64,000 nucleotides of DNA from Chloroflexi bacterium GWB2_49_20. Its GTDB lineage: Bacteria; Chloroflexota; Anaerolineae; Anaerolineales; Villigracilaceae. Positions within the stretch are counted from its first letter, which is position 1; every line of letters starts with the position of its first letter. The translations under genes and the position numbers were made by a program. The stretch is from contig MGMF01000028.1 of the NCBI GenBank assembly GCA_001796335.1, positions 1-64,000 of the forward strand, written 5' to 3'. The notes beneath the pieces were generated by a model. That model was given only the letters and a program-made list of their open reading frames with translations, searched no databases and had not been told where the DNA came from. Positions 1 to 64,000 of the stretch are shown here, piece by piece.

Positions 1-237
1 ATATTACTCCCATTCGGGCAATATTTACCCTGTTTTTGGAAGATAAAATACTAAATAATCGAAAATTTATTCAGAAATTCTGCCTTTTGTCACTAGTTTG
101 CTGATTTTTTTTGGATTTCTTAAACACCCTCACTTTAAAATTAAGTCCAAATTTGTAAAGTCCCCTTCTATCAAAGTTGAAATGTCCCCTTGAAAATAAA
201 AAGTAAGTGGGCAGTATATTCGATTTAACGTGACTGC
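1..237. other. Gap left of the IS66-type transposase
   Basis: AT-rich non-coding stretch between the window edge and the stop codon of the transposase. The octamer gtcccctt occurs twice in direct orientation (about 160-167 and 186-193), which could be the end of another insertion sequence, but I cannot assign a family. I compared the sequence just outside the transposase stop (about 205-237) with the region upstream of its start and found no convincing inverted repeat. Confidence 0.4.
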
Positions 238-1707
238 TCAGGTAGGTGAGACAAAGGGAGGTAGATAAGGTGTACCTGTTATGGCCAGTCGCAACACATT
301 CAGAACTTGCTCCCCATTCTTACGGGAAGTTGAAATGTAGCCACGGATCTGGCAGAAACGATCAGCGCCTTCTTTTGAGCGAAACCATCCGGATATTTTT
401 TGCTTCACTTTCATCATGCGGATATCCCTTTCGGCCAGATTGTTATCAAACGGCACCTTAAAATCGTTCATAAAAGCCAGCACAGACTCTTTATGATACA
501 GTAACTCATCCAACAGGTTTCTTGCCGAGCTCTGCTTGATCCGGCCTCGCTTTTTGGGTTGATCGTCTGGTTGTTCAGGTGGGGCATTGGCCTGAAAACC
601 CTGTTCTACCAGTCGATCATATCGCTTCTCAAAGTCAGTTAGCTGTTTGGGTGTCAGGTGTGTCAGACAGGTCTGCCGAGCCCTATCCACTGCTCCTTTG
701 ATCTCTTCCAGCAGATCGACCAGCTCAGTAACCCAACCTTGCGGGTAACGCTCTTCCAGGAACTTCAACCTGCGTAAGTGATGAGCATTACACAACCCGT
801 GTAGTATGGGATACTTGAAATAGGACTTCCAGCCATCATGGATGGCACGACCCTTCAGATCGGGCAAGATCCCGATCGCATCCATGGCAGGTTTTCCACG
901 CCTGGCGTGCATTGCATAATAGGTCAGTAGTTCTGTGCTGGCCGAATGCAGCCATTGTAGCTTGCTTTCCACCTGGTTTCCCGTTTCATCAAAATTCACC
1001 ACCTCTTCCTGTTCGGTCAAGTGCTTTTTGATGGCAGTATTCCCAGGTTCTACCTGTTCGGAAACTTTCTGGCAGGCTTCCAGGATGGTCCCCTCGGATA
1101 GCGCTTGCCCATATAACTCTGCAAAGATCTCACCTGTCCGTTCCAGAGGCACTAGCTGATACTGGTTGAAGTAGACTGCCTGCGTTCTGATCTCCGGGCC
1201 ATACTGCACCGGCTGGGTGACACCTTCAGGAAAAGCAGCTTTGTTCACTTCCCCACGCTGCGGGCACTGCTTGATCTCCGCTCGATGCTCCGTAACTTCA
1301 ATTCGCACCCGGGGCACATCAAATACCTGCCGCTTCTCATGTTTGTCCGCTTCTACTTCTTCCAACACTGCATGGCAGTGACTGCCTTGCCTGACTCGAT
1401 GAACCTCGATGCGGTCCGGATCCTCTACTGCTTCCAATGTATACCCTGTATGTCCTGACTGACCTCCACTTTTCTTGCCATGCCGTTTCCGAAGACTCTT
1501 CGGTGCAGGTTTGTTGTATCCGTCACTCGATGGCGGTTTGCCGCTATTACCACTATTCTTGGCAAGCCGATCTTCTAAAGCTTGCATTCTAGCTGCCAGG
1601 ACCTTGATAATGTCGGTCAGTTTCCGAACCAATCCTACCATGGCATCTTCTCCCTGCTGATAAGCCTGCCTTACTTCTTCGTCGCTGGGTAATTGATATG
1701 GTTCCAT
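238..1707 (-). mobile_element. IS66-family transposase (single-ORF type), zinc-finger cysteines partly lost
   Basis: DDE transposase of 489 residues, the usual length for IS66-family TnpC. The order is an N-terminal coiled segment (about 22-50), a Ser/Gly-rich linker with [14 protein letters not shown] (about 50-63) and a [15 protein letters not shown] motif, a zinc-binding region (about 105-155), and the catalytic domain with D240 (FDETG), D291 (HDGWKSY) and E426 ([10 protein letters not shown]). No TnpA/TnpB accessory genes are present, as in the ISBst12 subgroup. The zinc region is degenerate: the first CxxC pair keeps only C111 (Gly at 108) and the second only C148 (Arg at 151). The frame is otherwise intact. 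I could not locate terminal inverted repeats. Whether it still moves is unknown. Confidence 0.93.
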
Positions 1708-2005
1708 GACCTTGATTATCCATAATTATCACCGGTTGTGCTAGAATCTTTCGTACTATCTTCGTATGACATTTGACTCTAATTATGCCAGATTAGCTAC
1801 ATAAAAAGGTAATATTTCCTAAATACTAATGGTTGGGACGGGAGTTCTTAGAGAGTATTTGGTTTTAGTCAGTTGTAGCAGGAATTGGGTGGAATTCAAT
1901 TGCAGAACAGATATTCTTGAAGTAAAATATATGCATCGAATACGAGATGATTAAGCGGGGCGAGGGCTTCAATCAAATATATATCTCATGAATTAAGGAG
2001 GTAAT
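1708..2005. other. Gap between the transposase and hyuA
   Basis: About 300 nt between divergent genes. It holds dispersed-repeat copy A (1861-1954, listed separately). A short open frame of 41 codons (1829-1954) ends exactly at the end of that repeat but resembles nothing I know. The ribosome-binding site of hyuA (aaggagg, near 1993) closes the gap. I see no convincing promoter; a TTGACT at 1773 lacks a well-spaced -10 element. Confidence 0.4.
1861..1954 (+). repeat. 94-bp dispersed direct repeat, copy A
   Basis: This segment matches 47299-47392 in the same orientation at 86 of 94 positions, without gaps (aligned by eye). The two copies are 45.4 kb apart. Similarity stops sharply at both ends. 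In one forward frame the segment reads as the end of an open frame closing with TAA at 1952-1954, but copy B has an earlier stop in that frame, so coding is doubtful. It lies between the IS66-type transposase and hyuA. Confidence 0.8.
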
Positions 2006-4054
2006 ATGTTAAGAGTCGCTACCGATATCGGGGGGACATTCACGGACCTCGTGTATATTACCGCAGGTGGAAAGGTTGGCACGGCTAAGAGCCATACGAC
2101 TACAGGGCAATTCGAAAAAGGTGTGATGGATGTGATCAAGGCTAGTCACATTACTCCCAAAGAATTCATTTCTTTTATTCATGGTACGACGATTGTCATT
2201 AACACGATCATAGAGATGAAGGGCGCAAAGGTGGCGCTCCTTACGACAGAAGGCTTTCGCGATATTCTTGAAATCGGTCGTGGCAATCGCCCGGACTTCT
2301 TTAATTTGGAATATCCCAAGCCAAAGCCATTTGTGCCTCGCTATCTTCGCCGTGAGGTGCCGGAACGTATCTCGTTCAAAGGGATAGAGAGCAAACCGCT
2401 CGATCTTTCCGATCTACCGGCAATACTCGATGATTTTTGCGCTGAAGGGGTGGAGGCTATTGCGATCAGCTTTATCAATTCCTATGCTAATTCGGCACAC
2501 GAAGAGGCTGCGCTTTCGAAAGTGAAGGAACTATGGCCTGAGGTCTCCGTGGTAGCTTCCTATCAGATCACGCGAGAGTGGCGAGAGTATGAGCGGACGA
2601 ACACAGCCGTGTTGTCTGCCTATGTCCAACCCATTGCCCATCGCTATCTGGATCGACTGAACAATTGTCTATCAGAGGCTGGCATGCGATGTACACCATA
2701 TATCATGCAATCGAACTGCGGTGTGGATACTCTCAAGAGCGCACGCCAGATTCCGATAACGATGATTGAATCCGGTCCCGCAAGTGGGGTTTGGGGAGCA
2801 GCTGCGCTTGGCCGGCTAATCGGCGAATTGAACGCAATCGCACTCGATATCGGTGGCACGACAGCCAAGTGCGGGCTGATCACCAATGGAGAGGTCAAAC
2901 TCAACAGCAATTACATGGTAGCGCACAACGAGACCTCGGCTGGATATCCGGTCATGGTGTCAGTGGTAGATCTGGTGGAAATTGGTAATGGCGGTGGGTC
3001 CATCGCCTGGGTGGATGAATTCCAGAGATTGCATGTGGGTCCCCAAAGCGCTGGAGCCGTACCAGGCCCGGTCTCTTATGGCGCTGGGGGGATGGAAACA
3101 ACGACCACAGATGCGAATCTGGTATTAGGGCGTATCAATCCGAACTACTTCTGCGGTGGAACACAGATTGCAGACATGGCTGCTGTTTACAAAGAGCTGG
3201 ATAAACTTGCCGCGATCCTCTCATCCAGTCAGCGGGAGGTTGCCCGTGGCATTATTCGTATCGCTAACAACAGCATGGTTAACGCCATCAAGCTGATTTC
3301 AGTCAATCGGGGACATGATCCGCGTGATTTTACGCTGATTGCTTTTGGTGGCGGCGGTGGAATGCATGCTTGCGCCCTGGCTAAAGAGTTGGGAATCAAG
3401 AAGGTGGTGATCCCCAGTCTTTCCGCCGTATTCTCAGCCTGGGGAATGTTGCTAAGCGATTTGCGCCGCGACTATTTACAAACCCAGATCGTCGAACTTT
3501 CCGGCGCAGAAGCAGCTGCTCAGATCAACCAAGCGTTGATATTGCTCGAAGAACACGCCATCCAGGAATTCGCCTCTGAAAACATTGAACGCTCGCAGAT
3601 ACTCTTTCTCAGATATGGCCGGTGCCGCTACCAGAACCAAGAACATTTCGTGGAAATCGCTCTGCCGGATGGTGCAATTACATCTGGCCAGATTAATGCC
3701 ATCATCGAGCGTTTTCACACTAAATACGAAAGAGAATACACTTATCGTTTGGAAGCGTCTGCGGAACTGGTCTGTTATCACCTAGTTGCTTTGATCGAAG
3801 TGGATAAGCTGAAGCCTGAGAAACACCCAAGGACAGGGCGCAAACTTATAGCTGCCATCAATGGAAAGCGGGAGGTGGATTATGTTGAGGCTGGCATCCA
3901 CCAGGCGACGATCTATAATGGTGATGTCCTGGAACCGGGTATGAGCTTCATTGGTCCAGCGATCATCGAAGAGTCGGGCACCACGGTTGTGATCCCGCCC
4001 GGTCTGCCGTGTCAAGTGGATGACTTCGGCAACTACTGCATTCAGACCGCTTAA
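2006..4054 (+). CDS. hyuA: Hydantoinase/oxoprolinase family protein, HyuA subunit
   Basis: ATP-dependent hydantoinase or 5-oxoprolinase A subunit of 682 residues, the normal family length. It contains the Hydant_A_N domain with the nucleotide-binding DIGGTFTD motif at residues 7-14 and HGTTIVINTI near 70. The hydantoinase A core (about 195-480) has ESGPASG, a second phosphate-binding ALDIGGTTAKCG and GNGGGS. A C-terminal domain follows FGGGGGMHACALAKELG. With HyuB it would open a cyclic amide (N-methylhydantoin, hydantoin or 5-oxoproline) using ATP in the cytoplasm; the sequence does not fix the substrate. The ATG follows aaggagg with good spacing. hyuB begins 21 nt downstream, so the two are co-transcribed. 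Acetone carboxylase and acetophenone carboxylase subunits are relatives, so carboxylation of a ketone is an alternative. Confidence 0.93.
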   Translation: MLRVATDIGGTFTDLVYITAGGKVGTAKSHTTTGQFEKGVMDVIKASHITPKEFISFIHGTTIVINTIIEMKGAKVALLTTEGFRDILEIGRGNRPDFFNLEYPKPKPFVPRYLRREVPERISFKGIESKPLDLSDLPAILDDFCAEGVEAIAISFINSYANSAHEEAALSKVKELWPEVSVVASYQITREWREYERTNTAVLSAYVQPIAHRYLDRLNNCLSEAGMRCTPYIMQSNCGVDTLKSARQIPITMIESGPASGVWGAAALGRLIGELNAIALDIGGTTAKCGLITNGEVKLNSNYMVAHNETSAGYPVMVSVVDLVEIGNGGGSIAWVDEFQRLHVGPQSAGAVPGPVSYGAGGMETTTTDANLVLGRINPNYFCGGTQIADMAAVYKELDKLAAILSSSQREVARGIIRIANNSMVNAIKLISVNRGHDPRDFTLIAFGGGGGMHACALAKELGIKKVVIPSLSAVFSAWGMLLSDLRRDYLQTQIVELSGAEAAAQINQALILLEEHAIQEFASENIERSQILFLRYGRCRYQNQEHFVEIALPDGAITSGQINAIIERFHTKYEREYTYRLEASAELVCYHLVALIEVDKLKPEKHPRTGRKLIAAINGKREVDYVEAGIHQATIYNGDVLEPGMSFIGPAIIEESGTTVVIPPGLPCQVDDFGNYCIQTA

Positions 4055-4075
4055 TGCGTAATTAGGAGGATCACC

Positions 4076-5752
4076 ATGACAAAGCAGTATGATCCGATTA
4101 CGATAGAAATTATCCAAAGCTCATTACAGGCGGCAGCCGATGAGATGTTTGCAGCTCTGCGGCACACGGCCATGAGCGCGATAATCTACGAAGTGCTCGA
4201 TATGGGTACTGGCATCACCGACAAGAACGGAGAACTGGCCAGTTCCGGAGCCGGCATCCCAGGCTTCGTCGGTGTGCTGGACAAAACCGTCAAGTGGGTT
4301 ATCGAAAAGTTCAAAAAACTTGGCGATATTGAGCCGAGAGACATTTTTATCACCAATGACCCGTACAATGGTGGCGTGACACATCTGAATGATATTGTCC
4401 TGGTCATGCCTGTTTTTGTGGACGATGAGATTGTTGCCTGGACAGCCAATATCGCCCACTGGAACGATGTGGGCGGCATGGTGCCTGGCAGCATGTCAAC
4501 CAATGCGACCGAGATTTTTCAGGAGGGGTTGATTTTGGCTGGTATTAAGATCTTCTCCCGGGGCAAGCCGATCCAGTCAGTATTCGATATTCTCACGGCA
4601 AACTGCCGAATGCCCGATTTTCTAACAGGAGATCTTTGGGCCGGCGTCGCTTCAGTTCGGGTCGGCGAGCACCGCATCCTGGAAATCACCAACAAGTACG
4701 GGAAAGATGTGTTCCTCCATGCTGTGGAAGAATATATGAACTATGGCGAACAAGTGAGTCTCCGTGCTTTGAAGCGTGTGCCCAAGGGCAAGTACTCGCT
4801 GGTCGAAGAGCAAGATAAAGGGCCAGCCTATAAAGTCGCTATTGAGATTCGAGACGATGAGTTTATCATTGATCTGTGCGGTAGTCCCGATCAGGATAAA
4901 GGACCCTTTAACATGAGCCGAGATGAAGCGGTCACTGCGTGCCAGATGGCTTTCAAGGGCGTCACCTCACCCGACAAAGTCGTCAACGGCGGCACCTTCC
5001 GTCCCTTGAAGGTACTCACCCGACCTGGAAGCGTCTTTGATCCAATCTACCCGGCAGCTCAAGGCATCTACTATGAGATTACCATCCGGCTCTATGATCT
5101 CATCGTGCGCTGCCTGGCCCAACACATGCCTGATCGGTTGCCTGCCGGAAGCTTTGCCTCGGTCTGTGGAACGCTTTTCGGTGGCACTCATCCTGATACT
5201 GACCGCCAGTATGCCGTGATCGAGCCCGAGTTGGGAGGCTGGGGTGGATCTTCGCACTCTGATGGCAATTCTGGACAGTTTTCGGCAGCGCACGGTGAAA
5301 CCTACAACTGTCCGGCTGAGGTCGCTGAAGCGCGCTATGGTGTGACGGTTGACTACCTCAGTTTTCATGACGACGAAGGTGGCGCAGGCTTGCATCGGGG
5401 TGGCAAGGGTGTACGGATTGATTATCGCATCAAATCTGACAATGCCTGGTTGACTGTTGCCTATACCCGGTCGAGGATTCCACCATGGCCTCTTGAAGGT
5501 GGTTGCCAAGGTTCACTAAACTACGTGCTGATTATCCGGGCGAGTGGCCCTATTGAACGTTACTCGGTGGTAAGTGGCTTGATGCTGAATAAGGATGATA
5601 TCATCCGGGTCATGACGGGCACGGGTGCAGGGTGGGGGAATCCAATGCAGCGCAATTTAGAATTGGTCAAGGAAGATCTCAAAAACGGGTTCATCACCGA
5701 AGAACAAGCAAATCGATACTATGGATTGGAGAAACGTGCCTCAAACGCATAA
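4076..5752 (+). CDS. hyuB: Hydantoinase/oxoprolinase family protein, HyuB subunit
   Basis: Partner of HyuA, 558 residues, the usual HyuB length. Family signatures are visible: YDPITIEIIQSSLQAAADEM at the N-terminus, ITNDPYNGGVTHLNDI (about 96-111), AHWNDVGGMVPGS (about 127-139), a central LCGSPDQDKGP and a C-terminal RGGKGVRIDY region. The start ATG follows aggagg with 6 nt spacing, 21 nt after the hyuA stop, so this is a two-gene operon. In this family HyuA and HyuB form the ATP-dependent amidohydrolase together. The racemase 0.4 kb downstream suggests chiral 5-substituted hydantoins or derived amino acids, but N-methylhydantoin or 5-oxoproline is equally compatible. Confidence 0.92.
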   Translation: MTKQYDPITIEIIQSSLQAAADEMFAALRHTAMSAIIYEVLDMGTGITDKNGELASSGAGIPGFVGVLDKTVKWVIEKFKKLGDIEPRDIFITNDPYNGGVTHLNDIVLVMPVFVDDEIVAWTANIAHWNDVGGMVPGSMSTNATEIFQEGLILAGIKIFSRGKPIQSVFDILTANCRMPDFLTGDLWAGVASVRVGEHRILEITNKYGKDVFLHAVEEYMNYGEQVSLRALKRVPKGKYSLVEEQDKGPAYKVAIEIRDDEFIIDLCGSPDQDKGPFNMSRDEAVTACQMAFKGVTSPDKVVNGGTFRPLKVLTRPGSVFDPIYPAAQGIYYEITIRLYDLIVRCLAQHMPDRLPAGSFASVCGTLFGGTHPDTDRQYAVIEPELGGWGGSSHSDGNSGQFSAAHGETYNCPAEVAEARYGVTVDYLSFHDDEGGAGLHRGGKGVRIDYRIKSDNAWLTVAYTRSRIPPWPLEGGCQGSLNYVLIIRASGPIERYSVVSGLMLNKDDIIRVMTGTGAGWGNPMQRNLELVKEDLKNGFITEEQANRYYGLEKRASNA

Positions 5753-6163
5753 TCGTTCTCGAACTACTCACCTAAAGTGTCAATGCTTAATACCAGCAAC
5801 GGCAGTGACTCGCGCTTTGGATGGGCAACATGTTATGCAGGATTGCATGGTCTATAAGCTTATTGCTGCCATGCTTATCATGGGTCAAGCGTATACCAAG
5901 GGGTTGTGATTGCGTAGCAGCGCGGTCACGTCTTAAAAGATTTTGGATATTGATAAACGATTCCACTAGATGCACAAGCAACCTATATATTACTGTGTGC
6001 TACCAGAAGAGGTTGTAAATTTTCAAATCACTGCCTTTGGTTAAGTTGAGAAACCGGTTCTCCGGGAGTTGTATGGATGGGTAGTATCTTGGTCAATGCC
6101 CACAAGGGCAGCGGTGCATCAACTTTGGTGAGCTGATTTGCCCCTAAAAAAGGAGAGTAGATA
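5753..6163. other. 411-nt gap between hyuB and the racemase
   Basis: No convincing gene. Several short open frames occur on both strands but lack ribosome-binding sites and recognisable motifs. I saw no strong hairpin or promoter. The segment ends with the racemase ribosome-binding site (aaggagag). Confidence 0.4.
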
Positions 6164-6907
6164 ATGCGTATTATGTGGATTAACCCAGTTGGAACGGATA
6201 TATTTGACACCGACATTTTGAATATTCTGAACAAGGCGAAGCAGGATGGTACGCAGGTGGATGTGGTTTCCCTGCCTGCCGACCGGCCTAAGCACCTGGA
6301 GTACCATGCCTACGAAGGATTGGTTATAGGCGACATCGTGCGATTGACTCGCCAGGCCGCCGACAAATATGACGCGATCGTCATTAGCTGCTTCTACGAT
6401 GTTGGTTTGCGCGAGGCGCGCGAGGTGTCAGGACGCTCGATCGTGACAGCGCCATGCCAATCGGCCACTGCCATTGCAAGCAATTTGGGCAATACCTTCT
6501 CGGTGTTAGTAGGGCGACGCAAGTGGATCCCGAAGATGCGTGAGAACGTGCATCTGTACGGACACGATCATCGTTTGGTTTCGATGCGCACCTTGGATTT
6601 GGGAGTGCTTGACTTCCAGACCGACCACGACCGTACTTGCGACCGCCTTCTGGTAGAAGGTCGCAAGGCCATTCAGGAAGATGGCGCTGAGGTTATCATC
6701 CTCGGCTGCACGGCAGAATATGGATTCCACGAAATGATGCAAGCTGAGCTCGGTGTGCCCGTGATTGACGCGATCCTGGCCCCATTCAAGTACGCCGAAT
6801 TCCTGGTTGACCTGGCTAACAGGTTTGGCTGGTGGCCTAGCCGCATGTGGGGTAGTGAAGCGCCGCCGGAAGCGGAAATAACGGCCTGGAACCTTATGAA
6901 TTCTTGA
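6164..6907 (+). CDS. Asp/Glu/hydantoin racemase family protein
   Basis: Cofactor-independent racemase fold of 247 residues. The two catalytic cysteines of the family are visible in their usual contexts: C76 in VISCFYDVGLREARE and C182 in ILGCTAEYG. The first context is particularly like hydantoin racemases (ISCFYDPGL). It follows hyuAB in the same direction, which fits racemisation of a 5-substituted hydantoin or an amino acid so that the stereoselective hydantoinase can use both isomers. An aggagag ribosome-binding site precedes the ATG. The protein is likely cytoplasmic; there is no signal peptide. Aspartate/glutamate racemase or maleate isomerase-like activity is possible. The fold and the cysteine pair are certain; the substrate is inferred from context. 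Confidence 0.85.
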   Translation: MRIMWINPVGTDIFDTDILNILNKAKQDGTQVDVVSLPADRPKHLEYHAYEGLVIGDIVRLTRQAADKYDAIVISCFYDVGLREAREVSGRSIVTAPCQSATAIASNLGNTFSVLVGRRKWIPKMRENVHLYGHDHRLVSMRTLDLGVLDFQTDHDRTCDRLLVEGRKAIQEDGAEVIILGCTAEYGFHEMMQAELGVPVIDAILAPFKYAEFLVDLANRFGWWPSRMWGSEAPPEAEITAWNLMNS

Positions 6908-6923
6908 CCATCACCGTGTTCTC

Positions 6924-6952
6924 TTGACTCACACAATGACAGGTGATAATAT
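6924..6952 (+). promoter_or_regulatory. Sigma70-type promoter of the IclR gene
   Basis: TTGACT at 6924-6929 and TAATAT at 6947-6952 are separated by exactly 17 nt, a near-consensus sigma70 promoter. It lies directly upstream of the IclR coding sequence and would give a leader of about 20 nt. Confidence 0.65.
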
Positions 6953-6959
6953 ATTCAAA

Positions 6960-6976
6960 ATGAAAGTCATTTTCAT
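6960..6976 (+). promoter_or_regulatory. Inverted repeat at the IclR start, possible autoregulatory operator
   Basis: ATGAAA (6960-6965) and TTTCAT (6971-6976) form a 6+5+6 inverted repeat just downstream of the -10 element and 3 nt before the start codon. IclR proteins often repress their own gene from palindromes of this size near the promoter. That it is an operator is inferred from position only. Confidence 0.4.
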
Positions 6977-6979
6977 ACT

Positions 6980-7816
6980 ATGAAAACGATAAAGATAATA
7001 TCCGGATCCCGTGTAGATACCCGGCAATATAATATTCAATCGGTAGAACGAGCAACCTCTGTTCTCAAAGCATTTATTACATTAGGTTCTGAATTATCCG
7101 CAAGTGAGATTTGGACCAACCTTCATCTTCATCCGACCACAGCTTATCGCATGCTTGTCACTTTGGAGAATCAGGGCTTTGTACGGCAGGATCCTGATAC
7201 GGGTAAGTATCAGCTTGATGTAGTATGCTTGGAGTTAGGTAGCCAATTTCTCAAAGCCAATCACCTTAGGGATATAGCCCTCGGTGAAATGACCAAGCTT
7301 CAAGAAATATTCGGCGAGACTGTGCATTTAGGCCGGCGAGATGGATGTGAAATTGTCTTTTTGGAGAAACTTCCTAGCTTACGTCCCACAGGGACAATGG
7401 CTTCAAATGTAGGAGGTCGAACTCCAATTTACTCTACTGGGTTGGGCAAAGCCATACTGGCATATTTACCAGAGACCGAGGTGCAAAAGCTGTTCCCCTT
7501 CCCCGATCTACATTCTCGAACAAAAAACACCATTACCACACTGGAAAATCTAAAACAGGAATTAATTCGGATTAAACAACAAGAATATGCCATTGACGAT
7601 CAGGAAAACGAAGAGGACGTCTTCTGCATTGCTGCCCCGATCTTTGACCATAAAGGAATTACGGCAGCTTTGAGTATTTCGGGACCAGCAAATCGAATGG
7701 GTTTACATCTTAAAGAAGAACCGATAATTGATGAGATTCAACAGGCTGCAGTCGAAATCTCGAACAAACTCGGCTATCGGCGAGGAGTGGATCAGGTTCA
7801 GATACCTGGACAGTAA
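6980..7816 (+). CDS. IclR-family transcriptional regulator (module A)
   Basis: Regulator of 278 residues. It has an N-terminal winged helix-turn-helix (about 20-85, with LSASEIWTNLHLHPTTAYRMLVTLENQGFV) and a C-terminal IclR effector-binding domain with HLGRRDGCEIVFLEK, STGLGKAILAYLPE and YAIDDQENEEDVFCIAAPIF, the family pattern around the ligand pocket. It has its own promoter and overlapping palindrome and no strong Shine-Dalgarno site. It stands at the head of the aminotransferase/AOR/MttB genes, so it probably controls module A. The effector is unknown but may be the pathway substrate. A second IclR protein at 26112-26978 heads module B. Confidence 0.92.
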   Translation: MKTIKIISGSRVDTRQYNIQSVERATSVLKAFITLGSELSASEIWTNLHLHPTTAYRMLVTLENQGFVRQDPDTGKYQLDVVCLELGSQFLKANHLRDIALGEMTKLQEIFGETVHLGRRDGCEIVFLEKLPSLRPTGTMASNVGGRTPIYSTGLGKAILAYLPETEVQKLFPFPDLHSRTKNTITTLENLKQELIRIKQQEYAIDDQENEEDVFCIAAPIFDHKGITAALSISGPANRMGLHLKEEPIIDEIQQAAVEISNKLGYRRGVDQVQIPGQ

Positions 7817-7889
7817 ATTGTCCCTTTTGGAGTTAATTGTATCAACTCTTGAAATTATTACTTTTATTTTGAAAACCTAGGAGAAGCGA

Positions 7890-9071
7890 ATGGATCAATC
7901 TACTAAGTCGCGTTTGGCCAGCCGTATGCAATTGCTTAAAGGCGAAGGCGCAATTGAGACTTTTGCAAAAGCGAAGAACCTTGAATTACAAGGGCGTAAA
8001 ATCATCCACCTTGAGATCGGGGAACCCGATTTTGTTACGCCTGATCATATCGTAGCTGCGGGTGTTGAAGCCTTACAACAAGGGCGTACCCGCTATACTC
8101 CAGCTCCTGGAATAACCGAATTACGCAAAGCTATTGCTACCGAGGTGATGCGCTCGCGTGGAATTGCTGTATCTATAGAGAATGTCGTTGTCGTGCCAGG
8201 CGCAAAATTCATCTTGATGCTGACTTTACTTGCGTTGATTGAACCTGGCGATGAAGTAATAATACCTGACCCAGGCTACCCAGCATATTCTTCAGTTGTT
8301 GCCTTGCTTGGAGCAAAACCGATAGCATTGCCCTTGTACGAGGAACTTGAGTTTCATTTTGATGAGGCTGAATTACGGGCAGCAATCTCGCCTCGTACCA
8401 GGATGATTATAATTAATTCCCCTCAAAACCCAACCGGTGGTGTGTTGAACAAATCCGACTTGGAGGTTGTGGCTGAACTAGCAAAGGAGAATGACATTTG
8501 GGTATTAAGTGACGAGGTCTATCGTCACATAATTTTTGATGATAAATTTCAAAGTATTTCATCGCTACCTGGAATGCAAGATCGTACCATCATTCTCGAT
8601 GCCTTCTCAAAAAGTTATTCTATGACGGGTTGGCGATTGGGTTATGTTATCTGTGCTGAGGATCTTGCTGAGGCAATTACTCGTTTGATTATAAATAGCA
8701 CTTCATGTTCGGCAGATTTTTCTCAATACGCTGGAATCGCTGCACTGACTGGATCGCAAGATCAGGTTTTCGCCATGGCTGAATCCTTCCATCGCCGTCG
8801 GGATTTGGTTGTAAGTAGTTTAAACACAATCCCAAATTGGAAATGTAATACTCCAGCTGGGGCTTTTTATGCTTTCCCGAATATCAAAGGTTCCGGGCTT
8901 AGTTCTCAACAAATGTCTGATTATTTGCTGGACCATGCTGACATCGCCTTGTTACCGGGTAATGGATTTGGTGCAAATGGTGAAGGTTACTTACGGATAT
9001 CTTACGCGACCTCAGAACCCAACCTCAGGCAAGCAATGCAAAGGATCGACAAGGCAATCCGAAGTCTTTGA
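7890..9071 (+). CDS. Class I/II pyridoxal-phosphate aminotransferase
   Basis: Fold-type I aminotransferase of 393 residues, related to aspartate aminotransferase. Visible hallmarks are LEIGEPDF near the N-terminus, RYTPAPGITELRKAIA, NSPQNPTGG with N180, SDEVYRHI with D208 and Y211 binding the cofactor, and the Schiff-base lysine K241 in DAFSKSYSMTGWRLGY. The ATG follows aggagaagcga. It comes 74 nt after the IclR gene and 81 nt before the ferredoxin/AOR set. A transaminase beside AOR suggests amino acid to 2-oxo acid or aldehyde to carboxylic acid conversion. Amino-acid specificity cannot be read from the sequence. Confidence 0.9.
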   Translation: MDQSTKSRLASRMQLLKGEGAIETFAKAKNLELQGRKIIHLEIGEPDFVTPDHIVAAGVEALQQGRTRYTPAPGITELRKAIATEVMRSRGIAVSIENVVVVPGAKFILMLTLLALIEPGDEVIIPDPGYPAYSSVVALLGAKPIALPLYEELEFHFDEAELRAAISPRTRMIIINSPQNPTGGVLNKSDLEVVAELAKENDIWVLSDEVYRHIIFDDKFQSISSLPGMQDRTIILDAFSKSYSMTGWRLGYVICAEDLAEAITRLIINSTSCSADFSQYAGIAALTGSQDQVFAMAESFHRRRDLVVSSLNTIPNWKCNTPAGAFYAFPNIKGSGLSSQQMSDYLLDHADIALLPGNGFGANGEGYLRISYATSEPNLRQAMQRIDKAIRSL

Positions 9072-9152
9072 ATCTTTACAGCTCCACTTCAGTTTAGCGT
9101 TGAAGGAAGATGGTGATTTTCTTGGATATTTTCAGAGATCAAAGGAAATAAT

Positions 9153-9614
9153 ATGGATGAAAAAGTGATTCTTGCCAATCCCTTCAAATGTACTGGCTGT
9201 AGAGTATGCGAGCTGGTTTGTTCTTTCAAGCATGAAGGAATGTTTGTACCTTCCCTTTCCAGAATCAGAATAGTAAAGATTCATGAGATGGGATTTAACA
9301 ATCCTATATCTTGTCTGGATTGCAGCCGGATGCCCTGTGTCGACGCCTGTCCAACAGGCGCTTGTCAAGTTATGAAAGTGGATACAGCTCTTTGTATCGG
9401 TTGTAGGGAATGCATTGCGGCATGTCCCTTTGGCGCAATGGATTTTAACCCAACGACCAGGGTATCGTATAAATGCGATCTATGCGAGGGGGATCCAGAA
9501 TGCGTCAAAGGCTGTATTCCAGGTGCCCTTAGCTATCAGGTCGGATCAAATCAAGCGAAAACCAAACGGCGTGACCGGACCACAATTCGTTACGAATTAG
9601 TCCGGGAGGCATAA
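9153..9614 (+). CDS. Poly-[4Fe-4S] ferredoxin subunit, AorA/HycB-like
   Basis: Small iron-sulfur protein of 153 residues with sixteen cysteines in four motifs: CTGCRVCELVC, CLDCSRMPCVDAC, CIGCRECIAAC and CDLCEGDPECVKGC. This is the HycB/DmsB-type arrangement that binds four [4Fe-4S] clusters. It ends immediately before the AOR start codon (no intergenic base), so translation is coupled. In the NAD-linked AOR of Aromatoleum aromaticum the equivalent AorA subunits form an electron wire between tungsten and FAD subunits; the gene order here supports the same job. There is no signal peptide, so it is cytoplasmic. Confidence 0.9.
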   Translation: MDEKVILANPFKCTGCRVCELVCSFKHEGMFVPSLSRIRIVKIHEMGFNNPISCLDCSRMPCVDACPTGACQVMKVDTALCIGCRECIAACPFGAMDFNPTTRVSYKCDLCEGDPECVKGCIPGALSYQVGSNQAKTKRRDRTTIRYELVREA

Positions 9615-11513
9615 ATGAGACAACCGATCGTTTTACATGTTGATCTTTCGCACGGAACACTTAGATCCGAACTGGTGCCGAAGCAAGTCACGACCCAATT
9701 CCTGGGAGGTCGAGGTGTTAATGCTTATTATGCTTACAAGATGATTAAACCCGGGATCGATCCTCTCGGTCCAGAGAATGTGCTGATAGTTGGCCCGGGA
9801 ACACTTACTGGAACCACGGCTCCTTGTTCTGGACGCACTAGTGTGACTTGTAAAAGCCCGGTAACAAACTTGTATAATAAAACCAACAGCGGTGGACACT
9901 GGGGAGCCGAGTTGAAGTATGCCGGATATGACTATATCATTATTGCCGGCGTCTCAAGCCATCCCGTCTACCTTTGGATTGATAATGGAAAAATGGAGAT
10001 ACGTGATGCACGTGAAATTTGGGGGTCAGATATCAAACGAACGAATCAACTAATCAGAGAAGATCTAGGTGACGAAGAAATCCAGGTTGCAACGATCGGC
10101 CCAGCAGGAGAGAACCGGGTAATGTGCGGTTACATCAACTTTTCCTGGCATCATGCTGCTGGTCGAGCTGGAGCAGGAGCGGTGATGGGATCCAAAAACC
10201 TAAAAGCCATAGCCGTCCGGGGTACTGGAGGCATAAAAGTCGCTGATCCGATTAATTTTATTAACATTTCCAATAAGGTTCGCCAGGAACTGGCAAACGA
10301 CTCGGGTACCAAGACTTTGGCGCAGTGGGGCACTTCTGGTTCGCTTCCAGTTGTTAACGAATTATATAGCATCAACAATCGGAATTTTCAAAACAATTAC
10401 ATTGAATACGCTGAAAAACTCAGTGGACAATATCTGGTAGAGGCAGGTTATTTGAAAGGAAGGATTGCGTGTTTTTCTTGCTCTACTGCGTGTCACCGTT
10501 ATGTTGTAAATCAAAACGGACCCTTCCGCGGAGTTAATGGTGCGGGTCCGGAATTCGAAGCCATGGCCTCACTCGGTTCTGCAACTGATGTAAGCGATAC
10601 TGAAGCTATCTTGATGGCCAATCAAATTTGCAACCAACTGGGTTTGGATGTCGTATCGGCTGGCAGCTATGTGGCATGGGCTATGGAGTGTTATGAGAAA
10701 GGTATGCTGACGAAGGAAGACAGCGATGGCATTGACCTGAGGTGGGGAAATGGTGAAGCATTGGTCCAAATGATCGAGAAAATCGGAAGGCGGGAAGGAC
10801 GACTGGGCGATTTATTGGCAAAGGGTATACGCCGAGCATCCCAGGAATTGGGTGGTGATTCATGGAAATGGGCAGTCCAGGCTAAAGGACTGGAACAATC
10901 GTGTGTAGAAACCCGGTCTGCCAAAGGTTATTCACTTGCATTTGCTGTCAATCCTCGAGGGCCAGACCACCTGATGACCGAGACCTTCGCAGAGTATGGT
11001 GCTTCACCAGAAGCTGTCGAACTCATACGGAAGATTACCGGGGATGCCAAGTATGCCACCCCCCATCTGACTGAAAAACGAGCAGAAATCGTTCGTTGGC
11101 ATGAAGATACTTATGCAATCACAGACGCGCTCGGTTTCTGCGCTTTTTCCTCAACTGCTGCCTATGCAGTCAACCCTGAGAACATGGCTGCTATGTACAA
11201 CGCATTCACCGGGGAAAGCCTAAGTACCGATACGTTGATGGAAGCAGGCCGCCGGATTGTAACACTGGAGCGTATTTTCAATATTCGCGAAGGAGCACGA
11301 AGAGAAGATGATACTCTTCCATGGAGGCTTATGAACGAGCCAGTCAGCAGCGGCCCCCGAAAAGGAGCTATTAACAGCCCGGAGGAGCTTAATAAACTGC
11401 TCGACCAATACTATGACCTTCACGGATGGGATCGGAAAACAAGCATTCCAACGCATGAAACAGTAGAACAATTGGGACTTCTCGATTTGACGAAAGACCA
11501 AATCACCGAATAG
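9615..11513 (+). CDS. Tungsten aldehyde:ferredoxin oxidoreductase (module A)
   Basis: AOR-family catalytic subunit of 632 residues. The N-terminal domain has LGGRGVNAYYAYKMI and the pterin-binding stretch GRAGAGAVMGSKNLKAIAVRG (about 183-203). Cluster ligands are C286, C289 and C293 (CFSCSTAC) and C509 (DALGFCAF), the family [4Fe-4S] pattern. The enzyme oxidises aldehydes to acids, or reduces acids with strong reductant, using a tungsten bis-pterin cofactor. It sits between two poly-ferredoxin genes and an FAD/NAD(P) oxidoreductase, so electrons probably pass to NAD(P). A paralogue with identically placed cluster ligands lies at 38363-40276. The aldehyde substrate is unknown. Confidence 0.95.
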   Translation: MRQPIVLHVDLSHGTLRSELVPKQVTTQFLGGRGVNAYYAYKMIKPGIDPLGPENVLIVGPGTLTGTTAPCSGRTSVTCKSPVTNLYNKTNSGGHWGAELKYAGYDYIIIAGVSSHPVYLWIDNGKMEIRDAREIWGSDIKRTNQLIREDLGDEEIQVATIGPAGENRVMCGYINFSWHHAAGRAGAGAVMGSKNLKAIAVRGTGGIKVADPINFINISNKVRQELANDSGTKTLAQWGTSGSLPVVNELYSINNRNFQNNYIEYAEKLSGQYLVEAGYLKGRIACFSCSTACHRYVVNQNGPFRGVNGAGPEFEAMASLGSATDVSDTEAILMANQICNQLGLDVVSAGSYVAWAMECYEKGMLTKEDSDGIDLRWGNGEALVQMIEKIGRREGRLGDLLAKGIRRASQELGGDSWKWAVQAKGLEQSCVETRSAKGYSLAFAVNPRGPDHLMTETFAEYGASPEAVELIRKITGDAKYATPHLTEKRAEIVRWHEDTYAITDALGFCAFSSTAAYAVNPENMAAMYNAFTGESLSTDTLMEAGRRIVTLERIFNIREGARREDDTLPWRLMNEPVSSGPRKGAINSPEELNKLLDQYYDLHGWDRKTSIPTHETVEQLGLLDLTKDQITE

Positions 11514-11519
11514 TCGACC

Positions 11520-12050
11520 ATGGTCTCAAACAGGATCTCGATTGATTCATTGGCATGCACCGGTTGTAAGGATTGTGTTGTGGCATGCATCGAACAACTA
11601 CAACAGCGAACCCAAAAGGAAGATGACTGCATCTCCAGCCGAATCCAAGTACTGGGAACAGAACCTCTCTTCTTTTTGACTATTTGCCGTCAATGCATAG
11701 AGGCACCTTGTGTGGATGCGTGTATTACTGGAGCGCTACGTCAAGCTGTGATAGGTGTTATGCTCAACGACATAACTTGCATTGGTTGTGGGATGTGCAC
11801 CATGGCTTGTCCATTCGGTGCTATCTGGTTAAACAAAGATCGAGAAAAATCTGTCAAATGTGATGGTTGCCCAAACCATGCAATACCACCATGTATCAAT
11901 GCTTGCAGACCAGAAGCTCTCCAGTTGGAGCAGAAAGCCAGGATCGCAGGAACACACCGACGGCGGAGTAGTGAGAAGATGATAACAATCGAAAGACGGG
12001 TAGATGGTCCAGAGACCTCCTCATATATGACACATGGAGGCAATGGGTGA
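11520..12050 (+). CDS. Second poly-[4Fe-4S] ferredoxin subunit
   Basis: Iron-sulfur protein of 176 residues with four cysteine motifs: CTGCKDCVVAC, CRQCIEAPCVDAC, CIGCGMCTMAC and CDGC followed by CINAC. The clusters resemble the upstream ferredoxin, but the spacer after the first motif is longer and the C-terminus is extended and basic. It starts 6 nt after AOR. Its stop TGA overlaps the GTG start of the FAD oxidoreductase in GTGA, so the two are translationally coupled. It probably hands electrons from AOR, or from the first ferredoxin, to the flavoprotein. Confidence 0.88.
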   Translation: MVSNRISIDSLACTGCKDCVVACIEQLQQRTQKEDDCISSRIQVLGTEPLFFLTICRQCIEAPCVDACITGALRQAVIGVMLNDITCIGCGMCTMACPFGAIWLNKDREKSVKCDGCPNHAIPPCINACRPEALQLEQKARIAGTHRRRSSEKMITIERRVDGPETSSYMTHGGNG

Positions 12051-13318
12051 AGATCGTGGTGATTGGAGCGAGCGCTGCTGGGGGAAGCCTGTGTGAGACC
12101 GCACGACGACTTGAACCAGGTGCAGAGATCACGCTTATCAGCGAAGAATCGCTTCCATACTATTCTCGCTGTCTACTTCCATTATTCATCAATGGTGCCA
12201 GATCAAGAACGGAATTGCAGTTTCGCCCATCAAACTGGGCAGAGGATTTGAAATTACGAGTGATGGTTGGTAAAGTCGCCAGTCTTTCCCCCCGGGAAAA
12301 GAAGTTGCTGATGTCTAGCGGTGAGATAGTTGAATACGATCGACTTGGGGTTGCCACAGGAGCATCTCCGTATCTACCTTCCATACCCGGAATTTCTAGC
12401 CGTGGCGTGTTCACTCTTTATAACCTTCAGGTTGCATTGAGTATAAAGCGTTGGTTGCCGACAGCCAAACATATTATTGTGCTTGGTGCAGGTCTGATCG
12501 GAGTTAAAGCTGCTGTGTCTATGTGTGAAACGGGAAAAACAATAACCCTGATCGAACAGCGTCCGACCATACTACCCGATACTATCGATGCTCGGGCAGC
12601 CCGGATTATCACCAGCCAGCTCGAAGGTCACGGAATACAGGTACTCACCGGAGGAACAATAACCGAAGTGAGATCTGGTAAGGATTTTAAGATTAATAGT
12701 GTGCTGCTTGCCTCTGGAGAAGTGCTAAAGTGCGACATGCTTGTCGTGGCTGTAGGTACCAGGCCAAATATCGATTTATTTGAGAAGACAGGGGCTAGTA
12801 TTCGTAAAGGTGTGCTTATAGATAAAAATATGCATACCGGCCTTTCTGGAGTTTTCGCCGCAGGTGATGTGGCAGAAGTCAACCGGCTCGATTCCAAAGA
12901 AACGTTACCCGTGGCAAATTGGATAAACTCAAAACGAGAAGGCCGACTGGCTGCATATAATATGCTGGGTCAATCAATACCTTATAGGGGACGGCTGAGA
13001 TGTAACGCAGTTAGCATCTTTGGATTGCCCCTCGTCTCAGTAGGTCGGATTTCCGCAGGAAAAGATGACGAAGATATCATGGAGGATATAACTACTCAAA
13101 CCTACCGCAGATTTTTTTTCAATGATAACCGTGTTGTAGGCATGATCATGCTCGGGAATACAGCTGAAGCAGGAATTCTCACCACATTGATCTGGCAATC
13201 ACGCGATGTGGCTTCCATTCGCCATCGATTGTTACGTGAAGGGACTGGATGCTTACAGGTCGATTCCGTTGGTATGTGGCAAAAATCCAAGAATGTCCAC
13301 ATTCGGTCAACCATATGA
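12047..13318 (+). CDS. FAD-dependent NAD(P) oxidoreductase, AorC-like
   Basis: Two-dinucleotide-binding-domain flavoprotein of 423 residues. The FAD site is at the N-terminus (VIGASAAG, 5-12), the NAD(P)H site is VLGAGLIG (145-152), and the second FAD motif is GVFAAGDVAEV (about 263-273). A cysteine at position 42 (YYSRCLLP) sits where NADH oxidase and CoA-disulfide reductase relatives carry their redox cysteine. The start is GTG, preceded by ggaggcaatg and overlapping the ferredoxin stop. Next to AOR and two ferredoxins it matches the FAD subunit of NAD-dependent AOR complexes, letting aldehyde oxidation reduce NAD(P), or NADH drive the reverse. A nitrite-reductase NirB-type domain is the main alternative. 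Confidence 0.88.
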   Translation: MKIVVIGASAAGGSLCETARRLEPGAEITLISEESLPYYSRCLLPLFINGARSRTELQFRPSNWAEDLKLRVMVGKVASLSPREKKLLMSSGEIVEYDRLGVATGASPYLPSIPGISSRGVFTLYNLQVALSIKRWLPTAKHIIVLGAGLIGVKAAVSMCETGKTITLIEQRPTILPDTIDARAARIITSQLEGHGIQVLTGGTITEVRSGKDFKINSVLLASGEVLKCDMLVVAVGTRPNIDLFEKTGASIRKGVLIDKNMHTGLSGVFAAGDVAEVNRLDSKETLPVANWINSKREGRLAAYNMLGQSIPYRGRLRCNAVSIFGLPLVSVGRISAGKDDEDIMEDITTQTYRRFFFNDNRVVGMIMLGNTAEAGILTTLIWQSRDVASIRHRLLREGTGCLQVDSVGMWQKSKNVHIRSTI

Positions 13319-13403
13319 TGAAAATTAAACTCTCCTTGAATACTATGCCAAACGCATCAATGGATAACGAGGTTTTAATCTAAGTAGAAGCTAGAGGTGA
13401 ACT

Positions 13404-14876
13404 ATGTTGGGTACACCATCCCTCCGTGGGAGGAGTGTTCAAGTTTTATCAGAGGCAGAACTTGATATTATTCACGAGACAACTTTGCGTACCTTGAGTG
13501 AAGTAGGTGTGCGCTTTGAGGACAAAGAAGCTTTGTCCATTTTTCGAAAATGCCCAGATGCTCAAGTAATAGGATCACTGGTTCAGCTTCAACCCAAATT
13601 GATCGAGCAGACCATTGAGAAGTCACCCAGTCACTTCCAGCTGCATGCTCGAAATCCTAAATTCACGCTTTCTATGGGTGATGATCGAGTTTTCTATTCC
13701 GGTGGTTATGGTGCAACCTTCGTGTGTGACTCTGAAAATCAATTGTATCGCCAAGCCACATTAGCTGATGTGAGGAAATACCTGATCTTGGCGGATGCAA
13801 TGGAAAACGTCCATTATCAGTTAATGCCTTTTGTGCCCCAAGATGTTCCTGCGGCATACGCAGAACTCTATGCCATGGCTTTACAATTCAATTACACGGA
13901 AAAGCATATAGGAATCAGCACACCCCACTCAATGTTTATTGGGGAAATATTGGATATTGGTAAACGGGTGGCTGGTGACCTGGGAGTGGAAGGCCCCGTA
14001 TTTTCATGGGGATGTGTTTCCAACTCCCCACTGGGCTTTCCCCAAGATAGTCTACCCAAGTTGATCGCGGCCTCACGTGCTGGCATCCCCTTTCTAATTG
14101 TTAGTGGAGCGATGGCGGGAACAACGGCACCCGTCACTCTTGCAGGAACACTAGTTGTCCAGAACGCTGAGGTTTTAGCTGGAGCAGCCCTTTGCCAGCT
14201 TGTTAATCCAGGTACACCGGTCGCGTATGGAACCTTTTCAGGCGGGGTTGACATGCGAACTGGAAAATGGACTGCTGCCGGCCCTGAAATGGCATTGATT
14301 AGCGGTGCAACATCTCAGCTTTGCAAGCGCTATCAGATTCCGTTTGGTTATGGGACGGGTGGAATAGCCGATTCACAAATACCTGATGTTCGGGCGGGTT
14401 TGGAGAAGACGCTTACAACACTTTTTGCAGCGATGTGCGGTGTAGAGATGATCCATGATGGCGTGTCGGGTTTAATTGGCAGCGCGATGGCTCATTGTTT
14501 TGAGCAATTGATTATTGATAATGAGATGGCGAATCTGATAAATCGTTTACTAAATGGGATCGAAGTAAATGATGAAACTCTTGCCTTTGACATAATCAAA
14601 AGTGTCGGACCCGGCGGGAACTTTCTCAATAAGAACCACACCGCCAAGAATTACAAAAAGGAACTTTATATTTCAAAGTTATTCTCCAAGGAATCATTGC
14701 TTAGATGGCCTGAGTCAGACTTAGAAACCACACTCGCCAAGGCACGTGACCAAGTCAAGCAGATTCTTGAAACCCATCATCCATCCCCACTCCCTCCAGA
14801 GACGCGAGTATTTATTGAAGCAACACTGGAAAAAATAACTGGAACAGAACGAAAACTGTTTAAAAGAACAGGATAA
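13404..14876 (+). CDS. MttB-superfamily corrinoid methyltransferase, non-pyrrolysine (module A)
   Basis: COG5598/MttB-type TIM-barrel methyltransferase of 490 residues. It transfers a methyl group from a quaternary or tertiary amine (glycine betaine, proline betaine, carnitine or similar) to a corrinoid protein. Visible family stretches are LSEAELDIIHETTLRTLSEVGV, FYSGGYGATFVCD, MAGTTAPVTLAGTLVVQNAEVLAG, YGTFSGGVDMR and PFGYGTGGIADSQIPD. The frame is uninterrupted, with no in-frame amber codon, so this is a pyrrolysine-free member. It precedes a polyamine/betaine-type ABC importer, consistent with uptake and demethylation of a methylated amine. No cognate corrinoid protein is adjacent; the only one in the window is at 46206. 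A paralogue is at 36865-38361. Confidence 0.92.
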   Translation: MLGTPSLRGRSVQVLSEAELDIIHETTLRTLSEVGVRFEDKEALSIFRKCPDAQVIGSLVQLQPKLIEQTIEKSPSHFQLHARNPKFTLSMGDDRVFYSGGYGATFVCDSENQLYRQATLADVRKYLILADAMENVHYQLMPFVPQDVPAAYAELYAMALQFNYTEKHIGISTPHSMFIGEILDIGKRVAGDLGVEGPVFSWGCVSNSPLGFPQDSLPKLIAASRAGIPFLIVSGAMAGTTAPVTLAGTLVVQNAEVLAGAALCQLVNPGTPVAYGTFSGGVDMRTGKWTAAGPEMALISGATSQLCKRYQIPFGYGTGGIADSQIPDVRAGLEKTLTTLFAAMCGVEMIHDGVSGLIGSAMAHCFEQLIIDNEMANLINRLLNGIEVNDETLAFDIIKSVGPGGNFLNKNHTAKNYKKELYISKLFSKESLLRWPESDLETTLAKARDQVKQILETHHPSPLPPETRVFIEATLEKITGTERKLFKRTG

Positions 14877-14940
14877 TTGTTTTTGGAATGCAGATACTCT
14901 TGGTGATAATAGGATTTAGATAAAAACAAGGAAGAAGACC

Positions 14941-15840
14941 ATGGTAAAAAATATACAAAGAAGGATAAACAGTAGCTCTACGGGAAATTTGAAGACCCGG
15001 TGGATCCCCCCGTATATCATGCTAACACCAGGAATTGTACTGATAACATTCTTTTTCCTTTTGCCACTTACTCTAATGGTTATTTACAGCTTCTATACTC
15101 GTGTCTTGGGTGGATCTATCGAGCCCATTTTTACACTCGATAACTATCTGCGAGCATTGACCCGACCCCTATATCTTAAAATCATATTTCGTACTCTTTG
15201 GTTAGCGCTCGTAACCACAATTATTACATTGGTCTTAAGTTACCCCCTGTCCTATTTTTTAGCACGGACCAAGTCAAAACACAAGAATTTATTGGTACTT
15301 GCTGTTCTATTCCCATTTTGGACCAGCATTATTATTCGCTCGTATGCTTGGCTGGTTTTGTTAGGAAACAAAGGAGTAGTAAATAGTGTTCTCGCAGGTC
15401 TGGGTTTGCCAAAAGTACAGTTAATCTGGAATGAGACTGGTGTGCTTTTTGGATTAGTCCAGATACTCTTACCGTATATGATTCTTCCGTTATATGCATC
15501 CATTTCCGGTATTAAGGAGTCAATTGAGGAATCTGCACGTACCCTTGGCGCAGGCAGCCTGGTAACTTTCATGCGTATGACAGTGCCCCTTAGTTTGCCA
15601 GGAGCAGCCACCGGGGCTCTGCTGGTGTTTATCAGCGCCATGGGCTCTTTTCTGACACCCGCCCTCCTGGGAGGGCCAAGTCAGATTGTCATTCCAATGC
15701 TGATCTATGAGCAAATAGCAATTCTGAATTATGCATTTGCTGCAGCATTATCCATGATATTGGTGTTTATTGTTCTGATCATCGTAATACTGTTTGATCG
15801 CTTGGTAGGGTTGGAACGGCTCGGAGGCATATATGGCTAG
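14941..15840 (+). CDS. ABC transporter permease, PotB-like
   Basis: Integral membrane permease of 299 residues with about six transmembrane segments: the first near 27-50, then pairs around 75-100, 115-140, 160-180, 215-240 and 265-290. The EAA loop is recognisable as ESARTLGAGSLVTFMRMTVPLSLPG (about 196-220), with the conserved Gly. The family is binding-protein-dependent spermidine/putrescine-type transport (PotB). Its stop overlaps the next permease in ATGGCTAG. With the following genes it forms an importer operon behind the MttB methyltransferase, so a quaternary amine or betaine is a plausible cargo. Confidence 0.9.
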   Translation: MVKNIQRRINSSSTGNLKTRWIPPYIMLTPGIVLITFFFLLPLTLMVIYSFYTRVLGGSIEPIFTLDNYLRALTRPLYLKIIFRTLWLALVTTIITLVLSYPLSYFLARTKSKHKNLLVLAVLFPFWTSIIIRSYAWLVLLGNKGVVNSVLAGLGLPKVQLIWNETGVLFGLVQILLPYMILPLYASISGIKESIEESARTLGAGSLVTFMRMTVPLSLPGAATGALLVFISAMGSFLTPALLGGPSQIVIPMLIYEQIAILNYAFAAALSMILVFIVLIIVILFDRLVGLERLGGIYG

Positions 15841-16645
15841 AGATGTTGTTCAGTATAAGCCAGGAATTCTAAATAGACTTCACTGGAATCCTCTTGCTTT
15901 TTATGCTGCGATTATGTTTATGTTCCTGCTTGCCCCGGGGTTTGTGGTAATAATATTGTCATTTAGTTCCTCTACGTTCATGGAGTTCCCACCTCCTGGT
16001 TTCTCCTTGCAATGGTACGGTACTTTCTTCAAAGATGAGCAGCTTCTAACGGCCTTAGGCATCAGCCTGCAGGTCGCTTTTGCAGCCACAATATTATCCA
16101 TCCTTATTGGTACATTGGCTGCATTTTCACTATCCCGTTATACCATACGAGGCGGTAAGGTAATCCGCTTGGCCATGCTGGCTCCATTTATCGTACCCTG
16201 GATTGTCCAGGCAACTGGCTTGTACCGTCTCTTTGCGCTGTTAGGCATACAAGGCACCATAGGTTCAATAATAATCGCTCATACGGTAATCTGTATTCCT
16301 TTTGTATTGTTGGTCGTCTCTGCCGGATTAATTGCAGTACCCCGCTCCCTGGAGGATGCCGCACGTACGCTAGGTGCCTCTGGAATAACCACAACCAGAC
16401 GCATTACCTTACCTCTGATCAGTAGTAGCATTGCCGCAGCAGCAATATTCGCTTTTATTACATCATTTGACGAATTCATACTTGCCTTTTTCTTAGCTAG
16501 TCCAAGTGCTGAAACATTTCCAATCAAGATGTTTCTTGCGCTAAGAGACAAGGTTGACCCACGGCTCACGGCTGTTTCCACCCTGTTCATTACTGCGAAC
16601 TTTGCAGGAGTGATTCTTTTTCAGCGTCTACGGAGAGCGAAGTAA
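15833..16645 (+). CDS. ABC transporter permease, PotC-like
   Basis: Second permease of the importer, 270 residues and about six membrane spans. The EAA motif is EDAARTLGASGITTTRRITLPLI (about 177-199). The N-terminus overlaps the PotB-like gene by 8 nt. It pairs with the upstream permease to form the heterodimeric channel. A 147-nt gap follows before the solute-binding protein gene, with a spare aaaggagg near 16662 that is followed by no gene longer than about 20 codons. Confidence 0.9.
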   Translation: MARDVVQYKPGILNRLHWNPLAFYAAIMFMFLLAPGFVVIILSFSSSTFMEFPPPGFSLQWYGTFFKDEQLLTALGISLQVAFAATILSILIGTLAAFSLSRYTIRGGKVIRLAMLAPFIVPWIVQATGLYRLFALLGIQGTIGSIIIAHTVICIPFVLLVVSAGLIAVPRSLEDAARTLGASGITTTRRITLPLISSSIAAAAIFAFITSFDEFILAFFLASPSAETFPIKMFLALRDKVDPRLTAVSTLFITANFAGVILFQRLRRAK

Positions 16646-16792
16646 TTTCATGGAGTTGATAAAGGAGGAAGCAATAAGACAATTCTCAACAAGTGGCATT
16701 GGAATAAGTATCTAATTGGATTGCCTGTCTGACCACAGACGCGTCCAAACCATAAATAGAAAATATAACACCAAATAAAAGGAGGAAGAACC

Positions 16793-17884
16793 ATGAAAGA
16801 AGAATTGTTCATCCAGGTTCCAAAACAGTTAAGCCGACGTGAGTTTTTAAAGGTCGCAGGAGCTACCGGCTTGGGAGCATTTCTGGTAGCATGTGGTGCT
16901 AATCCTACAGCAACCTCAGAGGCGGTAGAAAGAACCATGGCAATCCAGCCTTGGCCTGGTAGCTATGAAGATATCTTCAAAAAGTATGTCTATGAACCGT
17001 TTACGGCAAAGACCGGTGTCAAAATCACAAGCACCCCCCAGGCTGAGTGGTATAACCTTGCCAAGATTAAGCAGGAAGTCGACAGTGGTAACCCAACATT
17101 AGATATATCCGTTCAACTTCCTGGTGATGTGGTTCGTGGAGGCAAGGATGGGCTCTTTGAAGAGATCAATGTTGCAAGTGTGCCTATGACCGCTGACCTC
17201 TTTGATCAAGCCAAAGCACTACTCCCTTGGGGGCTCGGTTATCTTGTCTATAGCTACGGAATAGGCTATCGGCCAGGAACTGGGGATTACTCCAGTTGGT
17301 GGGACATTTGGGATCCAAAGTACGCGGGTCGATTATCGTTGGGCAAAACAGAAACAACCTACGTAGTTCAGACCATTAACCGTTTGATTACTGGAAAAAT
17401 GTCTCCGGTCGATACAGACGCGGTATTTGCAAAACTTGATGAGCTCAAACCGAACATAAAGAAGATGTTTGAATCGGATGCCGATCTTCGTAATATGTAC
17501 AATGCTGAGGAGATTGACGCTTTTGTGTTCTTCAATGGACGGGTGGCTGTGCAGCAGGATGACGGCATTGATGTCTTGTTCTCCAGCCCATCAGAGGGAG
17601 CATTTGCGGCCTTTGATTTTCTATGCATCACCAAGAATTCCAAGAATAAGGACATTGCCCAAGAGTTCATTAATTTCTCCCTTGAACCTGAACAACAGGT
17701 GAACATTGGCAAGTACATGCACTATGGCCCGACTAACAAAACAGTTACTTTCGATGATCCGAAGTATTGCGCGGTTATGCCATGTGGTGGAGCCATGGAT
17801 TCCCTTTGGTTTGAAGATGCAGAGTATGTGTCTGAAAATCAAGATGCCTGGATCGAGCGTTGGAACGAGTGGTTAGCTGGATAA
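16793..17884 (+). CDS. Tat-exported lipoprotein solute-binding protein, PotD-like
   Basis: Extracellular substrate-binding protein of 363 residues. The N-terminus carries a twin-arginine signal (SRREFLK, R15-R16), a short hydrophobic stretch and a lipobox (FLVAC, C34), so it should be exported folded and anchored as a lipoprotein. The mature part is a spermidine/putrescine or iron-type binding fold (MAIQPWPGSYEDIFKKYVYEPF onward, with GYLVYSYGIGYRPG and SSWWDIWDPKYAGRLSLG). An aaaaggagg ribosome-binding site precedes the ATG. A perfect 15-bp inverted repeat follows the stop codon, ahead of the ATPase gene. The ligand is probably the methylated amine used by the adjacent MttB enzyme (inference). 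Confidence 0.88.
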   Translation: MKEELFIQVPKQLSRREFLKVAGATGLGAFLVACGANPTATSEAVERTMAIQPWPGSYEDIFKKYVYEPFTAKTGVKITSTPQAEWYNLAKIKQEVDSGNPTLDISVQLPGDVVRGGKDGLFEEINVASVPMTADLFDQAKALLPWGLGYLVYSYGIGYRPGTGDYSSWWDIWDPKYAGRLSLGKTETTYVVQTINRLITGKMSPVDTDAVFAKLDELKPNIKKMFESDADLRNMYNAEEIDAFVFFNGRVAVQQDDGIDVLFSSPSEGAFAAFDFLCITKNSKNKDIAQEFINFSLEPEQQVNIGKYMHYGPTNKTVTFDDPKYCAVMPCGGAMDSLWFEDAEYVSENQDAWIERWNEWLAG

Positions 17885-17895
17885 CATTGGAATAA

Positions 17896-17929
17896 GGTGG
17901 GTGGAACTGGGTTACCAGTTCCACCCACC
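17896..17929 (+). terminator. Perfect 15-bp hairpin after the solute-binding protein gene
   Basis: GGTGGGTGGAACTGG (17896-17910) and its exact complement (17915-17929) enclose a 4-nt loop. No T-run follows, so it is more likely an mRNA-stabilising or attenuating hairpin between the binding-protein and ATPase genes than a full terminator. Confidence 0.7.
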
Positions 17930-17942
17930 ATTCAAATAAGGA

Positions 17943-19058
17943 ATGCCAATGAAGGATTTAATATTACATAATTTATCCAAGAGATACCAGAAAAACTTGG
18001 TTGTCGAAGACCTTTCTCTCGAAGTTAAAGAGGGCGAGTTTGTTTCCATGCTCGGACCTAGTGGTTGTGGTAAGACAACAACGCTCCGCATGATCGCTGG
18101 CTTGGTATCTCCCGATGAGGGTCAGATAATATTGGGCGGCCGCGATATTACATTTCTGCCTCCTGAAAAAAGAGGAATTGGTATGGTCTTTCAGGATTAT
18201 GCCCTCTTTCCGCATATGACAATCGAGGATAATGTCGGTTTTGGTCTCCAAATGCACAAAGTTCCCCGTTCTGATATAAAGGGACGAATTGATCGAGCGC
18301 TAGACTTAGTACAATTGACCGGATTGCAAAAACGCTACCCGCACCAGTTGAGTGGAGGTCAACAACAACGTGGGGCACTAGCCCGCGCATTGGTGATTGA
18401 GCCTCAGCTTTTACTTCTTGACGAACCTCTCAGCAATTTAGATGCAAAGCTACGCCAGGAAATGCGCGTTGAGTTGAAAGACATCCAACAACGTATTGGG
18501 ATAACCACAATATTTGTTACCCATGACCAAATTGAGGCATTAAGCCTTTCCGATCGGATTTTGGTCATGGTCCGTGGGTGCATTGTTCAGGAGGGGACTC
18601 CAATTGAGATCTACGAAAAACCAAAAGATAGCTTCGTGGCAAGCTTCCTTGGTCAGGAAAACTTTATTGATGGCAAAGTTGTATCCAATATTGATGGATT
18701 GATAAATGTGAAATCTGCCGAAGGGTTGGTTCTATTTGCCCCTGCTAACTCAGACATGAAAAATGGCGATGATGTCATCCTGGCGATAAAAAAAGAGCGA
18801 ATAAAGATTTTACCGGAAGGGAGCTATAAGGATATTGAAAATAATAGAACCAAGCAAAATGCCATTAAAGCGAAAGTGGAATTTGTGACATACTTGGGAA
18901 CAACTATCCAATATCTCTGTTCATTGCACGAGAGAAGGATTGTAGTTAGTGTACCAAATGAAGCTTGCGGCCCTGCTTTTAAGAAAGGCGATGCAGTGAC
19001 CTTGTTATGGGAACCATTGGACTGTATCAGCCTGACTGTCACAAAACCATCTTCCTAA
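17943..19058 (+). CDS. ABC transporter ATP-binding protein, PotA-like
   Basis: ATPase of 371 residues driving the PotBC/D-like importer. It has Walker A GPSGCGKTT (about 38-46), Q-loop FQDYALFPH, ABC signature LSGGQQQR (about 138-145), Walker B LLLLDEPLSNLD and switch His in VTHDQIEALSLSD. A C-terminal TOBE-type extension (about 240-370) is typical of MalK/PotA proteins and may have a regulatory role. The gene begins 13 nt after the hairpin that follows the binding-protein gene. Alternative starts exist at the first and third codons (MPMKD). Confidence 0.92.
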   Translation: MPMKDLILHNLSKRYQKNLVVEDLSLEVKEGEFVSMLGPSGCGKTTTLRMIAGLVSPDEGQIILGGRDITFLPPEKRGIGMVFQDYALFPHMTIEDNVGFGLQMHKVPRSDIKGRIDRALDLVQLTGLQKRYPHQLSGGQQQRGALARALVIEPQLLLLDEPLSNLDAKLRQEMRVELKDIQQRIGITTIFVTHDQIEALSLSDRILVMVRGCIVQEGTPIEIYEKPKDSFVASFLGQENFIDGKVVSNIDGLINVKSAEGLVLFAPANSDMKNGDDVILAIKKERIKILPEGSYKDIENNRTKQNAIKAKVEFVTYLGTTIQYLCSLHERRIVVSVPNEACGPAFKKGDAVTLLWEPLDCISLTVTKPSS

Positions 19059-19103
19059 TCTAATAGACACAAAACGGTTAGAGATTATGGAGTGAAACAT
19101 AAG

Positions 19104-20303
19104 ATGATAAACATGAGTTGTGGACAAACGTCACTAAACCCTGAGTGCTTAAAGGCATTAAGTAAGCAAATATTCCAGCCCATTTACTATCCAGAGTATT
19201 GGTCAACGGAAATAGCTGTTGTTGATATGCTCCGTAAAATTTGCCATACTCAGAATGACGTCCTTCTGATGGCGGGTTCGGCTACATATGGCGAAGAAGC
19301 CGCTATGTTGAGCCTTCTTGAACCAGGTGATAAGGTTCTGACTGTTAACTCGGGTATGTATGGACAGGTATTGACTGACTTGACCAAGATCGTCGGTGCA
19401 CAACCGATAGAGATAAAGGTCGAAGAAGGCAAGAGTGTGGAACCATCGATTATTCGTGATCAACTTGAACTCGATCCTGAGATCAAGATGGTCGCCTTGG
19501 TCTATGCTGATACAAGCCAGGGCACTGTAAATCCAGTTCCTGAAATCGGGGATATGATGAGGGATTTCCCTGACGTTCTGCTGATGGTAGACGCCGTATC
19601 AGCGCTCGCTGCCTTGGAACTAAGACTTGATGAGTGGCGAATAGATATTTGTTGCACAAGCCCACAAAAGTGTGTCAACGCTCCCCAAGGGCTAGCCATC
19701 GTTTTTGTTAGCAACCGAGCATGGGCTGTCATTAAAGACAGGAAAACACCAATTAACTCCCTTTGCATGGATCTTACGGTTTGGAAGGAGTATCACGATG
19801 GTGTGCGAGTAGCAAGCACAACGGGACAATGGCAGGACATATCGACAGTTACCACCAAATGCGTTCATGGGCCTTCTCCTTCCTATTCACTCGTTTACGG
19901 ATTAAAGGCTTCCCTGGAGGCAATCTTGTTTGAAGGCTTAGAGAATGTATATCACCGACATTCCTCGGCTTCTAAAGCAATCCGTGTTGCGCTCCGTGCT
20001 TTGGGTCTTGGTGTCAAAGCAGATGAGGAAGTAGCAGCTCCAATGGCAACGACAATCGTCTTCCCTAAGCCGGTGGATTGGACCAAATTTGCAAGCAAAA
20101 TGCTTATGGATTATGGCATCGCCATTGCCGGCGATTTTCGGATCGGCAATATGGGTTTTGTGGCTGATCCGCGCTATGTAATTCCGACCATCGCTGCGCT
20201 TGAGAGTACTTTGCTTGATTTCGGTTTTCCGGTGGAACTCGGCGCAGGAGTAAAGGCTGCACACTGTGTGTTCGAAGAAACGTACAATTTTCAGGAAATA
20301 TAA
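19104..20303 (+). CDS. Class V aminotransferase, serine-pyruvate/alanine-glyoxylate type
   Basis: Pyridoxal-phosphate enzyme of about 399 residues. Family features are the N-terminal MSCGQTSLNPECLKAL, LLMAGSATYGEEAAMLSLL, LMVDAVSALAALEL (cofactor Asp in VDA), the Schiff-base lysine in CTSPQKCVNAPQGL and RIGNMGFV near the C-terminus. I place the start at ATG 19104, with GGAG at 19089-19092; GTG 19092 and ATG 19113 are alternatives. In this family it transfers an amino group to glyoxylate or pyruvate, fitting breakdown of a glycine-like product of betaine demethylation. It is the last complete gene of the importer operon and overlaps the start of the truncated DUF917 reading frame. A fragment of a related enzyme lies at 43167-43436. 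Confidence 0.88.
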   Translation: MINMSCGQTSLNPECLKALSKQIFQPIYYPEYWSTEIAVVDMLRKICHTQNDVLLMAGSATYGEEAAMLSLLEPGDKVLTVNSGMYGQVLTDLTKIVGAQPIEIKVEEGKSVEPSIIRDQLELDPEIKMVALVYADTSQGTVNPVPEIGDMMRDFPDVLLMVDAVSALAALELRLDEWRIDICCTSPQKCVNAPQGLAIVFVSNRAWAVIKDRKTPINSLCMDLTVWKEYHDGVRVASTTGQWQDISTVTTKCVHGPSPSYSLVYGLKASLEAILFEGLENVYHRHSSASKAIRVALRALGLGVKADEEVAAPMATTIVFPKPVDWTKFASKMLMDYGIAIAGDFRIGNMGFVADPRYVIPTIAALESTLLDFGFPVELGAGVKAAHCVFEETYNFQEI

Positions 20304-20313
20304 CATTCTGGCG

Positions 20314-20562
20314 ATGAGAATACTGATCGCTGATGATATTAATTTGGAAGATATAGAACCTGTGCTGGAAGGACTAGCACTATTAGGAACGGGAGGTGGT
20401 GGGTCACCAGATTTGGGACATGAAACCCTAAGTATCAATTTGGCTCGAGGACGAAGGATAACACTAATCGATCATGATGCTGTTGAAAATGATGCACTGA
20501 TCGTGAGTGGTGGGATTATGGGGTCAGTCAAATTGCAAAAGTTAGTTTGTGCACGGTTTTGA
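20314..20562 (+). pseudogene. Truncated DUF917-family gene
   Basis: This frame encodes only the first 70 or so residues of a DUF917 protein and then ends. VLEGLALLGTGGGGSPDLG and ALIVSGGIMGSVK match the N-terminus of the complete 367-residue homologue at 40351-41454 (FLEGLAILGTGGGGSPEWG and AIVASGGIMGSVK). Similarity ends after GSVK, and a TGA follows within about 10 codons. The remaining roughly 280 residues are missing; the next bases up to 20654 show nothing recognisable. It appears to be a deletion remnant. DUF917 proteins (now, as I recall, listed by Pfam as S-methyl-thiohydantoin desulfurase domains) commonly sit beside hydantoinases. Confidence 0.8.
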
Positions 20563-20669
20563 GGTCTATTTTGCAGATGGCAGCACTCCAAGTTGAAGCT
20601 TTATCCAAATGGTTTGTGGCATTTTCAATAACGTTTACTAATTAGGCGAGAGTATTGCGATTTCTAGCT

Positions 20670-20951
20670 ATGGTAACATATCATCTCAAACATATGGGGC
20701 TTTTGAAAAAGTCAACAAAATTATTAAAACTGGATGTTGAAGTTCAACAGGAATTTACCGCCCGAGAGCTATTGCTGCATCTGCTGGAATGTAGTGATCA
20801 AATTAACGATAAAGAAAACCGCACAACAGATATATATAAAAATTATTTGATCCTGGTGAACGGATTTTATCTATCTGAATTGGGGGGCTTTGATACCTTG
20901 TTGAAAGACCGAGATTCGGTTGTTATCCTATCACCGATAATAGGTGGGTAG
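20670..20951 (+). CDS. MoaD/ThiS-like sulfur-carrier protein with C-terminal Gly-Gly (module A)
   Basis: Small beta-grasp protein of about 93 residues ending in VVILSPIIGG, the diglycine tail that MoaD and ThiS use as a thiocarboxylate. The internal pattern HLKHMGLLKKSTKLLKLDVEV, FTARELLLHLL and NYLILVNG is the MoaD core. The start could be ATG 20670, chosen because it begins at strand beta-1, or TTG 20655 five codons earlier. A stand-alone MoaD-like protein accompanies several tungsten AOR operons (for example aorD in Aromatoleum), where it is thought to serve the tungsten-pterin cofactor. A second one, also near AOR, is at 41987-42277. Function here is inferred. Confidence 0.72.
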   Translation: MVTYHLKHMGLLKKSTKLLKLDVEVQQEFTARELLLHLLECSDQINDKENRTTDIYKNYLILVNGFYLSELGGFDTLLKDRDSVVILSPIIGG

Positions 20952-21378
20952 CTTTATGGATAGCCCAGTTTCCAATAACGCCGGCTTTGCTCTGGTTATT
21001 GATCGTCGATAAATATAACAATATTCTCATGCCACCATAATACAATTTTTTATTCGTAAAAAGAGACTTGCCCATATCGATGTACTTATCTCCGAATGGC
21101 AGAAGGCTGGTTATTTATTTCCACAGTAGCTCTATAACGGGCATATCGTATAGCTTGATGGCCAATCAGAAGTCTAGATTTCTGATTAAATTTGCATGAA
21201 GATCCAATTCGTTCCAATGTAGCTAACGAGGAAGTAATGTGGCAGGGTTGGAGGTGCAGCATAATTACCCTTTTGTTTTTCTGGATAAAAATGTAAAAAA
21301 TTCTCTTTTTCGTGCATGATAATATAATCATTAATGCATAAAAGTTCGCCAATAGAAAACTGCAATAACCTAATATTC
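20952..21378. other. 427-nt gap between convergent genes
   Basis: Non-coding space between the plus-strand sulfur-carrier gene and the minus-strand SDR gene. A weak inverted repeat (CAATAAC at 20973-20979 with GTTATTG at 20995-21001) may be a poor terminator; no T-run follows. The open frames present lack ribosome-binding sites and motifs. Confidence 0.35.
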
Positions 21379-22137
21379 TTATAGCGATGGTGAATAGTCA
21401 GTTTTATTTTTAAGATAAATTACTTGGCCTGAAATATGTTCTGTCGAGTCAGAAGCGAGCCAAAGACCTAATTCAGCAACTTCCTTTGGCATCAAAGCCA
21501 ATTTATTTTCTTCTGAATAGTATTCAATATAAGGGTCTGTTGCGACATCGGCTGGAGAAATACAGTTCACTTGTATTTCAAATTCCCTGACCTCATCTGC
21601 TAAACCCCTTGTAAAGCACTCCAATCCCTTTTTAGCAACGTAATAATGCAACCATTTTGCTCCTCCCAATGAGAACATTCCAGAGATATTGATGATCTTG
21701 CCTTTCCTAAATGGAATCATTGCTTTCAGGACCAGGCTTGATAATAGCATCGGAGCCAATAAGGTTACGCTCAAGACATAATCTATCTGACTTAAAGGAA
21801 TTTCAGCGAGACTTTTTCCAAAGAATAACTCATTCCCATTGTGCCATGTCCCCGCATTGTTAAATAAGACATCGATCTGTTTTACGCTTTTTAGAACTTC
21901 CTCCACAAGGTGTTCAATTTCCTTTTCAACGCTTAAGTCAGCAACTATTACATCTGCCATGCCTCCTTCTTCTATTATTTGGGAATAAACATCCTGTAGC
22001 ATATTTTTGTTTCTACCGGTAAGGAATACTCTCGCGCCGGCTGAAGCTACTTCCAAAGCAATAGCCTTTCCTATGCCAGTGTTGGCTCCGGTAACAATGA
22101 TATTTTTCCCCTCGAACAGTTTGGGAGTGTTATCCAT
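21379..22137 (-). CDS. Short-chain dehydrogenase/reductase
   Basis: Classical SDR of 252 residues. The Rossmann motif TGANTGIG is near the N-terminus (about 16-23), NNAG is near 93-96, the catalytic Ser is in INISGMFS, and the catalytic Tyr-Lys pair is in YYVAKKG. A ggaggcggag ribosome-binding site precedes the ATG. NAD(P)-dependent oxidation or reduction of an alcohol or ketone is expected; the substrate is unknown. It is alone on the minus strand, with insertion-sequence debris upstream, so it may have come in separately from the neighbouring catabolic genes. Confidence 0.9.
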   Translation of the reverse strand: MDNTPKLFEGKNIIVTGANTGIGKAIALEVASAGARVFLTGRNKNMLQDVYSQIIEEGGMADVIVADLSVEKEIEHLVEEVLKSVKQIDVLFNNAGTWHNGNELFFGKSLAEIPLSQIDYVLSVTLLAPMLLSSLVLKAMIPFRKGKIINISGMFSLGGAKWLHYYVAKKGLECFTRGLADEVREFEIQVNCISPADVATDPYIEYYSEENKLALMPKEVAELGLWLASDSTEHISGQVIYLKNKTDYSPSL

Positions 22138-22522
22138 TCTCCGCCTCCAAAAAACAATTTTTCGGTTATACGCTTAGTCGCAATCCGCCAGGCTAGTCGG
22201 GCGGTTTCTTAATCAGAGTTTTGACATTTTACATCATATATATTTAATGGGGTAGGGCTCGGGTCAGCAAGCAAGGATTTGACATTCTGCCAGAATTGAT
22301 CCGAGTGATTATCAATGCAGCCATGCAAGCGGAACTGCAACTTTATCAAATAGCTGAACATTATGAGCTTACCGAACCTCACTAGGTGAAGGGGAACCCT
22401 TGACTTGCCTAGCTCAAATGCATTTTCCTTGTTTCCAGCTTTTGCCATAATTTATCCACTCATTCTATCGATGCGTCTCGGCTGAGTTATAAAAGCGGGA
22501 AGTTAACTCCATTGAATTTGAG
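22138..22522. other. 385-nt gap with insertion-sequence debris
   Basis: Between two minus-strand genes. It contains the IS256-like fragment described separately (about 22269-22383). The rest carries no recognisable gene, promoter or hairpin. Confidence 0.4.
22269..22383 (+). pseudogene. IS256-family transposase fragment
   Basis: One plus-strand frame reads QGFDILPELIRVIINAAMQ and continues AELQLYQIAEHYELTEPH before a TAG at 22384. This resembles the N-terminal region of IS256/mutator transposases (GLDALPELLRMLINAAM followed by a Glu-rich segment and GAxPYERTEERRGYANG). Only about 38 codons remain and no start codon is present, so it is a scar of a deleted element. Confidence 0.55.
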
Positions 22523-23578
22523 CTAAGTTTGGTACCCACGAACTCCTAGCGACTTGCACAAATCGTAAAGACTCGGATGCATATATTTTCCATTCTTTTG
22601 AATTTCGATACCATCCAGGGATACTGATGGAAATAACACGATACAGTCTGTGTGTGTCGCTGCAATTCTGTCAGCCATAGCGCCAAAGCCGAAGGTCATC
22701 GAGCCAAAGTAACGTTCATCTTCTGCGATGTGGCCGGTGAGCCGCGGAACACCGGGGTTGAAGCCAAACACATAGTGCGCCATGCGATACAGGTTGGAGT
22801 CCCCAAATTTTCCAAGCCAATTGCGATAAACCTTCGCAGCTGACCCACCCTCAACAGCTACAATGCTGCCCTTTTTTATAATCAGGGTAACGGTCTCTTC
22901 CCCTTGCAGAACCCCAATATCGTCAGGTGGCCATATGGATCCATCTATAACAATTCTGCCCTCGATTGTCTCTTCCTTTGGCAGGCACCCGACTTGACCA
23001 CCCAACATGATCAAGGCACCTCTCTCGGTGGCAATGCCTCCGGGCTGGATGGCGTTCTTATCCAGATCAGCAGTCAGATATGTACCCCGGTTACAAGTCA
23101 CCTGTATTGTATTAGAAGAATTTAGCAGGCGGACAATTTCATCGCCCAGGGCAATTAATTTGGGGTAATCCACCTGCCCAATCGTACGGACCATGGCATC
23201 CACATCCATACCTGCCAGACATGCATGGCGGCATCCTAACTCAGTTGCCTTTCTACGCGCCTCGGTATAAAGGATATATTGGACACTAAGATCGATCCAA
23301 ACATCTGCCCCCTGGATCGCCAAACCCAATGGCTTTGGCGGTTCCATTTGTGCCGCTGGTTGTGTTCCGTAGCGAATAAGTGTTGGGATCGCACCTAAGA
23401 TGCATGCCTGTTCAGCCAGTGATTGAGCCACACGCCAATCACCCGCCGTATCTATTGATACGACCAGTTCTTCACCACGCCGAAGCAGCATGATATCGTT
23501 TAGCAACTTATGGGTTGCTGCAGCAAGCTCGAATGAATAAAAAGAGCTGGTTGGTTCAGTACCAATCGTGAAATTCAT
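22523..23578 (-). CDS. M29-aminopeptidase/NicX-like metalloprotein
   Basis: Protein of 351 residues resembling the family that includes M29 leucyl aminopeptidases and the ring-cleaving 2,5-dihydroxypyridine dioxygenase NicX. Visible features are RRGEELVVSIDTAGDWRVAQ at the N-terminus, GGIATERGALIMLGGQVG, EGRIVIDGSIWPPDDIG, and a C-terminal part with GHIAEDERYFGSMTFGFG and an HTD pair (THTDCIVLFP) where the metal ligands of this fold lie. The start follows aaaggaatgg on the minus strand. Peptide hydrolysis or opening of an N-heterocycle are both possible; the neighbourhood of hydantoin and amine genes makes the second attractive. The family is likely, the reaction open. Confidence 0.65.
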   Translation of the reverse strand: MNFTIGTEPTSSFYSFELAAATHKLLNDIMLLRRGEELVVSIDTAGDWRVAQSLAEQACILGAIPTLIRYGTQPAAQMEPPKPLGLAIQGADVWIDLSVQYILYTEARRKATELGCRHACLAGMDVDAMVRTIGQVDYPKLIALGDEIVRLLNSSNTIQVTCNRGTYLTADLDKNAIQPGGIATERGALIMLGGQVGCLPKEETIEGRIVIDGSIWPPDDIGVLQGEETVTLIIKKGSIVAVEGGSAAKVYRNWLGKFGDSNLYRMAHYVFGFNPGVPRLTGHIAEDERYFGSMTFGFGAMADRIAATHTDCIVLFPSVSLDGIEIQKNGKYMHPSLYDLCKSLGVRGYQT

Positions 23579-23749
23579 TTTCCATTCCTTTCTATTAATC
23601 AGGTGGTGAACAATCTAATCTGCGAGATTCATTTGCATGACAGATATCCATCATATGGAAATGTTATTATTTTTTACTTTTCTAAAGCAGCATTTGGATG
23701 AATTAATGGACTGTGCTGTAATGTTCATGATGGATTGTACGTTTTCAGA

Positions 23750-24661
23750 TCATTTGGGATAAAATAACTTGTCAAAATTCATACGTTGAAATTCTTCAAG
23801 ATTGCCTCCCACGGTTGCATTATAGATAACCACGCCAGATGCTTCGCAAACCAGCCTGGCCTCGTGGTAATGAAATAACATTCTGGCCACATGTGGTTCA
23901 TGATATTTCTTACCCAGACCATAATAACTTGAATCAAAATGGTTCTGATCATTATTGTCTGTGGCTGTCAGCCTGTCAGGATTCGATTCATCCACATTGA
24001 TTGACACTTGCTTGAAATAAGATGTATCGCAGCCGATCAGGTAAATTGGGTTGAAGCCCAGGTAAACTGCCAACTGTAAAGCAGAGATCGTAACGGTAAA
24101 AGATGCGAACACTCCTTTAGCTGCATTCATGGAAAAAGTGCCTTCTGGCAGTCTATTCATATCCAGGTGCAGCGGTTTTTCGTTGAACCAATATACGTTG
24201 GAGTAAGAATTTAAAATCTCTTTCCGCCTGAACTCCAGCGGATAGAAAAATAAAGTAGTAGGCAATAGCTCTGGCAACTCGATGATCTGTTCACGGTTGT
24301 CTGGGACCACCCGCCTGTCCATTGCAACATAGAACTGTGGCCGCCATTCGATCCGGTCAAAAAGCAGATAACACCGGTTGGAACCCCAGACATATTCATT
24401 GGCCAATATATTCAAATCCATTTGGTTTAAACTTGGCCCATTGCCCATGATGAAACAGCGATTCCCGCTATATGTGTTTTTTAGTGCGGATAGCCTTTTT
24501 GCCTTAGTTTTAACCGTTACATCATTAAAAAAACGCCATGATGCCATCAAAGAGCGATAGAATCGAAAATAGTTACCAATAATGGTTTTATGAAAAGGAG
24601 TTGAAACTATAGGCGGCATGATAATAAATCCAAATCGGTGTAATATTAGAACGGATAACAA
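23750..24661 (-). CDS. MptE-like (DUF115-type) protein
   Basis: Protein of 303 residues. The core begins NTYSGNRCFIMGNGPSLNQMDL, followed by NEYVWGSNRCYL and FYVAMDRRVV, then LAVYLGFNPIYLIGCDTSYF. This is the Rossmann-like pattern of DUF115/MptE-like proteins, which also occur in surface-polysaccharide clusters with a nucleotide-sugar-binding fold. There is no signal peptide. It may be a glycosyltransferase-like enzyme or bind a pterin or nucleotide diphosphate; the sequence does not decide. It faces the UroD-like gene head to head across about 120 nt and has no obvious link to the catabolic genes around it. Confidence 0.65.
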   Translation of the reverse strand: MLSVLILHRFGFIIMPPIVSTPFHKTIIGNYFRFYRSLMASWRFFNDVTVKTKAKRLSALKNTYSGNRCFIMGNGPSLNQMDLNILANEYVWGSNRCYLLFDRIEWRPQFYVAMDRRVVPDNREQIIELPELLPTTLFFYPLEFRRKEILNSYSNVYWFNEKPLHLDMNRLPEGTFSMNAAKGVFASFTVTISALQLAVYLGFNPIYLIGCDTSYFKQVSINVDESNPDRLTATDNNDQNHFDSSYYGLGKKYHEPHVARMLFHYHEARLVCEASGVVIYNATVGGNLEEFQRMNFDKLFYPK

Positions 24662-24783
24662 ATTATAACAAAAATAATGGTGTACTACTCGCCTGTTAAT
24701 AGGCCCGAAGATGTTTATTAACCAATCAGAAGCTCCGAGTCAAACTCATAACTTATTTGGGAGCGGTTGAGCAAAGGAATATC

Positions 24784-25758
24784 ATGACACAAAAAGAAGA
24801 TCTGATTGCAGCATTCTCAAACCGTATGCCTGCGGGAAGGGTTCCGTTGTGGGAGTTGGAGTTTCATCTGTGGGATCAGATATCCAAGGGACACTTGATC
24901 CTCGGACAGGAGTATCTGGAATTAACCTCCCGGGAAAAAACATATGCGCTTAATAAAAATGCTGAAATATTTTTACTAGTCTCCGAGCAATGTCATTTTT
25001 CAGCCTTGACCTTACCCAGCCAATTTTGGGAAATTAGTCTCGGTCATCCTGCCTATTATTGGATGCCGGAGGATGGCCGAGTCGAACAGGCAAAGATCCT
25101 TCGAAAACTTGCATCTCCGGACTTGATGCTCGTGGCAAATTGTTCAGCCTTGCTTGGGATTCCGATGGGTGATGATTATGTAGATTTTGCATACCAACTC
25201 TTTGATGCTCCGCAAGAAGTAAGCACTTTGGCGGAACATAAGCTGGAAGAAGGGATACAGGCCGCGATCCGGTTCCGGGATGCAGGTGTTGAAATTGGCT
25301 TGACCACTACGGACCTGGCAGATAATCATAGCACATTTATGAATCCCCACCAATTGGAAATGTACGTGTGGCCGAACCTGGATCGCTGGGTGGAGGCATT
25401 AAAAAAACTGGGAATGATTTCAATTTTGCATTCTGATGGCAACATAACATCTTGCCTCGAGCAGATTGTAAATTCTGGGGTGAATTGTTTGCAGGCGATC
25501 GATCCCACGGCCGGAATGGATATACTAATAGTGAAACAAAAAGTCGGCACCCAGCTTTGTCTGGCAGGCAATATTGATTGCAAACTTTTGTTACAGGGTT
25601 CACCGGAATCGGTTTTTGAGGCCACCAAACAATTGTTGAATACTTGCAAAGAAGGCGGTGGATTGATCCTGGGTGCATCCAATGCAGTGCAAGATGCGGT
25701 GCCAGTGGAAAATTACCTGGCACTTACTCATGCATGGGAGGAGTTTGGAGAATATTGA
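24784..25758 (+). CDS. UroD-like corrinoid/methylcobamide methyltransferase
   Basis: Uroporphyrinogen-decarboxylase-superfamily protein of 324 residues, in the group with MtaA/MtbA/CmuA methyltransferases that move methyl groups between corrinoid and a thiol or folate acceptor. ISILHSDGNITSCLEQIVNSGVN and GNIDCKLLLQGSPESVFEATKQLL are typical of the barrel, including the His and Cys-rich segments used for zinc in this group. I use ATG 24784, preceded by aaagga; an upstream in-frame TTG at 24757 is less likely. No haem-synthesis genes are near, while two MttB enzymes and a corrinoid protein are, so a methyltransferase role is favoured over porphyrin synthesis. A second homologue is at 35724-36845. 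Confidence 0.8.
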   Translation: MTQKEDLIAAFSNRMPAGRVPLWELEFHLWDQISKGHLILGQEYLELTSREKTYALNKNAEIFLLVSEQCHFSALTLPSQFWEISLGHPAYYWMPEDGRVEQAKILRKLASPDLMLVANCSALLGIPMGDDYVDFAYQLFDAPQEVSTLAEHKLEEGIQAAIRFRDAGVEIGLTTTDLADNHSTFMNPHQLEMYVWPNLDRWVEALKKLGMISILHSDGNITSCLEQIVNSGVNCLQAIDPTAGMDILIVKQKVGTQLCLAGNIDCKLLLQGSPESVFEATKQLLNTCKEGGGLILGASNAVQDAVPVENYLALTHAWEEFGEY

Positions 25759-25785
25759 CCTCAAATTGTGAAATTGTCCCCAAAT

Positions 25786-25816
25786 ACAAATGTCATAGGT
25801 CAATCATGACATTTGT
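25786..25816 (+). promoter_or_regulatory. 11-bp inverted repeat after the UroD-like gene
   Basis: ACAAATGTCAT (25786-25796) and ATGACATTTGT (25806-25816) form a perfect 11-bp stem with a 9-nt loop, 27 nt after the stop codon. No T-run follows, so it may be a 3-prime mRNA hairpin or a protein-binding palindrome. Confidence 0.5.
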
Positions 25817-25956
25817 TCATTATATTCACACTTTCAAATGGTTATAAATGAAACATCTCAATAGACGGTATCCCATTCCATTATTTGAAACAAAAGAACA
25901 AAATCTGACATGATTATTTTTACATGGTATTTTTTCCACTCTGAGAAGATTTGTTG

Positions 25957-26001
25957 ATTGGCTTGCTTTAGTATTTGAAGCAAGCCAATTTTTATCTTTT
26001 T
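25957..26001 (+). terminator. Rho-independent terminator
   Basis: A 12-bp stem, ATTGGCTTGCTT (25957-25968) with its complement (25978-25989) and a 9-nt loop, is followed directly by a T-rich tract (tttttatcttttt). It ends transcription from the UroD-like gene before the module B regulator. Confidence 0.85.
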
Positions 26002-26111
26002 ACTATCCAGGTTATTTCAATAAATGATGGTCAAAAATAATTTTCAAAACGAGCTTTTTGTAAAAGCAAAGGACTTGCTGGGCTTAGTTCGAATTGTGTA
26101 GGAGGCAGTCT

Positions 26112-26978
26112 GTGAAAACAACCTATGAGTCAAGCAGTTCGGTTGCGAGTACACTTGTAAACGGATTAAAAGTACTCGAATATGTATCTCTCCATGGAAA
26201 GAAAAAAGGTGTTACCTTGCAGGAAATCACCAATTCGCTTGAGATGCATCGCAGCAACGTATTTAGATATTTAAAAACCCTGGTCAATTGTGGTTGGTTG
26301 GATTATGACCTTGAGACTTTTCGGTATCATATCGGTAGAAAACCTTTGCAAATCGCTGGAACATCACTAAACCAATTGGATTTGAGAGCCATTGCCCATC
26401 CCTTTCTGCAGAAATTGGTTGATGAGACTTGTCTTGCAATCCACTTGGGAGTACTGAGTGGTTCCTCTATTGTTTATATCGATAAAGTTGAGAATAATAG
26501 CCCCATCCAAATGAGATCTCGACCAGGAATGTCTGCACCAGTACATTGTACTGCCATGGGTAAAGCTTTGTTGGCGACTTGCAGTACGCAGAGGGTTATA
26601 GCGCTTGTGGGAGAAGATTTAACTGCATATACTCCGAAAACGATTACCGACATCGGGGGGTTGCTGGCAAATCTCGATAAGGTTCGGGAACGAGGTTATG
26701 CAATTGACAACGAAGAGAATGAGATTGGAATCGGATGTGTTGCTGCTGCCATATTTGGCTACGAAGATGACGCGATTGGAGCAGTCAGCTTATCCACATT
26801 GATACAATATCTTACATCGGAGAACATTGGTTTATTTGCTGCCAGAGTGATGGAAACTGCGAGCCGTATTTCGCAAAGTATGGGTAGTACCAGTAACCAC
26901 TGGTCAATTGAGCCAGAAAAAATATTAAAACATCGGCAGCTGGAGACAACATTTATCGAAAAGGAGGTGGAATATTAA
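26112..26978 (+). CDS. IclR-family transcriptional regulator (module B)
   Basis: Regulator of 288 residues. The winged helix-turn-helix is about 10-75 (TLQEITNSLEMHRSNVFRYLKTLVNCGWL). The effector domain follows with HLGVLSGSSIVYIDKVE, CTAMGKALLATC and YAIDNEENEIGIGCVAAAIF. I place the start at GTG 26112 because taggagg ends 6 nt before it; an open frame runs upstream to a TTG without a ribosome-binding site. It stands at the head of the oligopeptide-type ABC importer operon and probably regulates module B. The effector is unknown. Confidence 0.92.
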   Translation: MKTTYESSSSVASTLVNGLKVLEYVSLHGKKKGVTLQEITNSLEMHRSNVFRYLKTLVNCGWLDYDLETFRYHIGRKPLQIAGTSLNQLDLRAIAHPFLQKLVDETCLAIHLGVLSGSSIVYIDKVENNSPIQMRSRPGMSAPVHCTAMGKALLATCSTQRVIALVGEDLTAYTPKTITDIGGLLANLDKVRERGYAIDNEENEIGIGCVAAAIFGYEDDAIGAVSLSTLIQYLTSENIGLFAARVMETASRISQSMGSTSNHWSIEPEKILKHRQLETTFIEKEVEY

Positions 26979-27053
26979 AATAAAAAAACCAAATAAAGAT
27001 CTTCCGGAAATCGAAACCCTACTAATATTTTGATAATAAAGGAGAAGAATTCT

Positions 27054-28736
27054 ATGAAACAATTGAGAAAATGGTTCGCTTTTGGTCTGGCTACAGTTGT
27101 GGTCCTCTCTTTGCTTCTGGCAAGCTGTGCACCTGCAGCCACTGAAGTACCGACCTCTGTGGGACCAGTCGTTACTGATGCACCAGTCGTAACCGAATCA
27201 CCTACAGAACCACCTGTGGTGGAGCACACCCTCACGATTGCTGTCTCTGCCGATATTGCGGGCTGGGATCCGGTCACATCTATCTATTGGTTGGCCAATG
27301 AAGTGATCGTCAACACCCACGACACCCTGGTGGACTACGGTCCCAAGACGGATGCCAATGGTAACCCTGTGCGCGACATAACGAATGTTGTACCAAACCT
27401 GGCAGAATCTTTTACCGACGAAGGTGGCAAAGTATTCACCTTCGTCCTAAGACCTAATGCCAAGTTCAATAATGGCGACCCGGTCACCGCCCAGGCAGTC
27501 AAAGCCAGTTTCGAGCGTGTCCTCAGCATACCAAGTCTGGCCTCTTGGCTTTTGACGGATGTGGCTTTTGTGAAAACTGCTGATCAGATCACAGTGGTGG
27601 ATGATGCCACGGTCAAATTTACCCTGGCAGATACAAATCCGATCTTCCTTAAAGTCCTGGCGGAAATGAACATGGTGATCGTCAATGTGGCTGAAATCCA
27701 GGCCAAGGGCGGCGCTACAGCAGAAGATCAACAGAAGTGGGCTTCCGCTAATCCGACTGGCTCAGGCCCTTACATGCTTGAGAAGTACGAAGCTGGTGTG
27801 GAACTCGTTCTAACCGCTAACCTGAATTATTGGGGTGAGCCGCCTTACTACTCCAAAGTTGTCTACAAGATAGTCCCTGATGTTCAGAACCGGTTGCTCC
27901 TTCTCCAGAACGGCGATGTAGACGTGGTATATGAACCACCTCTGAAGGATTACGAGACCCTGAAAGCCAATCCCGACCTATCCGTCTATGCCACCCCCAC
28001 CTTTGGTACGCTGTTCTGGTGGCTACCCTTCAATACACCCCCCTGGGATAAGGTGGAACTGCGCCAGGCTATTGCGCATGCCATTCCCTATGAGACCATC
28101 ATCAAAGATGTAACTTATGGTTATGCGGCACCGGCACTCAGCTGGATACCATTGGGACTTGAAGGACATATCAATGCATCTCCGTACAACTATGACCTGG
28201 TGAAAGCAGCCGAACTCTTGACCACCGCGGGTTACCCTGGTGGGGTAGGCCTGCCGACCATCACCTTCTATGCCAAGCAAGGTGTGCCCGAAGAAGAGCA
28301 GGTGGCCGTTTATATCCAGGCCGAGCTGGCCAAGATCGGTATCACCATGGAAATCCAACCGGTCGCCCTGGCTGCTCACAGCGAGAAACTGGCCTCTCAC
28401 GAAGCTGGCTTGTTCGCCTTCAACTTCTGGATCCCCTATGTTCCCGACCCGATCTATTCTGAATTCTGGAACTTCAAGTTCTCAGAGAGCGGTTGCTGCA
28501 ACTATGGCAGCTTCAACGATCCTTCTGTGGATGCGTTGATCGACAAGGGCCTATACGAACTGGATCCCGCCATACGGAATGGTTATGTGGAAGAGGTTCA
28601 GCGAAAAGTTGCTGCCTTCGTGCCCTCCATTCCGATCTACCACCCCTCCTGGAATGTGGCCATGCTTAAGAGTATCATGGGTTACTCTTACTATCCTGAC
28701 ACCCTGCTGCGCTTCGGCCAGCTTTACGGAGAGTAA
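27054..28736 (+). CDS. Lipoprotein solute-binding protein, family 5 (oligopeptide/nickel type)
   Basis: Extracellular binding protein of 560 residues. The signal peptide is 1-24 with lipobox LLASC (C25), followed by a Thr/Pro/Val/Glu-rich tether to about residue 58. The SBP_bac_5 fold runs to the C-terminus: a DPVTSIYWLANEVIVNTHDTL opening, FTFVLRPNAKFNNGDPVTAQ, GSGPYMLEKYEAG, ELRQAIAHAIPYETII and a terminal PIYHPSWNVAM. ATG 27054 is supported by aaaggag at 27038-27044; upstream in-frame codons are not. It starts the five-gene importer and is followed by a strong hairpin before the permeases. Despite the name, this family binds varied ligands; here a methylated or sugar-acid-like compound is a guess. 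Confidence 0.92.
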   Translation: MKQLRKWFAFGLATVVVLSLLLASCAPAATEVPTSVGPVVTDAPVVTESPTEPPVVEHTLTIAVSADIAGWDPVTSIYWLANEVIVNTHDTLVDYGPKTDANGNPVRDITNVVPNLAESFTDEGGKVFTFVLRPNAKFNNGDPVTAQAVKASFERVLSIPSLASWLLTDVAFVKTADQITVVDDATVKFTLADTNPIFLKVLAEMNMVIVNVAEIQAKGGATAEDQQKWASANPTGSGPYMLEKYEAGVELVLTANLNYWGEPPYYSKVVYKIVPDVQNRLLLLQNGDVDVVYEPPLKDYETLKANPDLSVYATPTFGTLFWWLPFNTPPWDKVELRQAIAHAIPYETIIKDVTYGYAAPALSWIPLGLEGHINASPYNYDLVKAAELLTTAGYPGGVGLPTITFYAKQGVPEEEQVAVYIQAELAKIGITMEIQPVALAAHSEKLASHEAGLFAFNFWIPYVPDPIYSEFWNFKFSESGCCNYGSFNDPSVDALIDKGLYELDPAIRNGYVEEVQRKVAAFVPSIPIYHPSWNVAMLKSIMGYSYYPDTLLRFGQLYGE

Positions 28737-28756
28737 TCTCCTCCCGTCCTAAGAAT

Positions 28757-28800
28757 CTGCTGGCTCTGCCTTGGCGGAGCCAGCAGAGGATATCCTTTTT
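28757..28800 (+). terminator. Hairpin/attenuator between binding protein and permeases
   Basis: CTGCTGGCTC (28757-28766) pairs exactly with GAGCCAGCAG (28777-28786). Inner GCC/GGC pairs extend the stem. A T5 run at 28796-28800 lies 9 nt after the stem. This suggests partial termination, giving more binding protein than permease. Confidence 0.65.
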
Positions 28801-28815
28801 GAGAGACTGGCTGGA

Positions 28816-29829
28816 ATGAGAATAATCATTTACACCTTAAAACGTCTGCTCCTGCTAATACCAATCCTGCTTGGTATTTCCATCATTACTTTTGCGATCA
28901 CCCATATCATTCCAGGTGATCCTTTGTACATATTATTAAGCCCCTATGCCAAAGAAGATGACATCCAGAATGCACGCGTGGAGTTGGGGTTGGATAAACC
29001 TCTGTATGTGCAATATGGAATTTATTTGAACGATCTCGTTCATGGAGACCTGGGGTACGCCTACCGTACCCGAAAACCGGTGCTTGACGATATCAAGCAG
29101 CGCTTCCCGGCAACTTTTGAATTGACAACTCTCAGCTTGTTCCTGGCGGTCATCGTCGGGGTGCCCCTGGGCGTCCAGGCTGCTGTTCACCGTGATACCT
29201 GGTTTGATCACCTTGTCCGCATTGTTTCTGTGGGAGGAGTATCCATCCCAATATTCTGGACTGGAGTGGTATTGATTTACATTCTATATTATAAATTAAA
29301 AATAGCACCACCGCCAATGGGGAGGATGGGAATTATGGATACTCCACCGGATACCATTACCGGGATGTACATAATGGACTCGATTTTAACCAAGAATTGG
29401 GTTGCATTGAAGGTGAGTCTTAAATACATTGCCTTGCCAGCCATCACATTGAGCTTTGCCATGCTGGCTCCCATCATGCGCATCACTCGCAACAGCATGC
29501 TCGAAGTGCTCAATTCAAACTTTGTACGCACAGCACGCTCACTCGGCCTGTCCAAGAGAACTGTAATTTACAACGATGCTTTGAGAAATGCCTTGTTGCC
29601 GGTGGTAACCAGCATTGGACAGATCTTGGGATGGTCACTGGGGGGTGAGGTGTTGGTGGAGGTGGTATTTTCCTGGCCAGGCTTGGGTTATTATGCTGTG
29701 AATTCAATATTGAATACGGATTATGCCCCTGTCCAGGGTTTTGTTCTGCTGACTGCCATGATCTATGTTTTGGTCAATCTGGCTGTGGATTTATTGTACA
29801 CAGTCATTGATCCTCGGATCACCTATTGA
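28816..29829 (+). CDS. ABC transporter permease, DppB-like
   Basis: Membrane permease of 337 residues with the DppB/OppB layout: TM1 near 9-30 (LLLLIPILLGISIITFAI), a periplasmic segment with PGDPLYILLSPYA and LGLDKPLYVQYGIYL, then five further spans. The EAA loop is VRTARSLGLSKRTVIYNDALRNALLPV. I use ATG 28816 because the protein then begins like family members; the open frame extends to a TTG at 28771 that lies inside the hairpin region. It pairs with the DppC-like protein 15 nt downstream. Confidence 0.92.
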   Translation: MRIIIYTLKRLLLLIPILLGISIITFAITHIIPGDPLYILLSPYAKEDDIQNARVELGLDKPLYVQYGIYLNDLVHGDLGYAYRTRKPVLDDIKQRFPATFELTTLSLFLAVIVGVPLGVQAAVHRDTWFDHLVRIVSVGGVSIPIFWTGVVLIYILYYKLKIAPPPMGRMGIMDTPPDTITGMYIMDSILTKNWVALKVSLKYIALPAITLSFAMLAPIMRITRNSMLEVLNSNFVRTARSLGLSKRTVIYNDALRNALLPVVTSIGQILGWSLGGEVLVEVVFSWPGLGYYAVNSILNTDYAPVQGFVLLTAMIYVLVNLAVDLLYTVIDPRITY

Positions 29830-29844
29830 GAATAAGGTAAAAAA

Positions 29845-30744
29845 ATGGATCAAGTATATCCTCTAAAGCGCCCCTCGATCTGGCATGTGATCAAAGTATT
29901 TATGAGAAGATATGATTTTGAGATCTACCTCCTGCGACGCAACCCGGTTACCTTGCTGGGATTGGGCATTATTGTCCTGGTCACCCTGATCGCAATCTTT
30001 GCTCCAATCTTGGCACCCTATGATCCTTTGGCACTGACATCCGCTGACCGATTAATGGGTCCTTCTGCCGTTCATTGGATGGGAACAGACGATTACGGCA
30101 GAGATATTCTCTCCAGGGTCATCTATGCAACCCGTCTTGACATGGTCATTGCAACCAGTGCGGTCAGCATGGCCATGTTCATTGGCGTGATCCTCGGAGC
30201 AGTTGCTGGTTTCTTTGGAGGCATCATCGGTGAAGTTATTATGCGTATCCTGGATGTGATCCAGGCTTTTCCAGCTTTCATACTGGCAATGGCTCTTGCG
30301 GTTTCCCTGGGTTCGGGGAAAATGACTATCATTTATGTGGTGGCATTTATCATGGTGCCCATCTTTGCCCGTCTGATGCGTAGTGAGATATTATCCGCCC
30401 GAGGGCGCGGTTATATCGAAGCTGCTCACTGTATGGGTGCTTCAGAAATGGAGATCATTTTCAAGCAATTGATTCCAAACTGCATCACACCGATCTTGGT
30501 GCAATTTGCTTTGAGTATGAGTTATGCCATCCTGGATGCCGCGGCACTTAGTTTCATTGGCCTGGGTATTCGCCCGCCCGAGGCCGAATGGGGTTCTATG
30601 GTCAATGCGGGAGTTGGGTATATCACCTCTGGACAATTATGGCTATCTGTCTTTCCCGGTCTGGTGATGGCTATTGCAATTCTTGGATTTAATTTATTAG
30701 CAGATGGCATGCGCGATGTGCTGGATCCAAAGCTGCGGAGCTGA
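29845..30744 (+). CDS. ABC transporter permease, DppC-like
   Basis: Second permease, 299 residues. It has TM1 (about 33-55, LLGLGIIVLVTLIAIFAPIL), the OppC-type N-terminal domain with PYDPLALTSADRLMGPSAVHWMGTDDYGRDILSRVIY, and the EAA motif GYIEAAHCMGASEMEIIFKQLIPNCITPI. The ATP-binding gene starts 2 nt after its stop. This order (binding protein, B, C, D, F) is the standard one for this transporter class. Confidence 0.93.
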   Translation: MDQVYPLKRPSIWHVIKVFMRRYDFEIYLLRRNPVTLLGLGIIVLVTLIAIFAPILAPYDPLALTSADRLMGPSAVHWMGTDDYGRDILSRVIYATRLDMVIATSAVSMAMFIGVILGAVAGFFGGIIGEVIMRILDVIQAFPAFILAMALAVSLGSGKMTIIYVVAFIMVPIFARLMRSEILSARGRGYIEAAHCMGASEMEIIFKQLIPNCITPILVQFALSMSYAILDAAALSFIGLGIRPPEAEWGSMVNAGVGYITSGQLWLSVFPGLVMAIAILGFNLLADGMRDVLDPKLRS

Positions 30745-30746
30745 TC

Positions 30747-31712
30747 ATGTCAGAACCTTTATTAAAAGTACAGGATCTAAAAATACATTTCTCCACTTTT
30801 TATGGAGTTGCCAAGGCTGTTGATGGTATCTCTTTTGAAGTACAACACGGAGAAGCGCTTGGTTTGGTCGGAGAAAGTGGATCCGGAAAATCCGTGACCG
30901 GCATGGCAATATTACAATTGATCCAGCCGCCAGGCAAAGTGGTTGCCGGTGATATTATCTTTGCTGGAAAATCATTGGTGGATTATTCAGAAAAAGAGAT
31001 GCAGAATGTGCGTGGCAGCAAGATCAGCATGATATTTCAAAACCCGCGTACTTGCCTCAACCCTGTATTGACACTGGGCAGGCAGATCGACCGGGTTTAC
31101 CTGCAACACAACAATGTTACTCCTGCCCAGGCCAGTGAACATCGCCTGGAAATGTTAAGCAGGGTAGGTATTGGTGATCCCATCCGATTCAGCAACAATT
31201 ATCCCCACCAGGTCAGCGGTGGGATGTGCCAGCGGGCGATGATCGTCATGGCGATCATTTGTGAACCTCAATTGGTCATTGCTGATGAACCCACCACGGG
31301 GTTGGATGTCACCATTCAACGGCAGATCATGGAATTGTTAGCGGAGATGCGCGAGAGAATGAACGAGACCCAGATATTAATTACTCATGATCTGGGTGTG
31401 GTTGCTGAGACATGCCACCGGATCGTGGTGATGTATGCCAGCCGGGTTATGGAGGTATCTCCGACCAGGCAACTGTTTAATGAACCCCTGCATCCTTATA
31501 CGATCGGCTTGTTAAATTCCATTCCACGAGTGGACATTGATGAACAGCCTACTCCATTGCCGGGGTATGTTCCAAACGCACTCAATCGTCCCTCGGGCTG
31601 CCCATTTCACCCGCGCTGTTCCCGGGCGCAGGAACGCTGCCAGGTTGAACAGCCGGAACTGGTGCCTGTAAAAGATGGAAGATCGGCAGCCTGTTTCTTT
31701 GTGGAAAAGTAG
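30747..31712 (+). CDS. ABC transporter ATP-binding protein, DppD-like
   Basis: ATPase of 321 residues: Walker A GESGSGKSV (about 42-50), signature VSGGMCQRAMI, Walker B LVIADEPTTGLD, switch ITHDLGVVAE. The C-terminal oligopeptide-transporter extension carries HPYTIGLLNSIPRVD and cysteines in GCPFHPRCSRAQERC, the motif that binds a [4Fe-4S] cluster in DppD/OppD relatives. It works with the DppF-like partner encoded 5 nt downstream. Confidence 0.93.
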   Translation: MSEPLLKVQDLKIHFSTFYGVAKAVDGISFEVQHGEALGLVGESGSGKSVTGMAILQLIQPPGKVVAGDIIFAGKSLVDYSEKEMQNVRGSKISMIFQNPRTCLNPVLTLGRQIDRVYLQHNNVTPAQASEHRLEMLSRVGIGDPIRFSNNYPHQVSGGMCQRAMIVMAIICEPQLVIADEPTTGLDVTIQRQIMELLAEMRERMNETQILITHDLGVVAETCHRIVVMYASRVMEVSPTRQLFNEPLHPYTIGLLNSIPRVDIDEQPTPLPGYVPNALNRPSGCPFHPRCSRAQERCQVEQPELVPVKDGRSAACFFVEK

Positions 31713-31717
31713 GTACC

Positions 31718-32788
31718 ATGCAAACTATACCTGATAAAAATAGTCCAGATCAAATTCGCAACGATGCTTTATTTCTAGGAAAAATCCCCTCTTCACCCCA
31801 TATTGAAGAGTCCATCTCGGTGCCTTTGCTCGAGATCCGTGATCTGACCATCCATTTTATCGTCCACCGCCGGGTGACTGGTCCGAACGTAGTGGTGCAT
31901 GCAGCAGATAAGGTCAGTTTGTTTGTCAAAAGAGGCGAAACCCTTGGTTTGGTAGGTGAAAGCGGATCCGGCAAGACCACTGTTGGGCGTGGTGCACTCA
32001 GGTTGATTGAACCTACCTCGGGCGAAGTGTTTCTCAATGGTCAGAATATTTTGAAGGTGCATACCCGAAAATTGCGTGACATGCGCCGCAAGATGCAAAT
32101 GGTCTTTCAAGACCCGGCAGATTCTCTCAACCCGCGTTTTACATGCCGACAAACATTGGTGGATGCGTTATCACATGCTTGTTATGGATCACAAGATATC
32201 TTAAGAAAAGCTCTTGATTTGCTTGAGAGTGTCGGGCTCAATCCATCGGACCTGGATAAATATCCGCATCAATTTAGTGGAGGCCAGCAACAGCGCATTG
32301 CCATTGCCCGCGCTCTTGCTTTTACTCCGGAACTGCTCATCCTGGATGAACCCACAGCTTCCCTGGATGTTTCTGTAAAAACTCAGGTCACCCAGTTATT
32401 GCGTGAGCTGCAAAAAAAGTTCAATCTGAGTTTTATTCTCATCTCGCATGACCTTAGCAATGTCAAGTATATGACCAACCGGGTTGCGGTTATGTATCTG
32501 GGACAGATCATTGAAATTGGCAATACCTCAGATATCTTTTCCAAGCCTATGCACCCATATACAAGGGTTTTAATTGACTCTGTTCCAGTGCCAGACCCGG
32601 ATCAAAAGCGAAAACGCGCTTCATTAATTGGAGAGATCCCGAGTGCGACCGAGCCACCTGCAGGCTGCCGGTTTCATACTCGCTGCCCGATCCGGTTTGA
32701 AATATGCGATCAAAAAGAGCCGCACCTGGCGAAATTGGCAAATGGTCACATGGTTGCCTGCCATCTGGTTAATTCAAGCTCAGAGTAA
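31718..32788 (+). CDS. ABC transporter ATP-binding protein, DppF-like
   Basis: Second ATPase of the importer, 356 residues. An N-terminal stretch of about 38 residues precedes the ABC domain and is longer than usual. Motifs are Walker A GESGSGKTT, signature FSGGQQQRIAIARAL, Walker B LLILDEPTASLD and switch ISHDLSNVKYM. The C-terminal extension has HPYTRVLIDSVPVPDPDQKRK and a cysteine group (GCRFHTRCPIRFEIC). It ends the transporter genes; the dehydrogenase follows after 33 nt, so transcription probably continues. Confidence 0.92.
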   Translation: MQTIPDKNSPDQIRNDALFLGKIPSSPHIEESISVPLLEIRDLTIHFIVHRRVTGPNVVVHAADKVSLFVKRGETLGLVGESGSGKTTVGRGALRLIEPTSGEVFLNGQNILKVHTRKLRDMRRKMQMVFQDPADSLNPRFTCRQTLVDALSHACYGSQDILRKALDLLESVGLNPSDLDKYPHQFSGGQQQRIAIARALAFTPELLILDEPTASLDVSVKTQVTQLLRELQKKFNLSFILISHDLSNVKYMTNRVAVMYLGQIIEIGNTSDIFSKPMHPYTRVLIDSVPVPDPDQKRKRASLIGEIPSATEPPAGCRFHTRCPIRFEICDQKEPHLAKLANGHMVACHLVNSSSE

Positions 32789-32821
32789 TTCTGCAAAATA
32801 ATTAAAAGGAAGGAACCTGAA

Positions 32822-33931
32822 ATGAGCATAAACAAGATGAAAGCGATCGTTTGGGATGGACGAAATTTTCCGGATGGTCTGACCTATACTGATGTTGATA
32901 TACCAAAAATAAGGCCTGGCTGGGCTCTGGTCAATACCAAAGCTGCTGGCATCTGCGGTTCAGATCTTCATTACCTGTTGGGCTATACCCGTAGTTGGAT
33001 CCCGGACAAGAATCTGCCCGCTGTTCTGGGGCATGAGAACGCGGGTGTTGTAGTCGAAGTGGGTGAAGGTGTTACCAGTGTCAAACCCGGCGATCGGGTT
33101 GCCATTGAACCACTTCATGGATGTTTCGAGCGTGGCTTGCCACCTTGCCCGATGTGCAAGATCGGTAAATATCACATTTGTAAGAATGGTTTGACGCATG
33201 TTGGCATACCCCTGGTTGAGATGCTGCCAGGTGGTTATGGTGAATATTCAATTGCTCATGAAAGCCGGTTGTTCAAAGTGCCGGATAATGTGACGCTGGA
33301 AGATGCAGCTCTGCTGGATATCCTTGCAGTGGGAGTACATGCGGTTAAATTGGTCCACCCGGGTATGGGAGATTCAACGGTCGTTTATGGTTGTGGCATC
33401 ATTGGTTTGGATATGATCCAATGTTTGCGGGTGGAAGGGGTAAAAGACATCATCGCAATTGCCAAATATGGTTTCCAGGCTGAAGTTGCAAAAAAATTGG
33501 GCGCTACGGAAACCATTGTTTTGCACAAGGATGTGGATCCGGTCAAGGAAGTTATGAAACTGACCAATGACTGGGGAGTGGACCAGGTGTATGAATGCGT
33601 CGGTGGAGAGACAGATGCCCTCGACCAGTCTGTTGGGATGTGCAGAATGGGTGGTCAGGCTGTGATGTTAGGGGTTTTCCCCGGTCATCGCCCCATGGAT
33701 CTTTTCAGCATGCTTTGGAAGGAAGTCAATATCATATCCTCCAACAGCTATTCTACTGCTGGTTTAGTGCGTGAGTTCCAACTGGCAATGGACCTATTGC
33801 GGGATGGCAAAGTTTCCCACAATGAACTGATCACCCATCGGTTTCCCCCAGAGCAATGGCAGGAAGCTTTAAACGTGGCTATCTCCAAGGGGAAACTCCA
33901 ATCAATAAAAACCATGTTTGTACGGAGTTGA
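32822..33931 (+). CDS. Zinc-dependent medium-chain dehydrogenase (first of a tandem pair)
   Basis: MDR-family alcohol/polyol dehydrogenase of 369 residues. Catalytic zinc ligands are the Cys in GICGSDLHYLLGYTR and the His-Glu pair in LGHENAG. The structural-zinc lobe has cysteines in HGCFERGLPPCPMCKIGKYHIC, with a longer gap after the first Cys than the standard CxxCxxCx7C. The NAD(P) fold is VVYGCGIIGLDMIQCLRVEGVKDIIAIAK. A close paralogue follows at 33969. With KDPG aldolase and KDG kinase downstream, oxidation of a sugar acid or polyol is plausible; an amino-alcohol is another option. Confidence 0.9.
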   Translation: MSINKMKAIVWDGRNFPDGLTYTDVDIPKIRPGWALVNTKAAGICGSDLHYLLGYTRSWIPDKNLPAVLGHENAGVVVEVGEGVTSVKPGDRVAIEPLHGCFERGLPPCPMCKIGKYHICKNGLTHVGIPLVEMLPGGYGEYSIAHESRLFKVPDNVTLEDAALLDILAVGVHAVKLVHPGMGDSTVVYGCGIIGLDMIQCLRVEGVKDIIAIAKYGFQAEVAKKLGATETIVLHKDVDPVKEVMKLTNDWGVDQVYECVGGETDALDQSVGMCRMGGQAVMLGVFPGHRPMDLFSMLWKEVNIISSNSYSTAGLVREFQLAMDLLRDGKVSHNELITHRFPPEQWQEALNVAISKGKLQSIKTMFVRS

Positions 33932-33968
33932 ACATGATTTTAACAATATTCCCAAGGAGTCTAATTCT

Positions 33969-35057
33969 ATGAAGGCGGTTGTTTGGGATGGTGGTAAATG
34001 GCCTGAAGGGGTTTCGTACCAAGATTTTGCAACCCCTGAACCGCCTCCTGGTTGGGTGTTGGTAAAAACAGCAGCAAATGGAATTTGCGGTTCCGACCTG
34101 CATTATTTGCTGGGTTATACCCGCCACCTGGTGCATGATGAGAATCTCCCGGCTGTCATGGGGCACGAAGCAGCCGGTCTGATCGAAAACCTTGGTGAAG
34201 GTGTCCTTGGCTTGAAAGTTGGCGATCGGGTGGCTCTTGAACCGCTGCATGCCTGCCGTGAACTGGGGTTGCCGCCTTGTCCGATGTGCCAGACGGGTAA
34301 TTACCAGCTCTGCCCTCATCTTAGCATCGTGGGAATACCGATTGGTCGCATGATCCCGGGTGGGTATGGAGAGTACTGTCTTTACCATCATACCCGTGTC
34401 TTCAAGATTCCGGACCATGTCAGCCTTGAAGAAGCTGCCCTGCTCGATACACTTGCTTGCACAGTGCACGCCATCAATCTGGCCCGGCCGGTCCCGGGCG
34501 AAACCGCTGCGGTTATCGGGTGTGGGATCATTGGGATTGATACCATACAATGCCTTAAAGCTGCTGGGCTAAAAGATATCCTGGCAGTCTCAAAGTATGA
34601 ATGGCAGGGCGAGATGGCGCGCAAGTTTGGCGCCACAGAAGTGATCATTTCCGTTGGTAATTCTGATCCCGCAAAAGAAGTCAAACGCCTGACCCAAGGC
34701 TGGGGAGTCGATCAGGTTTATGAATGCGTGGGAGGTAATTCCGATGCCATGCAGGAAGCCCTTGGCATGGTTCGTCCAAAAGGGAAAATAATCATGGAAG
34801 GTGTATTCTCGGGAGATCGACCTTTTGACATGTTGACACTCCTGTTACGCGAGTCACCGATTTTGCCATCCATGTGTTATTCCTATTACGAAGGAAGACG
34901 CGAATTTCAAATGGCGATTGATATGATCAGTCATGGAAAAGCCGAGCAAGCCTCGATGATCACCCATCGCTTTGAAATCAAAGACTGGCGGGAGGCGATC
35001 CAGACTGCCATCGATAAGAATCGCACGCATGCCAGTAAAGTGATGTTCATTTATTAG
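33969..35057 (+). CDS. Zinc-dependent medium-chain dehydrogenase (second of a tandem pair)
   Basis: Paralogue of the preceding dehydrogenase, 362 residues, alike along its whole length: the same GICGSDLHYLLGYTR, LPAVMGHEAAG, GLPPCPMCQTGNYQLC and AVIGCGIIGIDTIQC motifs. ATG 33969 follows aaggagt by 8 nt; the frame is open further upstream into the end of the previous gene but without a ribosome-binding site. Tandem duplication with divergence suggests successive oxidation steps or a heteromeric enzyme. The catalytic-zinc His-Glu pair is intact in both. Confidence 0.9.
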   Translation: MKAVVWDGGKWPEGVSYQDFATPEPPPGWVLVKTAANGICGSDLHYLLGYTRHLVHDENLPAVMGHEAAGLIENLGEGVLGLKVGDRVALEPLHACRELGLPPCPMCQTGNYQLCPHLSIVGIPIGRMIPGGYGEYCLYHHTRVFKIPDHVSLEEAALLDTLACTVHAINLARPVPGETAAVIGCGIIGIDTIQCLKAAGLKDILAVSKYEWQGEMARKFGATEVIISVGNSDPAKEVKRLTQGWGVDQVYECVGGNSDAMQEALGMVRPKGKIIMEGVFSGDRPFDMLTLLLRESPILPSMCYSYYEGRREFQMAIDMISHGKAEQASMITHRFEIKDWREAIQTAIDKNRTHASKVMFIY

Positions 35058-35134
35058 TGCATTCTTATCAAAGAACTTATCTGCAGGCAAAAAAACACAT
35101 TCTGTTGACAAAATAAATTCTGGAGGTTCATGAA

Positions 35135-35689
35135 ATGGAAGAAAAAGAAAAAATGGTACCCCTTTCCACTGCTGTTCGTTTATTTACAACGGGCATGGAA
35201 TGGGAAGCAGGTCTATTTATTGAGACCTTCCGTGAACTCATAAAAAGAATGCCAAAAGAAGAAGCGCGCGAGATTTTGGGAAAGGCGATGTATCGGACGG
35301 GTCATAGGTTGGGCGTGGAAGCCCGCGAATTCTCAAAAACCCAAAAAGGACCACAGGGGATGGCTGAGGCCTGGGATGTCTTGTATGGTGTGGGGACTAA
35401 AGAAGCCCCTGTTTTGAACGATGACCAGTTCGTTTTCCGGGTTTTCGGTTGTGCTGCCTTCGATCTTATGAAACGCTGGGGAATGGAACCCGATGAGATT
35501 CTGTTTGTGGGCAGGGCCTATTGTGCTGGAGATACGGGTCAGGCAAAGGGTTTTGATGAAGACATGTTCTTCCAGCACACCCGGAGATTGATGGCCGGTG
35601 ATGATGACTGTGTATGGGATTACACAACCTATGAGCAGGAAAAAGCCAAATCAGCCGCGGCAGTCGCAGAATTGGGTTTGGACAAATAA
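35135..35689 (+). CDS. L-2-amino-thiazoline-4-carboxylate hydrolase-like protein
   Basis: Small protein of 184 residues with no signal peptide. The C-terminal pattern FFQHTRRLMAGDDDCVWDY and the preceding FDLMKRWGMEPDEILFVGRAYCAGDTGQAKGF resemble the ATC-hydrolase family (PF14196), whose members carry a conserved GD-x-x-C element near the end. The founding activity opens the ring of 2-amino-thiazoline-4-carboxylate to S-carbamoyl-cysteine, but most members are uncharacterised. The ribosome-binding site is ctggaggttc. It lies in the operon between the dehydrogenases and the UroD-like methyltransferase, so ring opening or binding of a pathway intermediate is possible. Assignment is from pattern recognition only. 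Confidence 0.55.
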   Translation: MEEKEKMVPLSTAVRLFTTGMEWEAGLFIETFRELIKRMPKEEAREILGKAMYRTGHRLGVEAREFSKTQKGPQGMAEAWDVLYGVGTKEAPVLNDDQFVFRVFGCAAFDLMKRWGMEPDEILFVGRAYCAGDTGQAKGFDEDMFFQHTRRLMAGDDDCVWDYTTYEQEKAKSAAAVAELGLDK

Positions 35690-35723
35690 TCTCTGGTTCT
35701 AGGTGAATTTCCCAAGGATTTTT

Positions 35724-36845
35724 ATGCTCAGCCATCGTGATCGCGTCCTGACAACCCTGGATCATCATCAACCTGACCGCCTACCAATTGACCTGGGAGG
35801 TACACAGACTGGTCTTCTGGTGGAGCCATATAATGCGCTTAAACGGAAGTTGGGGATGAATTCACCCACCACTGTCAGTAACATGGTGCTCGGCTTGGCG
35901 CATATCGAAGATGAAGTACTGGAGAGATTCGACATCGATTTTCGGCATGTTCTTCCCGGGCAGGCAGATCAATTTCATTTTCAACTCCTTCCAGATGATA
36001 GTTTCCATGATGAGTTTGGCACCCGCTGGAAAAGACCACCCGGTGGTTATTATTACGATATGGTTGAATTTCCTCTGGCATCCTGTTCCCTACGAGACCT
36101 GGCCAATTTTAACTGGCCTGACCCGCTGGACCCTGGCCGTGTGCGCGGGGTACGTGAACAGCTTGACAGTTTGCGAACCACCACCGACTTCGCACTGGAA
36201 GCCGGCCTTTTTGGCTTATGGGAAACTTGCTGGTTCACCGTTGGTCTGGAGCGCTGGTTGCTGGCATGCATTGATAGCCCTGACTTTGTGGAAGCCCTGC
36301 TGGACCGCACAATGGATTTTCTCATGCGCATGCATGCAGCCTATTTGGATGTATCCGGCTCTTACCTTGACCTGGTCACACTTTGGGACGATTATGGTAC
36401 TCAATCTTCAACCCTGATCTCACCGGCCCAGTGGCGAAAACTGGTTAAACCGCGTCTAGCCAATCTGGTGGCGATGATCCGCTCAAAGACCAGTGCATAT
36501 ATAGGTATCCATAGTTGTGGTTCCATTGCCTCCATTTTGGATGACTTGTGTGAGATTGATATCCAGGTGATCAACCCTGTCCAAGTCTCTGCAAGGAACA
36601 TGTCGATCACTGAACTGAAGAAACGATATGGGACCCGGCTGACTTTTTGGGGAGGCATTGATACCCAGTTTTTGCTGCCTCATGGCGGCCCTGCAGATGT
36701 TCAAAAAGCTGTCAAAAGCACCTTGGATCTTTTTGCGCAGGATGGCGGTTATATCCTGGCTGCAGTACATAATATTCAACCCGGTGTTCCTCCAGAAAAC
36801 ATCCTGGCCATGTATGATACAGCCAGGTTTATGACGAAGATTTGA
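35724..36845 (+). CDS. UroD-like methyltransferase (module B)
   Basis: Uroporphyrinogen-decarboxylase-superfamily protein of 373 residues, beginning MLSHRDRVLTTLDHHQPDRLP, the usual opening of MtaA/MtbA-like and betaine-associated members. IGIHSCGSIASILDDLCEID supplies the His and Cys expected for zinc, and TFWGGIDTQFLLPHGGPADVQKAV the C-terminal barrel strand. ATG 35724 follows aagga; the frame is open to a GTG 21 nt upstream. It sits 19 nt before the MttB gene and probably receives or passes the methyl group from the corrinoid protein. It is longer than, and diverged from, the homologue at 24784. Confidence 0.85.
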   Translation: MLSHRDRVLTTLDHHQPDRLPIDLGGTQTGLLVEPYNALKRKLGMNSPTTVSNMVLGLAHIEDEVLERFDIDFRHVLPGQADQFHFQLLPDDSFHDEFGTRWKRPPGGYYYDMVEFPLASCSLRDLANFNWPDPLDPGRVRGVREQLDSLRTTTDFALEAGLFGLWETCWFTVGLERWLLACIDSPDFVEALLDRTMDFLMRMHAAYLDVSGSYLDLVTLWDDYGTQSSTLISPAQWRKLVKPRLANLVAMIRSKTSAYIGIHSCGSIASILDDLCEIDIQVINPVQVSARNMSITELKKRYGTRLTFWGGIDTQFLLPHGGPADVQKAVKSTLDLFAQDGGYILAAVHNIQPGVPPENILAMYDTARFMTKI

Positions 36846-36864
36846 AGGGCAGAAAGCCAAAACT

Positions 36865-38361
36865 ATGTTGAGGAAGCAGGAAAATTCAATGCCAAATAAC
36901 AGAACCAGCGGAATCCACCCAAATATTCATCAGAATTTCAAGATCCTGAGTGAACAGGATCTTGATAAGATCCACGCTGCAGCCATGCGTATCCTTGAGA
37001 AAACCGGGATTCGCTTTGATAGTCCACAGGCGATCTCTTTGCTAGCAAACGCTGGCGCTGAAATAAATGGATCCCAAGTTCGCATCCCTGCTAAAATTGT
37101 TGAAAAAGCGATCCAAACCGCACCATCCAAAGTTACATTATATGCCCGTGATCCGCAGAAGAATTTATACCTTGGTCAGGGCTGCATCCACTTTTCCAGC
37201 GGTTTCGGAGCCACTTGGGTGCGCGATTTGGATACAGGTCTGGTGCGCGATGCAAACCTGCAAGACCTGGTTACTTTTACCAGGTTAGCAGAAGCGTTGA
37301 AATTAGTGCACATGGTGCTGTTCGCTGTGGTGCCCCAGGATGTTCCCTCGCGGCTGCGCGATGTGATCTGCACGGCAGAAGTGCTCAAGAACACCACCAA
37401 ACACATCCAACTCAGCCTTGAAAGCTCTGAAACATTGGACGAGGTTTTAAATATTGCGCGCACATTCGTTGGCAAGGGTGATCCCCTGCCCATTTCTGCC
37501 GGGGGAGTACCAAATTCACCGCTGCATTACACGGAGGATGTTTCCACCAAGTTTATCCGCCTGGCCAGGGAAAATGTACCTTGTCTCATCGTCACTGGCT
37601 GCATGGCTGGGGCAACTGGCCCTGTGACCCTGGCCGGCTTATTAGTTCAGCAAACCGCTGAATTCCTGGCTGGAACTGTACTTCATCAACTAGCCAATCC
37701 AGGTGCTCCGTTAATTTACGGCACCTTTTCTGGCGGGTTTGATATGCGTTATACAAAGCTGGCACTTGGCGGCCCCGAGATATCATTGATCACCTGTGCC
37801 ACCCAGCAGCTCTGTGAACGATACCAAATCCCCATGGGATATGCCACCGGTGGAGTGACTGATAGCCCGGTCAGTGACATCCAGACCGGCATCGAAAAGA
37901 CTTTTGGAGTCCTGTCCGCTGCCATGGCGGGTGTGGATGTGATCCATGATGCAGCCTCAGGGTTATTGGGAGCCGGTATGGTTTCTAGCCTGGGGCAATT
38001 GATCATCGACCATGACATGTGCGCATCCATAAAATATTTTCTGGAGGGGATCCCGGTTTCCAGCCGCACCCTGGCAGAAGAACTGATCTCCTCAACCGGT
38101 CCCGGCGGAAATTACATGCTCAGTGACCATACCTTGACAGAGTTTCGCAAATCGTTATTTATCACTCCCATACGTGCCCGTAATCTGGACCCGGTTAATA
38201 CTTCGGAACCCGGTTCGTACTTATTGGTAAATGCAAACAAACAGGCAAAGAAAATATTGGACACTTTCCAACCCAAACCCATCGCAGCACAGCAGTTGAC
38301 TGAAATGGATCAAATAATCGAAGAAGCTCGTTTATTAATCAACAAGCATACAGGAGGTTGA
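36865..38361 (+). CDS. MttB-superfamily corrinoid methyltransferase, non-pyrrolysine (module B)
   Basis: COG5598 methyltransferase of 498 residues (490 if ATG 36889, which has a cagga site, is the start). It shares the landmarks of the module A paralogue: LSEQDLDKIHAAAMRILEKTGI, HFSSGFGATWVRD, MAGATGPVTLAGLLVQQTAEFLAG, YGTFSGGFDMR and PMGYATGGVTDSPVSD. There is no internal amber codon. It is flanked by a UroD-like protein and AOR, and the operon later encodes a corrinoid protein (46206), giving most of a three-component methyltransferase system. The methyl donor is unknown; its importer is the oligopeptide-type one, unlike module A, so the substrates probably differ. Confidence 0.92.
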   Translation: MLRKQENSMPNNRTSGIHPNIHQNFKILSEQDLDKIHAAAMRILEKTGIRFDSPQAISLLANAGAEINGSQVRIPAKIVEKAIQTAPSKVTLYARDPQKNLYLGQGCIHFSSGFGATWVRDLDTGLVRDANLQDLVTFTRLAEALKLVHMVLFAVVPQDVPSRLRDVICTAEVLKNTTKHIQLSLESSETLDEVLNIARTFVGKGDPLPISAGGVPNSPLHYTEDVSTKFIRLARENVPCLIVTGCMAGATGPVTLAGLLVQQTAEFLAGTVLHQLANPGAPLIYGTFSGGFDMRYTKLALGGPEISLITCATQQLCERYQIPMGYATGGVTDSPVSDIQTGIEKTFGVLSAAMAGVDVIHDAASGLLGAGMVSSLGQLIIDHDMCASIKYFLEGIPVSSRTLAEELISSTGPGGNYMLSDHTLTEFRKSLFITPIRARNLDPVNTSEPGSYLLVNANKQAKKILDTFQPKPIAAQQLTEMDQIIEEARLLINKHTGG

Positions 38362-38362
38362 T

Positions 38363-40276
38363 ATGAGTTCATCCATGCTTGGCGATATCTTGTTGGTGGA
38401 TCTGACCAACCGCAGGATATCCAAACGTCCATACACCAGGGAGTTGGCCAACCAGTATATTGGTTGCCGTGGCTATAATGCTGCCTTGTTATGGGAAATG
38501 GTTCCCAAAGGAACGGACCCCCTGGGACCTGACAATGTACTGATATTTGGCACCGGACCGCTGACTGGAACATCCGCCCCCAGTTCAGGTCGCATTTCGG
38601 TTACCACTAAAAGCCCCTCTACCCATATTTACCTGAAAACCAATGTTGGTGGTGCCTGGGGCGGTGAATTTCGATTTGCCGGTTACAGTTATGTAATTTT
38701 CACAGGGAAAGCCGACCAACCTGTGTACTTATGGATTAACGATGATACCGTGGAAATTCGTGATGCCCGGCACTTGTGGGGTAAGGATGTCCGTCAAACT
38801 GAGCATATATTGCAACAGGAAAATAACGACAGCCAGTTGAAAGTGGCCAGCATTGGGCAGGCAGGCGAAAACCTGGTCATGTTTGCTGCCATTATGTGTT
38901 CAAATTACAACGCGGCAGCCCGCGGGGGTGCAGGTGCGGTGATGGGATCCAAAAACCTCAAAGCCATCGCCGTGCGCGGTTCACGGCCTGTCCTCGTGGC
39001 TGAACCGACTCGATTTAAAGAACTGGTGGACAATTCCTGGGAGCTGTATCACAAGCAATCCGGCGCTCTGAATACTCATATTTATGGAACTTCGGGCAGC
39101 GTAACCGCCGTCAACGAAATGCACATCCTGCCAACTCGCAATTTCCAGGAAGGGTATTTTGAGGATGCCAATAAAATTTCCGGCCAGGCACTGGTGGATG
39201 GTGGGTATTTAAAGCGAAGAGTCGGATGCTATTCATGTCCCATGTCGTGTCATCGTTACTCGGAAGTAAAAGATGGAAAATATAAAGGCTCTTATGCAGG
39301 AGGTCCTGAATACGAAACCTTCAGCGCTTTGGGATCTGGTTGTGGCGTGAGTGATATTGAAGCCATAATTCGAGCCAATGAACTGTGCGATATATATGGT
39401 CTCGACACAATATCAACAGGTAGTGTGATCCAGTGGGCCATGGAATGTCACCAGCGTGAGCTTGATTTTGATCGTGATAATTTGGATCTCTCCTGGGGTA
39501 ATGCAGATGCAGTCCTTCTCCTGGTGGAAAAAATCGCATTTCGGCAGGGATTAGGCAATATGCTTGCGAATGGGGTTAAACGTGCCTCCGAAGAGATGGG
39601 GCAGAAATCTGAAGATTGGGCGATCCAGGCCAAAGGCTTGGAGCAGTCTCGTGTAGAAACTCGCTCAGCATACTCGTATGCCCTGGCTTTCATGGTTAAT
39701 CCACGCGGTCCGGACCATTTGATGACCGAGACACTGGCTGAATTTGGTATGTCCCCCGAAATGCTGGATGTGATTGAAAAAGCAACCGGGGATAAGAAAT
39801 ACGCAACTCCGTATATCACCGAAAAACGCCCGGAGATCGTCCGATGGCATGAGGATGTATATGCTTTGACCGATGCGCTCGGCCTGTGTGTATTTGCTTC
39901 AACAGCCCAATATTACATGACCCCTAAATTGATGGCTGATCTGTTCTCGGCTTCGGTAGGTATCCCTTGCACCGAAGAACAAGGCATGAGCTTGGGGAAG
40001 AAGATCGTAACCATGGAACGGTGTTTCAACACAAGAGAAGGTGCAACGCGTGAACACGACCGTTTGCCCAAGCGCTTGATGACTGAACCTCTGAAGGATG
40101 TCACGGACCGCCCAAACATCAACTCTTTGGAAGTGATGGGTCCTCTGCTGGATCGTTACTATGCCATGCATGGGTGGGATGTAGTCACCGGTCGTCCTAC
40201 CAGGTCCATTTTGGATGGGTTTTCGTTAAAATCCTGGGCAGATGAATTGGAAAAGCTGGGATATTTACCCAAATAA
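38363..40276 (+). CDS. Tungsten aldehyde:ferredoxin oxidoreductase (module B)
   Basis: AOR-family subunit of 637 residues, paralogous throughout to the protein at 9615. Cluster ligands C289, C292, C296 (CYSCPMSC) and C509 (DALGLCVF) are present. The pterin segment is AARGGAGAVMGSKNLKAIAVRG and the N-terminal motif is YIGCRGYNAALLWEMVP. It starts 1 nt after the MttB stop with aggagg overlapping the end of that gene, so expression is tightly linked. Electron partners are probably the ferredoxin at 41478 and the flavoprotein at 42281. The aldehyde may come from the dehydrogenase or demethylation steps. Confidence 0.95.
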   Translation: MSSSMLGDILLVDLTNRRISKRPYTRELANQYIGCRGYNAALLWEMVPKGTDPLGPDNVLIFGTGPLTGTSAPSSGRISVTTKSPSTHIYLKTNVGGAWGGEFRFAGYSYVIFTGKADQPVYLWINDDTVEIRDARHLWGKDVRQTEHILQQENNDSQLKVASIGQAGENLVMFAAIMCSNYNAAARGGAGAVMGSKNLKAIAVRGSRPVLVAEPTRFKELVDNSWELYHKQSGALNTHIYGTSGSVTAVNEMHILPTRNFQEGYFEDANKISGQALVDGGYLKRRVGCYSCPMSCHRYSEVKDGKYKGSYAGGPEYETFSALGSGCGVSDIEAIIRANELCDIYGLDTISTGSVIQWAMECHQRELDFDRDNLDLSWGNADAVLLLVEKIAFRQGLGNMLANGVKRASEEMGQKSEDWAIQAKGLEQSRVETRSAYSYALAFMVNPRGPDHLMTETLAEFGMSPEMLDVIEKATGDKKYATPYITEKRPEIVRWHEDVYALTDALGLCVFASTAQYYMTPKLMADLFSASVGIPCTEEQGMSLGKKIVTMERCFNTREGATREHDRLPKRLMTEPLKDVTDRPNINSLEVMGPLLDRYYAMHGWDVVTGRPTRSILDGFSLKSWADELEKLGYLPK

Positions 40277-40350
40277 GACCATTGTAAAGTATTTAATTGT
40301 GATGAAATACCTCATCGGAGCAAAAAATTATTTAGAAAAAGGATGTCAAC

Positions 40351-41454
40351 ATGTTTACAAAAGCCAATATAGGACAATTTCTGGAAGGCCTTGCAATTTT
40401 AGGGACAGGTGGGGGCGGTTCTCCCGAGTGGGGCAGAATCATCCTGGAGAACGATTTGGACAAAGGCCGCGCAGCAACCATTGTAAAACCTGAAAATGTA
40501 CCGGATGATGCAATTGTGGCAAGCGGTGGAATCATGGGTTCGGTAAAAACCCTTGAAAAAATCAGTCCGAGCGAATTGGTTGCGGGTTGGGAAAAGCGTT
40601 TCGAGCTGACGGAAGCCTTTGAACTTCAGGCTAAGACCATCGGCAAGAAGATTGATTATATTGTTGCTTTTGAAATGGGCGGGCTAAATACTCCTGTCAT
40701 GCTGTCACTCGGTGCCCGCACCGGTATACCTGTAATCGATGGAGACGGATTAGGCCGGGCTGCGCCAGAGACACACATGATCTCATTTATTGGCCACGGA
40801 GTTTCCTTGACTCCGATGCCATTGGTGGATTCTGCCGGGAATGCAGTCGTTGTTCATTATGGGGTTGATAACACCTATGCGGACCAGCTAGGGCGTTGGG
40901 TGGTCACCCACGGTGGTGGTATGGGTGCGAATTGCCATTATCCGATGAGTGGGAAAAAGCTGAAAGAAGCGGTGATCCCTTACACGATCACGGGTGCTTC
41001 TGCACTCGGTGAAGTAGTATATAAAGCCCGCACAGAAAAAAATGACCCGGTAGGGGCGATCGCCAGGTTCGTTGGCGGCCAGCATATCCATACTGGTACC
41101 ATCCAAAAAATTCAGGAAAAAGAGTGGGAAGGTTTCTACTTCATCAATCTCGAATTAAGCGGGGGAGCCGAACTGGTGATCAAGAATGAATATATGTCGC
41201 TTTTCCTGAATGGGAAACCTGTTACCATCTTTCCAGACTTTATCTTGGGCCTGGATCCTCAAACTGGCCGTGGTTTGATGAGCGCTGACTTAAAAATCGG
41301 GGATGAAATGGCTTTAGTGGTTTACCCGTGTCATCCCCGTTTGAGGAATGCCTTAAAATCCAAGGAAGGTCAGAATGCTTTTTCGCCAAAGCGCTTTGGT
41401 CAGCCCGACTTGATCTATAAACCGGTGGAAGAATTGCTCAATGGAATTAAATAA
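40351..41454 (+). CDS. DUF917-family protein
   Basis: Complete DUF917 protein of 367 residues. The N-terminal domain has FLEGLAILGTGGGGSPEWG and ASGGIMGSVKTLEKI, then EMGGLNTPVMLSLGARTGIPVIDGDGLGRAAPETHM. The C-terminal domain follows with FVGGQHIHTGTI and YMSLFLNGKPVTIFPDFI. Family members often accompany hydantoinases. Pfam now, as I recall, names the domains after S-methyl-thiohydantoin desulfurase, but this activity cannot be confirmed from sequence. The truncated counterpart is at 20314. It lies between AOR and the ferredoxin, spaced 74 and 23 nt, as part of the operon. Confidence 0.88.
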   Translation: MFTKANIGQFLEGLAILGTGGGGSPEWGRIILENDLDKGRAATIVKPENVPDDAIVASGGIMGSVKTLEKISPSELVAGWEKRFELTEAFELQAKTIGKKIDYIVAFEMGGLNTPVMLSLGARTGIPVIDGDGLGRAAPETHMISFIGHGVSLTPMPLVDSAGNAVVVHYGVDNTYADQLGRWVVTHGGGMGANCHYPMSGKKLKEAVIPYTITGASALGEVVYKARTEKNDPVGAIARFVGGQHIHTGTIQKIQEKEWEGFYFINLELSGGAELVIKNEYMSLFLNGKPVTIFPDFILGLDPQTGRGLMSADLKIGDEMALVVYPCHPRLRNALKSKEGQNAFSPKRFGQPDLIYKPVEELLNGIK

Positions 41455-41477
41455 AACTCTTGGAAAGGAGGACTGAA

Positions 41478-41990
41478 ATGAAACAAATCAAAGTGGATGT
41501 TGAAAAATGTACCGGTTGTGGCCAATGTGCTTTGACTTGTTCTTTCAAAAACGTTGATAAATTTGAATTGAACCAGAGCAATATCCGCATTATACAATGG
41601 GAGGATATTTGTCTCTCCGTTCCATCACTTTGCCAGCAATGCAGTGATACCCCTTGTATCGTCTCCTGCCCGACAGAAGCGATCAGTGTAAACTCTGCCA
41701 CAGGTGCAATTATTATCGATACTGACCTGTGTACCCAGTGCTATGAATGCCAGGAGGCGTGCCGTTACCAGGTTATCCATACCACCTTGGATGGTTATCC
41801 CCTCACCTGTGACTTGTGCGGCGGTACTCCTAAATGTGTAGCCGTATGTTTCCCGGGGGCATTAAGATTTGAAGAGATCCATGATGCTGAAAAGGAACCT
41901 TTCAAGGTGCTCGCATCGATCTTGAGTGACAGGGCATCTGGTAAACTTGTTTCTCCACCCGCGGAATTGAGTTCGAGGAGTGTCACGTGA
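41478..41990 (+). CDS. Poly-[4Fe-4S] ferredoxin (module B)
   Basis: Iron-sulfur protein of 170 residues with sixteen cysteines: CTGCGQCALTC, CQQCSDTPCIVSC, CTQCYECQEAC and CDLCGGTPKCVAVC. The arrangement is that of the AOR-associated ferredoxin at 9153. ATG 41478 is preceded by aaaggagg (41464-41471); the frame is open 18 nt further upstream to a TTG inside that site. Its stop overlaps the start of the next gene in GTGA. It probably takes electrons from the module B AOR. Confidence 0.9.
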   Translation: MKQIKVDVEKCTGCGQCALTCSFKNVDKFELNQSNIRIIQWEDICLSVPSLCQQCSDTPCIVSCPTEAISVNSATGAIIIDTDLCTQCYECQEACRYQVIHTTLDGYPLTCDLCGGTPKCVAVCFPGALRFEEIHDAEKEPFKVLASILSDRASGKLVSPPAELSSRSVT

Positions 41991-42277
41991 CCACCAAACG
42001 AATTGTGGTTCATGTTGAGATTCGTTTGGCAAAAGGTGCACGCATCAACGATCTGGTTTTGGAGAACGATCAAGCCACCTTGCAGGATGCATTATTGGCT
42101 ATGTCCAAAGAAGAATGGGCACATGATCTTTTTGAAATAACAGATGGAGGTGCCGACTTGATCCCTGGTTTCATGATGGTCCTGGGTAATCGCATGGTGC
42201 AAAAATGGGAACTCGAGAACACCCTGGTCAATCATGAAGCGGACTTGAAATTTGTTCAAGTGGTTCCGGGAGGATAA
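41987..42277 (+). CDS. MoaD/ThiS-like small protein with C-terminal Gly-Gly (module B)
   Basis: Protein of 96 residues ending in KFVQVVPGG, a diglycine tail of the MoaD/ThiS type. The interior (VEIRLAKGARINDLVL, then FMMVLGNRMVQKWEL and DLKFVQVVPGG) fits the beta-grasp order of strands, with the VLGN turn equivalent to the VNG turn of MoaD. It starts at GTG overlapping the ferredoxin stop, with gaggag 6 nt upstream. It is too diverged from the module A protein for a simple recent duplication. A role in tungsten cofactor supply or AOR maturation is inferred from position. Confidence 0.68.
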   Translation: MTTKRIVVHVEIRLAKGARINDLVLENDQATLQDALLAMSKEEWAHDLFEITDGGADLIPGFMMVLGNRMVQKWELENTLVNHEADLKFVQVVPGG

Positions 42278-42280
42278 TGT

Positions 42281-43030
42281 ATGGATAAGAAGATACGCAT
42301 TGTTGGTGTTTGCAGCAGCCCTCGCCGCGGCAACACAGAGATATTGTTAAAAGAAGCCCTCCGGGCAGCTGAAGCGGCTTATCCTGAAATTTCAACTGAG
42401 TTTGTCGGCCTCAGGGCGAAAGAGATCAAGGCTTGTTACGATTGTAAGGCTTGTGAACGCAGAAAGGCAGATTCTTTGGTCGAACAATGTGTCCTCAAAG
42501 ACGATTGGGCAGAAGTGGTGCGGCCACTGGTCGACCCTGTCCCTAATGGGATCATTCTGGCGTCCCCGGTTTATTTTTCCGATGTCAATTCCCACATGCG
42601 GGCTTTTATGGAAAGGTGCACCTCCCTTGCAAAGCCCTATTGGTTTTCACAGATTCCATTTTCAGCTCCAGATTTTTCGCGTACCGCTGCAGGGGGTCTG
42701 GCCGTTGGATTTCATCGTCATGGAGGGCAGGAATCCGCCATTCTCTCGATCCTGCGTTTTTGCGTCATCATGGGGATGGTGGGTGTTGGAAGCTCGGATC
42801 CGGTTCATGGACCGGTCGGATATTATGGCGGTGCAGCTTGGGAAGATGTCACCGGGGTTAGTGGTCGCGAATCAGTCAAGGAAGATGCCTGGGGTTTGTT
42901 CTCAGCCCGGGTGGTGGGACGCAAGGTCGCCCGAACGGCTATCATGTTGGCCAAAGCTCCACAAGTACCCGCAGTGAGTGAGGCGTATGTCTCTCCGATG
43001 GAGTCTTACCGGAAAGAACAAAACGATTGA
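42281..43030 (+). CDS. NADPH-dependent FMN reductase/flavodoxin-fold protein
   Basis: Flavoprotein of 249 residues. The FMN phosphate loop is GVCSSPRRGNTEILLKEAL near the N-terminus, and GIILASPVYFSDVNSHMRAFMERC is the flavodoxin-fold ring-binding segment. Between them CYDCKACERRKADSLVEQC provides four cysteines, a pattern seen in iron-sulfur flavoproteins (Isf), where CxxCxxCx(4-7)C binds a [4Fe-4S] cluster; here the last Cys is further away. It starts 3 nt after the sulfur-carrier gene. It may link ferredoxin or NADPH to AOR. Confidence 0.85.
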   Translation: MDKKIRIVGVCSSPRRGNTEILLKEALRAAEAAYPEISTEFVGLRAKEIKACYDCKACERRKADSLVEQCVLKDDWAEVVRPLVDPVPNGIILASPVYFSDVNSHMRAFMERCTSLAKPYWFSQIPFSAPDFSRTAAGGLAVGFHRHGGQESAILSILRFCVIMGMVGVGSSDPVHGPVGYYGGAAWEDVTGVSGRESVKEDAWGLFSARVVGRKVARTAIMLAKAPQVPAVSEAYVSPMESYRKEQND

Positions 43031-43550
43031 CAAGAACCATGAATGTGGAATTTCGGGATCAGGATGAATGCGTGACTGATGTCATAAAATTGCTGGAATA
43101 TTACTTTCGAAAGGAGCCTTCAGTCTTTCTCTGGCTTATGGCGGAGATTGTCTGACTAAAACGGTTATGTATAAAGAAAACCCACTATTTAAGATCCCAG
43201 GCCCGATTCTACCAGAACAAAATGTACTGAATGCCAAGCGGAGCCCCGTTCGGGCTCATAACGGAGAAGAATGGACTGAAATCTATAATCAAACGACTAC
43301 TACTCTGAAAAGAGTTTTCAATACTCAGGTAGATGTAATTCTGCTGGTCGGTTCCGTGTTCTGTACAAATGATGACTTTTTAGGAAATGCCTTCTGCGGC
43401 TTATGGATACGAAAGTATTCCAGTCAGTCAGATTAAGATTTTCCGCACATTTGCCATATGGCACCTAAGGTGTCAAATGATGATATTGACCGGGTGTTGG
43501 ATGACTTGTGTCAATATAAGTCAAAGTGACTATCGAAGTGAGGTTGAAAT
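43031..43550. other. 520-nt gap with gene fragments
   Basis: Contains a 38-codon open frame (43039-43155) of unknown nature that lacks a ribosome-binding site, and the aminotransferase stump at 43167-43436. Shortly before 43529 a frame reads MAPKVSNDDIDRVLDDLCQY to a TGA. That resembles the C-terminal tail of a fold-type I aminotransferase, so the middle of the gene may have been deleted. Confidence 0.45.
43167..43436 (+). pseudogene. N-terminal stump of a class V aminotransferase
   Basis: The frame reads LFKIPGPILPEQNVLNAK, then SPVRAHNGEEWTEIYNQ and VDVILLVGS, the familiar N-terminus of serine-pyruvate/alanine-glyoxylate aminotransferases (IPGPTPxPPEVLxA and VFLLTGSGT). After LLVGS similarity is lost and the frame ends at 89 codons. 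The complete enzyme has about 380 residues, so about 300 are missing, including the pyridoxal lysine. No ribosome-binding site is visible. An intact class V aminotransferase is present in module A at 19104-20303. Confidence 0.75.
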
Positions 43551-44318
43551 ATGACTGAAAAACTATTAAAAGGAAAAGTAGCACTTGTGACGGGAGCATA
43601 TCGCAATTTGGGGGCAGTCACAGCCGAGATGCTTGCCAGTTATGGAGCGTCGGTGGTCATCAATGACCTTGACCTGCCAGAGATTGAAAAACAACGTGAC
43701 CAGTTGCTGGACAGAATTCGGTCTCATGGAGTCCAGGCAACTGCCATATCGGCTGATCTTTCCAGGAGCGATCAAATACGCAGCATGTGCCTGTCTGCCA
43801 TAAAATACTTTGGTAAAGTGGACATCCTGGTCAACAATGCCGGCCCTTTCAGCATGGATCCTTATCTCACGATGAAGGAAGAAATTTATGACCGAGTGAT
43901 GGATGTTAATTTGAAAGCGGTCTATCTAACTGCCAAGGAGATTGTTCCTGTCATGAAAGCCAATGGATGGGGACGAATTGTCAATATGTCAGCCGGTTCT
44001 GCTTATGTGCGCAACCACAGCATCTATGGTCTGGCTAAACTCGGGGTGCAGATCATCACCGAGGAGCTTGCCCTGGAAGTAGGTCCTGAGGTAACGGTCA
44101 ACGCCGTGGCTCCCGGGCAAATCTACGAGAGTCTCCCCGAAATCCTCGAGATTGACCCGACATTCGGTGAAAGATACATGGCTCGTTCACCATTAAAAAC
44201 CCTGGTAACCCGCAAAGAGGTTGCCTTGTTGATCGCCAGTTTATGCACCCCTGCTTATGATAAAGTGACTGGTGTGACTTTGAAAATTGATGCTGGTGCA
44301 GAGATCTGGCGTTTTTGA
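43551..44318 (+). CDS. Short-chain dehydrogenase/reductase
   Basis: Classical SDR of 255 residues: TGAYRNLG as the cofactor loop (near 13-20, a variant of TGxxxGxG), NNAGPFS, the catalytic Ser in NMSAGSAYVRN, and YGLAKLG with the Tyr-Lys pair. The C-terminal ITGVTLKIDAGAEIW is the usual SDR ending. It precedes KDPG aldolase and KDG kinase genes in the same direction with 61 nt spacing. Oxidation or reduction of a sugar-acid intermediate such as a 2-keto-3-deoxy or 5-keto acid is a reasonable idea. Confidence 0.9.
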   Translation: MTEKLLKGKVALVTGAYRNLGAVTAEMLASYGASVVINDLDLPEIEKQRDQLLDRIRSHGVQATAISADLSRSDQIRSMCLSAIKYFGKVDILVNNAGPFSMDPYLTMKEEIYDRVMDVNLKAVYLTAKEIVPVMKANGWGRIVNMSAGSAYVRNHSIYGLAKLGVQIITEELALEVGPEVTVNAVAPGQIYESLPEILEIDPTFGERYMARSPLKTLVTRKEVALLIASLCTPAYDKVTGVTLKIDAGAEIWRF

Positions 44319-44379
44319 TCGGGGTTGTCTGCAAATTATTATCTCATCACTCCATGATAAGAGATGAAAGGAAATTAAT

Positions 44380-45021
44380 ATGGATATACTTGAAATCACA
44401 GGAAGGTACGGCCTCCTCTCTGCCATAGAGATCCAAAAATCGCAGGATGCTGTGCCGCTGGGAAGAGCATTGTTGGATGCAGGGTTGTCTGTGGCAGAGA
44501 TCACCTTTCGTACCGCTGCTGCTGCGGACGCCATCCGGGTAATGGCGAAGTCTTACCCTCAGATGACCATTGGGGCAGGATCGATTGTATTTGTCTCACA
44601 GGCGGAAGAGGCGGTCGCTGCCGGGGCAAGCTTCATTGTCTCAGCTGGGTTTAATCCAGATTTGGTGGATTGGTGTATAGGTAATGGTATTCCAACCCTT
44701 CCGGGTGTTGCAACAGCCTCTGAGATTACCATGGGTATGGTGCGTGGGCTTAAAGTCTTAAAATTCTTCCCTGCCGAAGTGATGGGTGGTATCAGTGGCC
44801 TTAAGGCATTATCAGCACCCTTTCCGGCCATGAAATTCATACCGATGGGTGGAGTCTCTGCTGCAAACATGGCAGATTATTTGCGGTTACCATATATTCA
44901 TGCCATCGGGGGTAGTTGGACTGTGAACAAGAAGTTGATCGCCGAAGGAAACTTTGTTGAAATTACTCGCCTGACCCTTGAAGCATTATCAATCTTTCAA
45001 GCAGTAAGAGGCATCTCATGA
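44380..45021 (+). CDS. eda: 2-dehydro-3-deoxy-phosphogluconate (KDPG) aldolase
   Basis: Class I aldolase of 213 residues, the normal family size. The Schiff-base lysine is K128 in VLKFFPAE. Catalytic E40 and substrate R44 are in [31 protein letters not shown] and [10 protein letters not shown] are further family blocks. It splits KDPG, or KDPGal, into pyruvate and glyceraldehyde 3-phosphate. The kinase that would make its substrate starts inside its stop codon (overlap ATGA). Together they form the lower part of an Entner-Doudoroff-type route for 2-keto-3-deoxy sugar acids. Confidence 0.93.
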
Positions 45022-46073
45022 ACGAAAAGAGCACACGTACCATAACATTGGGCGAAACCATGTTACGCCTGAAGTCACCCGGGTTCGAACGGCTTCTGCA
45101 ATCTGGAAATTTAGAAGCCACCTTTGCGGGGGGTGAGGCTAATGTCGCTGTATCTCTGGCAAATTATGGTGAGGAGGTAGCATTTGTCACCGCCTTGCCA
45201 AAAAATGCAATCGCTGAGGCTTGCATATCTTTTCTGCGCGGAACCGGAGTGGATACCAGCCTCATCATCCGCTATGGTGAGCGTATGGGTGTTTATTACC
45301 TGGAGTCAGGAGCTAATCAGCGCCCCTCGGTTGTCATTTATGATCGCTCTAACTCGTCCATTGCCACTGCAGGTCCCGAACAGTTTGATTGGATAAAGAT
45401 CTTTTCTGGAGCAAGTTGGTTCCACATCACTGGCATCACGCCTGCGATCAGTCAAAAAGCCGCCGATACAGCCCTGGCGGCGGTTCAGAATGCCAGGAAA
45501 CTTGGCTTGACGGTATCTTGTGACTACAACTTTCGCAAGAATTTATGGAAATATGGGAAGAAACCAGTCGAGGTCATGACCGAACTGGTTAATTACGTTG
45601 ATGTGGGTATTGCAAATGAAGAAGATTGCCAGCTTGCACTGGACGTTAAAGTGGATGAAAAGTCCTGGAGTCAGGATGTAAAAAGTGGCACATTAAATAT
45701 TGCCAAATATCAAGCCTTAACCGAAGCTGTCCTCGAGAAATTTCCAAACTTGAAGATGCAAGCAATCACCCTGAGACAAAGCTACAGTGCTGATCATAAT
45801 GGCTGGTCTGGATGCCTCCATGACCGGAAAGAATTCTATGTTGGGCCAAAATACGATATAACCGATATCGTGGATCGGGTTGGATCCGGAGATTCATTTG
45901 CCGGCGGATTGATCTACCGCCTGGTAAATGGGTTCAGTCCCAAAGAAGCCCTTGACTTTGCTGTCGCAGCTTCGTGCTTGAAGCACTCTATCCTTGGAGA
46001 TTTTAATCGCGTCTCGGCAGAAGATGTTCTCCGTTTGCTAGGAGGCGATGTCTCAGGTCGTGTACAGAGATAA
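45018..46073 (+). CDS. kdgK: PfkB-family 2-dehydro-3-deoxygluconate (KDG) kinase
   Basis: Carbohydrate kinase of 351 residues. [31 protein letters not shown] is the PfkB substrate-binding region (about 37-67), and the catalytic Asp is in the anion-hole motif [13 protein letters not shown] (about 286-298). [24 protein letters not shown] is characteristic of KDG kinases. The 4-nt overlap with the aldolase gene supports the assignment. It phosphorylates KDG to KDPG in the cytoplasm. Confidence 0.92.
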
Positions 46074-46205
46074 ATAAAGCTCACGCGAATGTTTGAAAGT
46101 CACCAAAGATCCAGAAGATTGCAGATGTAGAAGTTCAAGTATAAACAATCCTAAACGTGTTTTCTTGGAACCTTTAACAACCGGAAAAATTTATAAGGAT
46201 TATCA

Positions 46206-46832
46206 ATGGACCTAAAGAATATATATCAGAATATTATCGATGGAAATAATATTGAAATTGGAAAAGAGGTGATGGCTGCCCTGGAGGCAGGTGCAGATCC
46301 GGAAGAAATTCTAAAGAGTGGGTTGATTGCTGCTATGAAAGAGGTTGGCAATCGCTTTGAAGAAGGAGACCTCTTTGTACCCGAAATGCTTGTTTCTGCC
46401 AGGGCGATGCAGGTTGGATTGAAGATATTGAAACCACATCTTGCCAAGGCGAATGTCAAAGCCGTCGGTAAGGTGGCCATGGGAACTGTAAAAAGTGACC
46501 TGCACGACATTGGCAAAAATCTGGTGGCAATGATGTTGGAAGGTGCTGGTTTTGAGGTGGTGGATCTGGGCGTTGATGTCGCTCCGGAAGCATTTGTAAA
46601 AGCTGCACAGAATGGTATTCAACTACTCGGGATGTCAGCACTGCTCACTACAACCATGAGCAACATGGAAACCACAATGCAGGCGTTAAATACAGCCGGG
46701 GTGCGCAAAAATGTTAAAGTGATGATTGGTGGCGCCCCCGTCACTCAAGAATATGCCAAGAAAATCGGTGCCGACGGTTTTGCTGCCGATGCTTCCAGCG
46801 CGACACGGATCGCTCTCCAATTGTTGGGGTGA
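46206..46832 (+). CDS. Corrinoid (B12-binding) protein of a methyltransferase system
   Basis: Cobalamin-carrier protein of 208 residues of the MtbC/MttC/MtaC type. A helical cap domain is at about 1-85 (AALEAGADPEEILKSGLIAAMKEVGNRFEEGDLFVPEMLVSARAM). The Rossmann-like B12 domain follows with the lower-ligand motif DLHDIG (D98, H100, G103), GMSALLTTT and IGGAPVTQEYA. It cycles between methylated and Co(I) states, passing a methyl group from MttB to a UroD-like acceptor enzyme. It is the only corrinoid protein in the window, so it may serve both MttB enzymes. No RamA-type reactivase is seen nearby. Confidence 0.94.
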   Translation: MDLKNIYQNIIDGNNIEIGKEVMAALEAGADPEEILKSGLIAAMKEVGNRFEEGDLFVPEMLVSARAMQVGLKILKPHLAKANVKAVGKVAMGTVKSDLHDIGKNLVAMMLEGAGFEVVDLGVDVAPEAFVKAAQNGIQLLGMSALLTTTMSNMETTMQALNTAGVRKNVKVMIGGAPVTQEYAKKIGADGFAADASSATRIALQLLG

Positions 46833-46899
46833 GAATTAAAGAAAACACTACTCATATATATCCATATTGAAAAACCAACTTTCTCCACTTTTATACTTA

Positions 46900-46932
46900 T
46901 TTACCAAAGACTCTCCGGTAAAAGGTTTTTTT
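46900..46932 (+). terminator. Possible terminator after the corrinoid-protein gene
   Basis: TTTACC (46900-46905) and GGTAAA (46917-46922) form a short stem followed 3 nt later by a T7 run (46926-46932). The stem is only 6 bp, so termination may be partial. Confidence 0.45.
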
Positions 46933-47298
46933 AATTGGATGTTTGCCCTTGAGAGACATTATGTGACATACGGATAATACTTGTTAAGGTAGAATAAAAC
47001 CAGAAAAAACAATCCAGCATGAGTGCTATTCTGGTAAATTAACTAGGAGATCGAACAACTTCAGGAGAATAGGATCTCGTTTCGCCAATTCTCTAAACTA
47101 AATAACCACACGATCGTCTGTGTCAAATGACACCCAACCAGCAGCATTATAGACATCACACGGAAACTTGAAAATAATCTACGAGAGAACTGAGAACTTG
47201 GGGACTGGGTCTTTGCTTGCCCGCCATGAATCAGAGAGGTAGGAATGGGAGATGCCAATTGAACGCGCAACTTCTCACATAATAACCTCGCTATCATT

Positions 47299-47392
47299 GG
47301 TTTTAATTAGTTGTAGCAGAAATTGGGTGGAATCCAATTGCAGAACGGATATTCTTGAAGTAAAATAAGTTCATCGAATACGAGATGATTAA
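47299..47392 (+). repeat. 94-bp dispersed direct repeat, copy B
   Basis: Second copy of the segment at 1861-1954, same orientation, 8 mismatches in 94 positions, no gaps. It is followed after 3 nt by a perfect 9-bp hairpin that copy A lacks. It lies about 155 nt before the tRNA-Leu fragment. Confidence 0.8.
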
Positions 47393-47395
47393 TTA

Positions 47396-47422
47396 GTGTC
47401 AGTTCATTTAAGAAACTGACAC
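47396..47422 (+). repeat. Perfect 9-bp hairpin adjoining repeat B
   Basis: GTGTCAGTT (47396-47404) and AACTGACAC (47414-47422) enclose a 9-nt loop. No T-run follows, and it is not near the end of any recognised gene. It may be the remains of an element end. Confidence 0.55.
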
Positions 47423-47546
47423 CCAGAGGACTCTCGTAAAAACCATATTTTTCTCTCGCCGAGTGCCACCAGACGTGGGCAAAATCGCTCGGATTGACCA
47501 AAAAATCCCATATATGGCCGGCTTTGGATGAACTGTTCGGTATGTA

Positions 47547-47598
47547 CTTAAAATCCACCGGTAGTGACACTGTGAGGGTTCGACCCCCTCTCGCCCCA
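47547..47598 (+). tRNA. 3-prime fragment of tRNA-Leu(TAA), probable attachment-site remnant
   Basis: From the anticodon loop (CTTAAAA, 47547-47553; anticodon TAA at 47549-47551) to 47598 the sequence follows a type II tRNA-Leu. It has an anticodon-stem 3-prime arm TCCAC, a long variable arm, a perfect T-arm (GAGGG, loop TTCGACC, CCCTC), the acceptor 3-prime strand TCGCCCC and discriminator A. CCA is not encoded. Upstream of the loop the structure fails: the anticodon stem has two mismatches and there is no GGGGCGA acceptor strand at the expected distance. It is therefore not a functional tRNA. A break at the anticodon loop is what integration into a tRNA gene leaves behind. Confidence 0.7.
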
Positions 47599-47669
47599 TA
47601 TACAGATTGTTAAGGCTTTTTCTGGCTGAAACACCCATATCTGGGGGTGCTCGGCGAGAAAAAATTTCT

Positions 47670-47719
47670 AAAGAATCCTCCGGGTGTCGATTTGATGATC
47701 ATACCCTCAGGATTTCTTT
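47670..47719 (+). terminator. Terminator-like hairpin
   Basis: AAAGAATCCT (47670-47679) pairs with AGGATTTCTTT (47709-47719) with one bulged base; an inner GGGT/ACCC pair extends the structure. A T-rich tract follows. It isolates the regulator gene from upstream transcription. Confidence 0.55.
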
Positions 47720-47862
47720 ATTTATTTTACAACAAAACCAATTTTACCTCAGAGGAATTTTACCTGAAAAATACATGTTTTTTTGAAATCCTCCCAATTT
47801 CTTTATCTGATTAATTAATTCAAGAATATTCTTGATATACAAGACCTATTGAATTGTCCCTA

Positions 47863-47890
47863 TTGACTTTTAAAATTCACTTGCTATAAT
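47863..47890 (+). promoter_or_regulatory. Sigma70-type promoter of the GntR-fusion regulator gene
   Basis: TTGACT (47863-47868) and the consensus TATAAT (47885-47890) are separated by 16 nt. It is the best promoter in the window by inspection, giving a leader of about 120 nt to the regulator start at 48017. Confidence 0.75.
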
Positions 47891-47912
47891 AATATATATA
47901 AAATATATTTTG

Positions 47913-47929
47913 AGTATATTTAATATACT
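47913..47929 (+). promoter_or_regulatory. 17-bp palindrome downstream of the promoter, candidate operator
   Basis: AGTATAT and ATATACT are separated by TTA, a perfect 7+3+7 inverted repeat beginning 23 nt after the -10 element. Size and AT-rich, GT/AC-bounded form suit a GntR/FCD-type dimer. I did not find another copy in front of the transporter or deacylase genes. Autoregulation is inferred. Confidence 0.5.
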
Positions 47930-48016
47930 ACTCAGGCTTTCAATATGGGGAATTAGAAAAAATTAATTAAGAGATTTATTCTTTTCGTCCGATTATCTGA
48001 ATACCGAAAAAGGCGG

Positions 48017-49963
48017 ATGCAGTTGAAAACAGACAGTAATATCTCTCTATTATCAAAATCAAACAAAAATACCCATAAAAAAAGGGACAGTGATAACGTT
48101 GCAGAAAAATTAGTAGAAATGATCATATCACTTGAACTTCCTCCAGGTTCGGTGATTAGTGAAACAGATTTAATTAAACGCTTGGATTGTGGTCGCACCC
48201 CTTTACGTGAGGCACTGCAACGTCTTGCTCAAGAATATCTGATTTCTTCAGTCCCCAGAAGAGGCATGTTTGTCGCAGAATTGGATTTGATGAATTATGT
48301 GAAGTTGATAGATGCGGTTGGTCTTTTAGAAAGTTTTTCTGCCTATTCTGCAGTGGATCAATGTAGCAATGATGAGATTGATGATTTAGAAGACAATATT
48401 TCAAAATCTCGTGAAGCTTATTCTCAGGGCGACTTACTAAATGTAACTGAGCTAGATTTTGACTTTCACCGACGAATTGCTGAATTTTCACGAAATGACT
48501 ATATTGTCGATGCTATTATCCGATTATATCGGTTGATCAGTCGCTATAACTTCATAGCACTTAGAAATGGGATTGATCTAAGAATATCAATTGATGAACA
48601 TCAAAAAATTATTAAGAGCTTCCGGAGGCGGGACGCGGAAGAAGTAAAAAACCTTATTTATTTGCATACGATTGAAGCAAGAGACAGGATTGCTGCGACA
48701 ATATTAAACGCTGGCAAATCAGTTTTTCCCACCCAATTGAATGTTGACGCTTCATTTCATAATCAAAATAACACAATACGGATTGGTGTGCCTACTATGA
48801 TGACAGGTCCGGGTGCTCCAATGGGTGCTGATATCGTAGCAGGAATTGGCATGGCTGTAGAAAGCATAAACACAAGCAGTGGTGTCTTGGGTCGAAGATT
48901 AGAGATCGTATACGCAGATATTAAAGATACAAATGTTGAAGATAGCCGGGTTGGTGCTAAATTTCTTGATGATGCCGGTGTTGTCGCCTTTTTCCCTGGT
49001 TGTTTCTATGATCCTTCTTGTGGTATAGAATTTGGTAAATATTATCAACCATTACTTCATGCTTCTGCAATGAAGAGGACAGTTGACCCAATTGTTGCAA
49101 ACATCCAGGAATATGGAAATGTATTTCAAATGTGTGCAAGCGAAGAAAATCTTGGATCGAATGCTTTTATAAATTTAGTATCATTGCCATATGAATTTCC
49201 GAATAAAAGTGTGGCCATCCTTGGAAGTGATATCAGCTACGATATGGTAGTGCAAAGAGGGATAGTGAATGAAGCTCGGAAAAACGGATGGGAAATTGTA
49301 TTAAATGATAGCTATCCATTTGGTTCGATACGTTTCGACTCGCAACTCGCCAGGATAAGAGCTGAAGATCCCGCTATCATTATAGGAAGTATCAGTTCGA
49401 CAGAATCAGCCGTTGAATTCGTGAACCAATTTTTACTAAACCCAACAAATTCGTTGATTTTTCTACATTGGTCACCAGTAGCCTCCAAATTCATTTCTAT
49501 CCTAGGGGAAAAAGCAAATGGAATTCTTTGGCAAACAGAATTTGGATATCTGCCCACAAAAGAAAATTTGATGTGGGCAGATAAATTTAAAACAGAATTT
49601 AGCCGGGAACCAGGGATGGCATGGCCGGCGATGATGGATGACATGTTGCATATTTGGGCTAAGGCAGTTGAATATGCTGAGGATCCTAAAAATTATTCCA
49701 AAGTTATTGAATATATTCGTGATCTTAGCACACATCCATATCGAGGCCGGGCAGGTACCTATGGAATAAATAAAGATCGAAACGAAGGACTGACAGGACT
49801 CGAATGGTTACCAATCCACATCTACCAAGTCCAAGATCAAAAGAATGTATTGCTTTTCCTGGATACCAAACCATTTGAAGGCACTGACGCTGTTGCAGCG
49901 GGCAAAATCCGAATGCCTCCATGGATAAATAAAAAGTTATTAATAAAGAAAACCCGAGGTTGA
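48017..49963 (+). CDS. GntR-FCD transcriptional regulator fused to a Leu/Ile/Val-type binding-protein domain
   Basis: A single uninterrupted frame of 648 residues with three parts. Residues about 25-90 are a GntR winged helix-turn-helix (LPPGSVISETDLIKRLDCGR then TPLREALQRLAQEYLI). Residues about 95-228 are an FCD effector domain with its metal-ligand pattern D147, H151, H195 and H217. Residues about 254-640 are a complete type I periplasmic-binding-protein fold (Peripla_BP_6) starting IRIGVPTMMTGPGAPMG. There is no signal peptide or membrane span, so the binding domain is cytoplasmic. That domain is paralogous along its length to the binding protein encoded next (50215-51537), sharing SQLARIRAE, NQFLxNPTNSL, LGEKANGxxWQT, QDQKNVxLxL and a PPW ending. 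It has its own promoter and palindrome. It probably controls the Liv importer and downstream genes in response to the transported ligand. Confidence 0.92.
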   Translation: MQLKTDSNISLLSKSNKNTHKKRDSDNVAEKLVEMIISLELPPGSVISETDLIKRLDCGRTPLREALQRLAQEYLISSVPRRGMFVAELDLMNYVKLIDAVGLLESFSAYSAVDQCSNDEIDDLEDNISKSREAYSQGDLLNVTELDFDFHRRIAEFSRNDYIVDAIIRLYRLISRYNFIALRNGIDLRISIDEHQKIIKSFRRRDAEEVKNLIYLHTIEARDRIAATILNAGKSVFPTQLNVDASFHNQNNTIRIGVPTMMTGPGAPMGADIVAGIGMAVESINTSSGVLGRRLEIVYADIKDTNVEDSRVGAKFLDDAGVVAFFPGCFYDPSCGIEFGKYYQPLLHASAMKRTVDPIVANIQEYGNVFQMCASEENLGSNAFINLVSLPYEFPNKSVAILGSDISYDMVVQRGIVNEARKNGWEIVLNDSYPFGSIRFDSQLARIRAEDPAIIIGSISSTESAVEFVNQFLLNPTNSLIFLHWSPVASKFISILGEKANGILWQTEFGYLPTKENLMWADKFKTEFSREPGMAWPAMMDDMLHIWAKAVEYAEDPKNYSKVIEYIRDLSTHPYRGRAGTYGINKDRNEGLTGLEWLPIHIYQVQDQKNVLLFLDTKPFEGTDAVAAGKIRMPPWINKKLLIKKTRG

Positions 49964-50214
49964 GGAGGAGAAAAATTAATAATCACAAATGATCCAATTC
50001 TAAAAATCTTAATTGCCATACGTACTTACCAAACATAAATATCATAATTTTCAGAATAAAGGAATTCCAAAGGAACTACTTAAATTAGCATTTCCAAGAT
50101 AGGCTTTCAATAATTTCAAAAGGAGGTGGTTTTATCGGTATGATGATAGAGATGAATAACTCAAATGACAGAAAAGATCACTGTATTTTCAATCTACCCT
50201 TAAAGGAGAAGAAA

Positions 50215-51537
50215 ATGAACAAAAGGATTCTAATTAGCCTATGTATAGCTTTGGTAATGGTTGCCTTGACCCTGGTGGGTTGCCAACCAGCGAAAGAGGA
50301 GACACCGACTGAGGCACAGTCTGCCCCAACTACAGAAGTTCCTGCTACCCAAGCCCCTGTTATCCAGGTACCAACTGAACCATGTACAGTCAAGGTTGGT
50401 GCACCCATTATGATCACCGGAGTAGGTGCCGCGATGGGTTTAGAAATTCAGGATGGAGCTAAACTGGCTGTCGAAAAACTCAACGAAACCGGCGGTGTCT
50501 TAGGATGCCAGATCGAGCTTGTTTTTGCTGATGTCAAAGGCACCTCAGCTGAGGATTGCGCTCTCGCTGCCCAGGTCATGGATGAAAATGATGTTGTATT
50601 TTATATAGCCGGTGCATATTTCAGCCCTGCTTGTATCGATGAGTTTGGGAAGCGCGAACCCCTCCTGATGCACAATAGTGCCAGCAAGGACATGAATGAC
50701 GTAGTCATCGCCAATTTACCTGAATATAGAAACATCTTTGCGACTTGCGCAGATGAGTATGCTTATGGCCCTAACGCTTTCGATGTCCTCGTGAACCAAG
50801 TTGGTCCCAAATTGGGTTTTGAATTCCCCAATAAGAAAGTTGCTCTATTGGGTGGGGACATCACCTACGACATGTATATCCAAGCAGGCGCAAAGAAAGC
50901 TTTTGAAGCTGCCGGTTGGGAATCGGTCCTGAACGATACTTATCCTTATGGAAATACCGAGTTTGGCTCTCAACTCGCCAGGATCCGGGCTGAAAAACCA
51001 GCAGTTGTCATGGGACAGATCACATCGATCGACTCAGCAGTGGCTTTCATGAACCAATTCCTGACCAACCCGACCAATTCACTTGTTTATGATCAATGGG
51101 CGCCAGCCTCATCAGAGTATATAACTCTCTTGGGTGAAAAAGCTAATGGTGTAACCTGGCAGACTCTGCTTGACATCCTTCCCCAGAATAAGGATTCATA
51201 TTATCCAAGGTTCCAAAAGGAATTTGGTCGTTTGCCCGGAACCTTTGCACCACTGACCGAGGATCATTTTGGCATCTGGAAAGCAGCAGTGGAGAGTTGC
51301 GGCGATTTCAAGGCATTTGACTGCATTGACACCTATGTCGAGCAACTTGATCAGCACCCATATGTAGGTTTGGCTGGTAGATATGGAATGGACCCAGCGA
51401 CCCATGTCGGTCGCGCTGGGGATGACTGGCTCCCCGTCCAGTTCATCCAGATCCAGGATCAGAAAAATGTAACACTTTATCTTGGGTCAAAACCAATGGA
51501 AGGTACCGCGTTCCAAACTCCTCCATGGTTCAAATAA
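50215..51537 (+). CDS. Lipoprotein branched-chain-amino-acid-type binding protein (LivK-like)
   Basis: Extracellular binding protein of 440 residues. The signal peptide is 1-22 with lipobox LVGC (C23), followed by a Thr/Pro/Gln-rich tether to about 58. The type I binding fold starts CTVKVGAPIMITGVGAAMG and ends PPWFK. ATG 50215 follows aaaggag by 6 nt and gives a proper signal peptide. The same frame is open to ATG 50140, which has its own aaaggaggtgg, so a 25-residue longer form without a functional export start is conceivable. It is the closest relative of the sensor domain in the upstream regulator. The ligand may be an amino acid, N-acyl amino acid or aromatic acid. Confidence 0.92.
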   Translation: MNKRILISLCIALVMVALTLVGCQPAKEETPTEAQSAPTTEVPATQAPVIQVPTEPCTVKVGAPIMITGVGAAMGLEIQDGAKLAVEKLNETGGVLGCQIELVFADVKGTSAEDCALAAQVMDENDVVFYIAGAYFSPACIDEFGKREPLLMHNSASKDMNDVVIANLPEYRNIFATCADEYAYGPNAFDVLVNQVGPKLGFEFPNKKVALLGGDITYDMYIQAGAKKAFEAAGWESVLNDTYPYGNTEFGSQLARIRAEKPAVVMGQITSIDSAVAFMNQFLTNPTNSLVYDQWAPASSEYITLLGEKANGVTWQTLLDILPQNKDSYYPRFQKEFGRLPGTFAPLTEDHFGIWKAAVESCGDFKAFDCIDTYVEQLDQHPYVGLAGRYGMDPATHVGRAGDDWLPVQFIQIQDQKNVTLYLGSKPMEGTAFQTPPWFK

Positions 51538-51562
51538 TTTCTCGATAGAAGATAAGTAACAC

Positions 51563-51591
51563 GGGGATGGGAGAAATCAACTCCCATCCCC
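51563..51591 (+). terminator. Perfect 11-bp hairpin after the binding-protein gene
   Basis: GGGGATGGGAG (51563-51573) and its exact complement (51581-51591) surround a 7-nt loop, 25 nt after the stop codon. There is no T-run. As after the other two binding-protein genes, it probably stabilises the upstream mRNA or attenuates transcription into livG. Confidence 0.7.
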
Positions 51592-51614
51592 TACCCTCCT
51601 GGAGAAAAAAATCC

Positions 51615-52334
51615 ATGCCAATAATACTAGAGACAAAACAAATCACAAAACGATTTGGCGAGTTGGCAGCTGTAAACAACTTAAGCTTTGATGTTAATGA
51701 GAAGGAAATATTTGGGATCGCCGGACCGAACGGAGCAGGTAAAACCACTTTGTTTAACGTGATCTCCGGAATCTATTCGGGTTCAGGTGAAATCGATTAT
51801 TTTGGTGAAAGAATTGACCGCCTGCGTCCTTTTCAGGTGTGCCTCAAAGGGATAGCCAGAACGTTCCAAATTCCAACTGTTTTTTCCACGCTAACGGTAT
51901 ACGATAATATTCGTATCGGGGCTCATTTCGGAAATCATTCGCTCAATGAAAAAAAAATCATCAATGACGTATTGGAATTCATAGGTCTTACAGAAAAGCA
52001 GCATATTGAAGCGAAACACCTTCCATTGTTTGATAAAAAATTAACCATGCTTGGAGCGGCTTTAGCAACTGAACCAAAGTTGATTTTGCTTGATGAGCCG
52101 ATCGGTGGTTTAAGCCCGAAAGAAATTAATGAAAGCGTTGAACTATTCAAACGGATCAATAATGAATTAGGAATTACCATAATTGTGATTGAACATTTAA
52201 TGAAAGTATTGATGGCGATCTCGCAACGAATGATGATCATCCATAATGGTGAAAAAATTTGTATTGGTTCACCGGAAGAAGTTGCAAGAGACAAGCAAGT
52301 GATTGAAGTATATCTGGGAGCCGAATATGCTTAA
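51615..52334 (+). CDS. livG: Branched-chain amino-acid-type ABC transporter ATPase, LivG-like
   Basis: ATPase of 239 residues: Walker A GPNGAGKTTLF, Q-loop ARTFQIPTVF, Walker B LILLDEPIGGLSP and switch VIEHLMKVLMAIS, with the LivG-type helix between signature and Walker B. The ABC signature region reads LPLFDKKLTMLGAALATEPK and lacks the usual LSGGQ; Phe-Asp-Lys-Lys stands where Ser-Gly-Gly is expected. I use ATG 51615 with ggag 10 nt upstream, since the longer frame begins inside the preceding hairpin. It pairs with LivF, whose start overlaps its stop. Confidence 0.88.
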   Translation: MPIILETKQITKRFGELAAVNNLSFDVNEKEIFGIAGPNGAGKTTLFNVISGIYSGSGEIDYFGERIDRLRPFQVCLKGIARTFQIPTVFSTLTVYDNIRIGAHFGNHSLNEKKIINDVLEFIGLTEKQHIEAKHLPLFDKKLTMLGAALATEPKLILLDEPIGGLSPKEINESVELFKRINNELGITIIVIEHLMKVLMAISQRMMIIHNGEKICIGSPEEVARDKQVIEVYLGAEYA

Positions 52335-53031
52335 AGTTGACAATATCAATTTCTATTATGGCGAAGTCCAGGTATTAAAAGATGTTTCTCTTAAAGTGGA
52401 AGAGGGAGAGTTTGTTGCAATATTTGGACCCAATGGTCACGGCAAGAGTACACTATTAAAGGTAATCTGCGGGCTGCTCAAGCCTGTTTCAGGTTCAATT
52501 AACTATAATGACCATGTCATTAGTCGTTTATCCACCCAAGCTATTGTCGAGATGGGTTTGGTTTACATCCCCGAAGACCGCAACTTGTTTCCTGAAATGA
52601 CTGTAGCCGAAAACCTGAGAATGGGGGCATATGTAAAGCATGCCAGATCGAAGATGAAAGAAAACTTTGAGTTGGTCTATCAGCTCTTTCCAAAGCTCAA
52701 AACCCTCAACGATCGTACAGTATCAGGATTGAGCGGAGGGGAAGCCCGCATGTTGGCGATTGGACGGGGGTTGATGTCAAGTCCTAAATTCCTGGCTATC
52801 GATGAGCCATCTTTTGGACTTGCACCAAACCTGCGAGTGGATGTTTTTAAAGCCATCGAGGAGATCCGTCAGAGAGGTGCAACCATCCTGCTTGTCGAAC
52901 AAAGTACTTTCATTGCTTCAAACTATGCTAACCGTATCTACGCCATTGAAGATGGGAAAATCATATTTGAAGGCAGTAAAGAGGAAGCCAATCACAACGA
53001 AGAAATCCGTAAGATGTTCCTGGGAATCTAA
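52327..53031 (+). CDS. livF: Branched-chain amino-acid-type ABC transporter ATPase, LivF-like
   Basis: ATPase of 234 residues: Walker A GPNGHGKSTLL, LVYIPEDRNLFPEMTVAENL as the LivF-type Q-loop region, signature LSGGEARMLAIGRGL, Walker B FLAIDEPSFGLAP and switch His replaced by Gln in LVEQSTFIAS, as is normal for LivF (VEQ). ATG 52327 lies 6 nt after gggag and overlaps the LivG stop by 8 nt. Confidence 0.92.
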   Translation: MLKVDNINFYYGEVQVLKDVSLKVEEGEFVAIFGPNGHGKSTLLKVICGLLKPVSGSINYNDHVISRLSTQAIVEMGLVYIPEDRNLFPEMTVAENLRMGAYVKHARSKMKENFELVYQLFPKLKTLNDRTVSGLSGGEARMLAIGRGLMSSPKFLAIDEPSFGLAPNLRVDVFKAIEEIRQRGATILLVEQSTFIASNYANRIYAIEDGKIIFEGSKEEANHNEEIRKMFLGI

Positions 53032-53047
53032 GAGGAGGATTCACTCA

Positions 53048-53920
53048 ATGGATCTCGACACCTTCATTAACCTTTTACTGGCAGGTATCACCCTGGGAAC
53101 AGTCTATCTGATGATGGCGATGGGCCTGACATTGGTATATGGCGTCACCAAGGTGTTCAACTATGCACAAGGATCATTTTTTAGTTGGGGTGGTTACCTG
53201 GCATGGTACCTTTCCGTCGGAGTACTGGGATGGAATTATTATCTTGTCATTCCGATAACTCTTGTAGTTATGTTTATTGCTGGAATGATTTTTGAAAAAG
53301 TAATTATTTTACCCTTGCGCCGTTTCCCGGGTTGGGATTTCACAGTTATTATTGTGACCCTCGGATGTAGTTTGGCACTTGATAATTTAATACTTGTAAT
53401 ATTTGGACCATTAAGCAAGACCATTCCCCATCTAATGGAAGGGACGCTTAAAATTGGAAAGTTTGTAGTTGCACAACATGATGTCCTTATGTTGGTTATT
53501 GGTATATTGATGTTCATTATTTTGCAACTTTTCTTATCGAAAACCTGGATCGGGTTGGCGTTACGGGCTGTATCGCAGGATAATGTGGGTGCAAAGATAG
53601 TCGGGCTGCCATTAAATACCTTGTACAGCGTGGCGTTTGGTATTGCTGGTTTGCTTTCAGCTGTGGCGGCCATCCTGCTCGCCCCACGCACATTGTTATA
53701 CCCCTTGGTAGGATGGTCTACTCTTCTTAAGGCATTTGTTGTAATTGTTTTAGGTGGTTTGGGTAATATCAAAGGAACAGTGATCGCTGCATTTGCTCTC
53801 TCAATTGCCGAAATATTTCTTTCTTATTTCCTTGGTGGTATCTGGGCAATGCCTCTCTTCCTGGCAGTATTGGTTGTTCTCCTGGTATTTAAACCGAAAG
53901 GACTGTTTGGATCATGGTAA
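53048..53920 (+). CDS. livH: Branched-chain amino-acid-type ABC permease, LivH-like
   Basis: Membrane permease of 290 residues with about eight spans. It starts MDLDTFINLLLAGITLGTVYLMMAMGLTLVYGVTKVFNYAQG, the standard LivH N-terminus. The cytoplasmic motif is LALRAVSQDNVGAKIVGLPLN, followed by AFVVIVLGGLGNIKGTVIAAF. ATG 53048 follows aggagg; the frame is open further upstream inside livF but that part is not family-like. It overlaps livM by 7 nt. Confidence 0.93.
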   Translation: MDLDTFINLLLAGITLGTVYLMMAMGLTLVYGVTKVFNYAQGSFFSWGGYLAWYLSVGVLGWNYYLVIPITLVVMFIAGMIFEKVIILPLRRFPGWDFTVIIVTLGCSLALDNLILVIFGPLSKTIPHLMEGTLKIGKFVVAQHDVLMLVIGILMFIILQLFLSKTWIGLALRAVSQDNVGAKIVGLPLNTLYSVAFGIAGLLSAVAAILLAPRTLLYPLVGWSTLLKAFVVIVLGGLGNIKGTVIAAFALSIAEIFLSYFLGGIWAMPLFLAVLVVLLVFKPKGLFGSW

Positions 53921-54924
53921 ATAACCTTTTAAAAAACCTTTCAAGGATTGGCTTACTATTATTATTAGCCATCCTCCCGATTCTGTTCCATGACAATGAT
54001 CACATTATGAACATCATCATCCTGTGCCTTATTTGGGGGGTTGTGGCTGCTTCCTGGGATCTGATCTTGGGCTATGCCAACCTCTTTTCCTTTGGCCACC
54101 TTTCTTTTTTCGTTATCGGCGGTTATGCCTCAGGATTGCTTGCAAAATATATTGGATTAACGCCCTGGCTGGGTTATATCGCGGGTGGTATTGCGGCTGC
54201 GATAATAGGTTTTCTCATTGGCATCCCCTGTCTCCGATTAAAAGGAATGTATCTGGCGATTGTGACCTTTTCATTGAACTTCGTATTACCAACACTTATC
54301 GTTTGGGCAGGACCCGGAAAATTTGAAAATTTCTCAACAGGAGGATCTTGGGGTTTAACCAGGATACCGGCTCCAAGTCTGTTTGGTTATGTTTTTACCC
54401 GCCAGGAACTTGTGCCCTGGTATTACCTTTCCCTTGGATTTTTTATCATGTTCCTGTCCATTATTTACTTAATTATCAAGTCCAATATCGGTCTGGCATT
54501 TATTGCCCTACGTGATGCTGAACCACAAGCAAAATCATTGGGGGTTAATGAATATAAATATAAGCTTCTTGTGTTTGCATTATCTGCCTTTATCGCAGGC
54601 TCTGCTGGGGCTTATTATGCTTCCTACTTCTCTTTGATTTCACCAGCCTCGATGAACCTGGATGTGTTCTTGATCGTATTGGTAATGGTTCTATTTGGGG
54701 GTTTGGGTGTTTTCCCCGGAGCCGCGATAGGTGCATTTATTATCACCATTGTCAACGAGCTTTTGCGCCCAACTCTGGAATGGCGTTTGGTGATCCTGGG
54801 AACCATCGTGATTCTGACGATGATGTTTATGCCCAAAGGGATCATGGATATCCTTGCATTACTAGGTCGACTGATGAAACGCATATTAAATATTAGGAGG
54901 TCATCAAAATCAACTCCAGCTTAA
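53914..54924 (+). CDS. livM: Branched-chain amino-acid-type ABC permease, LivM-like
   Basis: Second permease, 336 residues and about ten hydrophobic segments. LivM hallmarks are WDLILGYANLFSFGHLSFFVIGGYASG, GIPCLRLKGMYLAIVTFSLNF, FIALRDAEPQAKSLGVNEYKYKLLVFALSAFIAGSAGAYYA, and VLFGGLGVFPGAAIGAF. It ends the importer operon; the M20 gene begins 121 nt later with no clear terminator between. Confidence 0.93.
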   Translation: MVNNLLKNLSRIGLLLLLAILPILFHDNDHIMNIIILCLIWGVVAASWDLILGYANLFSFGHLSFFVIGGYASGLLAKYIGLTPWLGYIAGGIAAAIIGFLIGIPCLRLKGMYLAIVTFSLNFVLPTLIVWAGPGKFENFSTGGSWGLTRIPAPSLFGYVFTRQELVPWYYLSLGFFIMFLSIIYLIIKSNIGLAFIALRDAEPQAKSLGVNEYKYKLLVFALSAFIAGSAGAYYASYFSLISPASMNLDVFLIVLVMVLFGGLGVFPGAAIGAFIITIVNELLRPTLEWRLVILGTIVILTMMFMPKGIMDILALLGRLMKRILNIRRSSKSTPA

Positions 54925-55045
54925 GCCAATGAGCATACGGTGATCAACATTTATTAGAAGCATGATTAACAATTATATCGGACTGTTGATATTTGACTCT
55001 GTGGGTTCACCATAAAAAAGAATAAATGACAAAGAGGAGAGAAGA

Positions 55046-56353
55046 ATGATTACTGAAAAAATAAAAATGGATGTCTTTAGGGCTGTAGAAAACCTTAAGG
55101 ACGAAATGGTAAATTCCCTTGCGGATATTATTCAAATTCCAAGTATCGATCCGTATATCGACCCTGACCTCAAAGCTGAGCGAATTGGTGGCGAAACACA
55201 AGTAAATAAGTGCTTAAAGATCGTAATGGAATCGTTTGGATTGCAGACAGATCTGTGGGAAGAGGAAGAAGGTCGCGCCAACCTTGTAGGAGTGTGTAAA
55301 GGATCAGGCGGTGGGCGGTCATTGCTATTTAATGGGCACATAGATATAGTCGCTCCTGGTCCGTTGGAATTGTGGAATATTGCCGATCCTTACAGCGGTA
55401 AAGTAATTAATGGAAAGATCTATGGACGCGGCGCGGTCGATATGAAGGGTGGGGTTGTTGCCGCTATTTATGCTCTTAAAGCACTGCTCAAAGCAGGTTA
55501 TCAACCTAAGGGAGATGTCCTTGTTGAAGCCGTACCAGGCGAGGAGATGATGCAGCATGAAATTGGCACCTCTGCAACTGTAAAACGCGGTCATCGTGCT
55601 GATGCAGGAATTGTAGTAGAAGCCTCGGCTCCTCCTTATCGACTGGCAATCATCACAGCCTCTCCTGGTGTATTATTCCTTAAGATCAAGATTAAGGGCA
55701 AAGCTGCGCATTCTACCTTGCGTGATGAGGTAATTAGAGCTGGAGGGCGTGGTAGCGCAGTTGCAGTTTCAGCAGTCGATAAAGCTATGATCATCTACAA
55801 CGGATTAATTAAATTGGAAGAAGAATGGGGACAAACTAAATCTCACCCAGCTTTCTCGCGCCCCGGGCACTTTACGATTTGTCCTACATCCTTCGCAGGA
55901 GGTCTTGGCGGAATTTTTTTCATCCCCGAGGAATGTACGCTTACTTATGTGATAATACATGCTCCTCAGGAAACAAAGGAACAAGTGATAAAAGAAATCG
56001 AAACACATGTACACAACCTTTCCCAGACGGATTCTTGGCTACGTGATAATCCACCGGAATTTGATTGGTGGGGAGGTTGGTGGTGGCCGCCATATGATGT
56101 TCCTAAAGATAGCCCCATCTGTAGAGCAGCTGCAATTGCGTATGAATCGGTCCTCAACGAACCTGCCAAGTATAACGGCTTCACAGCAGTAGATGATGCT
56201 ACGTTTCTTAACCAAGCTGGTATACCAACAATTACAATGGGTCCAGGAAGCATAGAGATCGCTCATACAGCCAATGAATTTATTGAGATCGAAGATTTAG
56301 TTGATGCAGCCAAAATATATGCGCTCACTATTGTTGAATGGTGTGGCATCTAA
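55046..56353 (+). CDS. M20-family deacylase/peptidase, first of a tandem pair
   Basis: Metal-dependent amidase of 435 residues (ArgE/DapE/aminoacylase family). Metal and catalytic residues are visible: His-x-Asp in NGHIDIVAPGP, the bridging Asp in GRGAVDMKGG, the Glu pair in VPGEEMMQHEIG, an acidic ligand in VVEASAPPY and the C-terminal His in IAHTANEFIEI. The dimerisation domain lies between about 190 and 310. There is no signal peptide. It likely removes an acyl or carbamoyl group from the amino acid imported by the Liv system. The ribosome-binding site is gaggagagaag. A close copy follows at 56715. Confidence 0.92.
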   Translation: MITEKIKMDVFRAVENLKDEMVNSLADIIQIPSIDPYIDPDLKAERIGGETQVNKCLKIVMESFGLQTDLWEEEEGRANLVGVCKGSGGGRSLLFNGHIDIVAPGPLELWNIADPYSGKVINGKIYGRGAVDMKGGVVAAIYALKALLKAGYQPKGDVLVEAVPGEEMMQHEIGTSATVKRGHRADAGIVVEASAPPYRLAIITASPGVLFLKIKIKGKAAHSTLRDEVIRAGGRGSAVAVSAVDKAMIIYNGLIKLEEEWGQTKSHPAFSRPGHFTICPTSFAGGLGGIFFIPEECTLTYVIIHAPQETKEQVIKEIETHVHNLSQTDSWLRDNPPEFDWWGGWWWPPYDVPKDSPICRAAAIAYESVLNEPAKYNGFTAVDDATFLNQAGIPTITMGPGSIEIAHTANEFIEIEDLVDAAKIYALTIVEWCGI

Positions 56354-56714
56354 AGTAGCATATAACAATGCCGACCTAAAAAATTCAGGGTTTTTAGGAT
56401 TCTTGAAATTTCCTCAATAACTGTAAATTAAACATAATCGAGCTGCAAACCAATATTACGAGACTGTTAATACATAAAAATGTACGATGTGATTTGATGC
56501 GATATTATGAAATTGCATCCAGAATGATCCGCATTCACGGTGGCGATTTTACAAAAGATTCACCAGAACGAGAGGAAGGTTCTGGTTCTGAAACCCGGCG
56601 AATGAATATCTTCCTGTAATTTGAGCAAGTTGACAAGGTTTCTTGCATCTAACAATCTCAGTTTTTTCTAAGGGAGCAATTTCGAAATAGAAGAATAATT
56701 GACTTGGAGGATAT
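56354..56714. other. 361-nt gap between the two M20 genes
   Basis: No gene recognised. An 8-bp inverted repeat (CCTAAAAA at 56375-56382 with TTTTTAGG at 56391-56398) just after the first M20 gene may act as a terminator, in which case the second M20 gene has its own promoter. A TTGACA at 56630 lacks a well-spaced -10 element. Confidence 0.4.
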
Positions 56715-58034
56715 ATGATTGATGAAGAGATCAAGAATAATGTAATAAAAGCTGTAAATAGCCTGGAAGACGAAATGATCAAGGTCATTTCTGACATTAT
56801 TCAAATTCCAAGTATAAATCCATATCTGGATATTAACTTAAAAGATGAGCGAATCGGAGGTGAATCACGGGTCAATGCATACCTCAAACCTGTGATGGAA
56901 TCCTTTGGATTGGAAACAGATATGTGGGAAGAAGAACCAGGGCGGGCCAACCTGGTAGGTGTGTGTAAAGGCACCTCTGGCGGACGTTCACTTATCTTCA
57001 ACGGGCATATTGATACAGTTGCCCCAGGTCCATTGGAATTATGGACTGTTGCTGAACCATTCAGCGGCAAGGTGATCAATGGAAGAATTTATGGGCGCGG
57101 CACAACCGATATGAAAGGTGGGGATGTCGCTGCAATTTATGCGCTTAAAGCATTACTGAAAGCTGGTTACAAGCCCAAAGGGGATGTTATTGTTGAAACC
57201 GTTGCAGGCGAAGAGATGATGCAACCCGAAATTGGTACATCAGCCGCTGTCAAACGTGGTTATCGAGCTGACGCTGCGATAGTAGTGGAAGGATCGGCTC
57301 CTCCTTATCGGTTGGCAATCTTGACAGCCTCTCCCGGGGTTCTGCTTCTGAAGGTGACCATTCATGGCAAAGCAGCGCATTCATCCATGCGCGATGAAGT
57401 GATCAGGGCTGGTGGACGTGGCAAAGATGTAGCTGTCTCAGCAGTCGATAAAGCTATGATCATCTTCAATGGTCTAAAAAACCTCGAAGATGAATGGGGT
57501 CAAACGAAAACCCACCCGGCTTTTACACGTCCGGGGCATTTTACTCTTTGTCCAACAACATTTGCAGGTGGTTTGAACGGAATTGCTTTCATCCCTGAGG
57601 AATGTTTGATAACATATGTGATCTGGCATGCACCTCAAGAGACCAAAGAACAAGTGATGAAAGAAATCGAAACATACCTCTCACAACTTGCCAAAACTGA
57701 TTCCTGGCTGCGAGAAAATCCACCAGAGCTGGATTGGTCAGGAGGATGGTGGTGGCCACCCTACGATATTTCCAAAGATGCACCCATTTGTAAAGCAGCT
57801 GCTGTTGCCTGTGAAGCAGTGTTAAATGAACCTGCCAAGTATTATGGCTTCACTGCCGTTGATGATGCTACTTTCTTGAACCAGGCAGGTATTCCTACTA
57901 TTACTTTGGGTCCAGGAAGTATAGAAGTTGCACATACTGCCAATGAATATATTGAAATTAATGATTTACTAGATGCAACAAAGATCTATGCGATGATAAT
58001 CATTGAATGGTGTGGTGTCACTAATACTGGATAA
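56715..58034 (+). CDS. M20-family deacylase/peptidase, second of a tandem pair
   Basis: Paralogue of the previous gene, 439 residues, very similar over its whole length, including the unusual Trp-rich segment GGWWWPPYD. All metal-site motifs are kept: NGHIDTVAPGP, GRGTTDMKGG, VAGEEMMQPEIG, VVEGSAPPY and VAHTANEYIEI. The ribosome-binding site is cttggaggat. Both copies look active, so the pair may differ in acyl or amino-acid preference or simply raise dosage. Confidence 0.92.
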   Translation: MIDEEIKNNVIKAVNSLEDEMIKVISDIIQIPSINPYLDINLKDERIGGESRVNAYLKPVMESFGLETDMWEEEPGRANLVGVCKGTSGGRSLIFNGHIDTVAPGPLELWTVAEPFSGKVINGRIYGRGTTDMKGGDVAAIYALKALLKAGYKPKGDVIVETVAGEEMMQPEIGTSAAVKRGYRADAAIVVEGSAPPYRLAILTASPGVLLLKVTIHGKAAHSSMRDEVIRAGGRGKDVAVSAVDKAMIIFNGLKNLEDEWGQTKTHPAFTRPGHFTLCPTTFAGGLNGIAFIPEECLITYVIWHAPQETKEQVMKEIETYLSQLAKTDSWLRENPPELDWSGGWWWPPYDISKDAPICKAAAVACEAVLNEPAKYYGFTAVDDATFLNQAGIPTITLGPGSIEVAHTANEYIEINDLLDATKIYAMIIIEWCGVTNTG

Positions 58035-58255
58035 ATTCATGCGATTCAAAATTCCATAGTGCATTCATGTAAAAGAGAAAATATTAGAAATGCATGGCGA
58101 TCTGATACGTGCCATTCAAACCTGCAAGACAATCTTGGTTGATGCTTAGGTAGTTATTGATGAAAAATCCATTAAATTGCGATTGATTTGATCAAGGTTT
58201 TCAAATTACGATATATTATTCAACAATTTTAAAACATCTCTAAAAGGATTGTAAA

Positions 58256-59647
58256 ATGAAAAATTCATTAGTTCATCGTTTTATACCAAATAGCGCTCCT
58301 GGAGTACGGGAGGAAATGCTTAAGGTAACAGGATATAAAACTGTTGACGAAATTTATGAGGAAATTCCTGAAGCTCTTCGTTTTAAAGGAGAGTTGAAAC
58401 TTCCCAAAGAGCCAGTTTCAGAAATGGAAGTTGACAGGAGGATTAAACGTTCTTTATCAAAGAATCGCACGACACAGGAAATGTTAAGTTTTTTGGGTGC
58501 TGGATGTTGGTTTCACTATGTACCCGCATTGTGTGGCGAAATCACCGGTCGTTCGGAGTTCCTGACAGCGTATGCAGGTGGTGATTGGGCGGATCATGGT
58601 CGGTACCAGGCCATGTTCGAATACCAAAGTATGATGGGGGATTTATTAGATATGGATGTGGTATCTGCTCCAGTCTATGATGGAACTACCGCTGCTGGAG
58701 ACGCTCTTCATATTGCATCGCGCGCAACCGGTGGTACAGAAATATTGATACCAAGCACAATCAGCCCGAATACACTTGCCACGATTAGAAATTATGCTGA
58801 TCCTTGGTTGGACTTGAAAATGATTGATCATGACCCCAAAACTGGCCTAATGGACTTGGATGATCTTAAACGCAAACTGTCTTCTAAGACAACTGCCGTG
58901 TTTGTTGAAAATCCCAGTTACCTGGGTTTCATTGAGGATCAATGCGAAGAGATCGCCGGTATCGCACATAGGGTAGGAGCATTACTTATCGCAAGTATCA
59001 ATCCAATTTCCCTGGGTTTGCTAGCTGCACCTGGAGAATATGGAGCAGATATCGCTTGTGGTGAAGGGCAGCCAATGGGCATGACCCAAAGTTGTGGTGG
59101 CGCTACAATGGGAATCCTGGCAGTAAATGATTCTGATCGTTTCCTGACACTATTGCCTTCATACTTGGTAGGTATTTCTAATACCATTGTTCCAGGAGAG
59201 TTGGCTTTCTCATGGCACACGCTTTGGGATCGTATGCTTTATTCAACACGCGCTCATGCCAGGTCGTTTACCGGTACATCATCATGGTTATGGGGAATCT
59301 CTGCAGCTGTTTATATGGCGTTATTGGGTTTCGAAGGGATTAAACAGCTAGGAAAGACAAATATGCAAAATACCCAATATGCGATTGATATTCTGTCAAA
59401 GATTCCAGGTATAAAGACTCCTCTATTCTCATCGGTTCATTTCAATGAGTTTGTAATTAATTTCGATGGAACTGGTAAGACAGTAGCGGTGATTAATAAG
59501 GCCTTGTTCGAGAAAAGTATCTTGGGTGGGAAAGATCTCACAAATGATTTTCCGGACCTAGGACAATCGGCGTTGTATTGTGTCACCGAGATGCTCCGGA
59601 AAGAGGATATTGACAGGCTTGCTGATGTTCTGAGAACAATTATTTAA
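58256..59647 (+). CDS. gcvPA: Glycine dehydrogenase (decarboxylating) subunit 1-like protein
   Basis: Protein of 463 residues matching the N-terminal half of glycine decarboxylase (GcvPA). It begins HRFIPNSAPGVREEMLKVTG and contains FLGAGCWFHYVPALCGEITGRSEFLTAYAGG, YQSMMGDLLDMDVVSAPVYDGTTAAGDAL and GEGQPMGMTQSCGGATMGILA. In the two-subunit P-protein of many bacteria this subunit pairs with GcvPB, encoded here 12 nt downstream. Family members usually show ELTPYQPEISQG-like sequence after the YAGG region; here YQAMFEYQSMMG is diverged. GcvH and GcvT are absent from the window, so a different amino acid or partner is possible. Confidence 0.88.
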   Translation: MKNSLVHRFIPNSAPGVREEMLKVTGYKTVDEIYEEIPEALRFKGELKLPKEPVSEMEVDRRIKRSLSKNRTTQEMLSFLGAGCWFHYVPALCGEITGRSEFLTAYAGGDWADHGRYQAMFEYQSMMGDLLDMDVVSAPVYDGTTAAGDALHIASRATGGTEILIPSTISPNTLATIRNYADPWLDLKMIDHDPKTGLMDLDDLKRKLSSKTTAVFVENPSYLGFIEDQCEEIAGIAHRVGALLIASINPISLGLLAAPGEYGADIACGEGQPMGMTQSCGGATMGILAVNDSDRFLTLLPSYLVGISNTIVPGELAFSWHTLWDRMLYSTRAHARSFTGTSSWLWGISAAVYMALLGFEGIKQLGKTNMQNTQYAIDILSKIPGIKTPLFSSVHFNEFVINFDGTGKTVAVINKALFEKSILGGKDLTNDFPDLGQSALYCVTEMLRKEDIDRLADVLRTII

Positions 59648-59659
59648 TGGAGTAAAACC

Positions 59660-61249
59660 ATGACTAAAACAAATTCCAAAACTACGAAATATCAATACCA
59701 GGAATATGCAGATATTGATACCGGTTATCAGGCTTTGCGATGGCACGAACCTGTGATCTATGAACTGTCCAGAAAAGGCTCACGCAATGAAATCATTCCA
59801 AATGCAGAGAAAGAGATCCAAGTAAAGGTGGGGGATATCACCAAGAAAATCCCTAAAAAAATTTGCCGCAAAACGCCTGCAGCTTTACCAGAATTATCTG
59901 AACCAGAAGTAATGCGCCATTACTTGCGTCTATCTCAAGAGACATTTGGTTATGACTCAGGTGTGAACATTGGCTTGGGCACCTGTACGATGAAATACAG
60001 TCCAAAACTCAATGATCAGCTTGCAAAATTACCATCCATTGCATACCTTCACCCACTGCAGCCTGAAGAAACTTTTCAGGGACTGCTGGAAATCATGTAT
60101 GACCTGCGGACTTGGCTGTGCGAGTTATCTGGTATGGATGAATTTTCTTTTCTACCAAGGGGTGGAGGCCACAGCGTTTATACGAATGCTTGTATTATGC
60201 GCGCATATCATCGTGCAAATGGGAATTTACATAAAAATGAAGTAATTACCTGTGCAGTCTCTCATCCATGTAACGCCGGTTGCCCATCAACTGCAGGGTT
60301 TAAAGTGATTGAGCTTCATCCAAATAAGAATACAGGTGATATTGGTTTAGATCAACTAGAAGCAGTGGTTTCTGATCGCACGGCCGGACTATTCTTGACA
60401 GCACCTTATGATACCGGTGTTTTCGATAGTCAACTTGGAGAGTATGCAAAACTTATCCATTCCTATGGCGGATTGGTTGCGCTTGACCAGGCTAATTTCA
60501 ATGGCGTTATGACGCGTATGCGTGCAGGAGATATTGGCGCTGATTTAATGCATTTCAATTTGCATAAAACCTTTTCAACACCGCATGGATCTGCCGGACC
60601 TGGAGCGGGTGCTATCGGAGTTAAGAAAGAATTGCGTGAATACTTACCGGCACCATTATTAGAATTTGACGGTTCACAATATCACCTAAATTACAATCTT
60701 CCTAAAACAATAGGAAAAACCGGAGTCTTCTACGGTGTAATAATTAATGTATTAAAAGCTTATGCCTGGATCATGAGCATGGGTGAGCAGGGTTTGCGTG
60801 AAGCTTCGGAATGGGCGGTGATCAATAATAACTATCTAATCAAGAAGATGCTTGAAGTGCGTGGTGTTGATATTGCCTGGCCAAACCGCAGAAAACTACA
60901 AGAAGCAAGGTTCCATTTACAGAAAATGAAAGAAGAAACCGGTATTGGATCTGCGGAGGTCAACTTACGTATTGCTGATTTTGGGATTCAAACTTTTTTT
61001 GAAAGTCATGAACCCGTGATTATTCCTGAACCGGTGACACCCGAGGCAAGCGAAGCCGCTTCCAAGGAAGATCTTGATCGGTTTGTAGAAGCATTCCATC
61101 AAATATCTAAAGAAGCATACTCGAATCCTGAGATCATTCGAACTGCTCCTCACCACTGTACGATACACCAGACCAATCTGGAACCATTACTCGACTCTAA
61201 GAGGACCAAAGTAACCTGGAGGGCGTATCAGAAGAGAGGTTTATCATAA
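59660..61249 (+). CDS. gcvPB: Glycine dehydrogenase (decarboxylating) subunit 2-like protein
   Basis: Catalytic half of a split P-protein, 529 residues. The pyridoxal lysine is in HFNLHKTFSTPHGSAGPGAG. Other family blocks are LGTCTMKYSPKLND, LHPLQPEETFQG, LCELSGMDEFSFLPRGGGHSVYTN and DQANFNGVMTRMRAGDIGADLMHFNLHK. Compared with the usual FTLQPAAGAHGE segment, SFLPRGGGHSVY is diverged, which hints at changed substrate handling. It decarboxylates glycine, or a related amino acid, and would normally pass the aminomethyl group to lipoyl-GcvH. Co-transcribed with the subunit 1 gene. Confidence 0.88.
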   Translation: MTKTNSKTTKYQYQEYADIDTGYQALRWHEPVIYELSRKGSRNEIIPNAEKEIQVKVGDITKKIPKKICRKTPAALPELSEPEVMRHYLRLSQETFGYDSGVNIGLGTCTMKYSPKLNDQLAKLPSIAYLHPLQPEETFQGLLEIMYDLRTWLCELSGMDEFSFLPRGGGHSVYTNACIMRAYHRANGNLHKNEVITCAVSHPCNAGCPSTAGFKVIELHPNKNTGDIGLDQLEAVVSDRTAGLFLTAPYDTGVFDSQLGEYAKLIHSYGGLVALDQANFNGVMTRMRAGDIGADLMHFNLHKTFSTPHGSAGPGAGAIGVKKELREYLPAPLLEFDGSQYHLNYNLPKTIGKTGVFYGVIINVLKAYAWIMSMGEQGLREASEWAVINNNYLIKKMLEVRGVDIAWPNRRKLQEARFHLQKMKEETGIGSAEVNLRIADFGIQTFFESHEPVIIPEPVTPEASEAASKEDLDRFVEAFHQISKEAYSNPEIIRTAPHHCTIHQTNLEPLLDSKRTKVTWRAYQKRGLS

Positions 61250-61441
61250 TCGATCGGTTTGCCTTCTTTCGAATGGATTGACTATTTTAGAGCTATTTAG
61301 TGATTGGAAGATCTTGAGATTAATATTTTCCAGACATTTTTCCTCTTTTATCCTTATTCATAGAGGAATATTTATAGAATTAATGTACCTGACATGCATG
61401 AGAAGATAGCGATCCTACCTGATCATTGGAGTGAATAAAAT

Positions 61442-62560
61442 TTGAACCCCGGAGAAAGAAAAAAGAAGCTTGGATTAATTGTTAATCCCCTTGCTGGTAT
61501 CGGTGGAAGAGTGGGCTTGAAAGGCAGTGATGGGATTGAAACCGTTAAGAAAGCATTTGCGATGGGAGCTGAAATTATTTCTCCACAAAGAGCTATGGAA
61601 ACATTGCAGGATATTTATCCATTTAAGGATGAGTTTGATCTATTCACTTATCCAAAAGGGATGGGTGAGGATGAGGCGAAGGCGTGTGGTTTTTCACCGA
61701 TAGTATTGGGCGAAATTGTTCCAGATCAAACAAGTGCTGAAGATACGAAGTCTGCTGCACGCAAAATGGTGGATCTTGAGATCGATCTGATCCTATTTGT
61801 GGGAGGAGATGGAACTGCACGAGATATATATGAAGCCATTGGTGACAAAGCCACAGTTCTGGGGATCCCATCCGGCGTCAAAATTCATTCCAGTGTCTAT
61901 GCCGTGAATCCACATCGAGCCAGCGAGTTGATTAAAATGTTCTTGAAAGGGTCTGCGCCGGTACGAGAAATGGAAGTGATGGATATAGATGAAGATCTCT
62001 TTCGCAAGGGGCAGGTCTCAGCTCGATTATATGGTTATTTACAGGTTCCACATGAAAAGGGACTTATCCAAAGCGCGAAGTCAGCCAGTCTGGGCGCGGG
62101 TAATAACCGTACAATCGCTGAAGCAGTAGTTGATGGCATGAATGATGATTACTATATCTTAGGGCCAGGTACAACTGTTAAGGCAATTGGTGATGAATTA
62201 AAAATTGAGAAAACCCTGCTCGGTGTAGATGTAATTTACAGAAAACAATTAATTGGGAAGGATCTAAATGAGCAGCAACTTTTGGGTCTGATCGAAGGCA
62301 AGAACGCGAAAATAGTAGTGACCATAATCGGCGGGCAGGGCTATATATTTGGTCGTGGAAACCAACAAATTAGCCCCAGAGTCATCAGAAAAGTGGGGAA
62401 ACAAAATCTAATCGTAATTGCTACAAAAAACAAATTGCTCTCATTGAAAGGGCCATTATTGGTGGATACTGGAGATTCGGAATGTGATAATTATTTATCG
62501 GGATACATTAGAGTAATTACTGGATATAACGAGGAATCAGTGTGGAAAATTGAATGTTAA
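61442..62560 (+). CDS. ATP-NAD kinase-like protein, AcoX family
   Basis: Predicted kinase of 372 residues of the COG3199/AcoX group. LGLIVNPLAGIGGRVGLKGSDG is at the N-terminus, and the NAD-kinase nucleotide motif is LFVGGDGTARDI (about 118-129), followed by GIPSGVKIHSSVYAVNP. The start is TTG 61442, supported by tggagtga about 9 nt upstream; no closer ATG fits the family N-terminus. AcoX proteins accompany acetoin and other 2-oxo-acid or lipoyl-dependent complexes, but their reaction is not settled. Here it follows the P-protein pair, which also belongs to lipoate-dependent chemistry. Confidence 0.85.
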   Translation: MNPGERKKKLGLIVNPLAGIGGRVGLKGSDGIETVKKAFAMGAEIISPQRAMETLQDIYPFKDEFDLFTYPKGMGEDEAKACGFSPIVLGEIVPDQTSAEDTKSAARKMVDLEIDLILFVGGDGTARDIYEAIGDKATVLGIPSGVKIHSSVYAVNPHRASELIKMFLKGSAPVREMEVMDIDEDLFRKGQVSARLYGYLQVPHEKGLIQSAKSASLGAGNNRTIAEAVVDGMNDDYYILGPGTTVKAIGDELKIEKTLLGVDVIYRKQLIGKDLNEQQLLGLIEGKNAKIVVTIIGGQGYIFGRGNQQISPRVIRKVGKQNLIVIATKNKLLSLKGPLLVDTGDSECDNYLSGYIRVITGYNEESVWKIEC

Positions 62561-62694
62561 TACCCGCTAATAATACTGAAAAGTAATTGATAAGGAGCTC
62601 AAATTAACAAGGTCGAATTCTTATTTAAAGAAATAATCTTGTCTTAATTCAAGTAAATCGGAAATCACATCTGTATTCGAAAGGATAAACAATT

Positions 62695-63954
62695 ATGATC
62701 ACTGAACTGAGTAACGGAAGAATGTTAGATTGTGTAGGCGATGTACCTTTTGAGAATGCTAACATCATTGTTGAAGGCGGCATTATCAAGGATATATACA
62801 CAGGTACGCGTCAGCATAAAACCGATGTCATGGTGGTTAATTGTGAGGGAAAAACAATCATGCCGGGGTTGATCGATGCGCATTCTCATTATGCGGTGAC
62901 GACTGTTGATATGGGAGGTGTTTTAACAGAATTTCCTTTCTTCACTGCGCTTAAAATTAAATCCCAGTTGGAAAAGATCGTTGATGCGGGATTTACAACG
63001 ATAAGAGACGGAGGAGGAGGACATTGGTCGCATAAAGAAGCTGTAAATAGCGGATTAATTAATGGACCAAGGATATTGGTTTGTGGCCCACTAATGAGTG
63101 TAACTGGTGGACATGGAGATTTCAATGTGCGTGGAACAATGAACTATGCAAGCAAAACACCATTTATAAACTTGATGAGGTTATGTGATGGAGAAGACGA
63201 TTGCCGCAAAGCTGCACGGGAGCAATTTCAAATGTGGTGTGATCACCTGAAAATCTGCATAACAGGTGGCTGTGCAAGTCCGAATGATGAACCTTGGCAA
63301 GTTCATTTATCGGAAACTGAAATAAGGATATTCTGTGAGGAAGCAGCTGCACATGGAAAATATGTCATGGCACATAGCCTTAATGATGAAGGCAATCGTC
63401 TTGCAGCAGAATGTGGGGTTCGCTCCATTGAACATGGAAGTTATTTAACTGAAGGAACTGCCCAACTAATGAAAAACAATGGTACAAGACTTGTTTCTAC
63501 CACTGCGGTAGTATGGTGGGCAGAGAAATATGGGAAGGAGAATGGAGCCTCTGAGTGGTTTTTGAGAAAACTCGCGAACCCGCGTTGTTCGCCAGATGGT
63601 GCTTCAATTATGGAAGGGTCTATAAGAGCAGCAAAACTGGCAACTGACTGTGGTATTCCGGTTGGTTCAGGGTCAGATTTCTTTGGGGTGATGTGCGGTG
63701 GGGAAGCAATGAATATCAAATTCCTGGTGGATCTGGTCGGACTTTCACCCTATCAAGCATTAAAAGCCGCAACGAGTGTCAATGCTGAAATCTTATGTCT
63801 AAAAGATAAGACAGGATCAATTGAAACCGAAAAATGGGCAGACATTATTATTGTTGATGGCAATCCCGATGAAGATATTAATGTGATTACTGAATCTGCC
63901 AAAATCCGGATGGTGATGAAAGATGGAAAGATCCTAAAAAACACTCTGAGCTAA
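62695..63954 (+). CDS. Metal-dependent amidohydrolase
   Basis: Amidohydrolase-superfamily enzyme of 419 residues, near the imidazolonepropionase/Xaa-Pro dipeptidase group. Ligands are the HxH motif in GLIDAHSHYAV (with a Ser between), a lysine available for carboxylation in HLKICITGG, His in YVMAHSLNDEG, His in SIEHGSYL and the catalytic Asp in GSGSDFFG. The C-terminal beta-sandwich strand is ADIIIVDGNPDEDINVI. There is no signal peptide. It likely hydrolyses a cyclic amide, N-acyl or dipeptide bond in the same pathway as the M20 enzymes. The ribosome-binding site gaaaggata precedes the ATG. The remaining 46 nt of the window hold nothing recognisable. Confidence 0.9.
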   Translation: MITELSNGRMLDCVGDVPFENANIIVEGGIIKDIYTGTRQHKTDVMVVNCEGKTIMPGLIDAHSHYAVTTVDMGGVLTEFPFFTALKIKSQLEKIVDAGFTTIRDGGGGHWSHKEAVNSGLINGPRILVCGPLMSVTGGHGDFNVRGTMNYASKTPFINLMRLCDGEDDCRKAAREQFQMWCDHLKICITGGCASPNDEPWQVHLSETEIRIFCEEAAAHGKYVMAHSLNDEGNRLAAECGVRSIEHGSYLTEGTAQLMKNNGTRLVSTTAVVWWAEKYGKENGASEWFLRKLANPRCSPDGASIMEGSIRAAKLATDCGIPVGSGSDFFGVMCGGEAMNIKFLVDLVGLSPYQALKAATSVNAEILCLKDKTGSIETEKWADIIIVDGNPDEDINVITESAKIRMVMKDGKILKNTLS

Positions 63955-64000
63955 ATTTACAATAGATCTTGATGTTTTGAAATAATAAAGATTTTTTTAA

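Follow-up and report, generated by a model that had tools for sequence, protein, structure and literature searches.

A packed MttB–aldehyde ferredoxin oxidoreductase locus of an Anaerolineales bacterium appears to belong to a larger catabolic gene cluster

Does the close packing of a methyltransferase gene and a tungsten oxidoreductase gene mean that the two enzymes work as a couple? In a 64,000-nucleotide stretch of the Chloroflexi bacterium GWB2_49_20 genome (hereafter, the window), genes for an MttB-superfamily methyltransferase (MttB1), an aldehyde ferredoxin oxidoreductase (AOR1), a DUF917 protein, and an Fe-S protein lie in this order with gaps of 1, 74, and 5 nt, confirming the arrangement that a sequence-only reading had described as a cassette. 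The ORFs of all four genes are open at the positions given there (Table 1); that of the Fe-S gene is listed from a TTG, its first ATG being at 41478. An AGGAGGT sequence within the last part of mttB could serve the AOR gene as ribosome-binding site. The packing continues on both sides: upstream, 19 nt separate the UroD gene from mttB and 13 nt separate the ATC-hydrolase-family gene from the UroD gene, and downstream, the MoaD-like ORF overlaps by 4 nt and the flavoprotein gene follows after 3 nt. The four core genes are therefore not a closed unit. We are highly confident that they form the central part of a single catabolic cluster of approximately 20 genes (cluster A), and the locus seems to represent an extensive degradation pathway, so far undescribed, and not a machine made of two enzymes. 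The window also holds a second cluster with MttB and AOR (cluster B), which had been missed.

Table 1. Features of the gene clusters in the window.
Feature	Cluster	Coordinates	Strand	Basis or remark
Asp/Glu/hydantoin racemase family	B	6164–6907	+	
Fe-S protein, AOR2, Fe-S protein, FAD oxidoreductase, MttB2	B	9153–14876	+	
AOR2	B	9615–11513	+	51% to AOR1
MttB2	B	13404–14876	+	
Class V aminotransferase	B	19092–20303	+	
Truncated DUF917 remnant	B	20266–20562	+	98-aa fragment
MoaD-like ORF	B	20655–20951	+	
NicX-like protein (2,5-dihydroxypyridine dioxygenase family)		22523–23578	-	7cn3, E 1e-6
Solute-binding protein, SBP_bac_5 family	A	27030–28736	+	Pfam PF00496, 299 bits
OppB, OppC, OppD, OppF-type ABC importer, four genes	A	28771–32788	+	Names read from translations, no profile
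ADH1, Zn alcohol dehydrogenase	A	32822–33931	+	Closest models, all under cut-off, are threonine 3-DH and scyllo-inosose 3-DH
Second Zn alcohol dehydrogenase	A	33918–35057	+	54% identical to ADH1
ATC_hydrolase-family protein	A	35135–35689	+	PF14196, 53 bits (cut-off 28)
UroD-superfamily protein, MtaA-like (UroD_1)	A	35703–36845	+	PF01208, 96 bits; HxCG kept
MttB1, non-pyrrolysine MttB-superfamily methyltransferase	A	36865–38361	+	PF06253
AOR1, aldehyde ferredoxin oxidoreductase	A	38363–40276	+	NPRGPDH clade
DUF917 (S-Me-THD-like) protein	A	40351–41454	+	Pfam
Four-cluster Fe-S electron-transfer subunit of AOR	A	41460–41990	+	Pfam 4Fe-4S domains, solved-structure likeness, spacing
MoaD/Urm1-like beta-grasp protein, C-terminal GG	A	41987–42277	+	Predicted model and Foldseek
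NADPH-dependent FMN reductase-like flavoprotein, Cys cluster	A	42281–43030	+	PF03358
Short-chain dehydrogenase	A	43551–44318	+	46–47% relatives in G431, G402, and G460 clusters
KDPG/KHG aldolase	A	44380–45021	+	PF01081; TIGR01182
PfkB-family kinase, KDG-kinase-like	A	45018–46073	+	Profile search
Corrinoid protein, MtgC/MtbC-like	A	46206–46832	+	Both B12-binding domains over Pfam cut-offs

AOR1 possesses both domains of its family (AFOR_N, 262 bits with a cut-off of 30; AFOR_C, 388 bits with a cut-off of 27), and in an alignment with 1aor, the nearest solved structure, its E318 and H452 fall on E313 and H448, the catalytic Glu and His. It is predicted to be a W-bispyranopterin aldehyde oxidoreductase. 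Sequence comparison placed it in a distinct tungsten-AOR clade of 24 rows (SH-aLRT 99), all of which carry an NPRGPDH motif found in none of 27 other AORs. The His is kept in 24 and the Glu in 23 of the 24 rows; in G377, the copy closest to MttB carries Ala in place of this Glu. In the putative Fe-S subunit, four Cys motifs for 4Fe-4S clusters were picked out by eye, and the protein resembles the Fe-S subunits of solved AOR/WOR5 complexes (6x6u_B, 8c0z_C, and 9mqx_E), so that AOR electron-transfer subunit is a better name for it than ferredoxin. The locus shares with the AOR/WOR5 complexes (1aor, 6x6u, 8c0z, and 9mqx) the AFOR domains, the Glu and His positions, the CxxCxxxC cluster motif, and the four-cluster subunit encoded beside AOR1, whereas the separate clade, the DUF917 neighbour, and the inclusion of KDPG aldolase and KDG kinase in the cluster set it apart. 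As in the gene layout of the Aromatoleum AOR, a MoaD-like protein is encoded nearby, and cluster B also has an FAD oxidoreductase; cluster A differs in lacking an FAD subunit. AOR2 groups with nine Anaerolineae rows (SH-aLRT 98). The MoaD-like ORF of cluster A had no Pfam or NCBIfam match. Its predicted model (pLDDT 85.5) has Urm1, SAMP1, and MoaD structures among its nearest folds (TM approximately 0.6), with a single match at E <= 0.001, and the C-terminal GG is present in 7/7 aligned sequences; fold and ending are those of a MoaD/ThiS/Urm1 beta-grasp protein. The DUF917 protein, the one candidate compared with thiohydantoin-degrading enzymes, shares their S-Me-THD_N and S-Me-THD_C domains (138 and 113 bits) but falls far below the thiohydantoin and S-methyl thiohydantoin desulfurase equivalog cut-offs (50.9 bits against 440 and 59.2 bits against 450).

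MttB1 belongs to the MttB superfamily (PF06253, 329 bits with a cut-off of 25) and fails the pyrrolysine MttB equivalog TIGR02369 (386.6 of 525 bits); its frame is open throughout, with no in-frame amber codon. Its nearest solved structures are 2qne and the glycine betaine methyltransferase 9yce, which indicates resemblance only. The PF06253 domain, the absence of an amber codon, and a corrinoid protein nearby are features shared with the quaternary-amine methyltransferases MtgB, MtpB, MtcB, MtyB, and MthB, but, unlike in those systems, no methyl-THF transferase was recognized by eye in cluster A, and MttB1 shows 36% or less identity to the MttBs seen outside its clade. The corrinoid protein scores 211.7 of 370 bits with the MtgC model and misses TIGR02370, the methyltransferase cognate corrinoid protein (189.8 of 215.3 bits). 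UroD_1 belongs to the same fold family as the O-demethylases and methyltransferases MtvB, OdmB, MtoB, CdmB, and MtaA. HxCG is present in 11 of 15 aligned UroD rows. UroD_1 is under the MtaA equivalog and MtaA/CmuA subfamily cut-offs (64.5 of 400 and 54.2 of 235 bits), and 12 of the 15 rows have His at the presumed third metal position, where MtaA, itself outside the alignment, presumably has Cys.

The MttB1 clade (seven members, SH-aLRT 100) was found in six genomes, all of which also encode the AOR clade. The distance between the two is 1 nt to 14 kb in five genomes, and they are on separate contigs in the sixth; outside the present cluster, MttB is 1.9–14 kb from AOR with two or more genes between. 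Among 100 genomes of the G301 phylum, the AOR clade occurs in 4/4 MttB1 genomes and 5/96 others (hypergeometric approximately 3e-5, computed by hand for genomes that are not independent). In this genome, two of 11 MttB genes are within 2 kb of one of eight AORs, 0.18 such pairs being expected under uniform placement. In other Chloroflexota, 1 of 136 MttB rows is this close, which is about chance (0.8 expected), and AOR was present in the fetched DNA, with flanks often cut, at 4 of 80 MttB loci of named genomes. Adjacency does occur elsewhere: G192 has an MttB-AOR-MttB order with a 4-nt overlap, its MttBs and AOR belonging to other clades.

The neighbours of the AOR clade were counted within approximately 10 kb at 24 loci, including that of the window, and at 18 other AOR loci as controls; several of the 24 contigs are shorter than this reach. 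DUF917 was the most specific neighbour (20/24 vs 0/18). The Fe-S subunit was present at 21/24 vs 3/18, KDPG aldolase at 14/24 vs 0/18, the KDG-like kinase and UroD each at 12/24 vs 0/18, the SBP_bac_5 protein at 13/24 vs 2/18, class V aminotransferase at 9/24 vs 0/18, and the corrinoid protein at 5/24 vs 3/18. The hydantoin-racemase family was found at eight and ATC hydrolase at five of the 24 loci, the window's own counted in both. The neighbourhood statistics do not bear out a general MttB–AOR pairing, MttB being present at 5/24 vs 2/18 loci (p 0.3). Judged by gene content, then, the AOR clade occurs in several Anaerolineae and Bipolaricaulota-set genomes together with the Fe-S subunit and DUF917, its clusters often add the flavoprotein, UroD, KDPG aldolase, KDG-kinase-like protein, and ABC importer, and MttB is a minority member.

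The other genes of cluster A recur to various degrees. The importer genes (gaps of 15, 2, and 5 nt) have homologs in the clusters of G301, G377, G431, G437, G402, and G460, and ADH1 has 57–60% identical counterparts in those of G301, G377, and G334. The second alcohol dehydrogenase is listed with a TTG start, and its real start is probably further in. Relatives of the flavoprotein are 42–46% identical in Bipolaricaulota-set clusters but only 26–29% in Anaerolineae clusters. The class V aminotransferase of cluster B has relatives next to AOR at five loci of the Bipolaricaulota set (G301, G399, G377, G337, and G334).

We tentatively favour, with somewhat less than even confidence, the reading that a sugar-type compound is broken down via AOR to a 2-keto-3-deoxy acid, with demethylation where the compound is methylated. 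A polyhydroxy compound (sugar-, amino-sugar-, or sugar-acid-like) would be imported, its N- or O-methyl groups, where present, would be transferred by MttB, UroD, or MtaB-like proteins to the corrinoid protein, and dehydrogenases would act on the imported compound. AOR would convert an aldehyde carbon to the acid, and the two low-potential electrons released would reach ferredoxin by way of the four-cluster subunit; the resulting 2-keto-3-deoxy acid would be phosphorylated by KDG kinase and split by KDPG aldolase into pyruvate and triose phosphate. In this order, demethylation and the AOR reaction would therefore be steps of the same pathway and not a coupled pair.

The neighbour counts, with DUF917, aldolase, kinase, UroD, and aminotransferase absent from the control loci and the Fe-S subunit at only three of them, argue for this sugar-type pathway, as does the aldolase score over TIGR01182 (219.6 bits, cut-off 156). 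In the regions of G382, G388, G328, G431, G460, and G402, where no MttB was recognized, AOR is still accompanied by importer genes, aldolase, and kinase. Sugar-type binding proteins occur in G334, G337, G382, and G388 (that of G388, the sole one scanned, is nearest the xylF and rbsB models, under cut-off), and a GlcNAc 2-epimerase occurs in G328. The separate AOR clade, with its own motif and the aligned Glu and His kept, is also in favour, and the methyl-transfer part is supported by the corrinoid protein and by an MtaB-like protein in G301. Several observations stand against it. The kinase is under every KDG-kinase equivalog cut-off (210 of 440, 119.5 of 400, and 60.1 of 400 bits; 474 of 700 bits with the kinase half of an aldolase-kinase fusion model). 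Of the 24 loci, 10 showed no aldolase and 12 no kinase; some of these are truncated where the contig stops, but the 20 kb regions of G337 and G485 have neither. The AOR nearest MttB in G377 lacks the Glu, and SBP5/Opp importers also transport peptides and other solutes. The aldolase and the PfkB/KDG-like kinase resemble the lower branch of the Entner-Doudoroff pathway, but AOR would take the place of the usual dehydrogenase; the oxidation in that pathway is usually carried out by an NAD(P)- or quinone-linked dehydrogenase. A further difference is that no aldonate or uronate dehydratase was recognized by eye or in general domain scans. The step forming the 2-keto-3-deoxy acid thus has no enzyme, if it is not carried out by the class V PLP protein or by some other gene product; the cluster A region itself has no class V enzyme. 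In a narrower and quite unlikely version, the cluster would encode an anaerobic route, so far undescribed, for amino sugars with N-methyl groups. These groups would be removed by MttB (O-methyl groups by UroD/MtaB-type enzymes), and the tungsten AOR would turn the free C1 aldehyde into a 2-amino-aldonate. Elimination or transfer of the amino group by the class V PLP enzyme encoded next to AOR would give the 2-keto-3-deoxy acid, whose breakdown KDG kinase and KDPG aldolase would complete. This four-gene core of AOR, class V enzyme, aldolase, and kinase would need no separate dehydratase. No tungsten-dependent pathway for sugar acids that includes corrinoid demethylation is known to us.

The main rival, possible but doubtful, is breakdown of a cyclic ureide or N-heterocycle: MttB would demethylate an N-methylated, betaine-like ring compound, DUF917, ATC hydrolase, or racemase-type enzymes would open the ring, and AOR would oxidize the aldehyde set free. 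DUF917 relatives act on thiohydantoins, going by family names, and the racemase family, ATC hydrolase, HyuA of cluster B (where HyuB was named by eye), and the NicX-like protein, with relatives in the G301, G399, G377, and G328 clusters, likewise point to cyclic ureides or N-heterocycles. The class V aminotransferase is nearest pyridoxamine-pyruvate transaminase (219 of 600 bits). However, this rival leaves the aldolase and kinase of 12–14 of the 24 loci unexplained, the racemase, NicX-like, and Hyu genes recur less regularly, and DUF917 is far from the desulfurase cut-offs. That AOR is instead a broad aldehyde-detoxifying enzyme of the cluster, off the pathway, is unlikely: AOR1 is most like 1aor, and AORs of the P. 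furiosus type have broad specificity, but the separate clade, the strictly kept motif, and the constant neighbours argue for a specific role.

A dedicated two-enzyme unit coupling betaine demethylation to oxidation or reduction of the product, as the sequence-only reading had it, seems improbable to us. The 1-nt gap, the ribosome-binding site inside mttB, the restriction of the MttB1 clade to genomes with the AOR1 clade, and the G192 operon speak for it, but 19 of the 24 AOR-clade loci have no MttB in reach, the other clusters separate the two genes, and adjacency in other Chloroflexota is at chance level. What survives of the proposed link is membership in one catabolic cluster, and oxidation of the demethylated product by AOR is compatible with the six-of-six co-occurrence. 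The further suggestion that AOR supplies low-potential electrons for corrinoid reactivation is very improbable. AOR and a corrinoid protein are encoded in one cluster, but two RACo-type matches are present in the genome, one of which contains an in-frame TGA, the corrinoid protein is hardly more frequent at AOR-clade loci than at controls, and 76 of the 80 MttB loci have no AOR in the fetched DNA.

These results correct what the close gene spacing of a single genome tempts one to infer. The AOR clade is now defined by a sequence motif and steady neighbours, DUF917 above all, and its substrate is therefore testable. If the demethylation reading is true, the substrates of MttB-type enzymes would include compounds with a carbon skeleton that is processed by sugar-acid enzymes, and would thus extend past the quaternary amines known so far.

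The sequence-only reading had described a tightly packed MttB–AOR–DUF917–ferredoxin cassette, and the gaps between its four genes are indeed only 1, 74, and 5 nt. An AGGAGGT within the 3′ end of mttB fits a ribosome-binding site for the AOR gene, so that the two genes are likely translationally coupled. Cluster A, to which the four genes belong, extends past the cassette on both sides, as listed in the table together with cluster B, the second MttB–AOR cluster of the window. A structure-database comparison placed the supposed ferredoxin closest to the four-cluster subunits of the solved WOR5 and AOR complexes. The 96-aa ORF after this Fe-S subunit had no match in the Pfam search; its predicted model (pLDDT 85.5) has Urm1, SAMP1, and MoaD among its closest folds (TM about 0.6), and the fold search gave a single match at E ≤ 0.001. 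Aligned relatives of this MoaD-like ORF likewise have a C-terminal GG, and the majority adjoin other AORs. A promoter and terminator scan stayed near background (28 vs 25.2 and 21 vs 18.9).

Coordinates of the clusters and of individual features in the window, elsewhere in this genome, and in other sampled genomes (G numbers; L numbers are fetched regions)
Feature	Sequence	Coordinates	Content or remark
MttB1	window, cluster A	36865-38361	
AOR1	window, cluster A	38363-40276	
DUF917	window, cluster A	40351-41454	
Fe-S subunit	window, cluster A	41460-41990	
Flank 5′ of the four genes	window, cluster A		UroD, ATC-hydrolase-family protein, two Zn-ADHs, Opp-type importer
Flank 3′ of the four genes	window, cluster A		MoaD-like ORF, flavoprotein, SDR, KDPG aldolase, KDG-kinase-like protein, corrinoid protein
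Single 648-aa ORF	window	48017-49963	GntR/FCD regulator plus Peripla_BP_6 domain, predicted regulator carrying its own binding-protein domain; adjoins a Liv-type importer
Cluster B	window	2006-20951	First part: HyuA, HyuB-like (by eye), racemase, IclR, aminotransferase, Fe-S protein, AOR2; second part: Fe-S protein, FAD oxidoreductase, MttB2, ABC importer, class V aminotransferase; end: 98-aa DUF917 remnant, MoaD-like ORF
AOR2	window, cluster B	9615-11513	
MttB2	window, cluster B	13404-14876	
DUF917 remnant	window, cluster B	20266-20562	truncated; between class V aminotransferase and MoaD-like ORF
Second RACo-type match	this genome (G000), C26	61375-62115	one in-frame TGA
Further AOR cluster	this genome, C26 (L021)	5787-12374	Fe-S protein, AOR, MoaD-like, carbamoyltransferase-like, corrinoid protein (last names by eye)
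MttB–AOR–MttB operon	G192, C35 (L036)	10739-15591	4-nt overlap
AOR with Ala at the 1aor E313 position	G377, C69 (joined L141-L143)	33372	copy nearest to MttB

AOR1 belongs to a single clade of 24 AORs (SH-aLRT 99; support 100/99 for the 15 members included in a careful tree). All 24 carry the motif NPRGPDH around the His aligned with H448 of 1aor, compared with none of 27 other AORs, and 23 keep the Glu aligned with E313. The G377 copy with Ala at this position may be inactive or changed, judging from its sequence. AOR1 scored 403–345 bits with the solved structures 1aor, 9mqx, 9g7j, and 8c0z and 252 bits with 4z3w, which makes a BamB-like, ring-reducing role less favoured. The clade was found in 10 of 396 genomes of the class, including this genome and G657, whose match shares its place and score with that of G302. 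Ten further class regions were fetched and nine were kept, and no MttB was present in the fetched DNA of these nine. The region left out was that of G527, a genome of the same class: its contig C393 is contained within C111 of G388, a genome of the Bipolaricaulota set whose AOR groups with that of G382. The copy in G527 therefore probably reflects misbinning. A plasmid search with AOR1 gave at most 39% identity among the ten matches listed of 86 records.

The neighbours of the clade were scored by phmmer within about 10 kb, where contigs allowed, and compared with those of 18 control AOR loci (six from this genome, ten from the Bipolaricaulota set, and G192 and G011). The Fe-S subunit occurred at 21 of the 24 clade loci and three of the 18 controls, and DUF917 at 20 and none, respectively (17/18 vs 0/13 per genome; the matches in G302, G554c, and G485 are weak, with 26–30% identity). 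KDPG aldolase (14/24), KDG kinase, UroD, and IclR (12/24 each), class V aminotransferase (9/24), and racemase (8/24) were likewise absent from all 18 controls, and the flavoprotein was found at 12 clade loci and one control. These loci are partly non-independent: G554 contributes three, G334 and the window two each, and a single G377 contig three whose flanks overlap. Contigs in both sets are frequently short (3 to 22 kb). Cluster A, as one of the 24, necessarily matches queries taken from itself; when it is removed, the counts are 19/23 for DUF917, 13/23 for the aldolase, 11/23 each for the kinase and UroD, and 4/23 for MttB. When the Anaerolineae loci were brought in, the threshold for the FMN reductase went down from 80 to 55 bits while the others were left unchanged; the SDR column and control G011 were added in the final count. 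Steadiest across the clade's loci are the W-AOR, its subunit, and DUF917, followed by the flavoprotein, UroD, the aldolase/kinase pair, and the importer. The methyltransferases are variable: UroD in 12 loci, MttB within reach in five, and an MtaB-like protein in the G301 cluster. In the G522 and G437 clusters (L175 and L177), genes that by eye resemble 2-oxoacid:ferredoxin oxidoreductase separate the flavoprotein from the AOR Fe-S subunit.

The proposed neighbourhood statistics place a general MttB–AOR association at about chance. Fifty-seven other genomes with MttB, out of a sample of 301 from the phylum, gave 136 MttB rows to set against 145 AOR rows; one, two, and four MttBs lay within 2, 5, and 10 kb of an AOR, with 0.8 and 1.5 expected within 2 and 5 kb by uniform placement. 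With at most four candidates scored per genome, the 136 rows comprise only the best matches, and they leave out the second of the two MttBs flanking the AOR of G192. MttB was found at 5/24 clade loci vs 2/18 controls (p 0.3). Adjacency does exist elsewhere, in the G192 operon, but its MttBs fall in other parts of the tree than the MttB1 clade, and its AOR is without NPRGPDH and has Trp in place of the active-site His. An ADH and, by eye, a methylaspartate-ammonia-lyase-like gene precede this operon. Among the best 80 of 533 confirmed MttB relatives from named genomes, at least four had an AOR in the fetched DNA, a lower bound because no flank exceeded 10 kb and many were cut short; the region L039, with an AOR 14 kb away, was missed. 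One in-frame TAG, as in pyrrolysine MttB, was seen in the MttB matches of G005, G055, G112, G120, and G224, all genomes of the same family.

Within the MttB1 clade, the data support MttB and AOR as members of one pathway. No MttB1 relative above 35% identity was found outside this genome among the 301 sampled genomes of the phylum. The clade (seven rows, SH-aLRT 100) covers six genomes: this one with two copies, the Anaerolineae MAG G302 (L038), and G301, G334, G377, and G399, which share a phylum with L039, a MAG that bears the title Bipolaricaulota. All six contain the AOR1 clade. MttB and AOR are 1 nt (cluster A) and 1.9 kb (cluster B) apart in this genome, and share one large cluster at 1.9 kb in G334, 5.8 kb in G399, 7.7 kb in G377, and 14 kb in G301; in G302 each is on a short contig of its own. 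In 100 genomes of the L039 phylum, the AOR1 clade (≥45% identity and ≥548 bits; next best 456) was present in nine and the MttB1 clade (≥39%; next best 35%) in four, all within those nine (hypergeometric 3e-5, calculated by hand on genomes that are not independent). The other five are without an MttB1-clade MttB. Common to at least two of these clusters are, among others, ADH1 (57–60% identical), DUF917 (42–52%), the flavoprotein (42–46%), UroD, racemase, a NicX-like protein, class V aminotransferase, KDPG aldolase, KDG kinase, ATC hydrolase, and importer genes.

AOR1 and AOR2 are 51% identical and MttB1 and MttB2 42%. A simple tandem duplication was rejected because AOR2 groups with nine Anaerolineae rows and MttB2 with L038; an ancient split or independent acquisition is the better fit. 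The DUF917 remnant of cluster B (66 aligned residues, 53% identity to the cluster A gene) appears from its sequence to be a decayed copy of the module intact in cluster A. This genome has eight AORs and 11 MttBs; MttB1 and MttB2 are the only two of the 11 with an AOR inside 10 kb. The further AOR cluster on C26 is followed by a 458-aa MtmB-resembling protein (by eye), placing another AOR near a methylamine-type methyltransferase.

Most simply, the cluster can be read as a catabolic pathway acting on a sugar-type compound: the AOR would convert an aldehyde to the acid, and the methyltransferases would act on methylated forms of the substrate. As far as the available text of the sources indicates, the UroD superfamily includes O-demethylases (PMC13222342), and the MttB-superfamily substrates reported to date are TMA, quaternary amines, and phosphocholine (PMC12155760). 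The class V enzyme, which adjoins the AOR in five Bipolaricaulota-set loci, has pyridoxamine and 2-aminoethylphosphonate transaminases among its closest models, all far under the cut-off; it might convert an amine to the aldehyde or, alternatively, a 2-amino-aldonate to a 2-keto-3-deoxy acid. Counting against a sugar-type substrate, no dehydratase was recognised in the clusters by eye or profile scans, the KDG-kinase-like protein is under the equivalog cut-offs, and 20-kb regions such as those of G337 and G485 contain neither aldolase nor kinase. The main rival is a cyclic ureide or N-heterocycle as the substrate, because several genes (DUF917, ATC hydrolase, racemase, HyuA, and NicX-like) belong to families that open rings. 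A hydroxyproline-betaine route via KHG aldolase was rejected, since it offers no place for the kinase and a glycyl radical enzyme occurs in one cluster only (G399; it passes the PFL2-3 subfamily and scores 590 of 1100 for the HypD equivalog). The suggestion that the AOR supplies electrons for corrinoid reactivation is unlikely, because the genome has two RACo-type matches (one carrying an in-frame TGA), corrinoid proteins are not enriched near the clade (5/24 vs 3/18), and 76 of the 80 MttB loci are without an AOR in the fetched DNA.

Neither MttB with AOR nor DUF917 with AOR is described as one cluster in the searched literature, outside which most subscription journals lie, or in the available parts of PMC11291895, PMC12155760, and PMC13222342. 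The notable feature is the AOR–DUF917 cluster, in which MttB is optional.
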